DNA of 64,000 bases, taken from contig CP103416.1 in NCBI GenBank assembly GCA_024802545.1, positions 434,001 to 498,000 of the forward strand. The letters run 5' to 3'. The DNA comes from SAR92 clade bacterium H455 (lineage in GTDB: Bacteria > Pseudomonadota > Gammaproteobacteria > Pseudomonadales > Porticoccaceae). The position numbers were made by a program, and so were the translations under genes. Under the pieces are notes generated by a model. It saw only the letters and a list, made by a program, of their open reading frames with translations, was not told where the DNA came from and did no database searches. This document shows, piece by piece, positions 1 through 64,000 of this stretch; the first letter of the stretch is position 1, and every line of letters starts with the position of its first letter.

Positions 1-162
1 CATCCTCCTGAGATTTTACTGGGGACATTGATTGGCTATTTGGCGCTCTATGTGTTTTTGCTCATCTCTTATATAGGCGCGCTGGCTCATCTGTCGTCAA
101 AACCGCCGCGCTCTGGCGTAGTGATGCATGAATACCATCTTAATAATCAGGGTCGCTCATAG
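1..162 (+). CDS. cydA: Cytochrome bd-type quinol oxidase subunit I, C-terminal end (partial)
   Basis: The reading frame is open from the first base and ends at a TAG at 160-162. It encodes a last transmembrane helix (GYLALYVFLLISYIG) and a short polar tail. The stop lies 9 bases before cydB, with the cydB ribosome site AGGGAGG in between, so the two are one operon. Subunit I carries the hemes and oxidises quinol, but those residues lie outside the window. The assignment rests mainly on position before cydB and on the membrane-helix end; the 53 visible residues are not diagnostic alone. Confidence 0.75.
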   Translation, partial: HPPEILLGTLIGYLALYVFLLISYIGALAHLSSKPPRSGVVMHEYHLNNQGRS

Positions 163-171
163 GGAGGTACC

Positions 172-1164
172 ATGGAACAGTTTTTACCTATAGCTTTTAT
201 GTTGGTCATGGGTCTGGCGCTACTAATTTATGTGATTCTGGATGGCTATGACCTCGGCGTGGGTATGTTATTACCCTTCGCGGATGATCAGCAAAAAGAT
301 CTGATGATTGCCTCTATTGGGCCATTTTGGGATGCCAATGAAACCTGGATAGTGCTGGGTGTTGGTGTGTTACTCATCGCCTTTCCTGCGGCTCATGGAG
401 TAATACTTACCTCCATGTATATCCCCATCACTATTATGCTGCTGGGTTTGATTTTGCGTGGTGTGGCCTTTGATTTTAGGGTCAAAGCTGGGGATGCTAG
501 GAAGGAACGCTGGAATAAAATTTTCTTTGCCGGTTCAGTTATTGCCTCTGTGTCCCAAGGTTGGATGCTGGGTTCCTATATCACCGGACTTCAGGACAAC
601 CTGACCAGCATTTTATTCTCTGCGCTGATATCAGTCACCTTGCCCTCACTCTATGTACTGCTAGGTGCTGCATGGTTGATGATGAAAACTGAAGACGAAC
701 TGTTTAACAAGGCGCTGCGATGGGCAAGGCTAGCCATAGTGCCCATGGGGCTGGGGTTGCTGTTAGTGTCTATAGCGACTCCGATAGTCAGCTCCAGTAT
801 CGCAGAAAAGTGGTTTACCATGCCCAATGCGCTAGGCCTGCTGCCTATTCCGCTTAGCTGCATACTGATTTATGGCGGCTTGCTGTGGGTCTTGCGCAGG
901 CCGGATATATTGAACAGAGGCTACGCCTGGACGCTGTTCGCTGGCTTGGTGATTATCTGTCTGATGGCCTCTCTGGGCCTAGCCTATAGTCTGTTTCCCT
1001 ATATTGTTATAGATCGCCTGACAATCTGGGAAGCTGCTGCCGCTACGGAATCTCTCCAAATGATTTTTTATGGCGTGGCGGTAACCTTGCCGGCAATTAT
1101 TGGCTACACAATATTTGTCTACAAAATTTTTCACGGCAAGGCCAGAGAACTATCTTATGAGTAA
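172..1164 (+). CDS. cydB: Cytochrome bd-type quinol oxidase subunit II
   Basis: 330 residues, very hydrophobic, with about eight to nine membrane segments. The N-terminus has the family's acidic motif (LDGYDLGVGMLLPF, about residues 23-36) and the WDANETWIVLG stretch near residue 54, both typical of CydB/CioB. It is the structural partner of subunit I in a terminal oxidase that reduces oxygen to water with electrons from quinol at the inner membrane. The ATG has a strong ribosome site (AGGGAGG, 161-167). The length is slightly below that of E. coli CydB and fits the cyanide-insensitive oxidase (CIO) branch, but subtype cannot be fixed from this gene alone. Confidence 0.93.
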   Translation: MEQFLPIAFMLVMGLALLIYVILDGYDLGVGMLLPFADDQQKDLMIASIGPFWDANETWIVLGVGVLLIAFPAAHGVILTSMYIPITIMLLGLILRGVAFDFRVKAGDARKERWNKIFFAGSVIASVSQGWMLGSYITGLQDNLTSILFSALISVTLPSLYVLLGAAWLMMKTEDELFNKALRWARLAIVPMGLGLLLVSIATPIVSSSIAEKWFTMPNALGLLPIPLSCILIYGGLLWVLRRPDILNRGYAWTLFAGLVIICLMASLGLAYSLFPYIVIDRLTIWEAAAATESLQMIFYGVAVTLPAIIGYTIFVYKIFHGKARELSYE

Positions 1165-1279
1165 CGTTTGGTGATGGGCTAGTATGTGAAGTAACAAGGA
1201 TGTCAAAAAAGCTTATTGACTAGCTGACTAATAATCTGTCAATCAATGCTGTTTCACTTAGATCAAGTGACTCGCACGC

Positions 1280-1366
1280 CTAAGAGTAACTGTAATCTTG
1301 GTCAAGAATTAAGCTTGCCGCTTCCCGTTTATAGTCAGGGCTATACGTTCTTCGTTTGTTCATCAT
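1280..1366 (-). pseudogene. IS3-type transposase OrfA, N-terminal stub
   Basis: The last 29 codons of this minus-strand frame read MMNKRRTYSPDYKREAASLI and then LDQDYSYS. This resembles the start of IS3-family OrfA proteins (KRRxYSPEFKREAxxLVLDQ), which begin with a helix-turn-helix of this form. The frame stops at 1280 just where the rest of the DNA-binding domain should follow. I see no OrfB, no continuation in other frames and no clear terminal repeats. It is best read as the fossil of an insertion event. Confidence 0.5.
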
Positions 1367-1771
1367 TAAATTAAATCCCCTGAGGGGGATCTCTATAACC
1401 ATGGCTTTAATATAGGTGAGTTGCGTACCTCTTGCGGTGCTATAAGTGGATGCTCGCTTCATGCAGCACAGACCGTAGGCGCTCCCCATAGCCACGATAT
1501 TGCCTCCCTGAAACTCAACTATCTGCGGCAGAACCGCGAACATAACCGTAGCATGATTGCATTAGGTATTTGGATATTGCAGTTTGATCAGAACGAGCTA
1601 AGCATTTAGCCTACCGAGTTAGAGCATAAATTTTGAGCGTCAGTTACTACGGAATCACTGAAGCTAAGCCCAATTAAAGACTACATTTCGGATGTAACAA
1701 AAGCAGATATTTAAAACCATTAACCCTGTATTAATCAGTAGGTTACCATCCAAATGCAGTTCTCGCCGCCA

Positions 1772-1815
1772 CCAATAAAAAACCTCAACTCTAAAGGGTT
1801 ATGGGTTTTTATTGG
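1772..1815. terminator. Strong hairpin, probable bidirectional terminator
   Basis: CCAATAAAAA at 1772-1781 pairs perfectly with TTTTTATTGG at 1806-1815. An inner stem AACTC/GGGTT closes a TAAA loop. The stem is flanked by A and T runs on both arms, so either strand could end a transcript here. It lies about 105 bases past the stop of the minus-strand CNNM/CBS gene. Its AT-rich outer stem is not textbook. Confidence 0.5.
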
Positions 1816-1919
1816 CATCTAGATCTAAAATGAAGCCGCGGAGCAGGTTCAGCTCTAATCACCTCAATAAAGCCAAGGCGGAAAGGTAGACAATTCCACT
1901 AAGATAGCGAGGCGGCCTA

Positions 1920-2972
1920 TTATTTTTCCCCGTCTATTTTAAGCCCCATTTTTCCCGCACGCCGCTTCCACTGTCGGCGCGCTTCTTTTTGCATATCGAC
2001 CGCATTGTCTTTTTCATCAACGATCTCCAGACCCAATAAGGTTTCGAGAACATCTTCCAAGGTAATAATACCTTCAACACCGCCGTATTCGTCCACGACC
2101 AGCATCATGTGCACACGCAACTTCAACAATTCATTGAACACCTGTGAAAGTGACATAGAGCCAGGCACAGCAGTAATGTCGCGTCGATAGTTGCTTAAAG
2201 TGTTATCGCCGTTACCTCGAGCCTTGGCCAGCAATAAGTCGCTTCTGAAAACAAAGCCGGAAATGTTCTCCTGTTCATCGCTGTAAACAGGGATACGGGA
2301 AAAAGACACATGGTCGTATTTGTGGAAAAACTCTTCAACGGTAATCATCTTCGATAACGAAAAAATTACGGTGCGCGGTGTCATGGCGTCGGTGACACGG
2401 GTTTCTCGCAGTAGTAACAGGTTCTTTAATATATGTGATTCCTGTTCGGCAATTTGCCCTTCTTTTGAACTCAGGTCGGCCATTACCGAAAACTCCTCGC
2501 GACTAAAGCCGTTGAGGGTCGGCCCATGTAAACCACCCGTTAACCAGTCCGATAATTTAACAAAGGGGTAGAGTAAGATAATCAGATATTTAAGCACGTA
2601 GGCTGTAACAGGCGCCAATTGTCGCCAGTAATGAGCCCCTAAGGTTTTGGGGATAATCTCAGAGAATATCAGGATCAATAGCGTCAACACTGCGGAAGCG
2701 ATACCAACATAGGCGCTGCCAAACACTGAGACTGCCTGGGCACCGGCTCCGGCGGCGCCAACAGTATGGGCGATGGTATTCAAGGTCAGGATGGCCGCCA
2801 ACGGTTTGTTGACATCATCCTTTAATCTTCGCAACAAACGGCCCGCAGGTTTTTGTTCTTTTTCCATTAGAGCAATATGGGTATTGGTGGCACTTAACAA
2901 TACTGCCTCGGCAATAGAGCACAAAAACGAGAAACCAAGAGCAATCAATACATAGGTAATCAGTAAAAACAT
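1920..2972 (-). CDS. CNNM-domain / CBS-pair membrane protein (HlyC/CorC family)
   Basis: 350 residues. The N-terminal half is a CNNM (DUF21) domain with three to four membrane segments, including a SEIIPKTLGA motif near residue 105 typical of the family. The second half holds two CBS motifs (about residues 195-320), with the signature MLVVDEYGGVEGIITLEDVLE. Family members are implicated in magnesium or other cation transport and once carried the name hemolysin. The usual C-terminal CorC/HlyC transporter-associated domain is missing, so the protein ends soon after the CBS pair with a basic tail. It stands alone, convergent with cydB, and its exact substrate is unknown. Confidence 0.85.
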   Translation of the reverse strand: MFLLITYVLIALGFSFLCSIAEAVLLSATNTHIALMEKEQKPAGRLLRRLKDDVNKPLAAILTLNTIAHTVGAAGAGAQAVSVFGSAYVGIASAVLTLLILIFSEIIPKTLGAHYWRQLAPVTAYVLKYLIILLYPFVKLSDWLTGGLHGPTLNGFSREEFSVMADLSSKEGQIAEQESHILKNLLLLRETRVTDAMTPRTVIFSLSKMITVEEFFHKYDHVSFSRIPVYSDEQENISGFVFRSDLLLAKARGNGDNTLSNYRRDITAVPGSMSLSQVFNELLKLRVHMMLVVDEYGGVEGIITLEDVLETLLGLEIVDEKDNAVDMQKEARRQWKRRAGKMGLKIDGEK

Positions 2973-3107
2973 AAGGGCCTGGGGAATATAGGTTTAGAAA
3001 AATATGTGTTTCGTAAATAGCGTATAAGAAATATAAATGCTTTTTTGGGCGTTTTATTCTGCATCCCACATTAGCTATCGACCTAGCAACTGACAGCTAT
3101 TCAGCCG

Positions 3108-3806
3108 TTACTGCGGATCCCCACAGGCCTGATTGGCCGGCACAGCAACATCCATAAGTTTTGGGCTGGGCAAATCTAAACTATCCATTAAATCTACATA
3201 CTCCCCTTGATTAGCTATCTGCAATCTCGGGTTGTAACGTTTTTCTTCACCAATAGTGCTCATTGTCCAACCCTTGTAGTCATGGCCTGGATAGACTGAG
3301 CAACTGTCTGGCAACTTTAATAACCGATTAAACAGACTGTTGTACTGTTGCTCAGCATCGCCATTTTGAAAGTCGGTACGACCGGTGCCCCGAATCAATA
3401 GAGTGTCACCACTAAACAACATACTACCTGTCTCGTTGGGCAGATAAAAGCTGTAGGAGTCGTCTGTATGCCCGGGGCTATAGATGACCTCGAGTTTGAT
3501 ATTACCCGCTGTTATCTGGTCGCCATCTTTAAAGTTTGCCGTCAGACAGCTAGCCACAGCCTGTTCACCCATCATGGTTGTGCAGCCAGTGCGGTCGCGC
3601 AGTGCGCCAAGGCCGGTAATGTGGTCGGCATGGGTATGAGTATCTAGGGCTACGGATAATCTGAGATCTAGTTGCTCAAGTAGCAGTAGAGTTTGTTCGG
3701 TACTGCCCAGCACCGAATCAATCAGTATTGCCTGCCGGGTTTCTTCATCCCCGAGCAGGTAACTATAGGTGGATGACTCTGGGTCGAATAACTGTCTAAA
3801 AATCAT
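3108..3806 (-). CDS. ETHE1-like persulfide dioxygenase (metallo-beta-lactamase fold)
   Basis: 232 residues. Metal ligands are visible as HTHADH (H57, H59, D61, H62), SPGHT (H113), SGDTL (D134) and YPGHDYKG (H175). In ETHE1/Blh enzymes the iron is held by the equivalents of H57, H113 and D134, and glutathione persulfide is oxidised to sulfite. The gene sits 2 bases after the TauE-like exporter, and the operon also has a rhodanese and a persulfide-type ArsR regulator, which supports a sulfide or persulfide detoxification role. The protein is cytoplasmic. A generic glyoxalase II is less likely given context and the single-domain length. Confidence 0.87.
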   Translation of the reverse strand: MIFRQLFDPESSTYSYLLGDEETRQAILIDSVLGSTEQTLLLLEQLDLRLSVALDTHTHADHITGLGALRDRTGCTTMMGEQAVASCLTANFKDGDQITAGNIKLEVIYSPGHTDDSYSFYLPNETGSMLFSGDTLLIRGTGRTDFQNGDAEQQYNSLFNRLLKLPDSCSVYPGHDYKGWTMSTIGEEKRYNPRLQIANQGEYVDLMDSLDLPSPKLMDVAVPANQACGDPQ

Positions 3807-3808
3807 GT

Positions 3809-4639
3809 CTAAATCACTCCATTGATTAATTTATTGGTCAGGGTTGTTACTGCGATGGCAATAAGGGCCAAGGCAAAGAGCTTTTGTAATTGCGGCCCCG
3901 CGATTCTGTTTGCGATCAGACGCCCGCTCAACATGCCAAGCAAACCGCCGAAACAGACCTGGGCCAAGAGTGTCCAGTCCAAACTGTTATTACCTGCCGC
4001 AAAGCTGGCAAAACCAGCGCCGCCGATTACGCAAATAATAAGTAGCGATGTGGCCACCGCCTGACGCATGGACACCTGGGATATAAAGAGTAGCGCCGGC
4101 ACAATCAAGAAGCCGCCGCCGACACCAAAAAGGCCACTCAATAATCCCACCACTAGGCCACAGCCGATTAATGCGCCGATGCATTTGTAGCTAGTATCGA
4201 ATTGGTCCTCTGGGCTAAAGCGACAGATGGGCTGTATAAGGTCATTTTCTGCTGCATGACCTGAGCGAACTATGTTGGCTTGCTCTGGGGCGGTGACTGT
4301 CTGGCGCCACATAATACCGGCGATGATAAATGCTAGGGCAGAGAAGCCCACAAGCAGGATTATGGGGGGCAATTGGGCGCCAAGCTGTTTGCCGATAGGG
4401 GCAACCAATGCGCCGCCTAAACCCAGAGAGATGGCCGGAACCCACAAAATATATTGGCCGCGCCAGTTACTCACCGTACCAAATAGGGCGCTTACTGCGA
4501 CCGCACCCAGGGCGATACCAATGGCATCGTTAATCGGCAGGTCGAGCAATAACATCAGCAAAGGTACGGCAAAGATTGAGCCGCCCGCGCCAGTAAGCCC
4601 CAGCACTAGGCCGATCACCAGACCTATAAGCACCGACAT
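3809..4639 (-). CDS. TauE/SafE-family sulfite exporter-like permease
   Basis: 276 residues with about eight membrane segments in two halves. Each half begins with the family's glycine-rich motif (GLVLGLTGAGGSIFAVPLL at about residue 11, and GLLSGLFGVGGGFLIVPALL at about 165). TauE/SafE proteins are thought to export sulfite or other sulfonate-type anions. It lies between the rhodanese and ETHE1-like genes with 2-base spacings on both sides, so it is almost surely co-translated. By inference it removes the sulfite made by the dioxygenase. Confidence 0.87.
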   Translation of the reverse strand: MSVLIGLVIGLVLGLTGAGGSIFAVPLLMLLLDLPINDAIGIALGAVAVSALFGTVSNWRGQYILWVPAISLGLGGALVAPIGKQLGAQLPPIILLVGFSALAFIIAGIMWRQTVTAPEQANIVRSGHAAENDLIQPICRFSPEDQFDTSYKCIGALIGCGLVVGLLSGLFGVGGGFLIVPALLFISQVSMRQAVATSLLIICVIGGAGFASFAAGNNSLDWTLLAQVCFGGLLGMLSGRLIANRIAGPQLQKLFALALIAIAVTTLTNKLINGVI

Positions 4640-4641
4640 AC

Positions 4642-5214
4642 TTAGTTATTCCAAGGCATACGCGCGAGTACCATGGCCATACCGCAGCTGTCAGTGACGC
4701 CGGCGAAGACCAGTCCTGCTCCGACAAAGGCGGAGAGGCCATAAAACCCGGGGTTAACAGCAAAGCCTAGTATCACGCCTATAACCACCAGTGATCCGGC
4801 GGCAATGCGCACCTGACGCTCGAGGGAGATAATATTGCCGCTGCCTTTGGCTATATCAATGCCCAGTTGTTTTAAGGCGTTCATGCCTCCCTCGACAATC
4901 ACTAGTTGATGGTCTAAATCGCCCTGTAATTGTTCGCTAGCCTTGGCCGCACGCTGGCCGCTGGCGCAGAGTAAGTACACTGGCTGGCTTGAGTCATGGC
5001 CTTGCTGCTCAAGGTAAGCTTTCACTGCAGCGCTGTCTAATTCCTGTAGCGGGAAATGGACGCAGTCCGCTAGGGATTCACTATTGACCTCGGCGTGGGT
5101 GCGGACGTCAATCACCAGCAGCTGACTCTCGGGGGACTGTTTATGTTGCTTGAATTCCTCGGCAGAAATGCGGGTTGTTGATTTGTCTGCTGAAGTGTCT
5201 GTTGGATTGCTCAT
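4642..5214 (-). CDS. Rhodanese domain fused to DUF2892 membrane domain
   Basis: 190 residues. Residues 20-115 form a rhodanese fold with the active-site loop CASGQR (C83), which takes a sulfane sulfur as a persulfide. Residues about 125-185 are a DUF2892 segment with two membrane helices, so the sulfurtransferase is held at the inner face of the membrane. The gene ends 2 bases before the TauE-like exporter. In the operon it would pass sulfur from hydropolysulfide or thiosulfate to a thiol acceptor for the dioxygenase. The architecture is known from other sulfide-oxidation clusters. Confidence 0.87.
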   Translation of the reverse strand: MSNPTDTSADKSTTRISAEEFKQHKQSPESQLLVIDVRTHAEVNSESLADCVHFPLQELDSAAVKAYLEQQGHDSSQPVYLLCASGQRAAKASEQLQGDLDHQLVIVEGGMNALKQLGIDIAKGSGNIISLERQVRIAAGSLVVIGVILGFAVNPGFYGLSAFVGAGLVFAGVTDSCGMAMVLARMPWNN

Positions 5215-5253
5215 GGAATATCTCTCTTTAGCTCTAATAAAAGTACATTTTAA

Positions 5254-5574
5254 TTAAAGTGCTGGGCAGTAAATAGACTTAAGTACAGTAATGATCTGTA
5301 TGGCTTCGTTACCGCGCAGGCTATAAAAAATAGTTTGTGCCTCTCGTCGAGTTTGTACTAACTCAGCTTTACGCAATGAGGCTAAATGCTGTGATAAGGC
5401 AGATTGGCTAAGGCAGGTTACTTCATTAAGCTCTGTTACCGAGAGCTCGCCACTGATTAGAGAACAGAGAATCATAAGGCGGTTCGGGTTGCCAAGCTGC
5501 TTGAGTAAGCTGGCTGCTTCTGCGCTGTGTTTTTGTAGCTCCTGCAGATCTGCCTGCTGAATACTCTTAGTCAT
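5254..5574 (-). CDS. ArsR-family persulfide-sensing repressor (BigR/SqrR/YgaV type)
   Basis: 106 residues from the ATG at 5574, which sits after a purine-rich site (AGGGCGGCAATAGG); a start 8 codons upstream is possible. The winged helix lies at residues 22-95, with recognition helix SQSALSQHLASLRKAEL. Two cysteines, C37 and C103, are 66 residues apart, exactly the spacing of the C42/C108 pair of BigR that forms the tetrasulfide or disulfide switch. C54 is extra. It heads the operon of rhodanese, TauE and ETHE1-like genes, so it probably represses that operon until sulfide or persulfide appears. Confidence 0.88.
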   Translation of the reverse strand: MTKSIQQADLQELQKHSAEAASLLKQLGNPNRLMILCSLISGELSVTELNEVTCLSQSALSQHLASLRKAELVQTRREAQTIFYSLRGNEAIQIITVLKSIYCPAL

Positions 5575-5596
5575 CCTATTGCCGCCCTGTGATATC

Positions 5597-5648
5597 AATA
5601 TTAGACAATTCTACATTAGATAATAATAAATTAGAAGATGCTAATATA
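5597..5648 (-). promoter_or_regulatory. AT-rich control region of the sulfide operon
   Basis: Just upstream of the repressor gene is a very AT-rich stretch with ATATTAG at 5598-5604 and its inverse CTAATAT at 5641-5647. The segment between has further partial repeats of TTAGA. BigR-type repressors bind AT-rich inverted repeats over their own promoter, so this is the expected place for the operator. The exact box and the -35/-10 elements cannot be fixed by eye. Confidence 0.35.
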
Positions 5649-5752
5649 AATTGCGACCGTATTTCCCCGGGGAGCTAAAGCGTCAATGTTGTTATGCAGG
5701 CTAAGGGCCAACTCTGGGATTATTTAGACCTTGTAAAGATCAGGCAAAATCG

Positions 5753-5786
5753 AGATGAACAAACAGATACAGGCGTTTTTGATATC
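5753..5786 (+). repeat. 34-bp repeat matching the start of the gene at 31060
   Basis: Bases 5753-5786 match 31058-31091 at 33 of 34 positions. The shared block covers the start codon and first eleven codons of the small membrane protein at 31060 (here MNKQIQAFLIS, there MIKQIQAFLIS). After the block the two sites are unrelated, and here the frame stops 9 codons later. It looks like the stub of a second copy of that gene or the scar of a recombination event. ATACAGGC (5767-5774) also pairs with GCCTGTAT (5807-5814). Confidence 0.75.
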
Positions 5787-5813
5787 AAGGCACTCCACCT
5801 TAGTTTGCCTGTA

Positions 5814-6404
5814 TTAGCACTTGGCAGCGCGTAGTTCAGTAAGTTTCTCTAATACAAAATCGATACGATCTTGTCCCCAAAAGATTTCTTCTCCAATGAT
5901 AAAGGAGGGTACGCCAATAGCGCCATCTGCAGCCGCCTCTGCGGCATTGGATGCGAGGGTATTTAGATAAGCAGGGTTCTTTGACGCAGTGATGACCAAA
6001 TCGGCATCTAGATTGATGCGGTTGGCGACTTCGCGTAAGACCATTTCTTCACCGATATTCTGGCCCTCAGCCCACTCTATGCGCATCGTCTCCACAATGT
6101 ACTCTCGCAGCACGCCTTGCTCTTGGGCATAGAGCGAGGCGGCGCCTGCCGCAGTGGGCTCTGTTTCGGTTGGTGGTGGTATCACTGGTATTCCTAGTCG
6201 ACGCGCGAAGCGACTCATATCCTGGCGAGCAATCGGCAGTTTGCTTTTGGCGCGTTCCGGAGGTGAGCGCAGATCCCAACCGCCCACTGGGCGCCAGAGT
6301 ATATTGACATTGAAATCATCAACTATTGACCACATGGTTTTGGAGGCCAGATAGCAGTATGGACTGCGAAAGTTAAAGTAGACTTTGACGTCAATATTGT
6401 TCAT
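5814..6404 (-). CDS. 2-hydroxychromene-2-carboxylate isomerase-like protein (DsbA family, NahD type)
   Basis: 196 residues with a thioredoxin fold and helical insert. The active-site region reads FRSPYCYLA near residues 12-20; the serine replaces the first cysteine of a DsbA CXXC, as in NahD and kappa-class GST enzymes that use glutathione to isomerise a ring or double bond. The end has the family's GVPSFIIGEEIFWGQDRIDFV. It follows the DUF1329 gene by 35 bases at the tail of the phenol operon. NahD acts in naphthalene degradation, so here it may act on a bicyclic side substrate or a cis/trans isomerisation. The true substrate is unknown. Confidence 0.83.
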   Translation of the reverse strand: MNNIDVKVYFNFRSPYCYLASKTMWSIVDDFNVNILWRPVGGWDLRSPPERAKSKLPIARQDMSRFARRLGIPVIPPPTETEPTAAGAASLYAQEQGVLREYIVETMRIEWAEGQNIGEEMVLREVANRINLDADLVITASKNPAYLNTLASNAAEAAADGAIGVPSFIIGEEIFWGQDRIDFVLEKLTELRAAKC

Positions 6405-6439
6405 ATCATTATTCCTTGTTCGAGTAGAAATCTATCCGA

Positions 6440-7747
6440 TTAGCGACCTTGGCTGCGCATATGTTGAGTGGTGAATTGGCGGTTGCGCAGCGGTGTTCGT
6501 GCGATACGGCTTTTCAATTGCAGGGTAGTGCAATGCTCAGCCTGCAGATCGATCATACCGACAGCCTCGGTCATCAATCCCTGCCATGCTCGGCTCTCTG
6601 GACGGTGCAGTGCCGATGAGCTAGCTGCTGCAATGCTGAGTTTCCACAGGTTACCGGCGTTGTCATATATGCGAGTGAGCAGCGGTGCATAGGTAGCGGC
6701 ATCAATTATGTAGTGTCGTTTGGAGAGCGGGTGGCCAGGGTCTCGGGGCGTGGCCTCTAGACGGTACACTTTACGCAGCTGCCAGGTAACGTTGGGAAAG
6801 CAGTGGCCAGCGCCGCTGAATTCAATTAGCTGAAAACCGCTTTCGTCAGCGGGCTCTTGCCAGTTGGTGAGCTGTGAGTGACCATAAATGGGCAGCAGCA
6901 GTTCGTCACTGCCCAAATATTGCCAATCCATATCCATGATGCGGCCGTTATAGCCAAGGAAATCTTCAATCATTATGTCGCTGCCAAGAAAAGCATCAGT
7001 TTTTTGTCCCGTGGCCAGACGTCGAACACGCCGCTGCGAACTCATATACATCCATGCTTGCTCGGTGACGCTATCCACTTCGTTGCGGTGTATTAGCAGT
7101 TGTGTGTTGCGAATATCCTGGGGTGCTTTGACCTGAAGATAGAGTGCGGTATAGAGGTTGGAGGGATTATTTTCCAGTGCTGGTATCGGCTTATCAGTGT
7201 GGCGGTATTTGTACCGCAAAAGGGCGCCATACATTTTTAACGTGCGCTCAATATTGTCCTTGCGCATATCGCGATAGTGCCAATTAAATTGCTCTGTCTC
7301 AGTTTCGTCGGGGGCGTAGCTATAACGCATATTCCACGCTGCTTTTAATCCCGCTTGTGGGTCGCTGTCCTCTAATTTTAAGAATGGGCGACCCCCGGTA
7401 TAGCCGAAAAGTTCTCCCGGTGCATCGCCAATCACCGTTCCGCCAAGATTTTCTCGGCTGGCCTTGCGGTAGTTCGGGTGTATCGGTATTTCAAGCGAGG
7501 GACCAAGGGTTAGGGTTAATGCATTGTCGCCAATTAAGTCAGCGACGGAGTCGTCTAGCCAATTCCTGTAGTCTGCAATATTACTGCTATCAATTTGTGT
7601 GCCCGCACTGAGTTTATTGGCGTCGTAGCGACTCAGTAGCGGATTAAATTCTGCATCAAGGTTGTCGTCTGTGAGGGCTGTTGAGCTAATGAGTAGCCCG
7701 ATTAGGGCAGCCAATTTGCATCGACCCGAGATAGTGCGATTAGACAT
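6440..7747 (-). CDS. DUF1329 (LolA-like) exported protein, operon-tail copy
   Basis: 435 residues from the ATG at 7747, chosen because AAGGGTGG sits at the right distance; the longer frame begins 18 bases upstream without a good site. The signal peptide runs about to residue 26 (CKLAALIGLLISSTALT). The protein shares long motifs with the DUF1329 protein at 26708, including HPNYxKAxREN, RRVRRLATGQ and TDAFLGSDIMIEDF. DUF1329 proteins have a LolA/LolB-like fold expected to hold a hydrophobic ligand in the periplasm. The start overlaps the end of the upstream gene by 8 bases, so it belongs to the phenol operon. The ligand is unknown. Confidence 0.85.
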   Translation of the reverse strand: MSNRTISGRCKLAALIGLLISSTALTDDNLDAEFNPLLSRYDANKLSAGTQIDSSNIADYRNWLDDSVADLIGDNALTLTLGPSLEIPIHPNYRKASRENLGGTVIGDAPGELFGYTGGRPFLKLEDSDPQAGLKAAWNMRYSYAPDETETEQFNWHYRDMRKDNIERTLKMYGALLRYKYRHTDKPIPALENNPSNLYTALYLQVKAPQDIRNTQLLIHRNEVDSVTEQAWMYMSSQRRVRRLATGQKTDAFLGSDIMIEDFLGYNGRIMDMDWQYLGSDELLLPIYGHSQLTNWQEPADESGFQLIEFSGAGHCFPNVTWQLRKVYRLEATPRDPGHPLSKRHYIIDAATYAPLLTRIYDNAGNLWKLSIAAASSSALHRPESRAWQGLMTEAVGMIDLQAEHCTTLQLKSRIARTPLRNRQFTTQHMRSQGR

Positions 7748-8345
7748 AGAGCCACCCTTTAACATAATGAGTTACACGTGGCATAACTAGGTAGGTCATC
7801 AGCACCACCTGCATAGTGACGATGACGGCCGTGCGGCTGTGAATATCCCAATCGCCAATCCAAGGAGCTAGCACGTAGTTGAGTGCGATAATTAGGTTAT
7901 ACACCACCGCGATTAGGACAACACTCATACGCCACTTGACGGGTTGCTTAGAGCTGGCGACTTGGGGAAATTCAAACCACACTTCAAGGCCAGTCGCGGT
8001 TTTAAATTTCGCCTCGCCCTCGACCATGCCATCAATTTTTGCCATCCATATCTGGCGTTGTGAAGACTGCTGCCAGGCCTTGGCATGGTCCATATTATCG
8101 AACCGATAAATAATGGTGTATCGACGCGACCCGAGACTTGGTCTAATTACATTGACGCCGAGATGGCCGCCAAAACGACTGGATTCTGTGGTAATGCCAG
8201 AGATCCATGCTTCGTAATCGGCTTCGCGCCCAGCGACTACGTCGCGACTTACCGAGACAGTGACATAGTTGTTTGTTATAGCGTTCTCAACCACAGCATC
8301 GCCTTGTGAGGCGGTGCTGTCCAGTTGGCTATCAATTATAGTCAT
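7740..8345 (-). CDS. Antibiotic-biosynthesis-monooxygenase-like domain with membrane anchor
   Basis: 201 residues. Residues about 28-125 look like an ABM ferredoxin-like domain ([20 protein letters not shown], then [19 protein letters not shown]). Residues 135-195 hold two membrane helices. Such ABM plus two-helix proteins are known but without a firm function; soluble ABM enzymes oxidise aromatics without cofactors. The ATG overlaps the stop of dmpG by ATGA (8342-8345), which points to translational coupling to the meta-cleavage genes. A role with quinone-like or phenolic products at the membrane is an inference. Confidence 0.72.
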
Positions 8346-9376
8346 TCGGGTGACAGACCAAGGTCTTTGGCCATTGTCAGCGCCAAATCTTCAATCATAT
8401 CTTCTTGGCCACCCACTGTGCCTCGCCGGCCTAACTCAACCAGAATGTCGCGAGCCGAGACGCCATATTTTTTCTCGGCGCGTTGGGCAAACAGCAAAAA
8501 TGAACTGTAAACACCAGCATAGCCGAGGGTGAGTGCATCGCGGTCAATACGGATGATCTGGTCCATCATCGGCGTGACCAGATCTTCAGCAACATCCATA
8601 ATTTTATAAAGGTCAATGCCATCTTCAACGCCCATGCGGTGCAACACTGCGACAAACACTTCAAGCGGTGTGTTGCCGGCACCAGCGCCTAAGCCTGCTA
8701 CTGAGCCGTCGATGCGGTTGGCACCGGCTTCGATGGCGGCAAGAGAGTTTGCGATACCCATGCCCAAGTTGTGATGGCCGTGAAAGCCGAGTTCAGTTTT
8801 TGGGTTGAGTTCTCTGCGCAGCAAGCCGATCTTCTCGTTCACTTCGGCGGGCAACATATAGCCTGCTGAGTCGGTGCAGTAGAGGCAGTTGGCACCGTAA
8901 GATTCCATCAGTTTGGCTTGCGTTAAAAGGTCTCTCGCGCTGACTTTGTGCGCCATCATCAGGAAGCCAACGGTATCTAATCCCATTTTGGCGGCCATGC
9001 CGATGTGCTGCTCTGAGACGTCAGCCTCAGTGCAGTGGGTAGCCACGCGGATAGTCGACACGCCGTGATCTACTGCCATTTTCAAATGGTCGATAGTGCC
9101 AATGCCTGGCAGTAATAAGGCTGAAATTTTGGCATTTTTCATTTTAGGTATCACCGCACTGAAGTACTCTTCATCGCTGTGCGCAGGGAAGCCATAGTTG
9201 ACTGAGGTGCCGCCAAGTCCATCACCGTGAGTCACTTCAATTAATGGCATACCAGCCTCATCAAGCGCTGTGGCGATAGAGACCATTTCATCGAGACTAA
9301 TTTGGTGCTGCTTGGCGTGCATGCCGTCGCGCAGGCTCATATCGTGCAGGGTGACTTTTTTTCCAGTTAAATCCAT
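8342..9376 (-). CDS. dmpG: 4-hydroxy-2-oxovalerate aldolase
   Basis: 344 residues, the usual length. It is a TIM barrel of the HMGL-like family. The metal ligands are D17 (LRDGMH) and H199/H201 (FHGHHN), with H20 as the expected catalytic base. It cleaves 4-hydroxy-2-oxovalerate to pyruvate and acetaldehyde, and in the known complex passes acetaldehyde through a tunnel to DmpF, whose gene lies immediately upstream. Both gene order and spacing match the dmp/xyl lower pathway. Its stop overlaps the next gene start by four bases. Confidence 0.97.
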
Positions 9377-9390
9377 TGTTTCTCTCCCAG

Positions 9391-10299
9391 TTAGCCACGT
9401 GCCGGTAATTGAATGGTGCCGCTGGCGGCTTCTTCTGCAAATAATTCGGCAGTGCGCAGACCTGCTGCGGTCATGATGTCGAGGTTGCCCGCGTACTTGG
9501 GCAGGAAGTCACCAAGTCCCTGAACTTCCATAAAAATAGTGACGCGGTTGCCGTCAAAAATAGGGCCATTAACCAGTTGATAGCCAGGCACGTATTGCTG
9601 CACTTTTTCTACCATGGCGTGAACAGAAGCGATGATCGCAGCCTGATCTGGTTCAGTTTCAGTGAGGCAGTGAATGGTGTCGCGCATCATTAAAGGTGGC
9701 TCAGCAGGGTTGACGACAATAATTGCTTTACCCTTTTGGGCGCCGCCCACCTGTTCGATACCGGCGGCGGTGGTACGCGTAAATTCATCGATATTTTTGC
9801 GTGTGCCGGGACCGATTGATTTGGAAGCAACAGTCGCGACAATTTCACCGTAGGTGACCGATTGCACTTGCGAGACCGCTGCTACCATGGGGATGGTAGC
9901 TTGGCCTCCGCAGGTGACCATATTGACATTCATCTCTAGTTGTCTCGCATGCTGCTGCAAGTTGACCGGAGGCACGCAAAAAGGACCGATGGCTGCAGGC
10001 GTTAAATCGATCATGATGACGCCCAGATCATTCACTTTCTTTGAATTGTCGGCATGTACATAGGCTGATGTGGCGTCAAATGCGATGCGGATATCATCTT
10101 CGATAATATAAGGCACCAGACCGTCGACACCTGTGGTGGATACTTTCATGCCAAATTCCCGAGCGCGACGGATGCCCTCTGATTCTTCGATGCCGACCAT
10201 CCATACGGGTTCAATCCACTCGCTGCGCATCGCCTTCATTAATAGATCGGTACCTATATTACCGGGGCCAATAATCGCTGCTCTAAGCTTTTTACTCAT
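9391..10299 (-). CDS. dmpF: Acetaldehyde dehydrogenase, CoA-acylating
   Basis: 302 residues, normal length. The NAD-binding motif is [10 protein letters not shown] (residues 11-20). The catalytic cysteine is C130 in [13 protein letters not shown]. It turns acetaldehyde and CoA into acetyl-CoA with NAD+ and works as a channelling complex with DmpG, encoded 14 bases downstream. The gene is in the same minus-strand operon as the phenol hydroxylase. The identification is firm from both sequence and neighbours. Confidence 0.97.
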
Positions 10300-10314
10300 T
10301 TTATAAACTCCTGA

Positions 10315-11109
10315 TTAGACGAACTTCATGGTGACAGTACCCAAGCCCTGATAGCGCACGACAATAGAGTCTCCCCTCTCCACTAACACCGCGGCGGTAA
10401 TACCGCCTGTCATAATGAAGGTGCCCGCGGGGATTACTTCGTCGCGCTCAGCGAGCATGGTGGCGAGCATGGCCACACTGGCAGCGGGGTGGTCGAGTAC
10501 AGCAGCGCCGGCCCCAAGTTCTATAATTTCGCCATTTTTTTGCATCACCACACCCAGTGTGCTCCAGTCAAAATCCTCCGGTTTCGCGGCGTGACTGCCA
10601 ACGACAAAGCGAGTAGATGATGAGTTGTCAGCCTGAACGCTGGTCAGATCAAATTTAAAGTCTTTGTAGCGTGAGTCGATAATTTCAACTGCGGGCACCA
10701 CCAACTCGGTAGCGGCGAGGACCTCCTCTACAGTAAGATTTTTACCGCTCAACTCTTTATTGGTAACAAAAGCGATTTCCGCTTCCACCTTGGGGTGAAT
10801 TAGTTCGTCAAATGGAACCTGGGCGCCATCAGGGAGGCTGAAGTAGTCGGCTAGAAAACCGTAGCAGGGCATTTCTACACCCATCTGTTTCATTTTGGCC
10901 CAAGAGGTGAGGCCCATTTTCATGCCGACGATTTTGTGGCCTCGCGACATCTTTCTGCGGCGGATCTCCCATTGCACATCGGTGGCATCAGTGAAGGTCA
11001 TGTTGGGATAGTCATCGGTGATCTTGGTTACTTCATAGGCTTGCAGCTCGGCATTTTCGAGATGCTCGGCAAGTTTTTCGATAGTTGCTTGGTTTAAAGT
11101 TCTGCTCAT
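10315..11109 (-). CDS. dmpH: 4-oxalocrotonate decarboxylase
   Basis: 264 residues from the ATG at 11109, nine bases after a GGAG site; an upstream TTG would add five residues. The start NDYPxMTF-like DDYPNMTFTDATDVQWEIRRR and the GMKMGLTSWAKMKQMGVE segment are specific for DmpH/XylI rather than for the hydratase. It decarboxylates 2-oxo-3-hexenedioate to 2-hydroxypentadienoate and forms a complex with DmpE, whose gene is just upstream. In the classic dmp order this gene follows dmpG, so it has moved here to lie between dmpE and dmpF. Confidence 0.95.
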   Translation of the reverse strand: MSRTLNQATIEKLAEHLENAELQAYEVTKITDDYPNMTFTDATDVQWEIRRRKMSRGHKIVGMKMGLTSWAKMKQMGVEMPCYGFLADYFSLPDGAQVPFDELIHPKVEAEIAFVTNKELSGKNLTVEEVLAATELVVPAVEIIDSRYKDFKFDLTSVQADNSSSTRFVVGSHAAKPEDFDWSTLGVVMQKNGEIIELGAGAAVLDHPAASVAMLATMLAERDEVIPAGTFIMTGGITAAVLVERGDSIVVRYQGLGTVTMKFV

Positions 11110-11124
11110 TGCCTGACTCTCCAA

Positions 11125-11907
11125 TTAGCTAAAGCGAATGCGACAGTTACCCATGCCGCCTACTTTGACATTCATTTCATCACCGGCCACTACAGGTTCG
11201 AGTGGTACCAGTGAACCTGATAGGATCAGCTCCCCTGCTTTTAGGGGAATGCCGAATTGCCCCAGGGTGTTGGCCAGCCAAGCGACACAGTTAACCGGGC
11301 TGCCGAGCGCGGCGGCACCGGCGCCGACACTCAGGGTTGCCCCGTTCTTCTCTACCACCATGCCGCAGGTGGAAAGATCCAGACTTCGTGGATCGACAGC
11401 CGCTTTTTCATTGACCACAAACAAACCACAAGAGGCGTTGTCAGCCACGGTATCTTGGATCTTTATTTTCCAGTCTTCGATTCGCGAATCGACTACTTCA
11501 AAGCAGGGCATTACGGCCTCAGTCGCTGCTAGTACATCGGCATTGGTGATGCCGGGTCCGATCAGATCGCGCTTTAGTACAAAAGCAATTTCACCCTCGG
11601 CTTTAGGCTGAATGAGTAGTTGACTGATTGGCATTTCGTCGCTGTAGACCATTTTGTCGGTCAGGTAGCCAAAATCGGGCTGAAAGACCCCGAGCATGTT
11701 TTGGACGGCTTTACTTGTGGCGCCTATTTTCTTGCCGATGATTTTCTCGCCTGCGGAGAGACGACACTCCAGCATATGCAACGAAATATGGTAGGCATCG
11801 ACTATGGTGATGTCTGGGAAGCGTTCGGTAAGCGGACTCAATACTGTGCGTTCTACCATTGCTTGGTAGAGTTCGTTACCTAGCTGTTCAATGAGTTGTT
11901 TATCCAT
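11125..11907 (-). CDS. dmpE: 2-hydroxypent-2,4-dienoate (2-oxopent-4-enoate) hydratase
   Basis: 260 residues. It matches DmpE in long blocks such as IGKKIGATSKAVQNMLGVFQ (about 55-75), PDFGYLTD, and DSRIEDWKIKIQDTVADNAS (about 140-160), which carry the Mg-binding acidic residues. It adds water to 2-hydroxypentadienoate to give 4-hydroxy-2-oxovalerate, the substrate of DmpG. It lies between dmpD and dmpH. The dmpH product made by the neighbour is its direct substrate, so the swapped order keeps the two complex partners adjacent. Confidence 0.96.
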   Translation of the reverse strand: MDKQLIEQLGNELYQAMVERTVLSPLTERFPDITIVDAYHISLHMLECRLSAGEKIIGKKIGATSKAVQNMLGVFQPDFGYLTDKMVYSDEMPISQLLIQPKAEGEIAFVLKRDLIGPGITNADVLAATEAVMPCFEVVDSRIEDWKIKIQDTVADNASCGLFVVNEKAAVDPRSLDLSTCGMVVEKNGATLSVGAGAAALGSPVNCVAWLANTLGQFGIPLKAGELILSGSLVPLEPVVAGDEMNVKVGGMGNCRIRFS

Positions 11908-11945
11908 AGGGTATGACTCTCGAGTAAATTGGGGATTGGATTTTA

Positions 11946-12788
11946 TTAGGCTGTTTCAGCGAAAAAATTCTCTAATAGCTGACAGAACCGATCAGTGTGC
12001 TCTATTTGAGTCCAATGGCCGCAGCGACCAAATACATGGAGTTGAGCATCGTCTATCCAATTGGCTAGCGTTAAGCTGCTCTGCAATGGAATAACTTCAT
12101 CTTCACGGCCATGTATCACAAGAGCAGGCTGTTTGATTTTTTTGATATCGGCCTCAGCGCTGCTTAGTGCGTCAACCCAGCGCTGTCTTGGCGCCGGAAA
12201 CATTGCCTCAAATGACGCCTGAAAGCCGGGGCGGATACTGGCTTGATAGCGTAGCTGTGCGAGTTCGTCGGTGACCAAACTGCGGTCATAGGTAAACAAA
12301 TCCATCAGTTCTCGCATGGTCTCGAACGATGGCGTATAGCCCCATACACGATCTAATCCCTCGGTAATTGGAAACGCTACACCAGCAGCTCCCATCAACA
12401 CCATTTTTTTCACCCTGGTGGGGTGGCGGATGGTGAAGGCCAATGCGAGAGCACCGCCAAAGCTGTTGCCGACAATGTCGACACTCTCCAGTTCAAGAGC
12501 ATCGATAAAGGCGAGCAAATGTGCGACCCATGCGTCGAGCGAATAGCAGTTACCTTCCGGTCGGTCGGTATAGCCAAAGCCGAGCATGTCGGGGGCGATC
12601 ACCCGTCTTGTTTTGCTTAGCTCAGGAAGCACTAGTCGCCAATTTGCCCAAGCAGTGACACCCGGTCCAGAGCCATGTACTAGGAGCACCGGGTCACCAC
12701 TGCCCATAGAGTGGTAGTTGGTGTTGATACCATTGGCCAGGATAGAGTCGCCGATCTCGGGGTTGCTGGTCTTATGCATTTTCTTCAA
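11946..12788 (-). CDS. dmpD: 2-hydroxymuconic semialdehyde hydrolase
   Basis: 280 residues, alpha/beta hydrolase fold. The triad is visible: S109 in GNSFGG, D230 in HGREDEVIP and H258 in RCGHWTQIE, and the oxyanion region is HGSGPGVTAWANW near residue 38. It hydrolyses ring-cleavage products of the meta pathway; for products from 3-methylcatechol-type substrates this is the only route. It lies 6 bases after dmpC. Together with dmpC it lets the operon handle both semialdehyde and ketone cleavage products. Confidence 0.95.
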   Translation of the reverse strand: MKKMHKTSNPEIGDSILANGINTNYHSMGSGDPVLLVHGSGPGVTAWANWRLVLPELSKTRRVIAPDMLGFGYTDRPEGNCYSLDAWVAHLLAFIDALELESVDIVGNSFGGALALAFTIRHPTRVKKMVLMGAAGVAFPITEGLDRVWGYTPSFETMRELMDLFTYDRSLVTDELAQLRYQASIRPGFQASFEAMFPAPRQRWVDALSSAEADIKKIKQPALVIHGREDEVIPLQSSLTLANWIDDAQLHVFGRCGHWTQIEHTDRFCQLLENFFAETA

Positions 12789-12794
12789 GCATCC

Positions 12795-14252
12795 TCAGAG
12801 TTTGATACTGACGTTTTTCAGCTCGGAGTAGAATTCCAAACCATGCACGCCGCCTTCGCGGCCGATACCCGATTGCTTTGCGCCACCAAATGCGGTGCGC
12901 AGATCTCGCAGGAACCAGCTATTGACCCAAACTAGTCCGACCTCCAGCGCCTCGGCAACGCGACTGGCGCGAGCGCTATTTTCAGTCCACACCGACGCGC
13001 AGAGACCGTAAACCGTATCATTGGCCAACGCGATCACCTCTTCCTCACTATCAAAGGGGCGAATATGGCAGCATGGACCAAATATCTCTTCGCGGATTAC
13101 GCGGGCGTTATCGTCTAAACCAGTCCAGATTGTCGGTTCAATCCAGGCGCCGGCATTTAATTCTGGGCCCATATCTGGGACTCCACCGCCGATGATCACG
13201 GTGGCGCCTTCTTCTTCGGCGAGTTTGTAGTACGAGAGTACCTTGTCGCGATGTTCCAAGCTCACCAGCGGGCCGAAGTTGGCCTCCTGATCTTCTGGCC
13301 GGCCGAGTTTAAGCTGTTCTACACCGGCTTTTAAACGTGCGACAAATTCGTCATAAATTGGGCGTTCGACGTAAACGCGCTCTGTGCCGAGACAGACTTG
13401 ACCGCAGTTGACAAAGGCGGAGCGCATGGTTCCCTCAATGGCCTTGTCGAGATCGCAGTCGGCGAAAACTAATGCGGGATTTTTGCCGCCGCACTCCATG
13501 GAAATGTTGCGCAAGCCCACTGATGCGGCGCGCATAATCACTTCACCGGTACGAGTCTCACCGGTAAAAGTGATGGCATCGATCAGCGGGTGAGTAGTTA
13601 AGAACTCCCCTGCAGAATTGGGCCCAAAGCCGTGCACCACATTGTAAACTCCTGGCGGGACACCGCACTCATTCATTACTTCGCCTAATAGCGTGGCGGT
13701 GGCGGGTGTCTCTTCTGAGGGTTTCACGACCACTGTATTACCGCAGGCGAGGGCAGGTCCCACTTTAAAAGTCATCAGTAGCAGCGGCAGATTCCAAGGA
13801 CTAATTACAGCGACTACACCCTTGGGGGTGCGGTGACCATAGTTGAGTGAGCCGGCGCCGTCTGGGGTGTCGAGTTTGAAACACTCTGTAGGATGGTTAA
13901 CGAGAGTTTCAGAGAACGCGGTGAAATTGGCTGCGCCCCGGGGAATATCGATATGTGATGCCATGGAACGTGGCTTGCCTGTATCAAGGCATTCAGCAGC
14001 GAGGAACTCTTCGAAACGCTCATTGATACGCGCCGCCACTTTGTTGAGTAGCTCGGTACGCTGGACTTGAGTCAGTTTTCCCCACGGGCCTTTTAGAGCA
14101 GCTTTGGCAGCGAGAACTGCAGTATTAACATCCTCGGAAGAGGCCTCACAGACCATTCCGATCAAACTGTCGTTAACCGGTGCACGGTTTTCGAAAGTAG
14201 CGCCGTTACTCGACGCCACGAATTGACCATTGATGAAGTGCTTGAATTCCAT
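12795..14252 (-). CDS. dmpC: 2-hydroxymuconic semialdehyde dehydrogenase
   Basis: 485 residues from the ATG at 14252, preceded by AAGAG; a GTG 42 bases upstream extends the frame without support. It is a standard aldehyde dehydrogenase with the general base E253 (SMECGGKNPA) and nucleophile C287 (NCGQVCLG), and an N-terminal NAD+ domain. It oxidises 2-hydroxymuconic semialdehyde to 4-oxalocrotonate, starting the branch that normally needs the tautomerase DmpI and then DmpH and DmpE. The gene lies between the catechol dioxygenase and the hydrolase, as in dmp and xyl operons. Confidence 0.95.
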   Translation of the reverse strand: MEFKHFINGQFVASSNGATFENRAPVNDSLIGMVCEASSEDVNTAVLAAKAALKGPWGKLTQVQRTELLNKVAARINERFEEFLAAECLDTGKPRSMASHIDIPRGAANFTAFSETLVNHPTECFKLDTPDGAGSLNYGHRTPKGVVAVISPWNLPLLLMTFKVGPALACGNTVVVKPSEETPATATLLGEVMNECGVPPGVYNVVHGFGPNSAGEFLTTHPLIDAITFTGETRTGEVIMRAASVGLRNISMECGGKNPALVFADCDLDKAIEGTMRSAFVNCGQVCLGTERVYVERPIYDEFVARLKAGVEQLKLGRPEDQEANFGPLVSLEHRDKVLSYYKLAEEEGATVIIGGGVPDMGPELNAGAWIEPTIWTGLDDNARVIREEIFGPCCHIRPFDSEEEVIALANDTVYGLCASVWTENSARASRVAEALEVGLVWVNSWFLRDLRTAFGGAKQSGIGREGGVHGLEFYSELKNVSIKL

Positions 14253-14343
14253 TTTGTACTCTTTGAATAAATTAAAGTTGATCGTGTATTCCACCCAGCT
14301 GCGTCTCTAAGAGTAACTGGGTGAAATATTGACATAGCTGGAT

Positions 14344-15267
14344 TTAGGTAAGCACTGTCAAGAAGCGTTCATTGAGTTCACGATCGTGATAGAAGATAGC
14401 TTTGCCAAGCTCTTGCGCATCCCAGGTAACAGGAGGGTGATCCGGGTAGTGGTAGTCACCGCCACAAAAAACCTCATTGCGGTTGCCCGATGGATCGAAG
14501 AAATAGATTGTCTGGCCATGGGTTAACCCATGTCGAGTGGGCCCAATATCGATTGGCGTGTCGGTCATTGATATAAGGTCTGCGGCACGCAGAACATCCT
14601 GCCAGTTGTCCAGCCAGAAAGAGGCGTGATGGAACTTATTTTTTTCATCGTGTTTGATAAACGCTACATCATGCGCCTTACTTGAGCAGGTCAAAAAGAT
14701 AGCGGCTTTATTCCCTTCTGGATCAACAACTTGTTCTGCTAGGTCAAATCCGAGTATATCGGTGAACAGAGATAAATTGCCCTCCAGATCATCGCCATAG
14801 AGCAAGCAGTGATCAAATCGATTAGGGCGCATGCCTTTTAAGCCGCGAGGCCAAGCCTCAGGGTTGCGCGTGCTAATACCCCATTTTCCGGGCTGCTCTT
14901 TTGTGGCAAACAGCTCAAAGGAATGCCCTGTGGGCGCGGTAAAACGTACCCGGCGGCCGCAACCTTTGAGTTCGTCAGCAGGAATTTCGGTGGTGGGATA
15001 GCCCTTCTGATTGAGTTCCTTTTCGAGAGCTTCGAGGGTGCTTTCGTCAATTACTTTGTAGCCAGTAAAATCCATTCCTGCTTCATCTGTCTCACGCAGA
15101 ACGACGGAGAATTTATCGACTTCGGTCCAGCACTTTAGATAGACACGGCCTTGGTCGTCACGATCAACCTCGATCAGGCCAAGGAGGTCACAATAGTGGC
15201 CGAGAGCCGCATCCATGTCGAGTACACGAATTTGAATATGTCCGGGGCGCATTACACCTTTTTTCAT
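14344..15267 (-). CDS. dmpB: Catechol 2,3-dioxygenase
   Basis: 307 residues, the length of XylE/DmpB. The iron ligands fall at the canonical positions H153 (FDHCLLYG), H214 (FHHASFWL) and E265 ([10 protein letters not shown]). It opens catechol next to the two hydroxyls with O2, giving yellow 2-hydroxymuconic semialdehyde. The ribosome site GAGAGG is clear before the ATG at 15267. It follows the repair ferredoxin gene dmpQ. The gap to dmpC is 91 bases, one of the larger in the operon, but I see no terminator in it. Confidence 0.97.
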
Positions 15268-15308
15268 TTTTATAATCCTCTCTTGGTTAAATCTTTTTAA
15301 TTATCTGA

Positions 15309-15596
15309 TTAATCCAGCGCTTCAATGACCATGTCGCTGAGTGGGAAGATTCGACATGACAATCCGACACCCTGATTCAACTCATCAGCTGACACATGCT
15401 TTCTGCTCATTTTCTTGCTGCTGTAGTCGCCGCTGAGCACGCGTACTTTGCAAACACCACAACCGCCACCACGACACCCTATTTGCACTGCTTTAATCCG
15501 CTGGCTTTCCACACCATGAAGCAATGATTGCTGCTCGTTACAGTGAAACTGGCTGTCACGGTTGCTGAGGCTGATGGTATGTACGGCAGAACTCAT
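15309..15596 (-). CDS. dmpQ: Plant-type [2Fe-2S] ferredoxin, XylT/DmpQ type
   Basis: 95 residues with the chloroplast-type cluster ligands C41, C46, C49 and C81 (spacing C-x4-C-x2-C then C). XylT-type ferredoxins re-reduce the active-site iron of catechol 2,3-dioxygenase after it is oxidised by substituted catechols. Placement between the hydroxylase reductase and the dioxygenase is the same as in dmp and related operons. It starts 3 bases after the dmpP stop, so translation is probably coupled. Confidence 0.93.
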   Translation of the reverse strand: MSSAVHTISLSNRDSQFHCNEQQSLLHGVESQRIKAVQIGCRGGGCGVCKVRVLSGDYSSKKMSRKHVSADELNQGVGLSCRIFPLSDMVIEALD

Positions 15597-15599
15597 GGC

Positions 15600-16661
15600 C
15601 TATATCCGCTTGAACAAGGCACTGCGCTGTACTTCTTTTGCACCATCAGCCGCGGTGACAAACTTTTCCATGTGAATATCTTTCTCGAACAGTCTTCCTT
15701 GCATCAGCGCGTTGATAGCCGCATCAATCATTAGAGGTGGCCCGCACAGGTAGGCTTTGTGATCAGCAAACTTACCTTGAAAATGCGCCGCTGCGGCTTC
15801 ATGCACGAAACCGGTGAACCCTTGCCAGTTATCCTCCTCGGTCGGCTCGTTTAACGCTGGTACATAGGTAAAGTTACTGTGGCGCTCACTGAGCTGCTCG
15901 AAGCGCTCGCGGTGGTACAACTCAGAACCGTTGCGCGCGCCTTGAAATAAAGTGATCTGGCGTTCGTCACCGCTCTCCAACAAATCTAGAATCATGGACT
16001 CTGGTGATGACAGACCTGAACCTCCGGCAATAAACAGAACGTCTTTAGGGTCTGACTTGCGAACGAAGAATTGTCCATAGGGTCCGGAAAACTCGATTTC
16101 ATCGCCCACCTTAAGTTCGTTGTGGATATAGCCGGTCGCAGCGCCGTCGGGAATCTCGCGAATATGCAGTTCGATCCGCCCTGGATTGCTAGGAGCGTTG
16201 GCTATAGAAAATGCTCGGGTTCCCTCGATACCTGGTAGTTGCAAATTAATGTACTGCCCCGCCTGAAAAGTCATGTCTCGATCTAAGGCGAGAGTTAGCC
16301 CTTTGATGGTCGGCGAAAGGGTTTCGATCGCGCTGACAGTTGCGGTGTAATCTGCAACCAGATGACCGGCAAAGTCCGGGTCTACATCAATTTCTGCTTC
16401 GATCACTAGGTCCGATTCAGGTATAGCACAGCAAGCAAGAATCTTACCGTCGTCGCGTTCTGTATCTAAAAGTGCGAAAGGTGACGCCTCACCTTGGTCT
16501 GCTTCGCCCTCAACAAGCTGGCACTTACAGGTGGCGCAGGTGCCATGTCCGCAGGCGAAAGGAAGCCAGACACCCTGGCGAAGAGCGGCACTGAGAATTG
16601 TCTGACCCTCTTCCACTTCAATAATATCGCCAGTCGGCTCAATGGTGACTTGATAACTCAT
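15600..16661 (-). CDS. dmpP: Phenol hydroxylase reductase component P5
   Basis: 353 residues. The N-terminal [2Fe-2S] domain has C37, C42, C45 and C77. A ferredoxin-reductase-like FAD domain (RAFSIANAPSN, about 165-175) and an NAD domain (FIAGGSGLSSPESMI) follow. It passes electrons from NADH through FAD and the cluster to the diiron centre of DmpN. The gene follows dmpO by nine bases. Length and domain order match DmpP and the toluene monooxygenase reductases. Confidence 0.97.
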   Translation of the reverse strand: MSYQVTIEPTGDIIEVEEGQTILSAALRQGVWLPFACGHGTCATCKCQLVEGEADQGEASPFALLDTERDDGKILACCAIPESDLVIEAEIDVDPDFAGHLVADYTATVSAIETLSPTIKGLTLALDRDMTFQAGQYINLQLPGIEGTRAFSIANAPSNPGRIELHIREIPDGAATGYIHNELKVGDEIEFSGPYGQFFVRKSDPKDVLFIAGGSGLSSPESMILDLLESGDERQITLFQGARNGSELYHRERFEQLSERHSNFTYVPALNEPTEEDNWQGFTGFVHEAAAAHFQGKFADHKAYLCGPPLMIDAAINALMQGRLFEKDIHMEKFVTAADGAKEVQRSALFKRI

Positions 16662-16670
16662 GATGATTCC

Positions 16671-17033
16671 TTAGATACCTGCGCCTTTATAGCCAGTTAA
16701 TTCTGGTGTGACGAGTCTCAGCAAAGACTTGTGACCAATGTCCAACTCAGTTAGAGATTTGCTGTGATCGGGTTGGAATGCGCTGTTGTCGAGTATCCAC
16801 TGGGCTTTATTCCAGTCAATTTGATTGAACTCTGGGTGCTGCCCAAAAGCCTCGGGCATGACATTGTCGAGTAACTCCTGAAAGCGCATCTCTGGCGGCA
16901 GCGGAAATGCCCGAGAGGAGCAAAACATTTGATGTTTATCCCAGCCTAAATAGACCAATTGGGCGCCGCCAAATTTCTCAAGCGAGTCTTTAAATTCACC
17001 GTGATAGTCATCACGTAATGCTCTTATTGTCAT
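16671..17033 (-). CDS. dmpO: Phenol hydroxylase P4 (gamma) subunit
   Basis: 120 residues, close to the usual 119. It starts MTIRALRDDYHGEFKDSLEK and contains YLGWDKHQMFCSS, both typical of DmpO. It is the small subunit of the (LNO)2 hydroxylase and has been linked to iron supply and assembly. The gene lies between the large oxygenase subunit and the reductase. No cofactor residues are expected. Confidence 0.94.
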   Translation of the reverse strand: MTIRALRDDYHGEFKDSLEKFGGAQLVYLGWDKHQMFCSSRAFPLPPEMRFQELLDNVMPEAFGQHPEFNQIDWNKAQWILDNSAFQPDHSKSLTELDIGHKSLLRLVTPELTGYKGAGI

Positions 17034-17087
17034 AAAATATACTCAAATATCTGGGGCGCCTAATCGACACCCCGGTTTAATTAATGA

Positions 17088-18587
17088 TTAAGCCACGCCT
17101 TTCCATTCCTTCCAGCGTTCTGCGTCTGGTGAGCCTTCAAATTCTAAATTGGCAACACCATCATCTAAGTGGTAGTACTCCATGACTTTGTCTAGTCCAC
17201 CACCACCGCAGTTTCCTTGCAGAATTTGATGGACGGGTAGCCAGGCGTGGACATACTTTTCAGGCTCATTATCAAAGATGCTTTTGCATGGATCTGAACA
17301 GAAGTGGAATCGCTCATCGTTGTAAATACTCTCGCGATAACTCACTTGAGTGGGGTCACTCATTTCCGTGAATGCCATGGGTATTTGACAAGTCTGACAA
17401 AGTTGGGGGAGTCCAGTGGTATAGAATCGCTCTCCTTTAGCTTCCATTTCTGCGGCGAGCTCCCAGCGCGGTCGGTAGTACTTATCGAAAGTGTCAGGAT
17501 ACTTCTCACTGAGCCAATCCATCTCTTCTGCAGTGGGTGTCCAGGTGTGGAATGCGGCAGCATGTGTGTATTGGTAGAAAATCCACCATGCCTGATGGCT
17601 GAGGTGTTCTTTTTCTTGTTTGATGGTCTCGGTATAGTCGGGCATTTTGATACCGTAGCGCTCCAGGTCTTTAAAAAGAGAACCGCCAGCGTCTTCGAAA
17701 TAGAGCTCCCAGGCTTCCTGCCAAGACATGACCTTCTGCGGCAGCATATAGTCCATCATCATTGCCACTAATGTCAGCAGACGATAGCCACGCCACAGCC
17801 ACTTATCTAGCCATTTCTGAACGATTGGCAAGTTATCTTCATGCTGCTCGAGAATGAATTTTATTATCTCAAGCCCAAGTGTCATATGCCGTGCCTCGTC
17901 GGATTGAGCAGAGAATCCGAAGGTCACTGTGGCCATATCGCCGTTATATGCGGCGCCAGACATAAATGGAACAAAAAGCAGATTGGTTAGAACATATTCA
18001 AATGAGAAACCGATGGCGATCATAAATTCAAATGGGCCGGCGGTGCGTGCGTCTTCAAAAAAAGATTTGGGCACTGACAAGTACCATAGGCGATCGTGCA
18101 TATGGTTAAACTCATCGAAGCCATCGAAGAATTTGTTGTAGTGGCTCATCGCGTGAATTTGAGTTTGAATATGACGCAACTCATCGATCGACTGCATCTG
18201 TGCTGCAACGCGCGCGCCAATGCCACCCATCTGACGACCAGTGAAGGCAAAGCCTAGGTGCGCAGCATGCTCTCCGGGACTGACGCCAGTTAAAAATAGC
18301 TTGATGGCATTGACGTAACGGGCATCAGTTACATTAGTCTGGCCGTTGTTTTGGGCAAATGCATCGTAAATGGCGTAGAGCTTCTTCTCTTTTTCAGCCT
18401 GGTACTTCCAGTAAGACTCCATGGTTAAACGGAACGGGTCTTCCCATTTATCCCAGTCAGTGATTTTTATGCCCTCAAACTCTTCGTAAGGGAATGCCTC
18501 TTTCCGATCTTCATAAGAGAACTCCCAGTCTAGGTCGCGGGTGAGTAATTTATACTTATCTTTCAAATTAAGTTTTTTAGGTGACAT
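17088..18587 (-). CDS. dmpN: Phenol hydroxylase P3, diiron oxygenase large subunit
   Basis: 499 residues. The six diiron ligands are visible: E106, E136 and H139 (DELRH), E197, E231 and H234 (DEARH), with the same spacings as in DmpN. A C-terminal YHS-like segment has cysteine pairs (CQTC near 393, and FCSDPC near 430). It hydroxylates phenol to catechol using O2 and electrons from DmpP, with the effector DmpM. The gene lies in the middle of the dmpKLMNOP block. Length and motifs leave little doubt. Confidence 0.98.
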   Translation of the reverse strand: MSPKKLNLKDKYKLLTRDLDWEFSYEDRKEAFPYEEFEGIKITDWDKWEDPFRLTMESYWKYQAEKEKKLYAIYDAFAQNNGQTNVTDARYVNAIKLFLTGVSPGEHAAHLGFAFTGRQMGGIGARVAAQMQSIDELRHIQTQIHAMSHYNKFFDGFDEFNHMHDRLWYLSVPKSFFEDARTAGPFEFMIAIGFSFEYVLTNLLFVPFMSGAAYNGDMATVTFGFSAQSDEARHMTLGLEIIKFILEQHEDNLPIVQKWLDKWLWRGYRLLTLVAMMMDYMLPQKVMSWQEAWELYFEDAGGSLFKDLERYGIKMPDYTETIKQEKEHLSHQAWWIFYQYTHAAAFHTWTPTAEEMDWLSEKYPDTFDKYYRPRWELAAEMEAKGERFYTTGLPQLCQTCQIPMAFTEMSDPTQVSYRESIYNDERFHFCSDPCKSIFDNEPEKYVHAWLPVHQILQGNCGGGGLDKVMEYYHLDDGVANLEFEGSPDAERWKEWKGVA

Positions 18588-18618
18588 TATCTAGGTCCTT
18601 TTTTTACTTTAATCTAAA

Positions 18619-18888
18619 TTAGTTATTCCACATGATTTTGAAATAGTCGTCGTCTTCGTCAATATGTCCTGTGAGTGTTATCAGGTTGATGTGCAGTGAC
18701 TGCACATCCCACTCCATTCCTATCTGTTCTGAAACAGTGTCACGATTGATGATCAGTGATCCTTCATTCTCTACTCGGATCATTGCTGGCTCGTAATGCA
18801 CTACTGCGGTCGTGTTGTCTTGCTCAATCGCGGCAACGATATAGCGAGACTCGTCGTTATCCTGAAAAGCAATTTGTACTCGTGACAT
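18619..18888 (-). CDS. dmpM: Phenol hydroxylase P2 effector (coupling) protein
   Basis: 89 residues, cofactor-free, matching the length of DmpM. It begins MSRVQIAFQDNDESRYIVAA and ends with ITLTGHIDEDDDYFKIMWNN, in line with MmoB/DmpM family proteins. It binds the hydroxylase and gates substrate and oxygen access. It lies between the two larger hydroxylase subunits, as in all dmp-type clusters. A strong AGGTTTCCT-type spacing precedes the ATG. Confidence 0.95.
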   Translation of the reverse strand: MSRVQIAFQDNDESRYIVAAIEQDNTTAVVHYEPAMIRVENEGSLIINRDTVSEQIGMEWDVQSLHINLITLTGHIDEDDDYFKIMWNN

Positions 18889-18912
18889 AGGAAACCTCCG
18901 TTAATCCAACAA

Positions 18913-19899
18913 TTAGCAGTTCAGACCCACTTTGGTCAGTCGTTTTTCAAGCACAGCAAAGGCGTCTGCTAGGGCTTTATCGCCAAGCAAAGCACTGGCA
19001 AGCGGTTCAAGCGCTTCTTGAGCACGAATACGCCATGTGCTGATCCAAGCCAGAACCTGATTGCTATTATGCTCACTCTCTGTGACTACCACTTTGAGAA
19101 CCGAGTCAGACCAGCGCTGAGAATCCTTAGCACGATCCTGCATGAACTCCATTAGTAAGAGTAAGTCTCGCCCATTATTGTTGGTAAGCCATTCATCGAA
19201 TTGACGGTAGTAAAGGTCGTTGATTAACGTGTCTAAGACTATGTCTTGCGCAATAAAGGCCTCAAACCAGTCCTTTATCGTTAGCGTTTTTTCACAGTAG
19301 GCTCTCACCCCCTGCCAGGCAGGATTACTCATCCAGTGCTCTTTAGCCGTAGCTAGTGAATCACCTGTATTACCGTCGAGGGCCAGTCCTATTTTTGAGA
19401 AGTATTGTGCGTTACCAAATCGATCCATTGCCTCAAAAATGAGCGCCTGCGTGACTGCAGTTCCTGTGCCATGTGCAGTGCCGTACATATTGTTTAAGTT
19501 GGCAGCTACCTCGGCATGGCGCATGGGGATCACTAGCTGAATAATTTTTTCTCGCAAACTACTGTCAATGCTGTCTCCAAGTCCACGTTTCTCAAAAAAC
19601 TTAAAGTTGCCCTCAGCCGTCTCTTGCATCTTTGAACGGTTTTGAACATAGGGGCCATAGTAAAATTGGCGAGGATCCTTAAGGTCATACCAATCACCCA
19701 TAACCACAGCGGTTCTAGCTGGATCATTGATTTCACGATCTTGATCCCACAGCGGTTTGTAGTGGAAGTTGTGCGTTGAATGCACGTCGTATGTAGCCTC
19801 CTGATACCGCGTTGCAGGCTTGTCTCCGAATCGACGTTCGATGTGTGCATAAGTGTTTCGAATAGGCTTCATAGTCGAAGTTTTTATTTCAATAGTCAT
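18913..19899 (-). CDS. dmpL: Phenol hydroxylase P1 (beta) subunit
   Basis: 328 residues, all-helical, related to the large subunit but without metal ligands. Recognisable stretches are PIRNTYAHIERRFGDKPATR near the start, DPRQFYYGPYVQNRSKMQ, and HAEVAANLNNMYGTAHGTGT. It packs against DmpN in the dimeric hydroxylase. The gene follows dmpK by 72 bases and precedes dmpM by 24. Confidence 0.96.
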   Translation of the reverse strand: MTIEIKTSTMKPIRNTYAHIERRFGDKPATRYQEATYDVHSTHNFHYKPLWDQDREINDPARTAVVMGDWYDLKDPRQFYYGPYVQNRSKMQETAEGNFKFFEKRGLGDSIDSSLREKIIQLVIPMRHAEVAANLNNMYGTAHGTGTAVTQALIFEAMDRFGNAQYFSKIGLALDGNTGDSLATAKEHWMSNPAWQGVRAYCEKTLTIKDWFEAFIAQDIVLDTLINDLYYRQFDEWLTNNNGRDLLLLMEFMQDRAKDSQRWSDSVLKVVVTESEHNSNQVLAWISTWRIRAQEALEPLASALLGDKALADAFAVLEKRLTKVGLNC

Positions 19900-19971
19900 T
19901 GCGTACCCGTTCTTAATCCAGTGGTTGCTTTAGTAGCCTTTAGCGCGTCGAGGCTGTGGCTTATCGTTAAT

Positions 19972-20232
19972 TCATCTGTTGTGTTTGGCTGCGAGGGTGT
20001 CGGTACCGTAGCGCCACTTTTCAGCATCTTCGTCAACCAGTTGGCACTGCTCAGGTGTCATTTCAGTGACTTGGTTGGCGATGCAAAATTCATCAAATGC
20101 CTTTTTCGGCAGTATCAGCTCAACGTAGAGACGAGGATCATCAATAGCGAAATCAAATTCCACGAACTGATCTCGAACAATGTTTCGTATGCGTACATAC
20201 TTACTTTTATCTCCCACCTCAAACCTTCGCAT
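19972..20232 (-). CDS. dmpK: Phenol hydroxylase P0 assembly subunit
   Basis: 86 residues, the first gene of the phenol operon. It contains the pattern KYVRIRNIVRDQFVEFDFAI and a C-terminal TPEQCQLVDEDAEKWRYG typical of DmpK. In Pseudomonas P0 helps form the active hydroxylase, possibly through iron insertion, and is not part of the final enzyme. The ATG at 20232 has AAAGGGG upstream, and a sigma-54 promoter lies about 58 bases further up. Confidence 0.93.
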   Translation of the reverse strand: MRRFEVGDKSKYVRIRNIVRDQFVEFDFAIDDPRLYVELILPKKAFDEFCIANQVTEMTPEQCQLVDEDAEKWRYGTDTLAAKHNR

Positions 20233-20289
20233 GACATCCCCTTTAAATTTTTATGAGTCGAGCTTTTAAGCGCCCTTTAATACGGATAA

Positions 20290-20305
20290 AGCAAGCACTA
20301 TGCCA
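20290..20305 (-). promoter_or_regulatory. Sigma-54 promoter of the phenol operon
   Basis: Read on the minus strand the bases are TGGCATAGTGCTTGCT. GG and GC are exactly 10 bases apart and the fit to TGGCAC-N5-TTGCW is close. Transcription should begin near 20279, leaving about 47 bases before the dmpK start. The dmp and xyl upper operons are known to use sigma-54 with DmpR or XylR, and the matching activator gene is at 28182. Confidence 0.88.
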
Positions 20306-20322
20306 AAAGTTATTTTTCTTAG

Positions 20323-20335
20323 CATCCTGTTGATT
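20323..20335 (-). promoter_or_regulatory. Possible IHF site
   Basis: On the minus strand AATCAACAGGATG fits WATCAANNNNTTR with one mismatch. It lies between the -24 element and the activator site, where IHF bends DNA in DmpR- and XylR-controlled promoters. IHF sites are degenerate, so this is only suggestive. Confidence 0.35.
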
Positions 20336-20411
20336 TCAAAGTCTTTTTTTACGGCCTGAATGCTACTGTCGGGGGAGGGTTGGCGCAGACGGGGGATGGC
20401 TGGCCGTTTTT

Positions 20412-20427
20412 TGGACCAATTGATCAA
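20412..20427. promoter_or_regulatory. DmpR/XylR-type upstream activator site
   Basis: TGGACCAATTGATCAA agrees with the palindromic XylR/DmpR site TTGATCAATTGATCAA at 14 of 16 positions. It lies about 110-120 bases upstream of the dmpK -24 element, the usual distance. A degenerate second copy may be at 20452-20467 (centre 40 bases away, about 11 of 16). The regulator encoded at 28182 is the likely binder. Confidence 0.72.
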
Positions 20428-20716
20428 ATATGGATTCCTACACAAATATTCTCGAGGATTTGGTTAAAAAAGATTGTTGTAACGCTTGTCGAACTCTAGG
20501 TTAGCGGAAAATTTTCACGTGCTGATTTCGCACTCGCTTTTTAGTGCCTTCTACACTTAAGTCGCTGTATATAGGGTAAAAAATTAATCCATTGAGCCGA
20601 AACTCTGGATCTTTTTTCACCTGATTACATCTTTTTATTTGAAGTATTTGTGAGACCTGATGAATTTGGATTGTGAAATACAAAAGGGAGAATTAATGGG
20701 CGAGACGAACTAAAGG

Positions 20717-20732
20717 TTTATCAAATGATAAA
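20717..20732. promoter_or_regulatory. Second DmpR-type activator site, facing the plus-strand transport genes
   Basis: TTTATCAAATGATAAA is a near-perfect palindrome (arms TTTATCA and TGATAAA) and agrees with the DmpR/XylR site at 13 of 16 positions. It lies about 122-137 bases upstream of the -24-like element at 20854, the same geometry as at dmpK. Chance AT-rich palindromes occur, so this depends on the promoter call. Confidence 0.45.
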
Positions 20733-20853
20733 TTTATTCAACCGGCAGTAATTTTTGAAAAATCTTAGAAGTTGTACCCACAAATGAGTTGAATACATTA
20801 AAACTGATAAAAAACAGGCGGTTATCGAGATTGTTTTTTTGGATTGAGATTGT

Positions 20854-20869
20854 TGGCACGGATTTTGGA
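20854..20869 (+). promoter_or_regulatory. Probable sigma-54 promoter of the transport set
   Basis: TGGCACGGATTTTGGA has a perfect -24 element (TGGCACG) and a near -12 element, with GG where GC is usual. Transcription would start near 20880, about 114 bases before the GTG of the first gene. The broken -12 dinucleotide may make it weak. No better promoter is evident in this orientation. Confidence 0.5.
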
Positions 20870-20993
20870 TTGTTTACAGCATGTGCTCTGTAGAAAGTGC
20901 CACCCTTTAAGGGAGACGGTCGACTAGTTGAGATGTTAACCAGTCAGAAGATCGCAGGCTATTGAGCAAGCTTAAATAAGCGGGGGAGTTTTA

Positions 20994-22046
20994 GTGAATT
21001 TTGTTTCATCTGTAAATAGTGCGTCTGATACTAACGGTTGTACTGCTGGCCATTCTAATCCGAGTTGCCTGCACAAGGGCTCGGGCCTCATTCGACATTT
21101 CTCCAGCGCAGCCATTCTCGCCATGGCTGGCTTCCTCTGCGCCTGTGAGGCGCGTTTAAATCTCTCTGGCGTCGAAGACACTCTCAATCAGCCTATCCGT
21201 CGCACCGACCAGCTTATGGTGTTAGAGCATGTTGGCGAAACCTTGGTCATGTTGGGTAATGACGGACTGCTGCTGAGACGGCCCATAGAGGGTGAGGTTT
21301 GGCAGCGTGACCAGCTTGGTGATGCCGATAACCATCCGGACTTTATCAGTGGAGCTGTGTGTGGTGATGGTTCGCTGGTGGCTTTGTCTTATCAGGCGGA
21401 CGTTTGGCATTCCCGTGATCAGGGTGAATCGTGGCAAACCTATTCCTTGCCAACAGATGAGGATGTTCAAGACATTGATTGTACTCAGAGCAACGAACTA
21501 TGGGTCGTCGGTAGCTTTTCAACAATGCTTCACAGTTCTGCTGCAGGTCAAGAGTGGGAGGTCACCACTCTGGATGAAGATGCAATGCTAACCGCCGTTA
21601 CTTTTTCTAGTGCCGAACAGGGCTATTCAGCTGGAGAGTTCGGCTTACTGGCAGTCACTAAGGATGCTGGGGACAGTTGGACTGTTGTTGATCTGATCGG
21701 CGATGAATTGTACCCATTGGCAGTTCACTTTGATCTTGCGGGTAACGGTTGGGTGGGAGGTTTGCAGGGTGTGATTATGCGATCCCGCGACGGTGGAGAG
21801 AGCTGGGAGCGAACCGACACACCTACTGAATCTCCAATCTACAAATTTTTGATGGTGGGTGAAAAGCTTATAGCCACCGGTGATCAGGGCGTTATTCTTC
21901 AATGGTCGGAAGGGGCTTGGCGGAAAGTCGAAACGCCCGATATACCGACTTACTTTCGTGCTGGGGTTGCGCTGGATAATCAACGCGCCCTTATAGCCGG
22001 CGGTTGGGGTGTTTTACTACCCCTGTCTTTAGACGCCTCTCTTTAA
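20994..22046 (+). CDS. YCF48/Asp-box beta-propeller lipoprotein-like protein
   Basis: 350 residues from a GTG start chosen because GGGGGAG lies 5 bases upstream. A hydrophobic stretch ends in FLCAC near residues 47-51, a plausible but imperfect lipobox. The rest is a propeller with at least three Asp-box motifs (HSRDQGESW, TKDAGDSW, SRDGGESW) and a glycine-rich GGWGVLL end, as in YCF48-type proteins. It is exported and probably tethered. It lies 28 bases before the MMPL gene, and by position acts as an accessory or scaffold of that transporter. Function in this setting is unproven. Confidence 0.78.
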   Translation: MNFVSSVNSASDTNGCTAGHSNPSCLHKGSGLIRHFSSAAILAMAGFLCACEARLNLSGVEDTLNQPIRRTDQLMVLEHVGETLVMLGNDGLLLRRPIEGEVWQRDQLGDADNHPDFISGAVCGDGSLVALSYQADVWHSRDQGESWQTYSLPTDEDVQDIDCTQSNELWVVGSFSTMLHSSAAGQEWEVTTLDEDAMLTAVTFSSAEQGYSAGEFGLLAVTKDAGDSWTVVDLIGDELYPLAVHFDLAGNGWVGGLQGVIMRSRDGGESWERTDTPTESPIYKFLMVGEKLIATGDQGVILQWSEGAWRKVETPDIPTYFRAGVALDNQRALIAGGWGVLLPLSLDASL

Positions 22047-22074
22047 GTGCAGTATCAATATGGAAAATTACTGA

Positions 22075-24468
22075 ATGTCTGAGCAATCTCATTTTTTTAA
22101 TCGAGTTGAAATAAGTCTGTTTGCCAATCCTAAATTGGTTCTTCTGGCAATTTTTGCTACGACATTGTTTTTTGCATGGCAGATACCCAGCGTAAAAATG
22201 TACTCAGATTTTGCAGACTTACTGCCACAAAAACATCCTTATATCGAACTTCACAATGAGATAAAAGATAACTTTGGCGGCGCTAATGTGATCATAGTGG
22301 GCGTTGAAGTTGAAGAGGGAAACATATTTTCCAATGAGACGTTAGAGCTCATCCACCAGGTGACTCAAGCCGTGGATAATCTGCCTGGCGTTAACCACAA
22401 TCTGGTTTCTAGTTTTACTCACCGCACGACTCGAAAGGTGTGGCTCACTGAGATGGGCAATATTGTCTCGGACCCATATTATAGACCCCAAGACCCCCTG
22501 ATGAGTGCAGAGGCATTGACTGAGCTGAGTAAGGCAGTTGTCGCTAATCCTCAGGTCTATGGCCCTTTGGTCTCGTCCGACATGAAGACCGCGTTAATTA
22601 AGGCACAGCTCAACGAGGGAGCGCTCGATTACGAAAAGACCTTTGCGCAGCTACAACAATTGCGCGCAGATTATGCTCGCGAAGGGATCAATATCTATGC
22701 CACTGGTCAGCCGGTGCTGGTTGGCTGGGCCTACTACTACAAAGATCAAATTTTCCAGATTTTAGTTTTTACTGCGCTGATTATGGTAACGCTACTGATC
22801 TTTCATTTTCGTTCATGGTATGGCGTGCTGGTTCCGTTGGCTGGAGTGTTGGTGTCTACTACTTGGGGCATTGGGATTATTTCGCTGTTTGGCTACAACC
22901 TCGACCCACTGGGTTTGGTGATTCCCTTTCTAATCTCGGCGCGAGCGATGTCGCATGGGATTCAGCTAGTCGAGCGTTACTATGCAGAACTTGAAGAAAC
23001 GAGAAATTCTCATGATGCTGCACGGCGTACTTTTGAAAACCTGTTCCGCCCAGGCTCATTGGGAGTTGTCTCAGACGCAGTGGGACTATTGCTGATTGCA
23101 ATTGGCTCTATTCCACTCAATACCAAATTGGCCCACTACTCGTCTCTTTGGGCGCTGAGCATCATTATAACCGTGCTGTTAGCCGTCCCTTTGCTGTTGT
23201 CTGTGCTGCCTAAACCGTCCAAAACACAGCTAAAACAAAATGTGTTGCGTCACGTCGCTGATTCCGCCAGCGGGGTTGTCGTCGCTAATCCAGCGTTAAT
23301 TTTGATGGTCGGACTGGTTCTCACCGTTGGTGGTGGCTTTGTAGCCTCCCATGTGACCATCGGTGAATCGGAGCCTGGATCACCTATTCTGTATCAGGAT
23401 CACGACTACAATATCTCGTCTAAAGCGATCAACGACAGTTTTCCTGGTTCAGAGGAGCTTTATATAGTCGCCGAGCATCGCGATGAGGGTGGTATGAAAA
23501 AGCCCGAAGTGCTGCGAGAGCTAGAAGCTCTGCAACGCCATATGCTGCTCGATCCAGATGTGGGTGGTTCCAAGGGGATGCCCGACCTGATAAAACAAGT
23601 AAATCGGTTACTGCACAATAACGATCCGCGCTGGCAGCAGATACCCAAAGATGAGTTTTATGTGGGTGGTTTGATGTTTGCCTACATGGCGTCTAGCCCA
23701 ATTCCTGGGGCTTTGAAAGAGTTTGTTGATCCTTCGGAACGTGTAGCTAACCTAGTCTTTTTTTATAAAGATCACCAGGGTGAGACTATCCGTCGTGCTA
23801 TCCACACGGCGAAGCAGTGGATCGAAGAAAATGATGGCAAGGTTGATGGTCTAAGTATTCGCCTTGCTGGCGGTACCATCGGTGTTACAGCAGCAATGAA
23901 CGAAGCGGCCTTCGATACTAACAAGGTTGTGTTGCCGCTGGTATTTTTGCTGATCTTCGCTTTTGTAATGATTTTCTACCGCTCGCTCCAGGCCGGTTTC
24001 ATGATGTTCGTGGCAATGTTCTTCGCCACTACGCTTACCTATGCCTACATGGGCTTGGCAGAGGTCGGCATCAATATCAATACGGTGCCGATTATTGCGG
24101 TCGGCGTAGGTGTCGGTATCGATTATTCCATTTATATGATGGACCGTATCCGCGAGGAGATGGTGCGTCGTGGTGACCTGCGAGAGTCGGTGCGTGCGGC
24201 ACTGCGCACCACTGGACTGGCGGTCAGCTTTACAGCAATTACTTTGATTGCTGGGATCGTGATGTGGATTTTTCTCTCCGATTTACGCTTTCAGGCTGAT
24301 GCGGCTCTGCTGCTCAGTGTCATGGTAGTGCTCAACGGTATCGCCGCTCTCTGGCTAGTGCCGTCTTGGGTACTGGTCTTTAAACCGAAGTTTATAACCC
24401 AATTGTCTGATGATGCCGGTGAAATTATCCAGCGGAATCACTCACAAGCCCCGTCTGAAGATTTGTGA
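22075..24468 (+). CDS. MMPL/RND-superfamily inner-membrane transporter
   Basis: 797 residues with the RND plan: one helix near residue 20, a periplasmic loop (to about 215), five helices with a sterol-sensing-like region, a second helix near 410, a second loop, then the last five helices. The fourth helix of the second half contains IIAVGVGVGIDYSIYMMDRI, with the acidic residue used for proton coupling. Size and lack of a large third lobe fit MmpL/HpnN-type lipid exporters rather than AcrB. Neighbouring DUF1302 and DUF1329 proteins suggest movement of a hydrophobic compound between membranes. Direction is unknown. Confidence 0.88.
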   Translation: MSEQSHFFNRVEISLFANPKLVLLAIFATTLFFAWQIPSVKMYSDFADLLPQKHPYIELHNEIKDNFGGANVIIVGVEVEEGNIFSNETLELIHQVTQAVDNLPGVNHNLVSSFTHRTTRKVWLTEMGNIVSDPYYRPQDPLMSAEALTELSKAVVANPQVYGPLVSSDMKTALIKAQLNEGALDYEKTFAQLQQLRADYAREGINIYATGQPVLVGWAYYYKDQIFQILVFTALIMVTLLIFHFRSWYGVLVPLAGVLVSTTWGIGIISLFGYNLDPLGLVIPFLISARAMSHGIQLVERYYAELEETRNSHDAARRTFENLFRPGSLGVVSDAVGLLLIAIGSIPLNTKLAHYSSLWALSIIITVLLAVPLLLSVLPKPSKTQLKQNVLRHVADSASGVVVANPALILMVGLVLTVGGGFVASHVTIGESEPGSPILYQDHDYNISSKAINDSFPGSEELYIVAEHRDEGGMKKPEVLRELEALQRHMLLDPDVGGSKGMPDLIKQVNRLLHNNDPRWQQIPKDEFYVGGLMFAYMASSPIPGALKEFVDPSERVANLVFFYKDHQGETIRRAIHTAKQWIEENDGKVDGLSIRLAGGTIGVTAAMNEAAFDTNKVVLPLVFLLIFAFVMIFYRSLQAGFMMFVAMFFATTLTYAYMGLAEVGININTVPIIAVGVGVGIDYSIYMMDRIREEMVRRGDLRESVRAALRTTGLAVSFTAITLIAGIVMWIFLSDLRFQADAALLLSVMVVLNGIAALWLVPSWVLVFKPKFITQLSDDAGEIIQRNHSQAPSEDL

Positions 24469-24532
24469 TAGCTGTGGTACTTGGTATCAATCACCCTTCA
24501 GAAAATAATTAAACTAGAAAAGGAGCAACACT

Positions 24533-26599
24533 ATGTATTTACAAAGCTCTATGAAACGTCTGGCCTTTGGCCTTACAGTCGCTGGAATTGCCAGTGCTGC
24601 AATGGTTGAAAGTGCTCTTAGTAGAGACGTCGAATGGTCCGGTTTTGGCGAAGAGGTGGTTCACCACCGCAAAGATATCGGTATTTCCAAAGCGCGCAGT
24701 GGCTTCCAGCTGGAGGGACTAAAGTTTGTTGGCGACGTTGGCCCATTTAGCAATGTCAGCGTCAACGGTATTATGCGCATTAGCTACGACGCCGTGTATG
24801 ATTTGAATGACGATGAATATGGCGATAAGGCCGGTGGCGCAGCGTTCCTCAACTCCTATGGATTGGCCAATATTGGCGCGCCGACTTTGGTGCCGGTTAA
24901 CGGCGATGGTCTTGGTCCTGCTGGTGGCCTCAATGTAGGCAACTTCGCCGTAATTAACATTTTAGGACCAAGAGTGGAGGAGATTACGGGGGCGCCCGCG
25001 GGAACATTTTCTGGTCCTACAGGCATGCTGGCAGGTAATACATTTGTGGATAGTTACCCCGACAACCCGAATGTCGGCATGATTACCCTGGGTGATCATC
25101 TGCGCAACCATGCCGATGGCGTTGCCTTCGGTGTGCCGGTGCGTCCTTGTGATACCGACAGTCGCGGCTGTATCAATGACTACATGGATGCCGACAAAAA
25201 AGAGTTAGCATCACCGGAGATATTTAGCGATCGCGCCGACTGGCTGCGTGAACTCTATGTCGATGCCACGTTATTGGGAAGTGGTGATAATGAAATTAAC
25301 TTCCGTCTCGGTAAGCAGCAGGTGATCTGGGGTCGTACGGATCTGTTCCGCGTTCTTGATGTGATTAACCCTGTGGATTACTCGCGTAACAACATCTACG
25401 ACGAGTTGGAAGATATTCGTATTCCGATGTGGATGCTCAAGGCTGACTTTCGCTTTGGCGCCACCGGCTCGTTCGATGACTTGAACATGCAGGTGGTGTG
25501 GAACTTCGATAAGTTCCGTCCCAACAACCTCGGGCAGTGCGGTACCCCCAATGTGATTTTGGATGCGGGATGTTTCTTCCGTGGTATGAAGAATTTGTGG
25601 GATAACGGTGGCACTGTTGCCAACTTTGCGCCATTTGACCCAGCAGACCCGAGTCTAGGACTTTTGGCTACCAACTTTGGACCGCAGACCATTGGTATTC
25701 GGAATGTCGACCTGCCCTCATGGAAACTCTCGAATACTCAGTTAGGTTTTAAGGTTGAGGGTGTGAGCGGTGATTTTGGTTGGTCTGTCAATGCCTTAAC
25801 CTATCGCTCGCAGCTGCCTTCACTGCGTGCTGGCAATGTTGAAGTGGTTAATCCATTTACCGGCGGAGCTGCACAGACTTATGACCATCTAATTGCTTTC
25901 GATGTGGCTTTTCCCCGAGTAAATTTAGTTGGCGCTTCGGTGGATTACTATTCGCAGGCTATTGATACTGTATTTCGTGTAGAGATAGCGGGCACTCAGG
26001 GTGAAGAGTTTGCCAATACCCTGCGCCCTGAACTCTACTCGGAGTCGGATGTGGTGCGCTTTGTCGTTGGTGCAGACAAAAATTTCTTTATCCGCGCGCT
26101 CAATAAAGATCGTGCCTTCTTGATTTCAGGTCAAATCTTTGGTCAGCATTTACTCGACCATGAACTAGGTCAAGCGACTTTGGGCAAAGTAGGTATGCCT
26201 GATTGGGAGAAGAATCACATTGCTACGCTATTGGTCAAAGGTTGGTGGATGAATGATCGGTTAAGCCCTCAGGTGATTATGGCGCATGACTTCCGCGCTG
26301 GTGCGACAGTGATATCGCCCTCTATCGATTGGTTAATTAGTGACAATTGGCAGCTAGTGCTGACCGGCAATTACAAAACCGGTGGTAGCGATCATAAGTT
26401 TGACGACTGTCGCTTATGTAATCCCTTTGGACCGTTCACCACGTCTATCCCCGCTTTGCCAGAGCATGGTGCTGATGGTTTAACCTCAGGCTCAGCAGGC
26501 CTGACTGGTTTCGAACCGCTCGGGCGCTTTCGTTCTGGCCCATTGGGCATGGCAGAGAAAGAAGACGAGATCCAAATTGCTATTCGTTACCGTTTCTAA
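24533..26599 (+). CDS. DUF1302 outer-membrane protein
   Basis: 688 residues with a strong AAGGAG ribosome site. A signal peptide spans about residues 1-30 (MKRLAFGLTVAGIASAAMVESALS). The body is rich in alternating aromatic strands with segments such as FRLGKQQVIWGRTDLFRVLDV and VNPVDYS typical of DUF1302, and it ends in IAIRYRF, the C-terminal phenylalanine of an outer-membrane barrel. DUF1302 genes commonly occur beside DUF1329 genes in hydrocarbon- and steroid-using proteobacteria. It may be the outer-membrane channel of the set. The substrate is not known. Confidence 0.87.
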   Translation: MYLQSSMKRLAFGLTVAGIASAAMVESALSRDVEWSGFGEEVVHHRKDIGISKARSGFQLEGLKFVGDVGPFSNVSVNGIMRISYDAVYDLNDDEYGDKAGGAAFLNSYGLANIGAPTLVPVNGDGLGPAGGLNVGNFAVINILGPRVEEITGAPAGTFSGPTGMLAGNTFVDSYPDNPNVGMITLGDHLRNHADGVAFGVPVRPCDTDSRGCINDYMDADKKELASPEIFSDRADWLRELYVDATLLGSGDNEINFRLGKQQVIWGRTDLFRVLDVINPVDYSRNNIYDELEDIRIPMWMLKADFRFGATGSFDDLNMQVVWNFDKFRPNNLGQCGTPNVILDAGCFFRGMKNLWDNGGTVANFAPFDPADPSLGLLATNFGPQTIGIRNVDLPSWKLSNTQLGFKVEGVSGDFGWSVNALTYRSQLPSLRAGNVEVVNPFTGGAAQTYDHLIAFDVAFPRVNLVGASVDYYSQAIDTVFRVEIAGTQGEEFANTLRPELYSESDVVRFVVGADKNFFIRALNKDRAFLISGQIFGQHLLDHELGQATLGKVGMPDWEKNHIATLLVKGWWMNDRLSPQVIMAHDFRAGATVISPSIDWLISDNWQLVLTGNYKTGGSDHKFDDCRLCNPFGPFTTSIPALPEHGADGLTSGSAGLTGFEPLGRFRSGPLGMAEKEDEIQIAIRYRF

Positions 26600-26707
26600 A
26601 TTGACGGTTTAGCAAAAACATTGTGAAGGATGAAGCAGCAGGGACGCTGATAAATTGCTAATTGCCAGCCATCATCCAGATTTGTGTGATGGGTTAAGGA
26701 GAAAACT

Positions 26708-28015
26708 ATGAACTATAAGACACTAATAAAAATGACGATTGCCGCCGCACTGCTGCCAGTTATTTCAGTATCAGCGACCCCGGTTGACGATTCGTTTTAC
26801 CCTTATAACAACAGCACGCCGACTTATTCTGGATTGACGCCAGGTATGACGTTGACGGCCAATAATATTGGCCAATTCCCGGGCGTTATCGATCCAGAAA
26901 TGGCGGCCGCTATTGCAGCTGGAGATGTGGAGATTAAGGTAGGTAAAACTACCTCATTCGATTTGCATCCAAACTACGTAAAAGCAACCCGAGAAAACGC
27001 TGGTAATGTGAAGCTGGGTGAACAAGTCGGTGAAATTAATGGTTGGGTTGCAGGGCGTCCGTTTACAGAAGAGCCTGCACAAGATGATCCTCGCGCAGGG
27101 GAAAAGTTAGCCTGGAACTATAAGTATGGTTACAACTGGGGCGACAATGCGGCGATCTATCCGTTCTATTGGAAGTACCGCAACATGGAGAGCGGTGAGG
27201 TAGAGCGAACCCTAAAGTTTAATTTTCACTTTTTGAATTACCAAGGACGAGTCAACCAGGAGCCGCTACCAAATATTGAGCCCAACCCTTCAAACCTCTA
27301 TCGCTCAATCTATGTTCAAGTGTTGGCTCCCTATGATGTAAAGAACACTCAATTACTGATCCAGCGTAACGCTGACGATCTAAAACGTGATAACGCTTGG
27401 CTTTACCTCGGCTTCCAGCGTCGCGTGCGTCGTCTGGCGACCGGGCAGGTGACCGATGCATTCCTTGGGTCAGATATTATGATTGAGGATTTCGAAGGTT
27501 ATAACGGCCGTGTCTCCGATATGAAGTGGAACTTTATTGAGACTAAAAATGTCTTGCTGCCTTTTTACAATCACAACGATATGGCTCTTGATACAGAGAC
27601 CCATCAAGACAGTGACGGCTACCAAGTTGCCGCGTTTTCTGGCAAGGGTGGATGCTACCCTGATGTTGAGTGGCAACTGCGTAAAGCCTATGTCGTGGAG
27701 GCGGTCCCATTAGACAGCAATCACCCTATGAGCAAGCGCGTTTTCTATATGGACGCACAGACTTTTACCATTCCGCGGACTAACATTTATGATCGTGCTG
27801 GTAACCTGTGGAAAAAATGGATCATTGGTCAGGCTCATCCAGACCATCACTTGCCAAAAAACAAAGGTTCAGGAGTCTCTATTGATGACGCCTTTGCAAT
27901 GGTGGATATACAGGCCAACCACTGCACTACTGGCCAGTTTAAGGGGCAAGTGGATCCAAGTCTGACGCCAACATCGCTCTTTACGCCACAGAATATGCGT
28001 GCAACTGGGCGGTAA
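26708..28015 (+). CDS. DUF1329 (LolA-like) periplasmic protein
   Basis: 435 residues with a signal peptide ending near VSA-TP at residue 23. It has the DUF1329 landmarks DLHPNYVKATRENAG, FQRRVRRLATGQ and DAFLGSDIMIEDFEGYNGR, and a conserved cysteine pair late in the chain (GGCYPDVEWQLRK, then NHCTTGQF). The fold is of the LolA/LppX type, expected to carry a hydrophobic molecule through the periplasm. It has a good AAGGAG site and is followed by a strong terminator, so it ends the four-gene operon. A paralogue is at 6440. Confidence 0.87.
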   Translation: MNYKTLIKMTIAAALLPVISVSATPVDDSFYPYNNSTPTYSGLTPGMTLTANNIGQFPGVIDPEMAAAIAAGDVEIKVGKTTSFDLHPNYVKATRENAGNVKLGEQVGEINGWVAGRPFTEEPAQDDPRAGEKLAWNYKYGYNWGDNAAIYPFYWKYRNMESGEVERTLKFNFHFLNYQGRVNQEPLPNIEPNPSNLYRSIYVQVLAPYDVKNTQLLIQRNADDLKRDNAWLYLGFQRRVRRLATGQVTDAFLGSDIMIEDFEGYNGRVSDMKWNFIETKNVLLPFYNHNDMALDTETHQDSDGYQVAAFSGKGGCYPDVEWQLRKAYVVEAVPLDSNHPMSKRVFYMDAQTFTIPRTNIYDRAGNLWKKWIIGQAHPDHHLPKNKGSGVSIDDAFAMVDIQANHCTTGQFKGQVDPSLTPTSLFTPQNMRATGR

Positions 28016-28043
28016 TTACTTAACATATTTTGTTTGATACTTT

Positions 28044-28071
28044 ACGCCGGCCATGGGCCGGCGTTTTTTTT
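28044..28071 (+). terminator. Rho-independent terminator of the transport operon
   Basis: ACGCCGGCC (28044-28052) and GGCCGGCGT (28056-28064) form a perfect 9-bp stem with an ATG loop, followed by eight T. It lies 28 bases past the DUF1329 stop and separates that operon from the regulator gene. Confidence 0.95.
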
Positions 28072-28181
28072 GCTATTGGTAATTCAATTCAACAGATGGT
28101 GGACGTTATATGCGCAAGCCTCTAGACTGGATGAAAAAATACAAATGCAGATCGATGTACTACCAATAACGCAGGTTTAGT

Positions 28182-29867
28182 ATGGACAGTGATGCACCTA
28201 AATTAGATGTAAGCCAAGTGACTCCGCACATTGCTTTTTCCAGTGAGGAGGGCAAAGTCTGGCTCAATGAGCAGCGAGTCATATTGTTCTCGCAAGCTGC
28301 TCTGGGCAAGTTCCGCAAGGAAGTCTATGACACCATTGGGCAAGAACGCTGCAAGTCGTTTTTTCTGCGCCTGGGTTATCAGCTAGGGATACTCGACGGT
28401 GAATTGGCGCGCAGCAGTGGTGCGGAAATGTCGATCAAAGATCGCTTTAATTTGGGTCCGGAATTACATGCCCTGCGCGGTATGGTGCTGCCGGAATTGC
28501 AACGCCTGGTTGTCAGTGAGAAAGGTGGTGAATTCATCTGCGAAGTAGTCTGGTTCAACTCCTATGAGGTGGAGATCTGCGCCAACGAAATGGGGCCGAT
28601 GGATGAGCCTGGCTGTTGGAATCTAACGGGTTACGCCAGTGGTTACAGTTCGTCGCTGTTGCAACGAGAGATATTTTTTCAGGAGTTGGAGTGCCGTAGT
28701 TGTGGTGGTGAGCGCTGCTTCGCTGTAGGCAAGCCTGCAGCAGAATGGGACAATTATGAACAGCTCAAGCGTTACTACCAATCCGACCCTCTACTCGAAG
28801 AATTAAGCAAATTGCAGACGACAGTGGAGGCGCTCAAAGAATCCCTCAATGAGGGCGATAAACTGCCTAATATTGTTGGCTCATCAAAACCTTTTAAACA
28901 CGCACTGGAAATGGTGACTAAAGCCTCAGACAGTAAAGTATCTGTATTGCTGTTGGGAGAAACTGGAGTCGGCAAAGAGGTGCTGGCGCGTGCAGTACAT
29001 ATCACCAGCGATCGTGCCGATAAACCTTTTATCGCAGTGAACTGCGCTGCAATACCCCCCGACTTGATCGAGTCTGAACTTTTCGGTGTGGAAAAGGGTG
29101 CCTATACGGGTGCCAATCAGTCGCGGATGGGGCGCTTTGAGCGCGCCGACAAGGGCACTATCATGCTCGATGAGGTAATTGAACTTACGCCTCGCGCGCA
29201 GGCAACGTTATTGCGTGTGTTGCAAGAGAGCGAGTTTGAGCGAGTGGGAGACAACAAGGTCCGTAAGATTGATGTCCGCGTCGTCGCCGCTACCAATGAG
29301 GATTTAAGTGTTGCCGTGGAGCAGGGACGATTTCGCGCTGACCTTTACTACCGTTTAAGTGCTTATCCCATCAATATTCCACCGCTGCGTGAGCGAAAAG
29401 AAGATATCCCTCTCTTTGTTACGCATTTTTTGGAGAAATACCGAGCTCTCTACAACAAAAATGTACTCGGTATTACTGATCGTGGTATGGAAATGTTATG
29501 TGGTTATAGGTGGCCGGGCAATATTCGAGAGCTGGAAAATGTGGTTGAGCGGGCTGTCATTTTGGCCGATATCAATGGCGTTATTAGTATGGAGTCCATG
29601 TTCCCAGAAAGTGCTCTACGACCTTCAGAGGCTAAGGTGCTAGACCCCGCAGGTAAACTGCAAAATCAGATATTCCCGGAGGGGGTTGACGCTAATGAGT
29701 TAGTCGATTCTCTCCTCTCCTCGGGCTTTGAGCTAGAGAAATTTGAAAAAACGATGTTAACCTCGGCGCTGCAAAAAACCCAGGGCAATATCTCCAAAGC
29801 GGCGAGATTAGTTGGCCTAAGTCGTCCGGCTTTTGCTTATCGGATGAAAAAAATGACTGCTCAGTGA
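28182..29867 (+). CDS. dmpR: DmpR/MopR-type sigma-54 activator of phenol catabolism
   Basis: 561 residues: XylR_N sensor (about 15-105), V4R (about 110-185), linker coil, AAA+ domain (about 230-460) and Fis-type DNA-binding end (about 515-560). The zinc ligands C145, E168, C171 and C179 keep the MopR spacing, and H96 and W124 match the MopR phenol-pocket residues H106 and W134. The AAA+ domain has GETGVGKE, the sigma-54 contact loop GAYTGA (usually GAFTGA) and LDEVIEL in place of the common LDEIGEL. It should bind the upstream sites at 20412 and perhaps 20717 when phenol is present. Confidence 0.93.
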   Translation: MDSDAPKLDVSQVTPHIAFSSEEGKVWLNEQRVILFSQAALGKFRKEVYDTIGQERCKSFFLRLGYQLGILDGELARSSGAEMSIKDRFNLGPELHALRGMVLPELQRLVVSEKGGEFICEVVWFNSYEVEICANEMGPMDEPGCWNLTGYASGYSSSLLQREIFFQELECRSCGGERCFAVGKPAAEWDNYEQLKRYYQSDPLLEELSKLQTTVEALKESLNEGDKLPNIVGSSKPFKHALEMVTKASDSKVSVLLLGETGVGKEVLARAVHITSDRADKPFIAVNCAAIPPDLIESELFGVEKGAYTGANQSRMGRFERADKGTIMLDEVIELTPRAQATLLRVLQESEFERVGDNKVRKIDVRVVAATNEDLSVAVEQGRFRADLYYRLSAYPINIPPLRERKEDIPLFVTHFLEKYRALYNKNVLGITDRGMEMLCGYRWPGNIRELENVVERAVILADINGVISMESMFPESALRPSEAKVLDPAGKLQNQIFPEGVDANELVDSLLSSGFELEKFEKTMLTSALQKTQGNISKAARLVGLSRPAFAYRMKKMTAQ

Positions 29868-30005
29868 AGCTCTCTGTACTCAGGGCCTAAAAAATACAAG
29901 AATAAGTAGTACTTAATTTTTTTCACAAAAAAATACCAGAGTACTGTAATTGATGGTCGCACCCACTTCGCTAAAGCAACTTACGTTTTGAGATGTATTG
30001 TTTTT

Positions 30006-30644
30006 TTAATCGAAAAAAATTGCTGGGGCAGTCGTGACAAAATAGGGTTGTTGTCGGTGATAGTCGAACCACCTGTGCAGCTCTGGGAACTCTCTGCTTT
30101 GGTGTAAACCATAGGCACTAGCGAGTGCGAATCTAGGTAACAATGCACATTCAGCGAGGCTAAACCTGCTGAAAAAAACTGGGTGCAAAGGGTCACTCGG
30201 TTCAAAATGGTTATTCAACCATGCAAGGCAGTCTCTCCATTTTCGTTTACTTTGTTCAATAGCGTCCATATCCCACTGCGAGCTGGGACGGCCTCTCTGA
30301 GTAAATATGGCATCGCGTATCGCAGGACCAATAACTGTGTCCGAGTAGTGGTTTAGTGTTGCTATGTGCTCTCGCTCTTGAGGGCTCATACCCAGCAGTG
30401 TTGGTTTGGGCTGCCAACACTCTAAGGTTTCGATGATAACGGAAGATTCAGAGATTAACTCTCCATTACTCGTTAGCAGGGGTACTTTACCACTAGGTGA
30501 CAATGCCAAAAAGTCGGCTGGCTTATTCTCGGTGTCAATCGTAATGTGCTCTACTTCCAGCGCTTTTATCGCTAGGGCTAACCTGACTTTCCAGCAGAAC
30601 GGACACTCATCTTTATCGTAAAGTATGGCTGAAGATTGACGCAA
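30006..30644 (-). CDS. Glutathione S-transferase family protein
   Basis: 212 residues with an N-terminal thioredoxin-like domain (about 5-80) and helical C-terminal domain. The active site is CPFC (C14, C17), a glutaredoxin-like motif found in omega/lambda-like GSTs that reduce or de-glutathionylate rather than conjugate. The ISESSVIIETLE stretch binds the glutathione gamma-glutamyl group. It is convergent with the phenol activator, so a role in aromatic metabolism is possible but not shown. Confidence 0.83.
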   Translation of the reverse strand: MRQSSAILYDKDECPFCWKVRLALAIKALEVEHITIDTENKPADFLALSPSGKVPLLTSNGELISESSVIIETLECWQPKPTLLGMSPQEREHIATLNHYSDTVIGPAIRDAIFTQRGRPSSQWDMDAIEQSKRKWRDCLAWLNNHFEPSDPLHPVFFSRFSLAECALLPRFALASAYGLHQSREFPELHRWFDYHRQQPYFVTTAPAIFFD

Positions 30645-31059
30645 TTTAATTCCCCCGTTTCATCATAAAGAGCATTAAAAAGTGAAGCTGTCTTAAAATA
30701 TTGTCTGAAAAACTCTTTAAATTTATGATATCGCATAATCAGCCTTTGGAGTAGGCTCTTGAGGGGAGGTCCAGTTTATTATTTTATAATTAGCCTTAAT
30801 AACTCGCCACTTCGTTAGTAAATACTCCTTTCATCAGGCACCACGCCAAACCCCGCACCCTCAGGTAATTTAATGTGGCTGACGTTGGCGCCCAACAATG
30901 TCTCCCATTCGCTCGCTAGCATGACCGCAGTGAGCGGCCTCGCCGATTGTTTAAGGGCAACAGCGCAATGGCGAGACGATTAAAGATTATTTATAGGTTG
31001 AAATAACAGCGTAAACTGGCAATGATCCACATTCACTTTATCGTCAATGGCAGCACAAG
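30645..31059. other. Intergenic region with a decayed gene end
   Basis: 415 bases between the GST gene and the small membrane-protein gene. The only coding-like feature is the minus-strand remnant at 30815-30985. No promoter or terminator is clear. Confidence 0.5.
30815..30985 (-). pseudogene. Possible C-terminal remnant of an enolase-superfamily gene
   Basis: A start-less minus-strand frame ends with SEWETLLGANVSHIKLPEGA followed by GFGVVPDERSIY and a TAA at 30815. The pattern of a short strand, PxGxGxGV and an acidic helix resembles the C-terminus of mandelate racemase/muconate-lactonising enzymes. A stop about 56 codons upstream closes the frame. The resemblance is by eye and weak. Confidence 0.28.
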
Positions 31060-31521
31060 ATGATCAAACAGATACAGGCGTTTTTGATATCTCTGATAAT
31101 CGCCACATTTTTAGTAGTAACCCACACCACCGCAACCAATCTGATCTGGCTGCAAAGCATCAATATGCCGGTGGATTTTCAGCTTGTTATCGCGACTATG
31201 GCCACAGACTTAGTGGACATGAATTCTAGAGGCGCCTTTCCCGTCATTGGCTTGATCTTCGTCGGCCTACTCATCGCCTTTATCACCGCGCGGATTATTG
31301 CCATATGGAGCTCGATAAAGGCACCCTACCTTTATGCCCTGGCCGGGGGTGCAGCACTGTTGGCCATCGTCGCTTTAATGCCAATGGCCTTTTATAACTT
31401 GGATTTGATTGCTGGCGCTCGCACGGTGGCTGGCCGAGCTTATCTTGTTGTGGCGGGGCTGATTGCTGGATATTACTTTGGCAGCCATATCCAAAAAGGA
31501 GACTCCAATGAAGCTAATTAA
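31060..31521 (+). CDS. Small four-helix membrane protein, function unknown
   Basis: 153 residues with about four membrane segments (near 7-27, 62-82, 90-110 and 125-145) and short polar links. I do not recognise the family. It overlaps the next gene by 14 bases, so the two are coupled; that gene encodes an exported sugar dehydrogenase, and the membrane protein may serve electron transfer or anchoring. The first 34 bases around its start recur at 5753. Confidence 0.68.
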   Translation: MIKQIQAFLISLIIATFLVVTHTTATNLIWLQSINMPVDFQLVIATMATDLVDMNSRGAFPVIGLIFVGLLIAFITARIIAIWSSIKAPYLYALAGGAALLAIVALMPMAFYNLDLIAGARTVAGRAYLVVAGLIAGYYFGSHIQKGDSNEAN

Positions 31522-32629
31522 TCTGCCACTGTTTTTTCTGAGTTTGCTGTTGGGCAGCGGATTAGCCGTTAGTGGCGACCAGAACGTGAAAGTCGAAACC
31601 GAGATTGAAATCCTTGCCGAGGGCTTAGATCATCCCTGGAGCCTTACATTTATCTCCGACGAGGAAATGTTGGTCACCGAACTGTCGGGAAATCTGCGGC
31701 GGGTTGCCAATGGCCTATTAAATCCCACACCTATTGCTGGTGTGCCTGAGGTTTTATTCGCTGGGCAGGGAGGTCTTTCTGAGATTCTGGTAGATCCCAA
31801 CTTTGCCGATAATGGATTTATTTATCTCTCATTCTCAGCGCCTGATGCCGACCAACCAAAACTCAATCGGCTGAATGTGATTCAAGCGCGCCTTGAGGGC
31901 AATGTGCTTGTGGACCATAAAACCCTTTTTCAGTCTCATCCGCCACGCAGGACAGCGGCGCACTACGGTGCTCGACTGGCCTTTTTGGTCGATGGGACGC
32001 TGTTGATTACCTCCGGGGACGGGTTTAATTACCGTGAGCAGGCACAGGCTTTAGATAACCATTTTGGCAAGATAGTACGGATTAATACTGACGGCAGTCT
32101 TCCCGAAGACAATCCTTTCATAACCACGCCAGGTGCACTGCCCGGGATATGGTCTTACGGGCACAGAAATCTTCAGGGCCTAGTGATTGCTGATGACGGC
32201 ACCGTTTATGAGCACGAGCATGGCCCTCAGGGCGGCGATGAACTGAATCTGGTATTGCCGGGGAAAAACTATGGCTGGCCGGCAATTACCTATGGTGTCG
32301 ACTACAGTGGCGCGATGATTTCGCCCTTTACTGAGCATCCAGGTATGGAACAACCGCTGAAGTACTGGGATCCCTCTATTGCCCCCTCTGGGATGACGCT
32401 TTACCGCGGCGAAATGTTTCCCCATTGGCAGGGCAACCTGTTTATCTCGGCCCTAGTCCCCGGGGATGTCAGGCGTCTTAAAATGCAGGATAACCAGGTC
32501 GTTGGGGAAGAAATTTTGTTCACTGAATTCGGCAGAATCCGCAATATTGTCTCGGCGCCAGATGGCAGTTTGATCCTGGTTACCGACGGTGAAGACGGCA
32601 AGTTAATAAAAGTGAGCGCTAAAAAATAG
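31508..32629 (+). CDS. PQQ-dependent aldose sugar dehydrogenase-like protein (YliI/GdhB family)
   Basis: 373 residues from the ATG at 31508, which has AAGGAG 6 bases upstream; a longer frame lacks support. A signal peptide covers about residues 1-21 (LPLFFLSLLLGSGLAVS). The six-bladed propeller has family landmarks GHRNLQGL, EHGPQGGDELN and GKNYGWPAITYG, with the catalytic-type histidine region AAHYGARLAF. Soluble PQQ glucose/aldose dehydrogenases of this type act in the periplasm. PQQ biosynthesis genes are not in the window. Confidence 0.87.
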   Translation: MKLINLPLFFLSLLLGSGLAVSGDQNVKVETEIEILAEGLDHPWSLTFISDEEMLVTELSGNLRRVANGLLNPTPIAGVPEVLFAGQGGLSEILVDPNFADNGFIYLSFSAPDADQPKLNRLNVIQARLEGNVLVDHKTLFQSHPPRRTAAHYGARLAFLVDGTLLITSGDGFNYREQAQALDNHFGKIVRINTDGSLPEDNPFITTPGALPGIWSYGHRNLQGLVIADDGTVYEHEHGPQGGDELNLVLPGKNYGWPAITYGVDYSGAMISPFTEHPGMEQPLKYWDPSIAPSGMTLYRGEMFPHWQGNLFISALVPGDVRRLKMQDNQVVGEEILFTEFGRIRNIVSAPDGSLILVTDGEDGKLIKVSAKK

Positions 32630-33059
32630 ACGCCAAAGAATAACGTTTTAGACTGTAATTAGAGCGTCCGCTGACCTAGTGCCTATAATCAGCTTTGCTG
32701 ACTTAGACGCAGCAGCGGCGCAAAAGTATATAGATAGAGGTGTGATTGTTGCCATTGCCGATGCAGGCCAGCCGACGGCCTTTGCCAGTATTGTCCGTGG
32801 TCAGGCGGAGTTTGGAAGCCTTGTTAGGAAAAAGTAGATGTAGGCTCTGTTTGGTGCAAATCCATCCATATGTGAACTGATTGAGGAAAGCCGTCGTAAC
32901 GTCTTATACCCGCTCAAAAAAAGAGACCTTTGAGGCGGTGGGGAAATTCTCAAAAATAATAAATTTGTTTGATTTTGGTTTTGGACGCGCCTTAACTGCT
33001 CTAAAGCGGGAGGTAAAAACTAAAAGGACTACACAGACAATTACAAGAGGAAGAACAAT
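32630..33059. other. Intergenic region
   Basis: 430 bases between the sugar dehydrogenase and the small gene at 33060. Apart from the fragment at 32679-32837 I see only the ribosome site AAGAGGAAG before 33060. The frame at 32881-33063 has no family resemblance. Confidence 0.5.
32679..32837 (+). pseudogene. Short orphan coding fragment
   Basis: A 52-residue frame from a GTG with no ribosome site, with protein-like composition (residues such as GVIVAIADAGQPTAFASIV). It ends in LVRKK. I cannot name a family. It may be the tail of a lost gene. Confidence 0.25.
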
Positions 33060-33443
33060 ATGAACAAGCCTACCCTGTTTAGAAGATCCGTAATGCTCAT
33101 GGTTTACGTCTGGAGACGAATCATGGATGTAAGATTTAACCCTTTGAAATACATACCAGATGCCAAGCTTCAGGCCTATTTTATGCTGGTACTGTTCTCT
33201 ATCTGGAGCGTATCCTTTGGCTTTATCGCCTCCTACCACCTTGGCTGGTTAGGTTATAGCACCATTACCAGTTTAGTCGTGCACTTATCCGTACTTATCC
33301 CAATGATGGTGACCAATGCTGTGTTTGTCGATGCAGAACGCACCGGCGCTCAGTGGTTGGAAGAGTGGAAGGCAGAGCAAAGTCACTACGGCCTGTTTAT
33401 GAATAGATTAAAAGCACAAAACCTATCCCGCTGGAATATCTGA
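33060..33443 (+). CDS. Small two-helix membrane protein, function unknown
   Basis: 127 residues. A basic N-terminus (about 35 residues) is followed by two membrane helices (about 40-62 and 68-92) and a polar tail rich in E, W and K (DAERTGAQWLEEWKAEQ). The ribosome site is good and a textbook terminator follows, so it is a real single-gene unit. The family is not recognised. Confidence 0.72.
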   Translation: MNKPTLFRRSVMLMVYVWRRIMDVRFNPLKYIPDAKLQAYFMLVLFSIWSVSFGFIASYHLGWLGYSTITSLVVHLSVLIPMMVTNAVFVDAERTGAQWLEEWKAEQSHYGLFMNRLKAQNLSRWNI

Positions 33444-33501
33444 AAGAGGGCTTTTTAACCGGTCTATCCGGTTTAACCAATCTAGATAGCTGTACCAGTT
33501 T

Positions 33502-33529
33502 AAAGGCCACCTCCAGGGGTGGCCTTTTT
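33502..33529 (+). terminator. Rho-independent terminator
   Basis: AAAGGCCACC (33502-33511) and GGTGGCCTTT (33518-33527) form a 10-bp stem with a 6-base loop, running into T5. It ends the gene at 33060. The A-run on the other arm may let it also serve the minus strand. Confidence 0.93.
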
Positions 33530-33671
33530 GGGTTTTAGCCAAGACATGTAGGTAATAAAAAATACGCTATCCAGTGCAGCGCAGTGCAGGATCCCAGTTA
33601 AATGTCTGTTTTGAGTATATCCCTCTCCAGTCTGGGATGGCAGGCCTGCTATAGTCCTGTTGCAACCCCAA

Positions 33672-34328
33672 TTACAAAGTCATCTCCGGCACATTCTCTG
33701 GAATAACCAATTCGCCATCGGTCAGTTTGGCGATCTCTTCGACACTGACGCCGGGCGCGCGCTCCCGCAAAATAAACTTACCCTCGGCAATATCCATTAA
33801 TGCCAAATCCGTGAGTACCCGCTTAATACAGCCCTTACCAGTCAGAGGCAGAGTACATTCGGCCAGCAGTTTCGAGGCGCCAGACTTTGATGCATGGGTC
33901 ATAGTGACCATAATGTTATCCGCGCCAGCTACCAGGTCCATAGCGCCGCCCATACCTTTAATCAGCTTTCCTGGAATCATATACGAGGCAATGTTGCCCT
34001 GGCAGTCCACTTCAAAAGCCCCCAGCACGGTTAGATCCACATGACCGCCTCGAATCATGGCAAAGGATTCCGCCGAGGAAAAAATCGATGCACCAGGCAC
34101 CATAGTCACAGTCTGCTTGCCGGCATTAATCAGATCCGCATCCACCTCTTCGTCGAGAGGAAATTGGCCCATGCCGAGCAGGCCGTTTTCCGACTGCAGC
34201 ATCACCTGCATGTCGTCCGGAATATAGTTTGCTGCCAGGGTGGGGATGCCGATACCCAGATTAACGTAATAGCCGTCATGGAATTCTTGGGCAACCCGTT
34301 GAGCCAGCTGTTCGCGAGTTAAAGCCAT
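33672..34328 (-). CDS. 3-oxoacid CoA-transferase subunit B
   Basis: 218 residues, the usual length of ScoB/PcaJ. The catalytic glutamate that forms the CoA thioester is E47 in SENG. The GIGIPTL and GGHVDLTVLGAFEVD stretches are typical. It partners the subunit A gene 12 bases upstream. Acetoacetate (succinyl-CoA dependent) or 3-oxoadipate are both possible substrates; no other beta-ketoadipate genes except possibly the lyase at 37309 are near. Confidence 0.92.
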   Translation of the reverse strand: MALTREQLAQRVAQEFHDGYYVNLGIGIPTLAANYIPDDMQVMLQSENGLLGMGQFPLDEEVDADLINAGKQTVTMVPGASIFSSAESFAMIRGGHVDLTVLGAFEVDCQGNIASYMIPGKLIKGMGGAMDLVAGADNIMVTMTHASKSGASKLLAECTLPLTGKGCIKRVLTDLALMDIAEGKFILRERAPGVSVEEIAKLTDGELVIPENVPEMTL

Positions 34329-34340
34329 AGCAAATTCTCC

Positions 34341-35042
34341 TTATGCGCTGCGCACAGTGCGCTGTTCAATGGTTTTCTCAAATGTCCCTTGGATAAGACG
34401 GTTGACGTAAATGCCTGGCAAATGAATTTCATCTGGGTCGAGCTGGCCCACTTCGACAATTTCCTCCACTTCTACCACCGCAATTTTACCCGCGGTGATG
34501 GCCATGGGGTTAAAGTTGCGCGCGGTCTTGCGGAACATCAAATTGCCGTAGCGATCTGCCTTCCAAGCTTTGCCAATGGAGAAGTCACCCTGAAGCGCCT
34601 CTTCGAGAATATAGTGACGGCCGTTAAATTCCCGCACCTCTTTGCCTTCCCCCACGGGGGTGCCGTAACCGGTTGCTGTAAAGAAAGCGGGAATGCCCGC
34701 GCCACCGGCACGCATTTTTTCGGCCAAGGTGCCCTGTGGTGTCAGCTCAACCTCCAGCTCGCCACTCATCATCTGCGCTTCAAAGAGGGCGTTTTCGCCG
34801 ACATAGGAAGCGATCATTTTTTTGATTTGCCGGTCTTCCAGGAGTATGCCGAGACCTTTGCCATCGACGCCGGCATTATTGGACGCAATGGTGAGACCTC
34901 TGGTGCCTCGTCGTTTGATCTCTGCAATCAAGTTTTCGGGAATCCCGCAGAGTCCGAAACCCCCTGCGATGATTGTCATATTATCTTCGAGGCCTTCTAG
35001 GGCCTCTGTGTAACTGGTTACCACTTTGTCAAATCCGGCCAC
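34341..35042 (-). CDS. 3-oxoacid CoA-transferase subunit A
   Basis: 233 residues from the GTG at 35042, which has CAGGAG 6 bases upstream; the longer frame starts at a TTG without support. The glycine-rich [13 protein letters not shown] (about 28-40) and [12 protein letters not shown] match ScoA/PcaI. With the B subunit it moves CoA from succinyl-CoA to a 3-oxoacid. The pair is divergent from a LysR-type regulator, which likely controls it. Confidence 0.92.
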
Positions 35043-35080
35043 GGTAAACTCCTGCTGGTTGCCTAACAAATATATAAGAA

Positions 35081-35095
35081 TTGCTTAGAATGCAA
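35081..35095. promoter_or_regulatory. LysR-type operator candidate
   Basis: TTGC (35081-35084) and GCAA (35092-35095) flank seven bases, giving the T-N11-A palindrome bound by LysR-type regulators. It sits between the CoA-transferase start and the divergent regulator gene, as expected. Confidence 0.55.
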
Positions 35096-35153
35096 GATAG
35101 ACTTATATTTAACAAATTGTAAATTTTCACTGATTAATAATCTTAGGCTATCA

Positions 35154-36047
35154 ATGTCTATACCTATAAACCAAGTCATAGTATTCACAACCGTAGCCCG
35201 CACCGGCAGCTTCGCGGAGGCGGCGATTCAGTTGCATCTTTCCCAACCCGCGCTCAGTGTGGCGATGAAAAATCTCGAGCAATCTCTCGGCGGTAAACTG
35301 CTGGCGCGCACCACAAGATCCGTGACACTGACGCCGGAGGGCAAGGCGTTTTACCCCATAGCGCGACGTCTGCTGTCGGACTGGGAGCAGTCGATGCAAG
35401 ATGTGCGCAATCACTTTGCCCTGGGGCGCGGTAAGTTGGATATGGCGGCTATGCCCACCTACACGACCAATTTTTTGCCAAAAATTCTGGCTGACTTTCA
35501 TCGGCAATATCCGAATATTCATATTACGGTTCACGATGTAATTGCCGAAAATGTAGTGCAGATGGTCAGAGAAGAGCGCTGCGAACTGGGTATCACCTTT
35601 GCCCCTGAAGAGGCGCCAGATCTAAATTTCCAACCCTTGTACAAAGACCGCTTTGTGGCCATCTTGCCGGACAGACATCCGCTGTTAGATAAGCAGAAAT
35701 TGAAATGGGTGGATGTGCTGGCCTATCCCCATCTGAGTCTCCAGCGACCCGCTGGAACCCGCAGGCTGATTGACCAAGCATTACAGGAAAAAGGCCTGTT
35801 ACTCACTCCGGCCTTTGAATCTCACCAATTGGTAAGCATTGGTCGTATGGTCAGTGAAGGTTTGGGTCTTAGTGTAGTGCCCAGCACCAGTCGGGTACAG
35901 ATGGAAGAGATGGGTCTGCAGTGTCGCGCTATTGGTGCCCCGGTAATTACTCATCAGGTGGGTATTGTGACTCGGCCCCAACATGAGCTGTCAGCCGCGG
36001 CTCAGGCGCTGGAGCAGCTTATTCGGGCCGCGGTTAGCAAGCCCTAA
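35154..36047 (+). CDS. LysR-family transcriptional regulator
   Basis: 297 residues. The N-terminal winged helix-turn-helix (about 4-63; SFAEAAIQLHLSQPALSVAM) is followed by a periplasmic-binding-like sensor domain (about 90-295). The divergent CoA-transferase operon and a T-N11-A site between them suggest local control. The inducer cannot be read from sequence; aromatic or oxoacid intermediates are likely for such placement. Confidence 0.92.
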   Translation: MSIPINQVIVFTTVARTGSFAEAAIQLHLSQPALSVAMKNLEQSLGGKLLARTTRSVTLTPEGKAFYPIARRLLSDWEQSMQDVRNHFALGRGKLDMAAMPTYTTNFLPKILADFHRQYPNIHITVHDVIAENVVQMVREERCELGITFAPEEAPDLNFQPLYKDRFVAILPDRHPLLDKQKLKWVDVLAYPHLSLQRPAGTRRLIDQALQEKGLLLTPAFESHQLVSIGRMVSEGLGLSVVPSTSRVQMEEMGLQCRAIGAPVITHQVGIVTRPQHELSAAAQALEQLIRAAVSKP

Positions 36048-36085
36048 ACATTGATGGCCCCTTTCGTTTCGTAGCCATACCTGCA

Positions 36086-36104
36086 GCCGGTATTTAAAAC
36101 CGGC
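36086..36104 (+). terminator. Weak hairpin after the LysR gene
   Basis: GCCGGT (36086-36091) and ACCGGC (36099-36104) form a 6-bp stem with a 7-base loop, 38 bases past the stop. There is no T-run, so its role as terminator is doubtful. Confidence 0.3.
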
Positions 36105-36289
36105 GTTACCGAGATGACTGTTCCCGCAAAAACCCAACAGCCGTTTGCAGTGGTAGCCTATTAATGGGGTATCTATTGGTGGGCAAGCCGCTACGGCGCG
36201 TTATAGCATTGGAAGAAACACTTTCTGCCACGCCTAGAGGTGTCAGGTGTTTTTGAACTCCAACCTATAAAACCGCGGTAATCGTTATT

Positions 36290-37309
36290 GTGTCTAATCG
36301 AAATTATTTTTTCTACGGCCTTTTTACCCTGCTGTTTGTAGTGCAATCGGTCGGCTGCCAAACCGCTGGTCGGCAGACAGATTTTATTGATGCGGCGATT
36401 CAGCGCGCCGACGATGATCAGCATGGTTTTATTCAGTTATGCCTGCCTGTGGGCGATCGGCGTATTGTGGCTGGGCCGTCTAAAATCGAACGGGTTCAAC
36501 GACCCATGCCGCCCGCCGCTCGGGCTTTTGACAATCTCTATTTTGTTGGCAATCACTGGACTCATGCATGGGCGATCACCACCAGTGATGGAATTATCAT
36601 CTTGGATGCGATGGACAATGACTCGGATGCGCAGCATATTATTGCTGCCGGCCTGATCGAGCTGGGTCTCGACCCCAAGACTATCAAGTATGTAATTGTC
36701 TCCCATGGCCACAGCGACCACTACGGTGGCACGAGATATTTACAGGAGGTCTCTGGGGCAAGAATTGTGATGGGCGAGATTGACTGGCAGATGATTGAAG
36801 CGAAAAAAACCTTTACCCCGAAGCCCAATCGTGCCGCGCCACCGGATCGCGACATAGCGGTGGTGCCTGGGGACAGTATTCGTCTCGGCGACACCAGAGT
36901 GGAACTATTCTCCTCTCCTGGACACACCTTGGGCACCATTTCCCCGGTGTTTACGGTATTTGATCAGGGTCGCCCTCACCGGGCCATGCTCTGGGGCGGC
37001 AGTTCATTTAACTTTGGATCCAGTCGTCCGGAACAACTTGATGCCTATATAGATTCGACGCGCAGGGCCATTGATTATGTGCGCCGTGAGGGGGTCGATA
37101 TACTGCTTTCAAACCATGCTATTTATGACCGCTCGATTGATAAGTTATCGGCAATTTCGGCCACGCCAGATATGCCAAACCCTTTTATACTGGGCTCAGA
37201 GGCAGTTTCTAATACTCTTCAGGTGATGGATTATTGCGCTCAAGCTACCGCTGAAAAATGGCTGCAAACACACCCCAAAAACCCAAAAGCCAAACAAGGA
37301 GCGCTTTAA
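36290..37309 (+). CDS. Metallo-beta-lactamase-fold lipoprotein (B3-like)
   Basis: 339 residues from a GTG. The signal peptide ends at a lipobox SVGC (C23), so it is probably a lipoprotein. The zinc motif is HGHSDH (H139, H141, D143, H144) with a further ligand H212 in SPGHTLG; the spacing and the long mature chain resemble subclass B3 beta-lactamases and related lactonases. The stop overlaps the start of the next gene (TAATG). Being coupled to an exported lyase suggests a hydrolase of a small envelope metabolite rather than a resistance enzyme. Confidence 0.8.
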   Translation: MSNRNYFFYGLFTLLFVVQSVGCQTAGRQTDFIDAAIQRADDDQHGFIQLCLPVGDRRIVAGPSKIERVQRPMPPAARAFDNLYFVGNHWTHAWAITTSDGIIILDAMDNDSDAQHIIAAGLIELGLDPKTIKYVIVSHGHSDHYGGTRYLQEVSGARIVMGEIDWQMIEAKKTFTPKPNRAAPPDRDIAVVPGDSIRLGDTRVELFSSPGHTLGTISPVFTVFDQGRPHRAMLWGGSSFNFGSSRPEQLDAYIDSTRRAIDYVRREGVDILLSNHAIYDRSIDKLSAISATPDMPNPFILGSEAVSNTLQVMDYCAQATAEKWLQTHPKNPKAKQGAL

Positions 37310-38718
37310 TGAGATTATTTCAGCTAGGTCAAAAATTCGTCACCTCCCTATTGGTAAGCCTACTGGCCAGCGCGCTAGCCAGTCCCTCGCTGGCAACTGA
37401 ACATAAAACCGTAAAGCAGGTTTTTGATCCTCAAAGCAAGAATCAAATTGTCTTGGATATCGAGGCGGCGCTGGCGCGTACTCAGGCTAGCCAAGGAATT
37501 ATTCCTCAATGGGCGGCACAGGAGATCAGTGCCAATGCTGATATTCGATTTGCGCCAATCGATGAAATTGCCCTTGAGTATAAGCGTGTTAACCACCGTA
37601 TGGTGGCGCTACTGAATGTCTGGACTCGTTCAATGGACAATGGTGCCGGTGAGTTTGTTCACTTTGGTGCCACCACCGTCGATATCTATGACACGGCGCT
37701 AATTTTGCAGCTCAAGCAGGCTGCTCTGCTGTTGATCAAAGATTTGCGTGAGATTGAGTTGTCGATGATTACACTGGCCAAACGCCATCGCGATACGCCG
37801 ATGATAGGCCGGACACTGGGCCAGCATGCACTGCCGATTACCTTTGGTAAAAAAGTTTCCACCTGGTTGGGTGAAAACCGTCGAAATATTGAGCGCCTGC
37901 AGCAGGTGCTGGCGAGGCTTGAGCGTTCCGGTATTCTGAAAGGCGCGGTAGGCACCTACCTCGGCCTCGGTGATCAGGGGGTTGCTACCGAAGCCGGTTT
38001 TGTTGCAGAGTTGGGTTTGCAGCCGGCCTATGCCGATGACTGGCACGGGTCTCGAGATGTACTCGCCGAGTATGCCTCGGTGCTGGGGATTATCAGCAAG
38101 TCATTCGGACGCATAGGCTCGGAGCTGTTTCTGTTGCAGATGACGGATATTGGTGAGACCGCTGAACGCTTAGCCGGATCGGTGGTTGGCAGCAGCACCA
38201 TGCCCCATAAAAAGAACCCGAAAAAGCCCGATGCGCTGATTCACTACTCTCGGGTTATACCGCGCTTAGCGGAGGTGGTACTCGATGATATGGTCAATGC
38301 CTTTGAGCGTGATTCGACCTCGAGAACCAGCACGACCTTGGCCGACATCAGCTTGCAGGCTGAGCAAATGCTGGCTGTAGCCAATGATTTAATCGCCAAC
38401 TTAGATGTCAACAGTGTGGCTATGAGGGCCAATATAGACAAAACCAACGGCCTTATTATGTCCCAGAGAGCAACGTTTGCACTGGCGGCCGCAATAGGTA
38501 AGACTACCGCCAATGCACTTATGCATGATATTGCTGTGCAGGCATTAAAAGAAAATATCAGTTTGCGTGAAGCGGTCGAGAAAGATAAAACGGCATCAAA
38601 ACACCTTTCTTCTGATCAGCTGGATCTGTTGTTCGATCCCACCACCTATATTGGCTTGGCCGCTGAGCAAGTGGATCAGGTCATAGATGAAGTAAGTGCG
38701 AAGCGTAAAACTGATTAA
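37309..38718 (+). CDS. Exported fumarase/adenylosuccinate lyase-superfamily protein (PcaB-like)
   Basis: 469 residues from the ATG at 37309, with AAGGAG upstream. The family signature GSSTMPHKKN lies at residues 294-303, and the fold's other conserved regions (HFGATTVDIYDTA near 118, GRTLGQHALP near 167) are present, so it should be active. Unusually, the first 30 residues are a clear signal peptide (KFVTSLLVSLLASALASPSLA). The best family match by motif is 3-carboxy-cis,cis-muconate cycloisomerase/adenylosuccinate lyase type. A periplasmic lyase beside a lipoprotein hydrolase points to an envelope pathway. The substrate is unknown. Confidence 0.78.
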   Translation: MRLFQLGQKFVTSLLVSLLASALASPSLATEHKTVKQVFDPQSKNQIVLDIEAALARTQASQGIIPQWAAQEISANADIRFAPIDEIALEYKRVNHRMVALLNVWTRSMDNGAGEFVHFGATTVDIYDTALILQLKQAALLLIKDLREIELSMITLAKRHRDTPMIGRTLGQHALPITFGKKVSTWLGENRRNIERLQQVLARLERSGILKGAVGTYLGLGDQGVATEAGFVAELGLQPAYADDWHGSRDVLAEYASVLGIISKSFGRIGSELFLLQMTDIGETAERLAGSVVGSSTMPHKKNPKKPDALIHYSRVIPRLAEVVLDDMVNAFERDSTSRTSTTLADISLQAEQMLAVANDLIANLDVNSVAMRANIDKTNGLIMSQRATFALAAAIGKTTANALMHDIAVQALKENISLREAVEKDKTASKHLSSDQLDLLFDPTTYIGLAAEQVDQVIDEVSAKRKTD

Positions 38719-38812
38719 AGAAGTAACTGATAATAACCTGATCTGTGATTTAACACCGACGGTTTAAAACATAAAGATAAGAAATATAGCGTCAGCTAGA
38801 CAGGGTAAATAT

Positions 38813-39358
38813 ATGGACAGTGATGAAACACTGGAGTCGGTGGTCGCGGACTCGCGGAAAAAGTTGATTGTGGCTCTTATGCGCATGTTACCTTCCGCTG
38901 AAGCCGAGGAGGTTGCCCAGGAGGCATTCTTAAAATTGCATCAATCTGAAAAGGTTCTTGCCCCAGAGCATGTGCGGCCCTATCTCTTTAAAATCGCCCG
39001 CAATCTTGCCCTGAGCCGCTTGCGTCACCAGAAAGTGGTGGTGCAATCGAACAGTAAATTATTTATTCAGTACCAATTAAGCGGCGATGTAATGAGCTCC
39101 GAAGAGTTGCTCAGTAATGCGCGGGACAAAACAATATTGTTAGAGGCGATTAATGCGATGCCGCCGATTTGCAGGCAGGTGTTTGTCTACCGCAAAATCC
39201 ATGAAAAATCTCACACTGAGATATCACAGCTGATGGGGATTAGTATTAATACGGTTCAGAACCACCTCTCCAATGGCATGAAGCTCTGTCGCCAATATAT
39301 TCTTACTATTCAGCTTGCGCATATTGACTCTATGCCAAGCACTAAAAAGGTTAGCTAA
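38813..39358 (+). CDS. ECF-type sigma-70 factor (FecI-like)
   Basis: 181 residues. Region 2 covers about 15-75 (EEVAQEAFLKLHQSE, RPYLFKIARNLALSRLRHQ) and region 4 about 115-165 (AINAMPPICRQVFVYRK, ISINTVQNHLSNGM). It shares a TAATG stop/start overlap with the FecR-like gene. In iron and carbohydrate systems such sigma factors drive a nearby TonB receptor gene; here the receptor is at 41814, past an SLC13 gene. Confidence 0.88.
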   Translation: MDSDETLESVVADSRKKLIVALMRMLPSAEAEEVAQEAFLKLHQSEKVLAPEHVRPYLFKIARNLALSRLRHQKVVVQSNSKLFIQYQLSGDVMSSEELLSNARDKTILLEAINAMPPICRQVFVYRKIHEKSHTEISQLMGISINTVQNHLSNGMKLCRQYILTIQLAHIDSMPSTKKVS

Positions 39359-39825
39359 TGTCACTGGATGGATGGATAGGTCTGGGTATTCCCGAGGAGG
39401 TTGCAGAGCAAGCTCTGCAGTGGGTTGCACGTCTCGATTCAGATCAAGTGAGTCAAGAGGATCGCACGGGTTTTATGCAGTGGCTGGATGTTAGTCCAAC
39501 CAATCGCTGGGCCTATACCGAGCTATCCGAATCCTGGGCTAAGCTGTCAATGCTCCAAGAGGTTAGCCATCTAGTTGACTATTCCAAAGTCCTAGAATTC
39601 AAAATACCCGAATCAGCTGTTCGCCAGACCGCTAATCAAACTGATTTTGAGCGCAGTAGAGTCGCCAATCCCGCAGCCAATAGTTGGCTCTCCTATGCCG
39701 CTATGGCGCTAATGGTTGTCGGCATGCTCTTCTCGCAGGCTCCTGCAGATGAAAGCCAGCAGTTCAAGGTTGCCGACATCACTATCCCTCTAGACACTAA
39801 CCTAGTTCTTCTTGGTCAAGACTAG
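39358..39825 (+). CDS. Shortened FecR-like anti-sigma protein (DUF4880, no FecR domain)
   Basis: 155 residues. The N-terminal DUF4880 domain (about 12-65, QALQWVARLDSDQVSQED, WAYTELSESW) and one membrane helix (about 103-120) are present, but the 150-200-residue periplasmic FecR domain is absent. Normal FecR proteins are about 320 residues. The start is fused by overlap to the sigma gene. It may still hold the sigma factor, but it could not read a TonB-receptor signal in the usual way. Confidence 0.75.
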   Translation: MSLDGWIGLGIPEEVAEQALQWVARLDSDQVSQEDRTGFMQWLDVSPTNRWAYTELSESWAKLSMLQEVSHLVDYSKVLEFKIPESAVRQTANQTDFERSRVANPAANSWLSYAAMALMVVGMLFSQAPADESQQFKVADITIPLDTNLVLLGQD

Positions 39826-39963
39826 CCTAGTAAAAGCTAATCCAATTAATCGTTAACAGAGGCTAGTGGTTTTAGTCTCTGAAGGCGTAAATATTGGAAC
39901 ACCCATTTGTTAAACCCCGCTCTGTCGGTTTGGCATCATGGCTAACAATTTCCGGAGAAACAC

Positions 39964-41448
39964 ATGACGTCACAGGCAGCCGAAGGTACACAGCTTTCCG
40001 AGCGCGGTACCTACCAAAATATTGGCCTGGTGATGGGTCCAGCCGTATTTGCCCTGATGATGGTCACGGCCGGCCTGCAAGACACCATGGCCGACCAAGC
40101 TTGGCGAACCGCCGCAGTCGGCTTGTGGATGGCGATTTGGTGGGCGACCGAAGCGATTCCGGTTCCCGCCACTGCATTTCTGCCGATAGTTACTTTTGAT
40201 CTGCTCGGTATTGCCAGCGTCAAACAGGCGGCTCAGCACTATTCCAATCCGATTATTTATCTTTTCTTGGGTGCCTTTGTGCTCGCCATCGCGGTGGAAC
40301 GCTGGAATTTACATCGCCGCATTGCCCTAGCTATTTTGTCGCGTACCGGTACCGACGGGCGTCGCTTGATTGGCGGATTTATGCTGGTGGCGGCGTCGTT
40401 ATCCATGTGGATGACTAATACCTCAACGACGATGATGCTGATGCCAATTGCACTGTCGGTTGTTGGTGTGGTGTTGGCTCATGTGGATGGGCTCACCGAA
40501 AAAACTAAAAATAACTTCCAAACAGCCATGCTTTTGGGACTGGCATTTGCCGCCACTATTGGGGGTTTAGCGACCCTGGTCGGCACCCCAACGAATGCCT
40601 TGCTGGCTGCTTTTGTCGAAGAGAGTTACGGCATAGAAATCAGTTTTTTGCGCTGGATGATGGTGGGCGTGCCAATCACCATGCTGATGCTACCCCTGGC
40701 TTGGCTGATACTGACACGCTGGGTTTACGCTGTGGATATTCCTGCCAGCAAGGTGGCCCAGGACCACCTCTTAGATTTAAAACACAATATGGGTTCGATT
40801 ACCCTGCCAGAAAAGCGTGTGGCGCTGATCTTTGGTTTGGTTATTTTAGGCTGGATCATGCGTCGGCCGATTGTCAGCTACTTACCCATTGAAGGTCTCT
40901 CTGATACCGGCATCGCCATGGCCGGTGCGCTGGCATTATTCTTGATGCCCAGCGGCGACAAAGAGCAGCCACAGTTAATGATCTGGGCTGATCTCAATCG
41001 TCTGCCTTGGGGAGTGTTAATTCTATTTGGTGGCGGCTTGAGTCTGGCTTCTGCGATTGCCGATTCTGGCTTGGCGCAGTGGTTGGGTCAAAGTCTCTCA
41101 CCGCTGTCGAATTATGGGGTCATGATGCTGGTGATTGCGGCCACCGCACTGGTTATATTCTTAACCGAGCTGACGAGCAATGTTGCGACTACAGCCACCT
41201 TCCTACCGGTAATCGGCGCCATTGCCGTGCAGTCGGGTATTCCGCCAATGGTCCTTTGCGTGCCGATCACCCTAGCTGCCAGCTGCGCATTTATGCTGCC
41301 TGTTGCGACTCCGCCAAATGCGATTGTCTATGCCTCCGGAATGTTGACCATTCCGCAGATGGCGCGAGCTGGGTTTTATCTGAATATTTGCGGCATGTTT
41401 TTGCTCACGCTAGTGGCGATGTTTTGGGCGCCGGTTATATTCTCCTAA
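39964..41448 (+). CDS. SLC13/DASS-family sodium:anion symporter
   Basis: 494 residues with about eleven to twelve membrane segments. The two sodium-site motifs SMWMTNTSTTMM (about 139-150) and ELTSNVATTATF (about 401-412) are the SNT repeats of this family, and the VTLVGTPTNALLA-like GTPTNA loop is present. Substrates are usually C4-dicarboxylates, citrate or sulfate. A CGGAGA ribosome site precedes the ATG. It lies between the sigma/FecR pair and the TonB receptor. Confidence 0.9.
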   Translation: MTSQAAEGTQLSERGTYQNIGLVMGPAVFALMMVTAGLQDTMADQAWRTAAVGLWMAIWWATEAIPVPATAFLPIVTFDLLGIASVKQAAQHYSNPIIYLFLGAFVLAIAVERWNLHRRIALAILSRTGTDGRRLIGGFMLVAASLSMWMTNTSTTMMLMPIALSVVGVVLAHVDGLTEKTKNNFQTAMLLGLAFAATIGGLATLVGTPTNALLAAFVEESYGIEISFLRWMMVGVPITMLMLPLAWLILTRWVYAVDIPASKVAQDHLLDLKHNMGSITLPEKRVALIFGLVILGWIMRRPIVSYLPIEGLSDTGIAMAGALALFLMPSGDKEQPQLMIWADLNRLPWGVLILFGGGLSLASAIADSGLAQWLGQSLSPLSNYGVMMLVIAATALVIFLTELTSNVATTATFLPVIGAIAVQSGIPPMVLCVPITLAASCAFMLPVATPPNAIVYASGMLTIPQMARAGFYLNICGMFLLTLVAMFWAPVIFS

Positions 41449-41813
41449 TCGGGTTTTGCTTTTTTAGAGATATAGCAGAATTATTTTTAACCTGCTCTAG
41501 TGGTTTTCCCTCCAACAAGCGTACTGCTTATATGTAGTAACGAATAACGATTATTACAGCTAATAAAAAATAAAAATTCTATTTGGGGGAATACCGTAAA
41601 TAAAAATTTTAAGACCTCAGTATCCGAATGCCCTGTGGAAGCATGGCTTGGTTGCCACTTGTTGTTCGCCAGTCTTAGATTTTTATAGCGATTTCACATT
41701 GTTTTGGTAGGTAATTTGGACGCTCTATGCTGCCCATACCATCTAACCTAGAGCAGTGGATTATTCGATGTTCATCCCCAAGTTAATATAAAAGTAATGA
41801 GGAGAGGACGCAT
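41449..41813. other. Intergenic region upstream of the TonB receptor
   Basis: 365 bases, AT-rich. It should hold the receptor promoter, perhaps one used by the ECF factor at 38813, but I cannot point to convincing elements. A GAGGAGAGGA ribosome site lies just before 41814. Confidence 0.5.
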
Positions 41814-44800
41814 ATGTTCAAAATAAATAACCTGCATGTCGCCGCGATGAGTGCAACCCTAATCAGCAGTTTGTCGGCTAGTTCGCTCACTCTGGCGCAA
41901 GAAATAGAAAGCCAATCGACCCTTGAAGAAGTGGTCGTTGTTGGCTCACAAATCAAAGGCGCATCTATCTCAGGAGCACTGCCAGTTTCGGTATTTTCTA
42001 TTGAGGATATTGAGGCGATCGGCATTGAATCAGGTGATGATCTACTGGCCAATATTGCTGAAATGGGCCGCAATGAATTTAACGAAGCGGGCTCAACCAG
42101 CGGCAGTATTAACTCTTCACGGGGCGATATCGGCGCCTACAACCTACGCAATCTGGGTGTAGGTAATACTCTGGTAATGCTCAACGGCCGCCGACTGGTC
42201 AACGATCCCGGCTATCAATCTGAAGCCATAGGAGGCGGTTTTACACCGGTTAGCACGGTTAACTCAAATCTGGTACCCACCTTTGGCTTACAGCAAGTTG
42301 AAATTCTCCGTGATGGCGCATCTGCAATCTACGGTGCCGATGCCGGCGTGGTGAACAATGTTACGCGCAAAGATTTCGACGGTTTAACCATGAGCGCCCG
42401 ACAGAGAGAATACGGCAATGATCTGCAGGCCAAGGACAGCTCTTTCAGTCTGCAATTTGGTAAAGATATGAATGAAGGTCGTACAAACTTCTCCATGTCC
42501 TACGCGTTTGTCGATAAAGAAGGCATGCGTGCCTCAGAGGATTCACGTTGGGCGATGGGGGATTTGCGTTCACTTATTCCTGAAGGCAGTGCACATGCTG
42601 ACAACGCATTTTTTGACAATACCAGCTCCCAGGGCTTGCTCGGTCAGTTTGATATGATCGAGAGTTCAAGCCGAGTGCCATCAGCTCTGCGAGATTATGT
42701 TGATAGTAGCGGCGAGTTTCAGGTCTTAGCCCTCGATGACGCAAGATGTGCGGCTTCTGAAGATGATGTGACTGACGTGTATGACACGGGGTATGGTACC
42801 TGTATCGTCTCTGATTCCAGCACCAATAGCACACCAAGGTGGAATAAAAACACCCAGTCATGGGTGCGCGGTGACACCGAGCGACACAACTTATTTATGA
42901 GCTTTAATCATGAATTAGCCAATGGTATTTCGCTCTACAATGAAGCGGCTTACTACAAATCCTCTTATTATGCTGAGCGCAATGCATCCTCTCAGTACCC
43001 GTTCAAATTACGTATCAGTGCTGCGTCTTATTACAATCCGCTGCGTTCATCCGCTTCACTGGCGGCGGACTTTGATCCTGATGCTGAACTATATATCGAC
43101 AACTACCGTTTCGCTGAAAAGCCAAGAACAGTTAATGTTGACAAAAAGACCTACCGTTTCCTTCAGGGTGTTAGTGGCTCTTTTGATAACTGGAACTATG
43201 ATGGCGCTCTGGTGATCTCTAAAGCCGAGTCCCGTGACGTTAACGGCAATAGAGTTGATCTGCAGCTAATGCAAAATGCCCTGTTTGATACCACTGTCGC
43301 AGGTTATAACTTTCTATGTGACCCGAGAATTGCGGATTGCAGCACTAATCTAGAACAAGCACTGACCACGATTAGCAAAACCGGCACGTCGGATTTAAAG
43401 ATGATCGACTTTAAGCTATCAACGCCAGAGTTATTTTCAACCTCTGCTGGCGCTGCAGCCTTCCTGGTCGGCGTCGAATATCGCGAAGAGTCCTACACTG
43501 ATGACCGCGATGAACTTTCCGACGGCACCATTCAATTCCAGCATCTTCTGGTCTCGGGCACTTGCCAGTTAGGTGACTCAAGCACTGGCGCAATGCTCGA
43601 TAAAGCCGATCTCGCAGCCAGATGTACACCAGAAGACTATACTTTTCCCTACACTACCTCCGTAGCCGGTGGTACTCCGACGGCAGATTCCTCAGGCGAG
43701 CGCGACACCACCTCAGTCTTTTTAGAGCTAGATATGCCACTCAGCGACTCTATTTCGACTCAGTTAGCAGTTCGTTATGAAGACACCTCTGATTTTGGAT
43801 CTGAAGTGGTGGGCAAATTTGCGATTGGGTGGAATGTATCTGATTCACTGCTATTGAGAGCGTCGGCGTCAACAGCCTTCCGTGCGCCCAATTTGGTCGC
43901 AATGAACCAACCCTATCTGCAGCGTTTCAATAGTGATCAGAGTGACTGGTCAAAGACATTCACCGAAAATGACAGCGGCCAGCTAAGTAACTGGATTTAC
44001 AGACGTGCCCTGGGCCTGCAAGATTTAGAAGCCGAGACCTCTGAGAATATTTCTTTTGGTCTGGTATTTGAACCGATTGAAAATCTCACCATGACTGCAG
44101 ATTTCTACCAAATCACCAAAGAGAGCGGTATTGGTAACCTTGGAACTACCAATGAAACTGCACTGGACTTCCTTACCCGTTATCGTGATGCGGAGGCCAA
44201 TGGCTTCGCCGCGTTTGCCGACGCTGAGGCCGCATTGGCGGTTTGTAACAATCTTGCTGCATCACAGTACAATGCCCGGGTTATTAGAAATGATGCCGAT
44301 GCCGACGATTGGGACTCTATGGGTAGCGCAGCACAAAGCTTGGGACTCTGTCCTCTAGGTGATATCAGTCGCGTCGAATCAAACTATGAGAATCTTGCTG
44401 AAAGAACCGTAGAAGGTTTGGATATTGGCGTTTACTATGAGTTTGACACCGAAATCGGGCAATTCTCTACACGTTATCAGGGATCGTTCACCACCAAATT
44501 GGAGCAGCTAGCCAAACCAGGTACAGACGCCGACATCCTTAATCAAGCGGTTAATTCTGGTGAGATGTCCGCAGCAGTTGAAATGCTCGGTGGCAGCTCA
44601 ATTGCGACGGTTAACATCAATGGTTACAACGATATTCTCGGCACAGATGGCAACTTCGAAGATAAGCACACTGCGCGAATTTCTTGGAGAAAGGCAAGCT
44701 GGAGCGCGTCATTAACGGCTCTAAGAGTGGGTGAGTTCAGCCAGTCAAAGCTAACTCTGGCCGATGGCACTGAGTATATGATCGATGCCATGACCACATT

Positions 44801-44978
44801 CAATGTCGCCGCATCTTATCGCTTTGATCTGAATGACATTAAAATGAAAGTCACACTGGGTTCAACCAATATTACCGACGAGCGTGCACCGCTTGCCAGC
44901 GACAACTACGGTTATTACTCGGATGTGCACAACGACTATGGCCGCAGCATTTACTTGGACGTGAAAGCGACTTTTTAA
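41814..44978 (+). CDS. TonB-dependent outer-membrane receptor
   Basis: 1054 residues. The signal peptide runs to about residue 29 (SASSLTLAQ). A TonB box-like segment (TLEEVVVVGSQI) precedes the plug (about 55-180, with NTLVMLNGRRLV and VEILRDGASAIYGADA), followed by a barrel ending in SIYLDVKATF. There is no extra N-terminal signalling domain, so it cannot signal to a FecR protein in the classical way. The length and NGRRLV type fit receptors for large or carbohydrate-like ligands in marine bacteria; siderophore use is not excluded. Confidence 0.93.
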   Translation: MFKINNLHVAAMSATLISSLSASSLTLAQEIESQSTLEEVVVVGSQIKGASISGALPVSVFSIEDIEAIGIESGDDLLANIAEMGRNEFNEAGSTSGSINSSRGDIGAYNLRNLGVGNTLVMLNGRRLVNDPGYQSEAIGGGFTPVSTVNSNLVPTFGLQQVEILRDGASAIYGADAGVVNNVTRKDFDGLTMSARQREYGNDLQAKDSSFSLQFGKDMNEGRTNFSMSYAFVDKEGMRASEDSRWAMGDLRSLIPEGSAHADNAFFDNTSSQGLLGQFDMIESSSRVPSALRDYVDSSGEFQVLALDDARCAASEDDVTDVYDTGYGTCIVSDSSTNSTPRWNKNTQSWVRGDTERHNLFMSFNHELANGISLYNEAAYYKSSYYAERNASSQYPFKLRISAASYYNPLRSSASLAADFDPDAELYIDNYRFAEKPRTVNVDKKTYRFLQGVSGSFDNWNYDGALVISKAESRDVNGNRVDLQLMQNALFDTTVAGYNFLCDPRIADCSTNLEQALTTISKTGTSDLKMIDFKLSTPELFSTSAGAAAFLVGVEYREESYTDDRDELSDGTIQFQHLLVSGTCQLGDSSTGAMLDKADLAARCTPEDYTFPYTTSVAGGTPTADSSGERDTTSVFLELDMPLSDSISTQLAVRYEDTSDFGSEVVGKFAIGWNVSDSLLLRASASTAFRAPNLVAMNQPYLQRFNSDQSDWSKTFTENDSGQLSNWIYRRALGLQDLEAETSENISFGLVFEPIENLTMTADFYQITKESGIGNLGTTNETALDFLTRYRDAEANGFAAFADAEAALAVCNNLAASQYNARVIRNDADADDWDSMGSAAQSLGLCPLGDISRVESNYENLAERTVEGLDIGVYYEFDTEIGQFSTRYQGSFTTKLEQLAKPGTDADILNQAVNSGEMSAAVEMLGGSSIATVNINGYNDILGTDGNFEDKHTARISWRKASWSASLTALRVGEFSQSKLTLADGTEYMIDAMTTFNVAASYRFDLNDIKMKVTLGSTNITDERAPLASDNYGYYSDVHNDYGRSIYLDVKATF

Positions 44979-44999
44979 AGCTGTGGATGCACTGTGATC

Positions 45000-45031
45000 A
45001 AGGGCTCAAGCTTTGCTTGAGCCCTTTTTTT
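45000..45031 (+). terminator. Rho-independent terminator after the TonB receptor
   Basis: AAGGGCTCAAGC (45000-45011) and GCTTGAGCCCTT (45015-45026) form a perfect 12-bp stem with a TTT loop, followed by a T-run. It separates the receptor from the next gene. Confidence 0.95.
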
Positions 45032-45070
45032 GCATTTGGTTTTTCCTAAGGTCTCTTCAGGTAGCAACTT

Positions 45071-45964
45071 ATGAACATACAAAAGTACTTTAAAGCAGGC
45101 TTAATGATTACTGTATTACTTAGCAACTATGCAGTTGCTGAAATCACTGCCAGTGAAAAAAATAGCGATGAATTTGTCTTTGACCAGTGGCCCGGGAAAA
45201 GCCTAAAGGTATTTCTCGCCCTACCTGAGGAGGTGCGCAAAGACACTCCGATCGTTATTGTTCTCCACGGTAACAGCCGCAATGCTAAAACCTATCGCGA
45301 TGCCTGGGAAAAAACCGCCATCGAGGAAAACGTTATTGCTGTGGTCCCTGAATTTTCAGCCTGGGACTATCCTAAGCGCCAGTATATTTTGGGTAATATG
45401 AGTACCCCTTCTGGCAAGCCCGTAGCCCCAGACCAATGGGTTTTCGCCGCCATAGAGCCGCTCTTTGACCAGCTCCGCAAACAGCTGGGTACAGAGGTTA
45501 AACATTACAGCCTTTATGGCCATTCCGCGGGCTCACAGGTGGCCCATCGCTTGCTCTATTTTGTGCCGGATAACCGGGCGCAGAGAATCGTGTTGGCGAA
45601 TGCTGGGTTCTATACTATGCCGGTCAGCACGGTGGACTATCCCCAGGGTTTAGGTGGTGTTGAAGTGTCAGATGACAGTCTCAAGAAAGCCTATGCCAAG
45701 CGGGTGATAATTTTATTGGGTGACCGAGACAATAACCCTCGGCACAAGAGTTTAAATCGAGAATTAGAGAGTCTTAGGCAGGGGCCTCACCGCTTTTCCC
45801 GAGGGCACAACTTTTATAAGAACTCGCTGTTTAAAGCATCGATATTACTCAAAGTCCCGTTTAATTGGTCTCTGTCCATTGCGTCAGGTGTGTCTCACAG
45901 CAATCAAAATATCATCCCGTTTGCGGCGCCGCTATTACTTGGCGGCCCCTTAGTCGTGAATTGA
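45071..45964 (+). CDS. Exported alpha/beta hydrolase (PHB-depolymerase/esterase-like)
   Basis: 297 residues with a signal peptide to about residue 24 (VLLSNYAVAE). The oxyanion motif is VLHGNSRNAKTYR and the nucleophile lies in GHSAGSQ (about residue 154). D in GDRDNNPRH and H in GVSHSNQ complete a likely triad. It follows the TonB-receptor terminator, so it has its own promoter or low read-through. Such secreted hydrolases release monomers from esters or polyesters that a receptor could then import. Confidence 0.82.
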   Translation: MNIQKYFKAGLMITVLLSNYAVAEITASEKNSDEFVFDQWPGKSLKVFLALPEEVRKDTPIVIVLHGNSRNAKTYRDAWEKTAIEENVIAVVPEFSAWDYPKRQYILGNMSTPSGKPVAPDQWVFAAIEPLFDQLRKQLGTEVKHYSLYGHSAGSQVAHRLLYFVPDNRAQRIVLANAGFYTMPVSTVDYPQGLGGVEVSDDSLKKAYAKRVIILLGDRDNNPRHKSLNRELESLRQGPHRFSRGHNFYKNSLFKASILLKVPFNWSLSIASGVSHSNQNIIPFAAPLLLGGPLVVN

Positions 45965-46139
45965 GCCTATTAGGCCAGCGCCAAACAACGCCTGATCTTG
46001 AACGCAGCTCTAGCATGGAGAAAGTGATAATTATCTCTTTCAGCGTCTCAGTAAGGACCCGAGCTAAGGCTATAGTTCGAATGAAACTGTGGAGTGGCTG
46101 ACTGGGCTTAGTTCGGCTCACTCCGCTATTATTAAGCAG

Positions 46140-47048
46140 TCACCACTGTGCTTGGGCAATCTCCACCGGGCTTTTACGTCGCCAAACGATAAGCACGACC
46201 CCCATAACTAATTGCCAAGAGCCATAGAGCAGTAGTGATAGCAGTACCATATCGGCAACAGGGTTAGCCTCTCCCGCAACTAGCGGGAACAGAGAGACCT
46301 TGAGCAGAAACCCTAGGTTGATGTTGCGCACCACCACTTCCATTTCAATGGCAGTGTTGTCTTCATGCGCGAGGCCAAAGGCCTTGGTCAACCCTATGCC
46401 GATAACCGTCAGGCCGATAATAAACCCGAGCAGTGTGGCTAGGTCGGCAGTTGGCGTGTCAGCTAGATTGAGCCGGCCAGCACCTATAGAGCCGGCTGCG
46501 ATCATGGCAATGCCAAACAGTGAGCCTCTTACACAGATAGTTGAAAAGCGTTGCGCATAGTTGGGGAAGCGATGCAAGAATGCCATACCCATTAGCAGAG
46601 GCAACAGTAGGCAGAGACCAATCTCAATGGCGATTCTTAGGGTCGGCATAGTAAAGCTATCGGGCATATATTCGGCGATCAGAAAATCCAAAATCAGCGG
46701 CGTGGTCACCAGGCAGGCTACTGAGGTGAGGGCGGTGATGCTGATGGACAGGGGCACATTGCCCCGGGCCATAAAGGTAAAGATATTCGATGAGGTGCCA
46801 CCGGGTATGGCCGCAATAATGGCGATACCAATAATCATTCCGGAGGGCAGGTCGGTGAAGATAATAAAGCCAAAGGCTACCAGTGGCACGATCACCAGCT
46901 GCATCAGTAGACCAACATTTACCGCTTTTGGCTGTAACACTACCTTTTGAAAGTCAGCGACCCGCAGTCCGGCGCCCATTCCCAGCATTGCCAGGACCAA
47001 TTGCACCACGGCAACCCAATATTCATACTCTAAATACCACTCAACCAT
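46140..47048 (-). CDS. Bile acid:sodium symporter-family transporter
   Basis: 302 residues with nine to ten membrane segments of the BASS fold. Sodium-site stretches are visible as IAAIPGGTSSNIFTFMARGN (about 78-98) and the crossing helix EMEVVVRNINLGFLL (about 236-250). Bacterial members carry small organic anions as well as bile acids. It stands alone between an exported hydrolase and the porin RNA region. Confidence 0.87.
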   Translation of the reverse strand: MVEWYLEYEYWVAVVQLVLAMLGMGAGLRVADFQKVVLQPKAVNVGLLMQLVIVPLVAFGFIIFTDLPSGMIIGIAIIAAIPGGTSSNIFTFMARGNVPLSISITALTSVACLVTTPLILDFLIAEYMPDSFTMPTLRIAIEIGLCLLLPLLMGMAFLHRFPNYAQRFSTICVRGSLFGIAMIAAGSIGAGRLNLADTPTADLATLLGFIIGLTVIGIGLTKAFGLAHEDNTAIEMEVVVRNINLGFLLKVSLFPLVAGEANPVADMVLLSLLLYGSWQLVMGVVLIVWRRKSPVEIAQAQW

Positions 47049-47305
47049 CTTTTCCTCCCCCCCCAGAACTTTTTTGGCCGATAGAAGCCCTGGCCTATTA
47101 TTTTTGTCTTATTGTTTGTCGCTAATAGACCCTATAGTACCTACTTTCGGGAACTTCAGTAACAGAATGGGGAAATCTAAAATGTTTATGGCATCGACAT
47201 ATAACTGAGATATGTCGATAAAGTCCTATTATGTCGACATGTTAGTTGAGGATGAGAACATGTTTTTAGGAGATTGGTTTAGGTCAGGTTGATACTGGCA
47301 GATAA

Positions 47306-47354
47306 TAAAAAAAGGCCCTTCAAACTGCAATATACAAAACAGTTAAAAGGGCCT
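47306..47354 (-). terminator. Terminator of the porin transcript
   Basis: On the minus strand AGGCCCTT (47354-47347) pairs with AAGGGCCT (47320-47313), with an inner AACTG/CAGTT stem, and a run of seven T follows. It fits a rho-independent terminator for the porin gene and its 3' RNA. Confidence 0.85.
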
Positions 47355-47377
47355 CTCTATATTTTTGGTGAATCCTT

Positions 47378-47409
47378 AAGTCTCTGAACTTGGGAGAACA
47401 CGGAGACTT
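47378..47409 (-). repeat. C-rich-loop hairpin, copy near the terminator
   Basis: Minus-strand stem AAGTCTCCG/CAGAGACTT (one wobble pair on this strand's reverse) closes the loop TGTTCTCCCAAGTT. It differs from the other copy by one loop base and by paired stem changes. Confidence 0.7.
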
Positions 47410-47488
47410 TTGGACCCACCGCTACCATCATTTGCAATGGCAGATAGAGCGAGGCATCAAAAGCGGACTCTATTCAAGGTCGCTCTTT

Positions 47489-47518
47489 GGTCTCAGAACT
47501 TGGGAGGACACTGAGACC
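47489..47518 (-). repeat. C-rich-loop hairpin, copy near the porin gene
   Basis: Minus-strand stem GGTCTCAG/CTGAGACC, a perfect 8 bp, closes the loop TGTCCTCCCAAGTT. It lies 24 bases past the porin stop. Confidence 0.72.
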
Positions 47519-47541
47519 GCTAAACTAACCTGCACTATTTA

Positions 47542-48165
47542 TTAAAATGGCAGTGAGTAGGAAGCAACGAAGGTCGGCTCTGCTTCTTCAACATCAGACC
47601 CAAATGGGGTGCTGTAGGTGAAAGACAGAGAGTCGTTGTAGCTGTAAGTCACATCGAAGTTTTCCTGGTTGTTAGCGCCGTTATCGTGAGCACCATACAT
47701 TAGAGAGAACGAACCAACATCGTAGCCGAGGGTGGTGTAAGAATAGTTACTATCGATATCGTCATAGACAGTCAGACTTACTGGGCCGTAGCCTACAGAG
47801 TAAACGTATTCCTGTAATTCAGCCGCTTCATTGTTGATGTCTGCAGAGGGGTAAATGTAGGTAAAGTAGCTGAAGCTATAGTTGAACTCGCCAACTGATC
47901 CGCCGTAACCAGCGAAGAAATCATACTCAGTTCCCATTGCCGCATCGCCTGAAGAAACCCACATGCCAGCGGTGAATCCGGCTTCACTGTAGACGATGTC
48001 GGCAGACAGGGCTGCATCGCCTTGACCGAGGTCATACCCGCGCCACAGGTAAGAAGAAGAAATTGTTGCAGAAGCGGCCACTTCAGCAACGGCTACTGGT
48101 GCAACAGCAAAAGACAGAGTTGATACTGCAGCAGCAGTGATCAGGGTTTTCTTAAACATTTTCAT
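47542..48165 (-). CDS. TorF-family putative porin
   Basis: 207 residues with a signal peptide to about 27 (AVAPVAVAE). The mature protein is full of short aromatic strands with the family start SATISSSYLWRGYDLGQGDA and ends in FVASYSLPF, a barrel-closing phenylalanine. TorF (Gcw_chp) proteins often sit beside ammonium or other nitrogen transport genes. Here the kinase/regulator and urea transporter genes are next, so a role as the outer-membrane pore for urea or amides, like FmdC in Methylophilus, is likely but inferred. Confidence 0.87.
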   Translation of the reverse strand: MKMFKKTLITAAAVSTLSFAVAPVAVAEVAASATISSSYLWRGYDLGQGDAALSADIVYSEAGFTAGMWVSSGDAAMGTEYDFFAGYGGSVGEFNYSFSYFTYIYPSADINNEAAELQEYVYSVGYGPVSLTVYDDIDSNYSYTTLGYDVGSFSLMYGAHDNGANNQENFDVTYSYNDSLSFTYSTPFGSDVEEAEPTFVASYSLPF

Positions 48166-48362
48166 ATGGTTATAAACCTCAAAGTTAAATTTAGACCTTA
48201 AACAAGGCCTGCCCCCAAATTCGGCAAGCTCACTTTATACAACACTCTCAGAGCAAAAAATTGCGCAACAAAGTGATAAGTCCATACTAAATACAATGGG
48301 TTTTATTGATATGCGTGTTAAACCCTAGGGCGCTACGCACAATGACTTATAGAGCGTAGCCA

Positions 48363-49271
48363 TTACTTTAATTGACTCAGATATCTGAGGGAAATAGCCG
48401 CTGCAGTAGTGCGATTTTCAACATTTAGTTTACGGAATATTTGTTCCAAATGTTTGTTCGCAGTGCGCGGACTAAAATCTAAAATGATTGCAATTTCATG
48501 GTTGGTTTTTCCCTTGGTAATCCAGGTTAATACCTCGGCTTCCCGTGCGGTAAGTCCAAACTTCTCTCTGAGTAGTTCCTCATCATTGGGCTTATCAGCT
48601 AGTTCAATCATCAATAGCCTCTCATCGCTATCTTGGGATTCCAGAGCCGTCACTAATAGCGGCTGAGTTAAATCATCTAGGCGCAGAGGTTTTTTGGCAC
48701 CTTCGGCGAGCCATGCCTTTAGTAGTGCTGGCAGCGTATTGGCAATCCAATCTGGAGTGGCACCGCTGCTATTCATCAGGCTGTGAGTGTTGGGTGTGGA
48801 CCAGAGAATCTTGCCCGTTACATCAACTGACAGAGAGTATTGGCCCAGGGTATCCAAAGCCTGGCGCGCACCGTTGGCAATCCGTGAATTGGTCAGTTGG
48901 GCGCCAATTCTGGCCACCAGGCCCTGAACATCTATGGGTTTGGTGACGTAGTCGATACCGCCGGCATCGAAACCCCGGACTATATCTTCACTGGCATTCA
49001 GTCCGGTCATAAAGATCACTGGGATATGGGCGATGAGGGCGTCTCCCTTGATTCGGCGGCAAGCTTCAAAGCCGTCCATTTCTGGCATCATTGCATCCAT
49101 CAAAATAATGTCCGGTTTTATGCGCTTGGCGATGGTCAATGCCTGCTGTCCAGACAGTGCCACCAGTACCGTAAGACCCACCTCAGAGAGGGTGGTGTTG
49201 AGCATACTGATGGTCTCTGGGTTGTCGTCTGCGATCAGCACTACGCCACTACATTTTGAATTAGATTTCAT
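48363..49271 (-). CDS. LuxR-type response regulator
   Basis: 302 residues. The receiver domain (about 8-125) has the phosphoacceptor D59 in ILMDAMMPEMDG. A middle PAS-like segment (about 135-215) leads to a LuxR helix-turn-helix (about 235-298, LTAREAEVLTWITKGKTNHE). The start overlaps the end of the kinase gene by 11 bases, so they form one two-component unit. Its targets probably include the porin and urea genes on either side. Confidence 0.92.
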   Translation of the reverse strand: MKSNSKCSGVVLIADDNPETISMLNTTLSEVGLTVLVALSGQQALTIAKRIKPDIILMDAMMPEMDGFEACRRIKGDALIAHIPVIFMTGLNASEDIVRGFDAGGIDYVTKPIDVQGLVARIGAQLTNSRIANGARQALDTLGQYSLSVDVTGKILWSTPNTHSLMNSSGATPDWIANTLPALLKAWLAEGAKKPLRLDDLTQPLLVTALESQDSDERLLMIELADKPNDEELLREKFGLTAREAEVLTWITKGKTNHEIAIILDFSPRTANKHLEQIFRKLNVENRTTAAAISLRYLSQLK

Positions 49272-52200
49272 TGTTTATCGTCGTCAGTTGGGAGTGGATT
49301 TTGGTCAGGTTTAACTGGGCTAGATTGCGCTGTAAGTCTGCACATAGCCGAGGGTTCAAACGGGCAGCTGTCTCGGCTTTAGTTAGGGCATTTTTGAACC
49401 CGTCGACATAGCCAATATCAATAAAATAGAGCAGCTCTTTGATAATTAAAGGGTCATTTTTTACGCTGCTTTTTATCTCACTGGTCGCGGCTTCCAGAGT
49501 GTTCTCAACGGCGAGTTGCAGAGTAATATTAAGCTGGTCAGCCAATGTGGTTAGTAACGAGGGCATATTGATTGGCTTAACCAGATAGTCATTGTGCAGC
49601 GGTGCATCTTGCTCTTGATTGCCACCACCCAATCCAAGGCCTTCGTCCGCCTCTGCTGAGATCATCACTATGGGCACAGTTAAGCCGCGCTGGCGCAGTT
49701 CCGCAGCTAGTTCCCAACCGGTCATTTTGGGCATAGAAATATCCAGCATAAATAACTTCGGCGTACATTGCTCGAGCATCTGCAGGCAGGAAGCTCCGTC
49801 GGCGGCGGCAATAACATTGAAGCCCAGGGGCGTTAGGGTATCGATTAATAGACGTCGTTGAACCGCGTCGTCATCCACCACCATCAGACTGAGAGTCTCA
49901 CCCTGATAGCCAATCACTCGATCGGCGACGATCGGCTGATGGGTCACCTTGCGACTGCTCGGCAGCATCAGTGAGACGGTAAATATGGAACCTTTGCCAA
50001 ACTCACTTTGAATACTTAAATCACCACCCATACGGTGCACTAGAGCCTGAGTAATGGCTAATCCCAGACCGCTGCCAGCAACCTGATGCATTGGGTTGGC
50101 AATGCGCACAAAGGCCTCGGAGATACGTGAAATGTCCTCTTGTTCGATTCCGACGCCGGTATCAGTGACGCTGAAATAGGCCACCTGATTGCGGTATTTA
50201 AGGTCGACCGAAACCATTCCCTCGGGAGTGAATTTTATCGCATTAGAAATCAGATTGATCATCACCTGACGCAGTCGTTTGCCGTCGGCAATCACAGTCT
50301 CGGGAAGCCTTTCCTGGTGGCTAAAATTAAGACTAATATTTTTAGTCTGAGCCTGTATTTGAAACATATAGATAAGCTGTTCAATCATCGCCAGCATATC
50401 CACTTTGTTTCTGTGTAGTTCGAGCCGCCCAGCCTCAATCTTAGAAATATCCACCAGCCCCTCAATCAGATCGGTGAGATGCTCACTGCTGCTGCGCATC
50501 ACCTTGATCGACTCCCGTCGCGGCGGGGGAATATCGTCAGCGCCCTCAAGCAGTTGGGCATAACCCATAACCGAATTCAGCGGGGTGCGCAGTTCGTGAC
50601 TAATCCTTTCCAGATAGCGGCTCTTGGCAATATTGGCGGCATCGGCTTTTTCTTTCGAGCGCTGTAATTCCAAATCGGTCTTTTGGTGAGCACTAATTTC
50701 ATTGATCAGCAGCTGGGTCTGTCGCTGTGACTCATCCTGTGCCAGTTGACGTCCTTCCATACTCAGTAGATAAGACCAGGTCGCGACCATTAAAACGATG
50801 ATCGAGATCGCTGACAGGGTCCAGGAAAAGGTTTCGATCAGAGCTACTTGATCAGGGTAAAGGCTGATGGTTTTCACCGAAGCCACCATGATCAGAGATA
50901 AGAAAATTCCCAGATTAACGCTGAATAACAGGGTGAATTTAAAGGCTCTGGATTGGATATGGCGCAGCTTTATGGATTTAAGAAACAGCTGTACAAAGGT
51001 TAAAAATTGATTCGAGATTAGACCTTCGGTTCTACAGGCATCATTACAGTGAGCATCGAGTGAACAGCACAGGGAACAGATCGGTAGCTGATAGAGGGGG
51101 CAGTAGGTCATGTCCGGCTTTTCGAAATGATTTTCACAGACGCCACACTGAGCACTGGATATAGGGTTAGAGTGAGAACCAGATAGTTCAGTATCCACCG
51201 GCGCGGAACGGACAATGTAATAGCGTCCCTTGGTAGCCCAAGCGATTAGTGGAGAGATTACAAAGGTCAGAGCCAGGGTGATAAATGACGAGAAAGCTTG
51301 GGCTTCAATACCTAGTGCACCGTTATAGGCGATGATGCCCACAGTCATGGATATCAACATGGCACCCACGCCAACTGGATTGATATCGTAGAGGTGGGCA
51401 CGCTTAAATTCTATATGGGGCGGACTCAGGCCCAGGGGCTTATTGATCAACAGATCCGCGACCATGGAGCCGATCCAGGATAAGGCAATAATGCCAAATA
51501 TGGCCAGGGTTTTTTCCAGGGCGCTATAGATGCCAATCTCCATAAGGATAATTGCCACTACCACATTAAACACCACCCAGACCACACGTCCCGGATGGGC
51601 ATGGGTGAGGCGGGCAAAAAAGTTTGACCAGGCGATGGAGCCAGCATAGACATTGGTGACATTAATTTTTAACTGAGAGAGCACCACGAAGGCTGCGGTG
51701 AGAGCCAGAATAGTAGAGGGCGATTGGCTGACGTAGCTAAAGGCCACCAGATACATCTGGGTCGGCTCGCCGGCTTGCTCGGGGCTGATACCGTAGTTGA
51801 TGGCCAGTACCAATAAAAATGAGCCGAGCAATAATTTAAAGGCGCCAATAATAATCCAACCAGGGCCGGCCAAAATCATTGCCAGCCACCAGGTTTTTTT
51901 ACCAGCTTTATGCGGCGGCGGAATAAAGCGTGCGTAATCCGCCTGTTCACCAATCTGCGCCACCAGAGAAAACAACAGTGTTGAGGCCGCCCCAATCATC
52001 AACCAGTCCATTTCGGTGCCAGCTTGGTTCTGTCCTTTAAACTGCACCCAGCGATCAATGCTGCCCAGATCATTGATCAAAATATAGCCGATGGGTAACA
52101 GCTGAAGCAGCACCCAAAATGGCTGTGTCCAGGCCTGAAAGCGGGTGATCATGGAAATGCCATAGGTGACTACGGGTATCACCAGCAGCGTACTCAGCAG

Positions 52201-52665
52201 ATAGCCCCAGTAAAGTGGCAGTCCAAAGATAAGCTCCAATGCCAGGGCCATAATGCTGGCTTCAAGGGCTAAAAAGATAAAGGTAAAGGAGGCATAGACC
52301 AGCGAGGTAATGGTGGAACCTATATAACCGAAGCCCGCGCCGCGAGTCAGCAGATCGATATCGAGGCCATATTTACTGCTGTAATAACTGATCGGCATTG
52401 AGAGCAGTAATATGATGATACTGACCAGTAAGATTGACGCCACGGCGTTGTGGAAACCGTAGCTCAGAGTGATGGAACCACCAATCGCCTCAAGAGCCAA
52501 AAAGGTAATCGCGCCCAAAGCGGTGCTTGCGACTTTTAAAGCGCTCCAATTTCGTGCGCGGACGCTGGTAAAGCGAAGGGCATAATCTTCCAGAGTTTGA
52601 TCCCCAACCCACTGGTTGTACTTGCGCCGCGCGCCAAAGACGCTTTGCTTTGTTCTAGCAGTCAT
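49261..52665 (-). CDS. NCS1-transporter-fused hybrid sensor histidine kinase
   Basis: 1134 residues. Residues 1-485 are a twelve-helix NCS1 (purine/cytosine/allantoin permease-like) module. Residues 505-545 hold a cluster of eight or more Cys/His that may bind zinc. Two more helices (about 575-635) precede the HisKA domain (H690 in SHELRTPLN), HATPase (about 795-900, DTGVGI, GSGLGLA) and a receiver with D975. The last 80 residues are helical. The transporter part probably senses or carries a nitrogen compound such as urea, allantoin or a purine. A sigma-54 promoter lies upstream. Confidence 0.9.
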   Translation of the reverse strand: MTARTKQSVFGARRKYNQWVGDQTLEDYALRFTSVRARNWSALKVASTALGAITFLALEAIGGSITLSYGFHNAVASILLVSIIILLLSMPISYYSSKYGLDIDLLTRGAGFGYIGSTITSLVYASFTFIFLALEASIMALALELIFGLPLYWGYLLSTLLVIPVVTYGISMITRFQAWTQPFWVLLQLLPIGYILINDLGSIDRWVQFKGQNQAGTEMDWLMIGAASTLLFSLVAQIGEQADYARFIPPPHKAGKKTWWLAMILAGPGWIIIGAFKLLLGSFLLVLAINYGISPEQAGEPTQMYLVAFSYVSQSPSTILALTAAFVVLSQLKINVTNVYAGSIAWSNFFARLTHAHPGRVVWVVFNVVVAIILMEIGIYSALEKTLAIFGIIALSWIGSMVADLLINKPLGLSPPHIEFKRAHLYDINPVGVGAMLISMTVGIIAYNGALGIEAQAFSSFITLALTFVISPLIAWATKGRYYIVRSAPVDTELSGSHSNPISSAQCGVCENHFEKPDMTYCPLYQLPICSLCCSLDAHCNDACRTEGLISNQFLTFVQLFLKSIKLRHIQSRAFKFTLLFSVNLGIFLSLIMVASVKTISLYPDQVALIETFSWTLSAISIIVLMVATWSYLLSMEGRQLAQDESQRQTQLLINEISAHQKTDLELQRSKEKADAANIAKSRYLERISHELRTPLNSVMGYAQLLEGADDIPPPRRESIKVMRSSSEHLTDLIEGLVDISKIEAGRLELHRNKVDMLAMIEQLIYMFQIQAQTKNISLNFSHQERLPETVIADGKRLRQVMINLISNAIKFTPEGMVSVDLKYRNQVAYFSVTDTGVGIEQEDISRISEAFVRIANPMHQVAGSGLGLAITQALVHRMGGDLSIQSEFGKGSIFTVSLMLPSSRKVTHQPIVADRVIGYQGETLSLMVVDDDAVQRRLLIDTLTPLGFNVIAAADGASCLQMLEQCTPKLFMLDISMPKMTGWELAAELRQRGLTVPIVMISAEADEGLGLGGGNQEQDAPLHNDYLVKPINMPSLLTTLADQLNITLQLAVENTLEAATSEIKSSVKNDPLIIKELLYFIDIGYVDGFKNALTKAETAARLNPRLCADLQRNLAQLNLTKIHSQLTTINNEI

Positions 52666-52713
52666 CTGAGCACCTGTGACGAAGAGAGAAAAGAGAGTTG
52701 ATGCTTAGGGCAA

Positions 52714-52729
52714 TGCAATTAGTCTGCCA
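52714..52729 (-). promoter_or_regulatory. Sigma-54 promoter of the kinase/regulator operon
   Basis: On the minus strand TGGCAGACTAATTGCA has GG and GC ten bases apart and closely fits TGGCAC-N5-TTGCA. The start of transcription would be near 52703, 38 bases before the kinase ATG. It suggests NtrC control under nitrogen limitation. Confidence 0.8.
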
Positions 52730-52946
52730 ATGAAATGGCAGTAGGCTAAAACCGTAATCAGCCAAAGCGCTAAATGCATTTATAATACGAAACAGCCAAG
52801 CTCTTTTTGAGCAATCTTTGATCCTCTCAGACAATCCCTCAAACGCCTATGCGCTAAATAACGTATACCTTGGGCTATAAGGCGAATTGTGGGCTTGGCC
52901 TCGACAGCCAATAATCTCAGCGAGTTTAACTTACTGAGGTCTCCCC

Positions 52947-54206
52947 ATGAAAAGCTCCACTACTAACAACATCCCAAGCTGGCGTCGCGCTCTGTTGGTA
53001 TCTGCTGCAGCCTTTGCAGTAGCCCAAGCAGGCTTGACCAATGCAGCATCTGACGAATTTGCCACATCTGTCGTTAACACCACCGGTCTCGCGGTTACCG
53101 ACAACACTGTTACTGTCGGTATCCTTCACTCGATCACCGGCACCATGGCGATCAGTGAGACCGGTTCTACCCAGGCTGAGAAACTGGCCATCAAGCAGAT
53201 CAATGAATCTGGTGGTGTGTTAGGTCGGCAAATTGAATACATTCAGGAAGATGGCGCTAGTGACTGGCCAACCTTTGCTGAAAAATCACGCAAGCTTTTG
53301 GTAAAAGATAAAGTTGCCGCGGTAATGGGGTGCTGGACATCAGCTAGTCGTAAAGCTGCACTGCCAGTCTTTGAACAGTACAACGGTATGCTTTTCTACC
53401 CGACTTTTTATGAAGGGCTTGAGCAGTCTCCAAACGTTGTTTACACCGGTCAAGAAGCCACTCAGCAGATTATTGCGAGTATCGATTGGGTGGTAAAAAC
53501 GAAAGGCGTTAAGACTTTTTACCTCTTAGGTTCTGACTATATCTGGCCGCGTACGTCGATGAAAATCGCCCGTAAGCACATCGCCAAATTGGGTCTTAAA
53601 GTTGTTGGTGAAGAGTACTACCCACTGGGTCACACGCAGTTCAACTCGGTGATCAACAAAGTCAAACTGAAGAAGCCGGACATCATTTTTGCTGCTGTCG
53701 TTGGTGGCTCTAACGTGGCTTTCTACAAACAGGTTAAAGCTGCTGGTATCGATTGGAGAAAAGAGAAGCCTCTTATGCTGACTATCTCTGTTACTGAAGA
53801 CGAAGTCTTGGGTATCGGCGGTGAGAACTTAGTGGGTGCGTACTCTTCTATGAAATACTTCCAGAGCCTGACTAACAGCAATAACGAAACCTTCGTTAAA
53901 GCCTTTAAAGAAATGTGGGGCGAAGACAGTGTTATCGGCGATGTAACTCAAGCAGCTTACTTAGGTCCATGGATCTGGAAGTACGCGGTTGAGAAAGCCG
54001 GGTCTTTCGATATCGACAAACTCAAAGAAGTTCTGCCAGGTATTGAACTGGCTACAGCACCAGAAGGCTACGTCAAAGTTCACGAAAATCAGCACCTTTG
54101 GTCTAAAGCGCGTATCGGTCTTGCCCGTGAAGATGGTCAGTTTGATGTGGTCTTTGAATCAGAAGAGCTTATCGAACCCAACCCATTCCCTAAAGGTTAT
54201 CAGTAA
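52947..54206 (+). CDS. urtA: Urea/short-chain amide ABC transporter, substrate-binding protein
   Basis: 419 residues with a signal peptide to about residue 33; a twin arginine is present (SWRRALLV) but the Tat motif is incomplete. The mature protein is a type I binding fold with the UrtA landmarks GILHSITGTMAISE, GCWTSASRKAALPVFE and LLGSDYIWPRT. It binds urea or amides in the periplasm and feeds UrtBC. A hairpin lies just after its stop, fitting higher expression than the downstream genes. FmdD-type amide specificity cannot be excluded, given fmdAB downstream. Confidence 0.92.
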   Translation: MKSSTTNNIPSWRRALLVSAAAFAVAQAGLTNAASDEFATSVVNTTGLAVTDNTVTVGILHSITGTMAISETGSTQAEKLAIKQINESGGVLGRQIEYIQEDGASDWPTFAEKSRKLLVKDKVAAVMGCWTSASRKAALPVFEQYNGMLFYPTFYEGLEQSPNVVYTGQEATQQIIASIDWVVKTKGVKTFYLLGSDYIWPRTSMKIARKHIAKLGLKVVGEEYYPLGHTQFNSVINKVKLKKPDIIFAAVVGGSNVAFYKQVKAAGIDWRKEKPLMLTISVTEDEVLGIGGENLVGAYSSMKYFQSLTNSNNETFVKAFKEMWGEDSVIGDVTQAAYLGPWIWKYAVEKAGSFDIDKLKEVLPGIELATAPEGYVKVHENQHLWSKARIGLAREDGQFDVVFESEELIEPNPFPKGYQ

Positions 54207-54217
54207 GCGTTAAACCC

Positions 54218-54238
54218 CTGGCGCCCGCATGGCGCCAG
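54218..54238 (+). terminator. Attenuator-like hairpin between urtA and urtB
   Basis: CTGGCGCC (54218-54225) and GGCGCCAG (54231-54238) form a perfect 8-bp stem with a 5-base loop, followed by TATCTTTTT. It could end part of the transcripts or protect the urtA message. Confidence 0.65.
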
Positions 54239-54306
54239 TATCTTTTTGTTTGATGTACATTTTTCACATGCACTTTTTGACAAATATCTTATTCAAGGAA
54301 TTGATC

Positions 54307-55233
54307 ATGTTTGACGGATATTCAGGTTCTGAACTAATGGCAATTTTTGCCATGCAAGGCTTCGCAGGACTTATCTTGTTCTCGGTACTGGTGCTGATGG
54401 CCCTGGGTTTGGCGATTATCTTCGGCCAAATGGGCGTCATTAATATGGCCCACGGCGAGTTTATGATCCTTGGTGCTTATGTCACCTATCTCACCTCATT
54501 ATTTTTTGAAGCTTATCTGCCTGGACTCTCGAGCATCTATTTCTTTGTTGCCATTGTTCTCGCGTTTATAGCGGCGGCCAGTCTTGGCGCCTTTGTCGAA
54601 TGGGCCTTAATACGTCGGCTTTATAAACGTCCTCTGGATACGCTGTTAGCGACCTGGGGTCTAAGCCTAATTCTGCAACAAACCTACCGTTCTGTATTTG
54701 GTGCCCGTGAAAAAGGTGTCTCACTACCGGATTGGATGATGGGTTCTATCCCCGTCACTGATCTCGTGGAGATTCCCATCAACGGTATTATCGTGATGGG
54801 CTTAACCTTGGTTATTACCTTCTCCGTGTACTTTATTATGCAGCGCTCTCAGTGGGGTGCCAAAGTGCGCGCGGTTGTTCAAAACCGCCCCATGGCTGCT
54901 GCTGTAGGTATCAATACCTCGATCGTGGATCGCATGACCTTTGCCTTGGGTTGCGGCATTGCCGGTGTTGCCGGTAGCGCCTTCACTATGATTGGCTCCA
55001 CAGGTCCAACCTCTGGTCAGCTCTATATAGTCGACACCTTTATGGTTGTAGTCTTTGGTGGTGCAGCCAATCTTATGGGCACCATTGCCTCGGCATTTAC
55101 CATCTCTCAGGCACAGACAATTCTTGAATTCTTTATGAGTGGCTCGATTGCCAAGGTACTTACTCTAGGCATGATCGTGGGCATTTTAATGATCCGCCCC
55201 CAGGGTCTGTTCACTCTCAAGATTCGTCGCTAG
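54307..55233 (+). CDS. urtB: Urea ABC transporter permease UrtB
   Basis: 308 residues from the ATG at 54307, with AAGGA 7 bases upstream; the longer frame begins inside the preceding hairpin. About eight membrane segments of the LivH type, with IIFGQMGVINMAHGEFMILG (about 40-60) and a C-terminal GMIVGILMIRPQGLF. Unlike the long UrtB of some bacteria it lacks an extra N-terminal domain. It is the first of the two channel subunits. Confidence 0.92.
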   Translation: MFDGYSGSELMAIFAMQGFAGLILFSVLVLMALGLAIIFGQMGVINMAHGEFMILGAYVTYLTSLFFEAYLPGLSSIYFFVAIVLAFIAAASLGAFVEWALIRRLYKRPLDTLLATWGLSLILQQTYRSVFGAREKGVSLPDWMMGSIPVTDLVEIPINGIIVMGLTLVITFSVYFIMQRSQWGAKVRAVVQNRPMAAAVGINTSIVDRMTFALGCGIAGVAGSAFTMIGSTGPTSGQLYIVDTFMVVVFGGAANLMGTIASAFTISQAQTILEFFMSGSIAKVLTLGMIVGILMIRPQGLFTLKIRR

Positions 55234-55245
55234 GAGATAGATTAA

Positions 55246-56421
55246 ATGTCTAATTATTCAAAGCAGAAATTTTTATCTCCAGCTGAACTGGGTGGCTTTA
55301 TTGTTCTAGCGCTACTATTGTTTGTGGTCTTGCCCCTGTCGGTAGGCGACTTTCGATTGAACCTGATTGGCAAATATCTGAGTTATTCATTCGTCGCCAT
55401 GGGTCTAGTGCTCTGTTGGGGTTACGGCGGTATTTTAAGCCTGGGTCAGGGTGTATTCTTTGGTATCGGCGGCTATTGCATGGCGATGTTTCTCAAGCTT
55501 GAAGCCTCGAGTGTCGCCAACACTTCTATTCAGTCCACTCCCGGTATTCCAGACTTTATGGATTGGAATCAGCTAACTGAACTTCCCTGGTTTTGGGAAC
55601 CGTTCAACAGCTTGGGTCTATCACTGATCGCCGTAGTCTTGGTGCCGGGACTGTTTGCCTTCCTTATTGGCCTGGCCATGTTTAAGCGTCGTGTTGGTGG
55701 TGTTTACTTCGCTATTATTACCCAGGCGGTCGCGGCGATTCTGACCATCTTGATTGTGGGTAGCCAGGGTATGACAGGTGGTATTAACGGTATTACCGAT
55801 CTGCGCACCATGTTGGGCTGGGACATTCGCACCGATGAAGCCAAGGTTATTCTGTACTTTGTCTGCGTCACCTTTGTATTTATCTGTCTCTTTATATGTC
55901 AGTTTGTACTGCGTTCAAAGCTTGGACGACTTTTAGTCGCCGTGCGCGATACGGAAGAACGTGTGCGGTTTTCTGGATACAACGTCGACAACTTTAAAAT
56001 CTTTATCTTCACCCTTGCGGCCATGCTCTCGGCCATAGGGGGTGCACTGTTCACTTTGCAGGTTGGCTTTATGTCACCAAGCTTTGTGGGAATTGTGCCC
56101 TCCATTGAAATGGTGATCTTTTGTGCAGTGGGTGGTCGTCTGTCACTGCTGGGTGCTGTTTACGGTGCGTTGGCGGTGAACTTTGCCAAAACTACTTTAT
56201 CTGAAGCCATCCCCGAACTCTGGTTGTTTGCCCTCGGTGGCATGTTTATCGCCGTTGTCTCGATCTTCCCCAACGGTCTCATGGGGCTCTATAACACTTA
56301 TATAGCAGCACCAGTCAATCGTTGTTATTACGCTGCAGTCGCCTTTATCAATAAGGATAAACCAGCTGAAGATGAAGTGCTGACAATTGAAGAAACTGAC
56401 TCAACCGCAGGAGTTAACTAA
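55246..56421 (+). CDS. urtC: Urea ABC transporter permease UrtC
   Basis: 391 residues of the LivM type with about ten membrane segments. Landmarks are GYGGILSLGQGVFFGIGGYC (about 64-83) and YFAIITQAVAAILT, and a loop EAxxx-type RDTEERVRFSGYN. AGGAGA precedes the ATG. It pairs with UrtB in the membrane, and its stop is 3 bases before urtD. Confidence 0.93.
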   Translation: MSNYSKQKFLSPAELGGFIVLALLLFVVLPLSVGDFRLNLIGKYLSYSFVAMGLVLCWGYGGILSLGQGVFFGIGGYCMAMFLKLEASSVANTSIQSTPGIPDFMDWNQLTELPWFWEPFNSLGLSLIAVVLVPGLFAFLIGLAMFKRRVGGVYFAIITQAVAAILTILIVGSQGMTGGINGITDLRTMLGWDIRTDEAKVILYFVCVTFVFICLFICQFVLRSKLGRLLVAVRDTEERVRFSGYNVDNFKIFIFTLAAMLSAIGGALFTLQVGFMSPSFVGIVPSIEMVIFCAVGGRLSLLGAVYGALAVNFAKTTLSEAIPELWLFALGGMFIAVVSIFPNGLMGLYNTYIAAPVNRCYYAAVAFINKDKPAEDEVLTIEETDSTAGVN

Positions 56422-56424
56422 GCC

Positions 56425-57168
56425 ATGTCTAACAAAGACTTTGTTTTATCGGTTGAAGGATTAACCGTTTCCTTTGATGGTTTTAAGGCGGTTGATGACC
56501 TTTCCTTCTATGTAGAAGAAGGTGAGATCCGCGTCATTATTGGCCCCAATGGTGCCGGTAAAACTACCGTCCTCGATTTGATCTGCGGACGTACCAAGTC
56601 CACCCAAGGGTCGATTAAGTTTCGCGGCAAAGACCTGAGCAAGATGAACGAGCACGAGATTGTTCACGCCGGTGTTGGGCGTAAATTCCAGACTCCTTCA
56701 GTCTATGAAGATCTTACTGTGTTTGAAAACTTCGAACTGTCCTTCCCCCGTGGTCGTTCAGTGTTTGGTGCCCTTGGCTTTAAGCGTGACGCTGAAGTGT
56801 TGAAGGCCATTGAAGAAACCGCAGAAATGGTTTTTCTGCAAGAGTATCTGGGTATGCAGGCGGACCTTCTCAGCCACGGTCAAAAGCAGTGGTTGGAAAT
56901 TGGCATGCTGCTAATTCAGCAGCCGAGTCTGCTGATGCTCGACGAACCAGTAGCCGGTATGTCCGTTGCAGAGCGCAAAAAGACCGCCGAATTGTTGCTC
57001 AAAATTACCAAAGATCGCTCGGTGATTGTCATTGAGCACGACATGAATTTTGTAAAGGATATTGCTGACCGGGTAACTGTTCTGCATCAGGGTAAGGTGT
57101 TGTCTGAAGGCGGCATGGAGCATGTGCAAAACGACCCCAAAGTCATCGAAGTCTATCTCGGCCATTAA
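56425..57168 (+). CDS. urtD: Urea ABC transporter ATP-binding protein UrtD
   Basis: 247 residues, LivG type. Walker A is GPNGAGKTT (about 39-47), the signature region is LSHGQKQWLEIGM and Walker B is LLMLDEPVAGM. The H-loop is VIEHDMNFV. It drives uptake with UrtE. The signature uses LSHGQ in place of LSGGQ, as is usual in UrtD. Confidence 0.94.
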   Translation: MSNKDFVLSVEGLTVSFDGFKAVDDLSFYVEEGEIRVIIGPNGAGKTTVLDLICGRTKSTQGSIKFRGKDLSKMNEHEIVHAGVGRKFQTPSVYEDLTVFENFELSFPRGRSVFGALGFKRDAEVLKAIEETAEMVFLQEYLGMQADLLSHGQKQWLEIGMLLIQQPSLLMLDEPVAGMSVAERKKTAELLLKITKDRSVIVIEHDMNFVKDIADRVTVLHQGKVLSEGGMEHVQNDPKVIEVYLGH

Positions 57169-57180
57169 GGAATTTAGAAC

Positions 57181-57870
57181 ATGTTGAAATTAAAAGACTA
57201 CAACGTTGCTTACGGCCAGAGCCGTGTGATCAACGATATGAATCTAGAGATTGGCGAAGGTGAAATTGTTGCTCTGGTAGGACGCAACGGTATGGGTAAA
57301 ACCACTCTGCTTAAATCCCTTATCGGTATGGTGCCCCATCAGTCCGGCTCAATTATGTTGGGCGGTGAAGAGATTGGTCTCATGGAAAGTCATCAGCGAG
57401 TTGCCAGCGGCATTGGCTTTGTGCCCCAGGGAAGGATGATTTTCTCCACCATGACGGTGACGGAAAATATTATTACTGGACTGACCACCACCGGTGAGAA
57501 AAAAATTCCCGAAGATTTGTATGACCTTTTTCCAGTGCTTAAAGAAATGGGCAAGCGCCGGGGTGGTAACTTGTCCGGCGGCCAGCAGCAACAGTTAGCC
57601 ATTGCCAGAGCCCTGGCCAGTCGGCCTAAGCTGCTGATTTTAGATGAGCCCACCGAGGGTATTCAGCCTTCGATTATTCGCGAAATGGTACATACATTGA
57701 GACGCATTCGGGATGAGCGTGGCCTGTCTATTTTAGTCTCGGAGCAGGTGCTAAGTTTTGCCCTGGATGTCTCTGACCGCGTTATGGTGATTGAAAAGGG
57801 TGACATAGTTCACCAGGAACCCAGTGCCACTGCAGATCAGAAAAAGATCGCAGCCTATTTGTCTGTTTAA
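57181..57870 (+). CDS. urtE: Urea ABC transporter ATP-binding protein UrtE
   Basis: 229 residues, LivF type. Walker A is GRNGMGKTT (about 34-42), the signature is LSGGQQQQLAIARA and Walker B is LLILDEPTEGI, followed by Q-loop-type EGIQPSIIREM. It forms the ATPase pair with UrtD. It is followed after 53 bases by the formamidase gene. Confidence 0.94.
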   Translation: MLKLKDYNVAYGQSRVINDMNLEIGEGEIVALVGRNGMGKTTLLKSLIGMVPHQSGSIMLGGEEIGLMESHQRVASGIGFVPQGRMIFSTMTVTENIITGLTTTGEKKIPEDLYDLFPVLKEMGKRRGGNLSGGQQQQLAIARALASRPKLLILDEPTEGIQPSIIREMVHTLRRIRDERGLSILVSEQVLSFALDVSDRVMVIEKGDIVHQEPSATADQKKIAAYLSV

Positions 57871-57923
57871 TTTATTCAACTACCTCTCTAACCCAGAATT
57901 TTTAAAAATATAGGAAAAAAGTC

Positions 57924-59159
57924 ATGGCCGAAACCATTATTAAAATTAACCTCAACGAAAGCCCTTACAGCAACGACAAAGTTCACAATCGTTGGCATCC
58001 GGATATTCCAATGGTTGCCAAAGTAAAACCAGGTGATGATTTTAAAATTGAATGTTACGACTGGACCGGTGGTCAGATCAAGAACAATGACTCCGCTGAA
58101 GATGTCCGCGATGTGGATCTGGGTCAGGTCCACTTTCTCTCTGGTCCCATTGAAGTGGAGGGCGCTCAGCCCGGTGATTTGCTTCAGGTAGAAATTCTCG
58201 ACATAGGCACTTTTGAAGAATCTCAGTGGGGCTTTAACGGTTTCTTCAGCAAGAAAAACGGCGGTGGCTTTTTAACTGAACACTTCCCTGATGCGCAGAA
58301 ATCGATCTGGGACTTTAATGGTATGTTCGCTAAATCCCGCCACATACCAGGCGTCGAGTTTGCAGGCTGTCTGCACCCGGGACTCATTGGTTGTCTGCCT
58401 GACAGAGCCTTACTGGATACGTGGAACGAACGTGAAAAAGGTCTAGTTGATACAGATCCTGCTCGTGTTCCAGAGCTGGCTTGCCTGCCCGAAGCTCGCG
58501 TGGCCCATATGGGTCAGATGCAGGGTGCTGCGCGGGATGCCGCTGCTGCTGAAGGCGCACGAACAGTGCCGCCCCGCGAACATGGTGGTAACTGTGATAT
58601 TAAAGATTTGACCCGTGGATCTACGGTTTATTTCCCTGTTTATCAAGATGGTGCTGGCCTCTCTGTAGGTGATTTGCACTTTAGTCAGGGTGACGGCGAA
58701 ATTACTTTCTGTGGCGCTATCGAAATGGCCGGTTGGATTCATATGCGTGTCAATCTGATCAAAGATGGCATGGTTCAGTACGGCGTTAAGAACCCCATCT
58801 TTAAGCCGAGCCCAATGGTTCCCAAGTACGACGACTACCTGATCTTTGAAGGTATCTCGGTAGATGAGAGCGGCGGCCAGCACTATCTGGATGTGCATGT
58901 TGCCTACCGTCAGGCCTGTCTAAATGCGATTAACTATATGACTAAGTTTGGTTACACCCCAGCTCAGGCCTATGCGATTCTTGGCTGTGCGCCAGTGCAG
59001 GGTCATATTAGTGGTGTGGTGGACATTCCCAATGCCTGTGCGACGCTTTGGTTGCCCACGGATATCTTCGACTTCGATATGCAGCCCAACGCCAATGGTC
59101 CGACCATTGCGGTTGATGGTGCGGCTAATGATATTCCTAAAGCGCCGGATGTAGATTAG
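57924..59159 (+). CDS. fmdA: Formamidase (acetamidase/formamidase family)
   Basis: 411 residues, matching the length of FmdA of Methylophilus. It carries WHPDIPMVAKVKPGDDFKIE near the start, GVEFAGCLHPGLIGC around C149/C156, and an acidic GEITFCGAIEMAGW region. It hydrolyses formamide to formate and ammonia and acts on other short amides to a lesser degree. It is in the urt operon, so the importer may carry amides as well as urea. The enzyme is cytoplasmic. Confidence 0.93.
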   Translation: MAETIIKINLNESPYSNDKVHNRWHPDIPMVAKVKPGDDFKIECYDWTGGQIKNNDSAEDVRDVDLGQVHFLSGPIEVEGAQPGDLLQVEILDIGTFEESQWGFNGFFSKKNGGGFLTEHFPDAQKSIWDFNGMFAKSRHIPGVEFAGCLHPGLIGCLPDRALLDTWNEREKGLVDTDPARVPELACLPEARVAHMGQMQGAARDAAAAEGARTVPPREHGGNCDIKDLTRGSTVYFPVYQDGAGLSVGDLHFSQGDGEITFCGAIEMAGWIHMRVNLIKDGMVQYGVKNPIFKPSPMVPKYDDYLIFEGISVDESGGQHYLDVHVAYRQACLNAINYMTKFGYTPAQAYAILGCAPVQGHISGVVDIPNACATLWLPTDIFDFDMQPNANGPTIAVDGAANDIPKAPDVD

Positions 59160-59187
59160 CCGCTTTGTTAATAAGGAGCTTTAAACT

Positions 59188-59535
59188 ATGCCTCTATATG
59201 ATTACAAATGCCAACAACACGGTGTGTTCTCCGAGCTCACCACCATCGCCAATATGGAATCGCCAGTCGACTGCCCCCAATGTGGGGTGGTCTCGCCGCG
59301 AATATTAGCGTTGCCGCCACATATAGTGTCGATGATGAAAGAGACCAAACAGGCCATGGAGCGCAATGAAAAAGCGCAGCACGAGCCGATTATTTCGACG
59401 TTGGAGAGACGTACAAACGATAAGAAACATGCATCGGACTGCGGTTGCAGTTCAGGCAAGAAATCCAATCTTTTCTATACTGCGGAAGGGAACAAAATGT
59501 TTCCCTCGATGCGGCCTTGGATGATTAGTCACTAG
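59188..59535 (+). CDS. fmdB: FmdB-family zinc-ribbon protein
   Basis: 115 residues. The N-terminal FmdB ribbon is MPLYDYKCQQHG with the second knuckle CPQCG (about 32-36); a later C-rich segment SDCGCSSGK lies near residue 90. FmdB is encoded with formamidase in Methylophilus and is thought to regulate or assist it, although the ribbon is found in many settings. AAGGAG precedes the ATG. It is the last gene of the plus-strand run. Confidence 0.9.
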   Translation: MPLYDYKCQQHGVFSELTTIANMESPVDCPQCGVVSPRILALPPHIVSMMKETKQAMERNEKAQHEPIISTLERRTNDKKHASDCGCSSGKKSNLFYTAEGNKMFPSMRPWMISH

Positions 59536-59563
59536 TTATATAGATACTGGTTAGCAAAAAATA

Positions 59564-59593
59564 TTAGTTGCCCTAATCATCAGGGGCAACTAA
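59564..59593. terminator. Bidirectional terminator between fmdB and ureG
   Basis: TTAGTTGCCC (59564-59573) and GGGCAACTAA (59584-59593) form a perfect 10-bp stem. A run of six A on one side gives T6 on the minus strand for the urease operon, and TTACTTTT follows on the plus strand for fmdB. Confidence 0.88.
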
Positions 59594-59620
59594 TTACTTT
59601 TAAGTTAAATCTCAGAAACT

Positions 59621-60265
59621 TTAAACCGCCAACATTCCCTTACCCACAATAAAGTCGATAATCACCTGTAGACCCGTGTGCTTGTGTAAGTTGGTAAACA
59701 CATAGGGACTGGTGGGGCGCATACGCTTGGTATCGCTATCCATAATATCTAAATTGGCCCCAACATAGGGCGCTAGATCAATCTTGTTGATCACCAGCAA
59801 ATCCGCCTTAGTAATTCCAGGACCCCCTTTGCGGGGAATCTTTTCCCCCGCCGCAACATCGATCACATAGATAGTCAGATCCGCCAGCTCAGGACTAAAG
59901 GTGGCGCTCAAATTATCGCCGCCACTTTCAATAAAGATTACATCCAAGCCTGCATGACGCTGGCTCATCTCTTCCACTGCTGCGAGATTCATCGACGCAT
60001 CCTCACGAATCGCCGTGTGGGGGCAGCCGCCGGTTTCGACGCCGATAATACGGTCTGCGTCCAAGGCTTTAGCGCGAGTTAAAATAATCGCATCTTCCTG
60101 GGTGTAGATATCATTGGTTACCACTGCCAGATTGTAGGTATCACGCATGGTTTTACACAGCGCTTCCAGCAGAGCAGTTTTGCCTGAACCTACTGGGCCG
60201 CCAACGCCAATTCGAAGGGGGGCGCTACCGCTAGATAAAGAGCTGGGTTTAGATAAGTCAGTCAT
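59621..60265 (-). CDS. ureG: Urease accessory GTPase UreG
   Basis: 214 residues. The P-loop is [13 protein letters not shown] (about 22-34), with the metal motif [20 protein letters not shown] and the GTP-specific NKIDLAP. UreG uses GTP to hand nickel to apo-urease with UreE, UreF and UreD. It is the last gene of the minus-strand urease operon. Confidence 0.97.
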
Positions 60266-60278
60266 GGGTAAGTCCTAA

Positions 60279-60968
60279 TTAAGATCGAAATAGTCGAGTG
60301 TATTGAGTTTCATGACGGCTACTGGCAATCGCCATAGCCGGTGTTGAGCTGCGAATATCTGCGTCATCTGTGCTCATTGCCTGGGTCACTGCGGCGGGAA
60401 TAGTCTGCGCAAGTTCAAGCATAATTTGTTGACCGTGAGTCTGGCCCAAGGGAATCAGCTTCACTCCTGCTACCACATTGTTTTCCAGCCAGCTCCAGCT
60501 GTAGCCGCGACACAGCTGCTGCCTCTCTATGCCCCACTGGCTGGCTGCCAAGGCGATGCCAGTGAGTTGGCAGCTGGATACTGCGGCTGCTAAATGAGAG
60601 GGGATCTGTATACCAAGGCTAGGTAACAGCCGCGCCAGTGCCGCCCCGCGCTGACGCTCTTCCTTACGCAGCTCCATAGTTTCACGACAGGCAATTAGCC
60701 ATTCAGTCCAGTGCACAACACTGGCCTCGTCAGCACTATTAAAAGCCTTTAACAGGCGAATCAAAACTGGCAGCTCAAGGGTCGCAACGCTGGCGGCGAG
60801 AATACTCTGCAGCCAGTCTTGTAAGCTGGGCTTGTCAGTGACCCACCGAGCTTCAATGGCCCACTCCAAACCCTGTGAATAGGTAAAGCCACCTACAGGG
60901 AGAGAGGGGCTAATAAGTTGGAAAAGACGCAGCTCAGAGAGCGAGTTGTCTAATATCTCAGTGGGCAC
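60279..60968 (-). CDS. ureF: Urease accessory protein UreF
   Basis: 229 residues, helical. Landmarks are LISPSLPVGGFTYSQGLEWAIE (about 18-40) and the C-terminal stretch LIPLGQTHGQQIM. It couples UreG activity to the urease-UreD complex. It begins 11 bases after the small membrane-protein gene. Confidence 0.95.
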   Translation of the reverse strand: MPTEILDNSLSELRLFQLISPSLPVGGFTYSQGLEWAIEARWVTDKPSLQDWLQSILAASVATLELPVLIRLLKAFNSADEASVVHWTEWLIACRETMELRKEERQRGAALARLLPSLGIQIPSHLAAAVSSCQLTGIALAASQWGIERQQLCRGYSWSWLENNVVAGVKLIPLGQTHGQQIMLELAQTIPAAVTQAMSTDDADIRSSTPAMAIASSRHETQYTRLFRS

Positions 60969-60979
60969 TTAATGGGGCT

Positions 60980-61207
60980 CTAATCTTCGCTGCTAATTTT
61001 AATCGCGCGGGTTTTTCGACGCTCTAGCAAACGTGATGCGATGGTCGCTAACAGCAGCATGGCAAAGACTACCAAGCCCAAATGATCTGGTGCTGATATA
61101 AGGTGAAAGACTGAGAGTACAGTGCTGTCAGGGCTGTGGGCTTGAGCGGCGGACTGTCCGAATAATAGTGCAGTACCCAGAGTGAGTCGGTTAAAAAAAT
61201 TGGTCAT
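60980..61207 (-). CDS. Mini HupE/UreJ-like membrane protein
   Basis: 75 residues. A signal peptide ends near residue 23 (QSAAQAHS) and one membrane helix follows (about 44-62). The piece FHLISAPDHLGLVVFAMLLL resembles the HPLTGLDHLLAM motif that opens HupE/UreJ nickel permease-like proteins, but those are about 200 residues with six or more helices. It is in the urease operon between ureE and ureF, the usual ureJ position. It may be a reduced UreJ or only a look-alike. Confidence 0.6.
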   Translation of the reverse strand: MTNFFNRLTLGTALLFGQSAAQAHSPDSTVLSVFHLISAPDHLGLVVFAMLLLATIASRLLERRKTRAIKISSED

Positions 61208-61268
61208 TGGAGTTTCCTTAAAATGATAAGCGGGTAATGGTTAGCAGATAATGCGAGGCCTGTAATAA

Positions 61269-61754
61269 TCAGTGATCATGGTGATGACCATGACTGGCAG
61301 GAGCGTTTTTATAGGCACCGGCCTCTGGCTCAAAAGGCACCTCTTCAACGGCAACAGAGAGACCCAGACCAATGACCATATCGTCTAGAACATGGTCGTG
61401 TTGGTAGCGCAAAAACTCAGGCTCAATCTGCAGCGGCACATGGCGGTTGCCCAGGTGATAGCTGGCTCGTGCCAGTGCATGAGGGTTGTCGCTGGTAACG
61501 GTTGAAACAGTTTCCGGCGCTGCATTAATCTTCACCACCAGACCCTCATCGCTCTGGACCAAATCACCGCCCCGCAACACTTCACCGCGGGGTAAGAATA
61601 GCCCGGCCTCGCGACCGTCATCCAGAGTCACCTTGATGCGGCTCTTGGTGCGTTCTCTGATGGGCAGGCTCAGTGTCGTGTCATGAGGTGCCCTTTTATC
61701 AGGAGTTTTGTCATGAGCTGAAGAGTTTTCTAATATGCTAGTAATGCGAATCAT
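61269..61754 (-). CDS. ureE: Urease nickel metallochaperone UreE
   Basis: 161 residues from the ATG at 61754. The first half is the peptide-binding-like domain (REGLPxxRE-type [15 protein letters not shown]), the second holds the nickel-site region [18 protein letters not shown]. The tail ends HGHHHDH, a histidine-rich nickel store. A short disordered insert near residues 10-25 is rich in charged residues. It delivers nickel to UreG. Confidence 0.94.
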
Positions 61755-61769
61755 CAAATAGGCCTGTAG

Positions 61770-63476
61770 TTAAAACAGAAAATAACGCTGCGCCATAGGC
61801 AGCTCAGCGGCCGGCTCGCAGACCAATAACTGGCCGTCGGCACGTACCTCATAGGTCTGTGAATCCACTTCTATTTTCGGTTGATAGCTATTCAGCAACA
61901 TGTCATTTTTGGTGACATTGCGGCAGTTTTTCACCGAGCCAATCAAACTGCGTAAACCCAGCTGTTCGGGAATGCCGCCACTCACTGCGGCACCGGAGAG
62001 AAACAGCATAGAGGTGTTGTTACTGGCCCGGCCCATGGAACCAAACATGGATCTGTAGTGCACCGGCTGGGGTGTGGGAATCGAAGCATTGGGGTCACCC
62101 ATAGGTGCCGCCGCGATCATGCCGCCTTTAATAATAATCGCTGGCTTAGTGCCGAAAAAAGCCGGTTTCCAAAGTACTAAATCCGCCAGCTTGCCGGTAT
62201 CAATGGAGCCCACCTCATGGGAAATGCCGTGAGCGATGGCCGGGTTTATGGTGTATTTGGCGATATAGCGTTTAATACGATTATTGTCATTGGCACTGCT
62301 ATCTTGAGCCAATGGACCGCGCTGAACTTTCATCTTGTGGGCGGTCTGCCAGGTTCTGATAATCACTTCACCGACTCGGCCCATAGCCTGAGAGTCTGAG
62401 GCAATCATGGAAAAGGCACCCAAGTCATGGAGTATATCTTCGGCGGCAATGGTCTCTCGGCGAATGCGCGATTCGGCAAAGGCCACATCTTCGGCAATGT
62501 TGGGATCCAGGTGATGACAGACCATCAACATATCTAAATGCTCGTCCACAGTATTGATGGTGTAGGGCCTTGTTGGATTAGTTGAGGAGGGCAGAATGTT
62601 CAGCTCACCACAGGCTCTAATAATATCCGGGGCATGACCGCCGCCGGCCCCTTCGGTGTGATAGGTGTGGATGGTGCGACCGTTGATGGCCGCTAATGTA
62701 GCTTCGACAAAACCGGACTCATTGAGGGTGTCAGTGTGAATCGCCACCTGTACATCGGTCTCGTCGGCAACATTTAAACATTCGTTAATTGAGGCCGGGG
62801 TAGTGCCCCAGTCTTCGTGTAGTTTTAAGCCCATCACGCCCGCTTCAATCTGTTCTCTTATAGGTTCCGCCTGGCTCGCATTGCCCTTGCCCATGAGGCC
62901 AATATTCATTGGCGCTGTGTCTGCAGCTTCGAGCATACGGTGGATATTCCAGGGTCCCGGGGTGCAGGTTGTAGCATTGGTGCCAGTGGCTGGACCGGTG
63001 CCGCCGCCGAGCATGGTGGTGACACCGGACATCAGTGCCTCGTCAATTTGCTGGGGGCAGATAAAATGAATGTGGGAATCGACACCACCGGCGGTGAGGA
63101 TATGGCCTTCACCGGCGAGCACTTCAGTGCCCGCCCCAATAATAATATCGACGCCGCTCTGGGTGTCGGGGTTGCCGGCTTTCCCTATAGCCGCAATGCG
63201 TCCTTTTTTAATCCCCACATCGGCTTTAACTATGCCCCAGTGATCGATGATTAGCGCATTGGTAATCACTAGGTCGACAGTCTCTGCACTGGGTCGCTGG
63301 CTCTGGCCCATGCCGTCGCGAATCACTTTGCCGCCGCCAAATTTAACTTCGTCGCCATAGAGGGTGAAGTCTTTTTCTACCTCTAACCAGAGCTCGGTAT
63401 CCGCCAGGCGAACTTTGTCTCCGGTGGTGGGGCCGAACATTTCGGCATAGGCCTGTCTTGAAATGGATCTTGGCAT
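61770..63476 (-). CDS. ureC: Urease alpha subunit
   Basis: 568 residues. The nickel-site residues lie one position after the Klebsiella numbering: H135 and H137 (SHIHF), carbamylated K218 (GLKLHED), H247, H273 and D361, with flap residues C320 and H321. All are present, so the enzyme should be active. It hydrolyses urea to ammonia and carbamate. It follows ureB by 22 bases. Confidence 0.98.
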
Positions 63477-63498
63477 TGGTTACTCCTGGCCTGTGCTT

Positions 63499-63864
63499 TT
63501 ATTTTGTGTTTTTAGATTGGCGTTCGAGGCGATCTGTGGTGCTCTCTTGCACGCCACCCTCTACCTGACCCATGACCTTACCCTGGAATCCATAGATATG
63601 CCCAGTGCCGCCGTACTCGACCAATTCAATGGTGCGCTCCTGTCCCGGTTCAAAACGCACCGCAGTACCGGAGGCAATATTCAGTCGATAACCGAGGGTG
63701 GTTTCCCGCTCAAAAATCAACGCGTCGTTGACCTCAAAAAAATGATAATGGGAGCCGATCTGAATTGGTCGATCGCCGATATTGGCCACTGAAATAGTGA
63801 CCAGATTGCGCCCAGTATTGAGTTCGATATCGCCAGGGGCAGTTTTAAATTCTCCGGGTATCAT
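63499..63864 (-). CDS. ureB: Urease beta subunit
   Basis: 121 residues, slightly longer than the usual 101-106 because of a charged C-terminal tail ([19 protein letters not shown]). The core [31 protein letters not shown] and the [10 protein letters not shown] motif are typical. It is a separate small subunit, as in three-subunit bacterial ureases. Confidence 0.96.
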
Positions 63865-63873
63865 GCTTGTCTC

Positions 63874-64000
63874 CTAGATAATCGGATTGTGGACGGTGAC
63901 AAGTTTGGTGCCGTCGGGGAAGGTGGCTTCAACCTGCACGTCATGAATCATATCTGGAATACCGTCCATGACGTCGTCGGCACTGAGCAAGGTACGGCCA
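63874..64000 (-). CDS. ureA: Urease gamma subunit, C-terminal part (partial)
   Basis: 41 codons and a stop (TAG at 63874) are visible before the window ends. The end [20 protein letters not shown] and then LVTVHNPII is characteristic of UreA. The start lies beyond 64000, where ureD would also be expected, since it is missing from the window. Confidence 0.95.

Follow-up and report, generated by a model that had tools for sequence, protein, structure and literature searches.

The window, i.e. the whole stretch of 64,000 nucleotides analysed, carries a block of four genes whose products together are of the AmeABCD type (DUF1302, DUF1329, YCF48 and HAE3-like RND proteins). This kind of transporter is already known; what we did not find spelled out in the literature searched is how closely and how often it goes with phenol genes, down to a promoter of the matching phenol type. 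The preliminary description of this DNA had proposed a single transport system that has a component for every layer of the envelope and is linked to the catabolism of aromatics, and this is supported by the constant gene order, the phenol hydroxylase genes nearby and the shared promoter type. Our main reading, to which we give an about even chance, is that the block encodes a phenol-induced, MMPL-powered pathway in which a LolA-like shuttle and an outer-membrane barrel would clear membrane-partitioned phenolics, that is, efflux for the sake of tolerance.

DUF1302 and DUF1329 are common, uncharacterised families. The phenol clade described below has a clear chemical setting, a probable inducer and hosts that can be grown in culture (Marinobacter, Stutzerimonas, Halopseudomonas, Neptuniibacter), which makes the cargo and direction of AmeABCD-type systems testable.

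The four genes and their products

The block consists of the following elements:

20994..22046, + strand: YCF48-type beta-propeller lipoprotein (AmeC-like); GTG start, predicted lipobox Cys51, three Asp-boxes
22075..24468, + strand: MMPL/HAE3-like RND inner-membrane pump (AmeD-like), with motifs in TM4 and TM10
24533..26599, + strand: DUF1302 beta-barrel of the outer membrane (AmeA-like), ending in Phe; the model has about 18 strands and an Occ/OprD-like fold
26708..28015, + strand: DUF1329 carrier of the periplasm (AmeB-like); LolA fold plus an additional N-terminal part
28044..28073, + strand: intrinsic terminator closing the block; GC-rich hairpin followed by a T-run

The reading frames and family assignments first proposed for these genes were borne out by an ORF check and by the Pfam scores: 70.7 bits for PSII_BNR/YCF48 (cut-off 27), 106.5 bits for MMPL, 153.6 bits for DUF1302 and 251.9 bits for DUF1329, the last protein also matching LolA_like (64.6 bits). 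The tight spacing and strong terminator noted earlier are equally real, with gaps of 28, 64 and 108 bp between the co-directional genes and a terminator hairpin of -18.3 kcal/mol (z -3.2).

The first protein had been described as an Asp-box propeller lipoprotein, and both the lipobox cysteine and the three Asp-boxes are present. The lipobox reads LCAC51-EA in the window and mostly L-x-G-CEA in relatives; Cys51 is invariant among 23 aligned sequences and is followed by Glu-Ala, or by Glu-Ser in one row. The protein is predicted to be a lipoprotein, for which we infer the outer membrane as destination. Identity with the photosystem II assembly factor Ycf48 was rejected, the score being 73.6 against 326 bits (NF010237); what the protein matches is the propeller family PF14870.

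The pump aligns over residues 18-766 with the HAE3-lineage model TIGR00921, at 143.5 bits, below the cut-off of 351.9. Its likeness to the hopanoid transporter HpnN, which had been suggested from the sequence, does not extend to family membership: the pump is not HpnN, since it scores far below both cut-offs (51.5 against 751.85 bits for TIGR03480 and 26.8 against 1100 for NF052374). A tripartite RND pump (HAE1) was also rejected, as no membrane-fusion protein or TolC-type duct is encoded among the four genes or the neighbours scanned. TM10 keeps the MMPL Gly-x-Asp-Tyr motif (G681-I-D683-Y684, window 24115-24126), and TM4 carries an invariant Ala-Arg-x-x-Ser-His (A289-R290-A-M-S-H294, window 22939-22956). 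MmpL3-type pumps have an Asp-Tyr pair in TM4. The Arg version of TM4 is common to the relatives in EbN1 and Methylibium, and another large MMPL group has Ala-Ile-Gly-x-Ser-His. From these residues we infer a charge pair across TM4 and TM10 that would serve proton coupling; the two motifs taken together hint at an unusual proton relay.

The model of the DUF1329 protein (pLDDT 83) shows a LolA fold over residues ~125-434, with Z scores of 20-22 to LolA-like structures (LolA3, 3bk5, 4z48); the values are 22.3 for 9tp6 and 20.6 for 4z48, with an rmsd of 2.5-2.9 over ~231 residues. An N-terminal part of ~100 residues (~25-125; window 26780-27082) is confidently modelled and falls outside the alignments to LolA structures; it may be the docking part of the family.

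The DUF1302 model is weaker (mean pLDDT 65). Its barrel resembles Occ/OprD porins (Z ~21, rmsd ~3), including the vanillate channel OpdK and a BenF-like porin, and a search by sequence for a solved structural relative found none. The terminal Phe pointed out in the preliminary description is present, as it is in all complete DUF1302 relatives; the signal peptide was judged by eye. The length of DUF1302 proteins varies from ~530 to 730 residues among loci (L062-L140), that of the pump being conserved, and loops of the barrel may set specificity.

Conservation of the block and linkage to phenol catabolism

When 195 genomes of the order were searched with the window's MMPL protein, a distinct clade emerged, with 59-76% identity in eight other genomes and a next best match of 34%. 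All seven clade members with enough flanking DNA, the window included, have the order YCF48-MMPL-DUF1302-DUF1329. A species-wide scan (one genome per species, 84,980 species) yielded 80 clade loci (MMPL identity 63-100%); these are the best 80 of 264 confirmed candidates, picked by two peptide patterns of the clade, and they describe the clade and not all DUF1302/DUF1329 genes. In these best 80 of 264, YCF48 lies directly upstream of MMPL in all 80, DUF1302 comes next in 78 and DUF1329 in 73, every missing gene falling at a contig end. Co-occurrence of the four genes beyond chance, on which the idea of a single system depended, is thus confirmed by the same order in 80 of 80 related loci, contig ends aside. 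Among the closest pumps are those of marine gammaproteobacterium HTCC2207 (99% identity) and strain MOLA455 (93%), and several Porticoccaceae contigs are also close, which places the window in the SAR92 clade of marine bacteria. One clade member (L103, 4067-15459), from a MAG binned as Desulfuromonadales, adjoins a UbiD decarboxylase gene, a context that suggests anaerobic aromatic use or a binning error.

To the left of the block and reading away from it lies a complete dmpKLMNOP operon, followed by a meta-cleavage pathway:

19972..20232, - strand: dmpK, first gene of the phenol hydroxylase operon
15600..19899, - strand: phenol hydroxylase genes dmpL, dmpM (18619-18888), dmpN, dmpO and dmpP
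6440..7765, - strand: second DUF1329 gene, at the tail of the meta-cleavage operon; product 42% identical to the first

On the right, the gene for a sigma-54 activator occupies 28182-29867, so that the block does lie between the phenol operon and its presumed activator, as had been noted. Farther away, and separate from the block, window positions 52947-63476 hold periplasmic-binding-protein and permease genes together with genes for an acetamidase/formamidase and a urease alpha subunit.

Phenol hydroxylase (PF02332) is present in 15 of the 195 genomes of the order (12 of them dmp-type by score), and it lies within ~15 kb of seven of the nine clade members, the other two being on contigs of 3.1 and 7.8 kb. 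It is close by in only 2 of the 121 other MMPL matches (Fisher p ~1e-8 against the clade). The expectation that the block follows catabolic clusters also holds species-wide: among the best 80 of 264 loci, dmpL of phenol hydroxylase is found within 10 kb in 54 and a MobR-like activator within 10 kb in 58. About one third of these best 80 of 264 are without a phenol hydroxylase within 10 kb; 26 genomes were searched for want of a complete one nearby, and 21 of them encode the enzyme somewhere. Some clade members adjoin genes for a molybdenum hydroxylase and a XylR-type regulator, for a UbiD decarboxylase or for a VanA-type Rieske oxygenase. At least three dmp-bearing genomes of the same order (G075, G157, G185) have no such block nearby, which means that the block is not required for phenol use.

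The position of the block relative to the dmp genes is variable. It is divergent from dmpK in the SAR92 group, follows dmpP or dmpB in Marinobacterium and Neptuniibacter, and lies downstream of mobR in Marinobacter, Halopseudomonas and Stutzerimonas; a place after dmpH is also among the arrangements. The linkage therefore outlasts rearrangement, which argues for joint use. This bears on the alternative that the block is a mere passenger, travelling on the same mobile DNA as the phenol genes without working together with them. Such carriage would agree with the patchy occurrence of the block among families and with its presence in Pseudomonas veronii from a site contaminated with aniline, on a conjugative plasmid that bears dmpKLMNOP, the regulator, YCF48 and MMPL in the Marinobacter-type arrangement. 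Distances of MMPL, YCF48 and DUF1302 correlate with those of dmpN at 0.87-0.93, values that cannot separate joint function from shared descent and so are not proof of the former. Against mere carriage stand the persistence of the linkage through rearrangement and its independent origin in a second MMPL lineage, two divergent MMPL/YCF48 pairs (28-30% identity; G122, G150) also adjoining dmp genes. The promoters described below weigh further against this alternative, which we regard as very improbable.

Promoters and the MobR/DmpR-type activator

Candidate regulatory sites were found in the interval between dmpK and the YCF48 gene, on both strands:

20854..20869, + strand: candidate sigma-54 -24/-12 promoter of the four-gene block, TGGCACG-GATT-TTGGA, 1 mismatch; conserved in relatives
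20717..20732, + strand: candidate DmpR-type upstream activating site of the four-gene block, TTTATCAAATGATAAA, 3 mismatches; 130 bp upstream of the -24 element
20290..20305, - strand: candidate sigma-54 -24/-12 promoter of the phenol operon, TGGCATA-GTGC-TTGCT, 2 mismatches
20412..20427, - strand: candidate DmpR-type upstream activating site of the phenol operon, 2 mismatches; 114 bp upstream of the -24 element
28182..29867, + strand: MobR/DmpR-type sigma-54 activator; GAYTGA motif, pocket residues His96 and Trp124, and Cys145, Glu168, Cys171 and Cys179

The sigma-54 pattern with up to two mismatches has 10 matches in the window for 12.7 expected, so that a single site in the window proves nothing and only conservation and spacing across loci do. 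In 66 of 77 loci such a site is found no farther than 700 bp from the YCF48 gene, against 5.7% of random windows, and in 53 of 77 one with at most one mismatch, against 2.3%; the rows of this survey are related and not independent, and they span several gene arrangements with different upstream neighbours. A palindrome (up to 4 mismatches) is found upstream of the sigma-54 site of the block in 62 of the 66 loci, in 51 of these at 100-150 bp; DmpR acts from 100-200 bp upstream (PMC7264223). The dmp operons have a sigma-54 site upstream in 49 of 51 cases, with the palindrome at similar distances. A natural contrast is provided by four LysR-flanked, Amphritea-type loci (L075, L076, L079, L109), which have no sigma-54 site. 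Three of these four carry a different meta pathway on the locus and the type appears to be a rewired variant of the block. That the block has its own candidate DmpR-type sigma-54 promoter in most loci is the further point against its being a passenger of the phenol genes.

The activator is composed of XylR_N, V4R, AAA+ (with GAYTGA) and Fis-type HTH domains. Its closest family model is that of MobR, a regulator of phenol degradation, at 642.7 bits, which is under the strict cut-off of 999. The sensor domain aligns with the structures of DmpR/CapR and MopR and retains both residues that bind the hydroxyl group of phenol, His and Trp; in the same alignment the zinc-site columns are occupied by Cys and Glu. 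The phenol-pocket and zinc-site residues are named in PMC7264223, the printed Cys numbers of which are two off from the alignment, and for this reason we claim the aligned columns alone.

Judging from the conserved sites, the four-gene block would belong to a DmpR/MobR-type phenol regulon. It shares with the known regulons the V4R sensor, the sigma-54 promoter and a palindromic activator site 100-200 bp upstream (PMC7264223), and differs in that a transporter operon stands under the same type of promoter. In the literature searched we found no report of a transporter operon under a DmpR/MobR-type promoter, and the DmpR-type phenol regulons would thereby gain a second operon that we did not find described there.

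Related systems and the proposed mechanism

It had been thought from the sequence that a defined four-part machine of this composition with known cargo was not known. This is incorrect, as shown by the deletion phenotype of AmeABCD (PMC6394551) and by two related systems (PMC13101534, PMC10866462). In Castellaniella defragrans 65Phen, deletion of ameABCD lowers the tolerance to limonene and to other hydrocarbons and monoterpenes; the loss is partly rescued by acetate, and growth on functionalised monoterpenoids is normal (PMC6394551). Uncoupled mutant cells accumulate more Nile Red, real-time efflux being nearly identical to that of the wild type (PMC6394551). The window's block resembles AmeABCD in its DUF1302 barrel, LolA-like DUF1329 protein, YCF48/COG4447 protein and RND pump (of the HAE3 lineage in AmeABCD, HAE3-like in the window), as compared by family, and both sit in a catabolic island, AmeABCD itself being induced with the substrate (PMC6394551). 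The gene order, however, is A-B-C-D there and C-D-A-B here, the context is monoterpenes there and phenol here, and AmeC was called periplasmic whereas the YCF48 protein here is a predicted lipoprotein. The AmeABCD authors had already noted the four-gene cassette as conserved in the lineage (PMC6394551).

The 'Nanopod' cluster of the Desulfobacterota benzene degrader ORM2a, which is expressed, unites a porin-like protein with DUF1329, YCF48 and MMPL, and movement of benzene across membranes has been proposed for it; it differs by extra universal-stress and hypothetical genes and by its anaerobic benzene context (PMC13101534). Pseudomonas putida encodes a comparable set in two separate gene pairs, PP_0765/PP_0766 and PP_2018/PP_2019: a DUF1302 and a DUF1329 protein, a periplasmic protein and a transporter of the efflux type. 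Contacts among these proteins are predicted, and the mutants have a phenotype in common, the genes being needed for growth on Tween 20 (PMC10866462). A cluster on plasmid 2 of Aromatoleum aromaticum EbN1 (NC_006824.1) has the window's order, YCF48-MMPL-DUF1302-DUF1329, but its MMPL protein is 35.6% identical and its neighbours belong to acyl-CoA pathways. The phenol hydroxylase cluster listed in a Zoogloea paper includes genes for DUF1302 and DUF1329. A phenol-hydroxylase-linked DUF1302/MMPL/RND system, the phenol clade and its DmpR-type promoter were not found in the literature searched.

In the efflux pathway that we favour, phenol would cause the neighbouring MobR/DmpR-like activator to fire two divergent sigma-54 promoters, that of phenol hydroxylase and that of the transporter, as the conserved sites suggest. 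By analogy with its family, the MMPL pump, driven by the proton gradient, would extract a hydrophobic compound from the inner membrane; the LolA-fold DUF1329 protein would ferry it across the periplasm, replacing the membrane-fusion protein and TolC duct, and the DUF1302 barrel would be the exit through the outer membrane. Published co-folding of the P. putida relatives suggests that the YCF48 lipoprotein may organise the assembly, probably by binding the pump. Phenol, alkylphenols or toxic intermediates that have dissolved in the membrane would be the most likely cargo, in which case the job of the system would be tolerance during growth on phenol. If so, it would help explain how phenol degraders withstand their own substrate, and would amount to a tolerance module for bioremediation that is present on a conjugative plasmid. 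A broader possibility, which we put forward tentatively, is that these systems form a separate class of trans-envelope efflux, with a LolA-fold shuttle in place of fusion protein and TolC, each clade being specialised to the substrate of the neighbouring operon and, in many gammaproteobacteria of sea and soil, the phenol branch being wired firmly to the activator of the phenol genes.

Efflux is favoured over uptake and lipid traffic because the sole relative with a deletion mutant loses tolerance, and because phenol needs no importer. Phenol crosses membranes easily. This also cuts against our main reading, since neither import nor export is then obviously needed, and the requirement for the P. 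putida relatives on Tween 20 (PMC10866462) is as compatible with uptake or lipid handling as with export. The near-identity of mutant and wild type in real-time Nile Red efflux in Castellaniella (PMC6394551) counts against the main reading as well. Were the system to serve uptake, DUF1302 would admit hydrophobic aromatics such as alkylphenols or longer-chain phenolics, DUF1329 would carry them inward and the MMPL protein would pass them on to the inner membrane, working in the reverse direction to an ordinary RND pump. Co-regulation with a catabolic operon, the Tween 20 phenotype and the closeness of the DUF1302 model to Occ/OprD porins, among them OpdK and the BenF-like porin, would suit such a role, but a shared porin fold is silent on the direction of transport. 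A proton-driven RND protein that imports would be unusual, and the tolerance loss of the ameABCD mutant, with its partial rescue by acetate and its normal growth on functionalised monoterpenoids (PMC6394551), speaks against uptake, which we consider rather doubtful.

The LolA-fold carrier and MMPL pump also recall the lipid traffic of MmpL3 (from PDB profile matches) and HpnN. Phospholipids or solvent-damaged lipids might thus be moved between membranes under phenol stress, the phenolic being the inducer and not the cargo, and the very different catabolic genes beside the relatives (CoA pathways in EbN1) would allow a generic cargo of this kind. On the other hand, the HpnN and MmpL3 models score far under their cut-offs, and the strong association of the clade with phenol genes points to a particular chemical setting; we hold lipid maintenance to be unlikely.

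Besides the proposed efflux pathway, the second DUF1329 gene of the window may be linked to the four-part system. It adjoins a DsbA-like gene, and a similar neighbourhood occurs in another genome (G003, L042). The genome has only one DUF1302 gene, which gives two DUF1329 carriers for a single barrel.

Follow-up and report, generated by a model that had tools for sequence, protein, structure and literature searches.

In the 64-kb stretch of DNA that we analysed (the window), a single minus-strand gene with an ATG start codon encodes an NCS1-type permease module fused to a hybrid histidine kinase. We consider it quite likely that this protein is a transceptor for urea and short-chain amides (formamide, acetamide) and that it controls an fmd/urt regulon through a LuxR-type response regulator encoded next to it. 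The architecture and fold of the protein and its conserved genomic neighborhood are firm, the predicted regulon of the kinase-regulator pair is strong, and urea and short-chain amides are a probable ligand class as judged from sequence comparisons. Features of the locus are collected in Table 1.

Table 1. Features of the NCS1-kinase locus; positions are those of the window.
Feature	Position	Strand	Basis
TorF-family putative porin, behind response regulator	47542..48165	-	family model
Response regulator, receiver and LuxR-type DNA-binding domain, 302 aa	48363..49271	-	ORF and Pfam
NCS1-fused hybrid histidine kinase, 1134 aa (H690, receiver D975)	49261..52665	-	ORF and Pfam
Receiver domain, residues 928-1040	49546..49884	-	Pfam
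HATPase_c, residues 794-901	49963..50286	-	Pfam
HisKA, residues 681-746	50428..50625	-	Pfam
Two extra TM helices and coiled-coil start, residues ~573-638	50752..50949	-	hydropathy, AlphaFold model
Eight-Cys cluster, residues 507-544	51034..51147	-	pattern kept in 80/80 relatives
NCS1-fold module, residues ~26-487	51205..52590	-	VIA-align to CodB/Mhp1; bridging relatives reach PF02133
Sigma-54-like promoter, kinase-directed, TGGCAG-N5-TTGCA (TGGCAGACTAATTGCA)	52714..52729	-	recurs in relatives
Predicted response-regulator operator, 20-bp imperfect palindrome TATGCGCTAAATAACGTATA	52848..52867	.	20.8 bits by PWM
urtA (fmd-type) substrate-binding protein	52947..54206	+	TIGR03407, 538 bits
urtB, urtC, urtD, urtE	54229..57870	+	UrtB by family model; others by reading, gene order, likeness to annotated clusters
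fmdA formamidase	57924..59159	+	NF045496, 757.8 bits
FmdB-like small zinc-ribbon protein, 115 aa	59188..59535	+	ORF; relatives in 53/65 loci (from best 80 of at least 595)
Urease genes ureG, ureF, ureE, ureC (part of operon)	59621..63476	-	ORFs read by eye

An NCS1 permease module of about 485 residues fused to a kinase had been proposed in a preliminary description of this DNA, and both structure comparison and bridging relatives bear this out. We obtained an AlphaFold model of kinase residues 1-655 (pLDDT 84.4). CodB and Mhp1 occupied ranks 1-5 when Foldseek was run with the predicted module, and VIA-align gave Z 33.6 for CodB (396 aligned, 3.2 A) and Z 29.6 for Mhp1 (4d1a); the first row outside NCS1 reached Z 23.6, and SLC5 structures fell far below NCS1 (e.g. 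5nva, Z 20.8). The full-length kinase had no SLC5 match in Pfam. Searches of Pfam, NCBIfam and PDB sequences yielded no NCS1 match for the N-terminus; PF02133, the Pfam NCS1 model, did not match the window module directly at E values up to 10 and matched 0 of 55 members of the fused-kinase family. Two kinase-free relatives score above the PF02133 cut-off of 23.5 bits, one at 31.8 bits and the other, a Klebsiella pneumoniae permease, at 37.7 bits; the latter and the window module share 41% identity over 520 aligned positions (E 4e-127). We call the module NCS1-derived because it lacks a direct PF02133 match; we put this down to the reach of the model and do not count such a match as a defining trait. 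The N-terminal module is an NCS1 fold according to its predicted structure and is homologous to NCS1 permeases by way of these bridging relatives. The early assignment was thus correct in a case that the main domain library misses.

The same description had placed a kinase and a receiver behind the permease module, in agreement with the HisKA, HATPase and receiver domains that Pfam identifies there; together with the phospho-acceptors H690 and D975, these make the protein a hybrid HisKA kinase. The permease module is followed by eight cysteines in a fixed pattern (CX2CX11CX7CX2CCX5CX3C), two trans-membrane helices and then the kinase core. What had been described as a Cys/His-rich knot stands as regards its cysteines, which are present in 80 of 80 relatives, and does not stand as regards histidine, which is not conserved in the cluster. 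The cluster is possibly a two-zinc finger. Modelled alone (pLDDT 73), it gave weak FYVE/RING/PHD-like matches (best Foldseek E 0.4, Z 3.7), too weak for us to claim such a fold.

The start of the response regulator gene overlaps the stop of the kinase gene. Upstream of the kinase, in divergent orientation, lie urtABCDE, fmdA and the gene of the FmdB-like protein (presumably FmdB, as we name this zinc-ribbon protein), with urease genes beyond them on the other strand. A UrtA-like binding protein, permeases, ATPases, FmdA and FmdB constitute an operon of the fmd type, in which UrtC-E and FmdB are assigned by reading or position. Family matches for UrtA, UrtB and FmdA beside the kinase, and urease genes further away, confirm the link to urea and amide uptake that had been noted from the letters.

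In order to describe the distribution of the architecture, we searched genomes with a profile of the module and regarded E values of 1e-200 or better as strong matches. Strong matches were present in 52 of 398 genomes of the phylum, its own included (62 match at all), and in 16 of 369 genomes of the class (25 match at all); these counts leave aside genomes with weak matches only (10 of the 62 and 8 of the 25, respectively) and a kinase-free match in genome G333. A scan of species genomes gave at least 595 confirmed stretches. The named loci are the best 80 of these, and because they are the closest ones the neighborhood census leans to near relatives; they carry 27 family labels, mainly from Gamma-, Alpha- and Betaproteobacteria, with one cyanobacterium. 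Within these best 80 of at least 595 loci, UrtA is encoded near the kinase in 71 and is present in 40 of 44 genus labels, and the regulator gene is found in 72, six of the eight loci without it ending at a contig edge. The survey of neighbors of permease-kinase proteins that the preliminary description had called for rests on the 65 loci (from the best 80 of at least 595) with at least 8 kb upstream, where UrtA occurs in 61 (57 of the window type and 4 canonical), FmdA in 54 and FmdB in 53. UrtA was not found close to the kinase in L083 and L128, which start near a contig edge, or in the four of the 65 that lack it: L122, L139, L147 and L102, the last with urease and other urt genes further off. 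The conservation of this neighborhood is firm. Short-chain amides are as likely a ligand as urea, because the strongest conserved partner is an fmd-type cluster (urtABCDE-formamidase-FmdB).

The intergenic regions between kinase and urtA share a 20-bp palindrome. Dyad analysis found GACGTA in 31 of 42 non-redundant regions (p 7e-28, against 7e-5 for the best of three shuffled sets), and the position weight matrix (PWM) derived from such regions has the consensus tATACGTCAATTGACGTATa; the center of the window copy lies about 89 bp before the urtA ATG. With this matrix 35 of 49 divergent regions score at least 10 bits, training rows included. Among 48 loci outside training, two of them kinase-free (L031, L042), 23 have an upstream site of at least 14 bits, as compared to 4 of 960 shuffles. 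No site of this strength was found in 131 kb of kinase coding sequence from the same loci, in 162 kb from 37 loci without the kinase, or upstream in L048-L057; the named Bradyrhizobium loci carry a variant, TACGCAAGATYGCGTA, near the kinase start. Within the best 80 of at least 595 loci, 57 of 70 sites of at least 16 bits precede UrtA, kinase or porin genes, and 12 of the other 13 lie at the fmdA start. The palindrome still precedes a canonical urtA in loci whose kinase and urt genes are not divergent (L012, L114, L151), and it is also found before the porin gene in L012 and L009. It tracks the amide/urea genes rather than the kinase. The LuxR-type regulator encoded next to the kinase probably uses it as its operator, and the regulator-kinase pair probably activates genes for uptake and breakdown of urea and small amides.

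Two weak sites resembling the operator lie at the porin gene of the window, one of 8.3 bits at 48332-48351 and one of 11.5 bits at 48362-48381. They do not stand out from sites elsewhere in the window (12.5 bits at 25625, 10.3 bits at 12202), and we list them only because the same porin gene in the same-genus relatives L009 and L012 has stronger ones, of 14.4 and 19.3 bits. We found no palindrome ahead of those urease genes that the window covers. A genome-wide scan with three mismatches allowed was uninformative (1156 matches versus 2169 for the reversed control).

A sigma-54 promoter 49 bases upstream of the kinase had also been proposed, and the site appears to be a genuine candidate: its 3' end is 49 bp from the kinase ATG, it has the GG-N10-GC core, and it recurs at the same gene in relatives. 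The window holds 7 sigma-54-like matches against 3.9 expected, so that a single match is not rare. Across relatives, scored with weights derived from a sigma-54 consensus, kinase-directed sites of at least 11.5 are present in 15 of 42 non-redundant intergenic regions, compared with 1 of 42 for urtA-directed sites (1.1 expected); in an initial test, for which bases were shuffled, the figures were 24 of 49 versus 5 of 49. RpoN and NtrC are encoded in the genome. A scan for NtrC sites stayed at chance level, with none near the kinase.

Kinase-free relatives of the module were inspected in all ten short-reading-frame rows in the order of G333 and, additionally, in L165 and L197. In 8 of 8 cases the gene of one type stands behind ureG in a ureDABCEFG operon; a NicO-type gene comes next in 6 of these 8, and the palindrome was found in 0 of 8. 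The urease-linked permease of L238 is split between two frames. Proteins of the other type are encoded divergently from an NCS1-kinase in 4 of 4 cases; fmdA, fmdB and the gene of an AmiE-like amidase follow behind them, and the palindrome lies in between. The ABC transporter is absent there and the palindrome is kept; therefore, an NCS1 permease replaces the ABC transporter under what is predicted to be the same control. This replacement bears on the notion that the NCS1 module serves as a stator or docking unit and senses traffic through the Urt transporter, or its binding protein, rather than a solute. Certain kinases do report on a partner transporter, and the genomic pairing with UrtABCDE is tight; however, the pairing survives both the replacement of the ABC transporter (4 of 4) and the presence of a different, canonical Urt, and we consider such a role very unlikely. 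A more distant NCS1 gene (L163) adjoins, on reading by eye, a carbon-nitrogen hydrolase gene and AmiC/AmiR-like genes.

In a phylogenetic tree the kinase-free proteins are nested among the kinases (the group that includes L147 and L175 has an SH-aLRT of 94); the ingroup is unrooted and the outgroup branches are very long, so the tree gives no direction of evolution. Tentatively, and with somewhat less than even confidence, we suggest that the fused proteins are the first NCS1 receptor family, a urea/formamide receptor that pumps slowly or not at all and has a fixed lysine in its sodium site. The kinase-free relatives, one of which is the 'cytosine permease' that closes the Klebsiella urease operon, would then be a new class of urea/amide permeases; they may have arisen from the sensor when its kinase was lost, so that a receptor became a transporter again.

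We mapped the residues of the candidate ligand site from the family alignment to Mhp1, at about 15% sequence identity. Positions Q121, N318 and W220 of Mhp1 correspond to E135, N338 and L234 of the window kinase, each in 55 of 55 family members; the Trp117 position is Phe in the kinase family alignment, and K333 in TM8 takes the place of Ser312, which we assume to belong to the sodium site. Kinase-free relatives carry the same site residues as the sensors, and therefore these residues do not separate sensor from transporter. The exception is E59, which is E in 55 of 55 sensors; of the three transporters compared, one has Q at this position and two have F. In Mhp1, Gln121 and Asn318 bind the ureide group of hydantoin, according to the accessible part of PMC4195764. 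The amide-recognising polar pair thus appears to be kept in kind and the ring-packing Trp to be lost, and a site with a retained polar pair and partly lost ring packing would suit urea or formamide.

The nature of the ligand deserves a comparison with larger compounds. The preliminary description had named urea, and allantoin or a purine, as possible signals. The context of UrtA and formamidase agrees with urea; allantoin or a purine is less likely, since the loci carry UrtA (61 of 65) and formamidase (54 of 65) and the operons that contain the kinase-free relatives are those of urease or of formamidase/amidase. It could still be argued that the regulon is the same and that a cyclic ureide or nucleobase (allantoin, uracil, hydantoin), as an upstream source of urea, is what the NCS1 module detects, given that the fold is closest to CodB and Mhp1 and that urea is a product of purine breakdown. 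We regard this as unlikely: no purine or pyrimidine catabolic gene recurs beside the kinase in the loci read, the kinase-free relatives are linked to urease and to formamidase/amidase, and Leu occupies the Trp220 position in all 55 proteins. A further proposal makes the eight-cysteine cluster the sensor, for zinc or redox state, with the permease part as a mere anchor. All eight cysteines are indeed kept in 80 of 80 relatives, but the pocket residues are invariant too (55 of 55), the regulon consists of amide/urea genes and not of metal or redox genes, and kinase-free transporters have a full or partial cluster, which makes a cysteine-based sensor highly improbable.

We therefore return to urea and short-chain amides as the probable signal, for which an NCS1-type permease would have been turned into, or would double as, a receptor. 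Under nitrogen limitation the sigma-54 promoter, probably driven by NtrC, would raise the kinase together with the co-encoded LuxR-type regulator. Binding of ligand in the NCS1 site may cause a conformational change that passes through the eight-cysteine cluster, the two extra trans-membrane helices and the coiled coil to the HisKA/ATPase core at H690. From H690 the signal would reach D59 of the regulator, with D975 of the attached receiver tuning or relaying it. The phosphorylated regulator would bind the 20-bp palindrome and activate urtABCDE-fmdA-fmdB and, in other genomes, separate promoters of fmdA, canonical urt and porin genes. Ligand binding, transport and phosphotransfer by the kinase are steps that we infer, and binding without transport is just as possible as sensing by flux.

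Our literature search, which covered few subscription papers, returned nothing that we recognised on an NCS1-kinase fusion or on the operator, and in the accessible text of the papers covered the sensor for induction of fmd/urt genes by urea and formamide is not named; the comparisons that follow draw on the accessible portions of the papers cited. The fmdCABDEF genes of Methylophilus methylotrophus are induced by formamide and urea and repressed by ammonia, and comprise the same target genes, namely formamidase, FmdB, a porin and an amide/urea ABC transporter; the available text goes no further on the sensor than 'a putative positive regulator' (PMC10781810). A urt-like cluster of Bradyrhizobium beside FmdA and AmiE was inferred in 2010 to have an amide substrate (PMC3098086), and a 2026 genome paper mentions a histidine kinase and a LuxR regulator beside urtABCDE, with the permease part unnamed in the portion available (PMC13296017). 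The AmiC/AmiR system also places amidase genes under control of short-chain amides; it differs in using a binding protein and an antiterminator, and no kinase (PMC13209695, as far as accessible).

Relatives of the kinase are also found on 534 of 72,556 plasmid records, 342 of them from Klebsiella. A 10.4-kb Klebsiella module, with a 24.0-bit palindrome, is at least 80% covered in 341 enterobacterial plasmid records; 372 of 375 matching plasmid records are at least 99% identical to it, and most of it is present in 4 of 5,426 E. coli genomes. Among the matches listed, the kinase of the module mostly carries the annotation 'ATP-binding protein'. The UTS cluster of K. pneumoniae CG307 contains UrtABC and formamidase and, compared by content alone, is like the plasmid module; the permease-kinase is not mentioned in the available text (PMC13060141). 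Work on the Klebsiella plasmid urea-uptake cluster would gain from knowledge of its regulator, and our analysis offers a candidate sensor, its regulator, an exact predicted operator and a predicted regulon for induction by urea and formamide.

The SLC5-STAC kinases of the CbrA/CbrB, CrbS/CrbR and RpuS/RpuR systems likewise join a LeuT-fold transporter to a histidine kinase and are tied to nutrient uptake. The window kinase differs from them in its NCS1 rather than SLC5 module, its LuxR-type regulator and its urea/amide regulon, and the eight-cysteine cluster and two trans-membrane helices stand in the place of the STAC domain of CbrA; residues 480-620 have no significant Pfam match, though Pfam may hold no STAC model. 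CbrA has a lysine in its sodium (Na2) site (PMC13022988, accessible part), which resembles K333 of the window kinase at the Mhp1 Ser312 equivalent. Mhp1 and CodB share the fold of the sensor module; both are without a kinase and bind hydantoins or cytosine, and Trp220 and the Ser312/Thr313 pair of Mhp1 are replaced in the window kinase. Ks-Amt5 is also a nutrient transporter made a receptor for a nitrogen signal by fusion to a kinase; it belongs to another transporter family, with a trimeric Amt fold and ammonium as ligand (PMC5764959, accessible part). NCS1 thus joins the few transporter families described as kinase-fused (SLC5, Amt), and with a further family of this kind the rules by which transporters are converted into receptors can be compared.

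In the alignment of the sensor-module family (A3), the glutamate in TM1 of the kinase, E59, is conserved in 55 of 55 sensors, but the three relatives without a kinase that were aligned with them have Gln or Phe there; this residue is a candidate for a sensor-specific position. At the other end of the protein, the tail of about 90 residues beyond the receiver gave no significant match to Pfam.

Two related fusions (L175 in genome G600 and L174 in G499) are shorter, at about 890 amino acids, and are neighbored by other genes for receiver-containing regulators, with a formamidase also near the L175 fusion. No amide genes were found near the cyanobacterial fusion, in which the H-box of the kinase reads GIAHEINNPIN.

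Coordinates of features in the window and in related loci
Feature	Coordinates	Strand	Remark
Kinase tail	window 49264-49545		
Aromatic (phenol-type) monooxygenase and meta-cleavage genes	window 5800-29900		named by eye
Sigma-54 activator, XylR/DmpR kind	window 28182-29867		named by eye; among the aromatic genes
NCS1-Cys module with a different kinase	L147:9980-12946		Phormidium (cyanobacterium)
Gene labelled 'cytosine permease'	L197:7941-9548	+	K. pneumoniae; after ureG
ureC in the plasmid-borne urease operon copy	L197:2969-5733		IS4321-type transposase gene follows or cuts ureC

Despite its label, the K. pneumoniae permease is most closely related, among the proteins in this analysis, to permeases linked to urease and to the sensor module for urea and amides; it is probably a urea permease.
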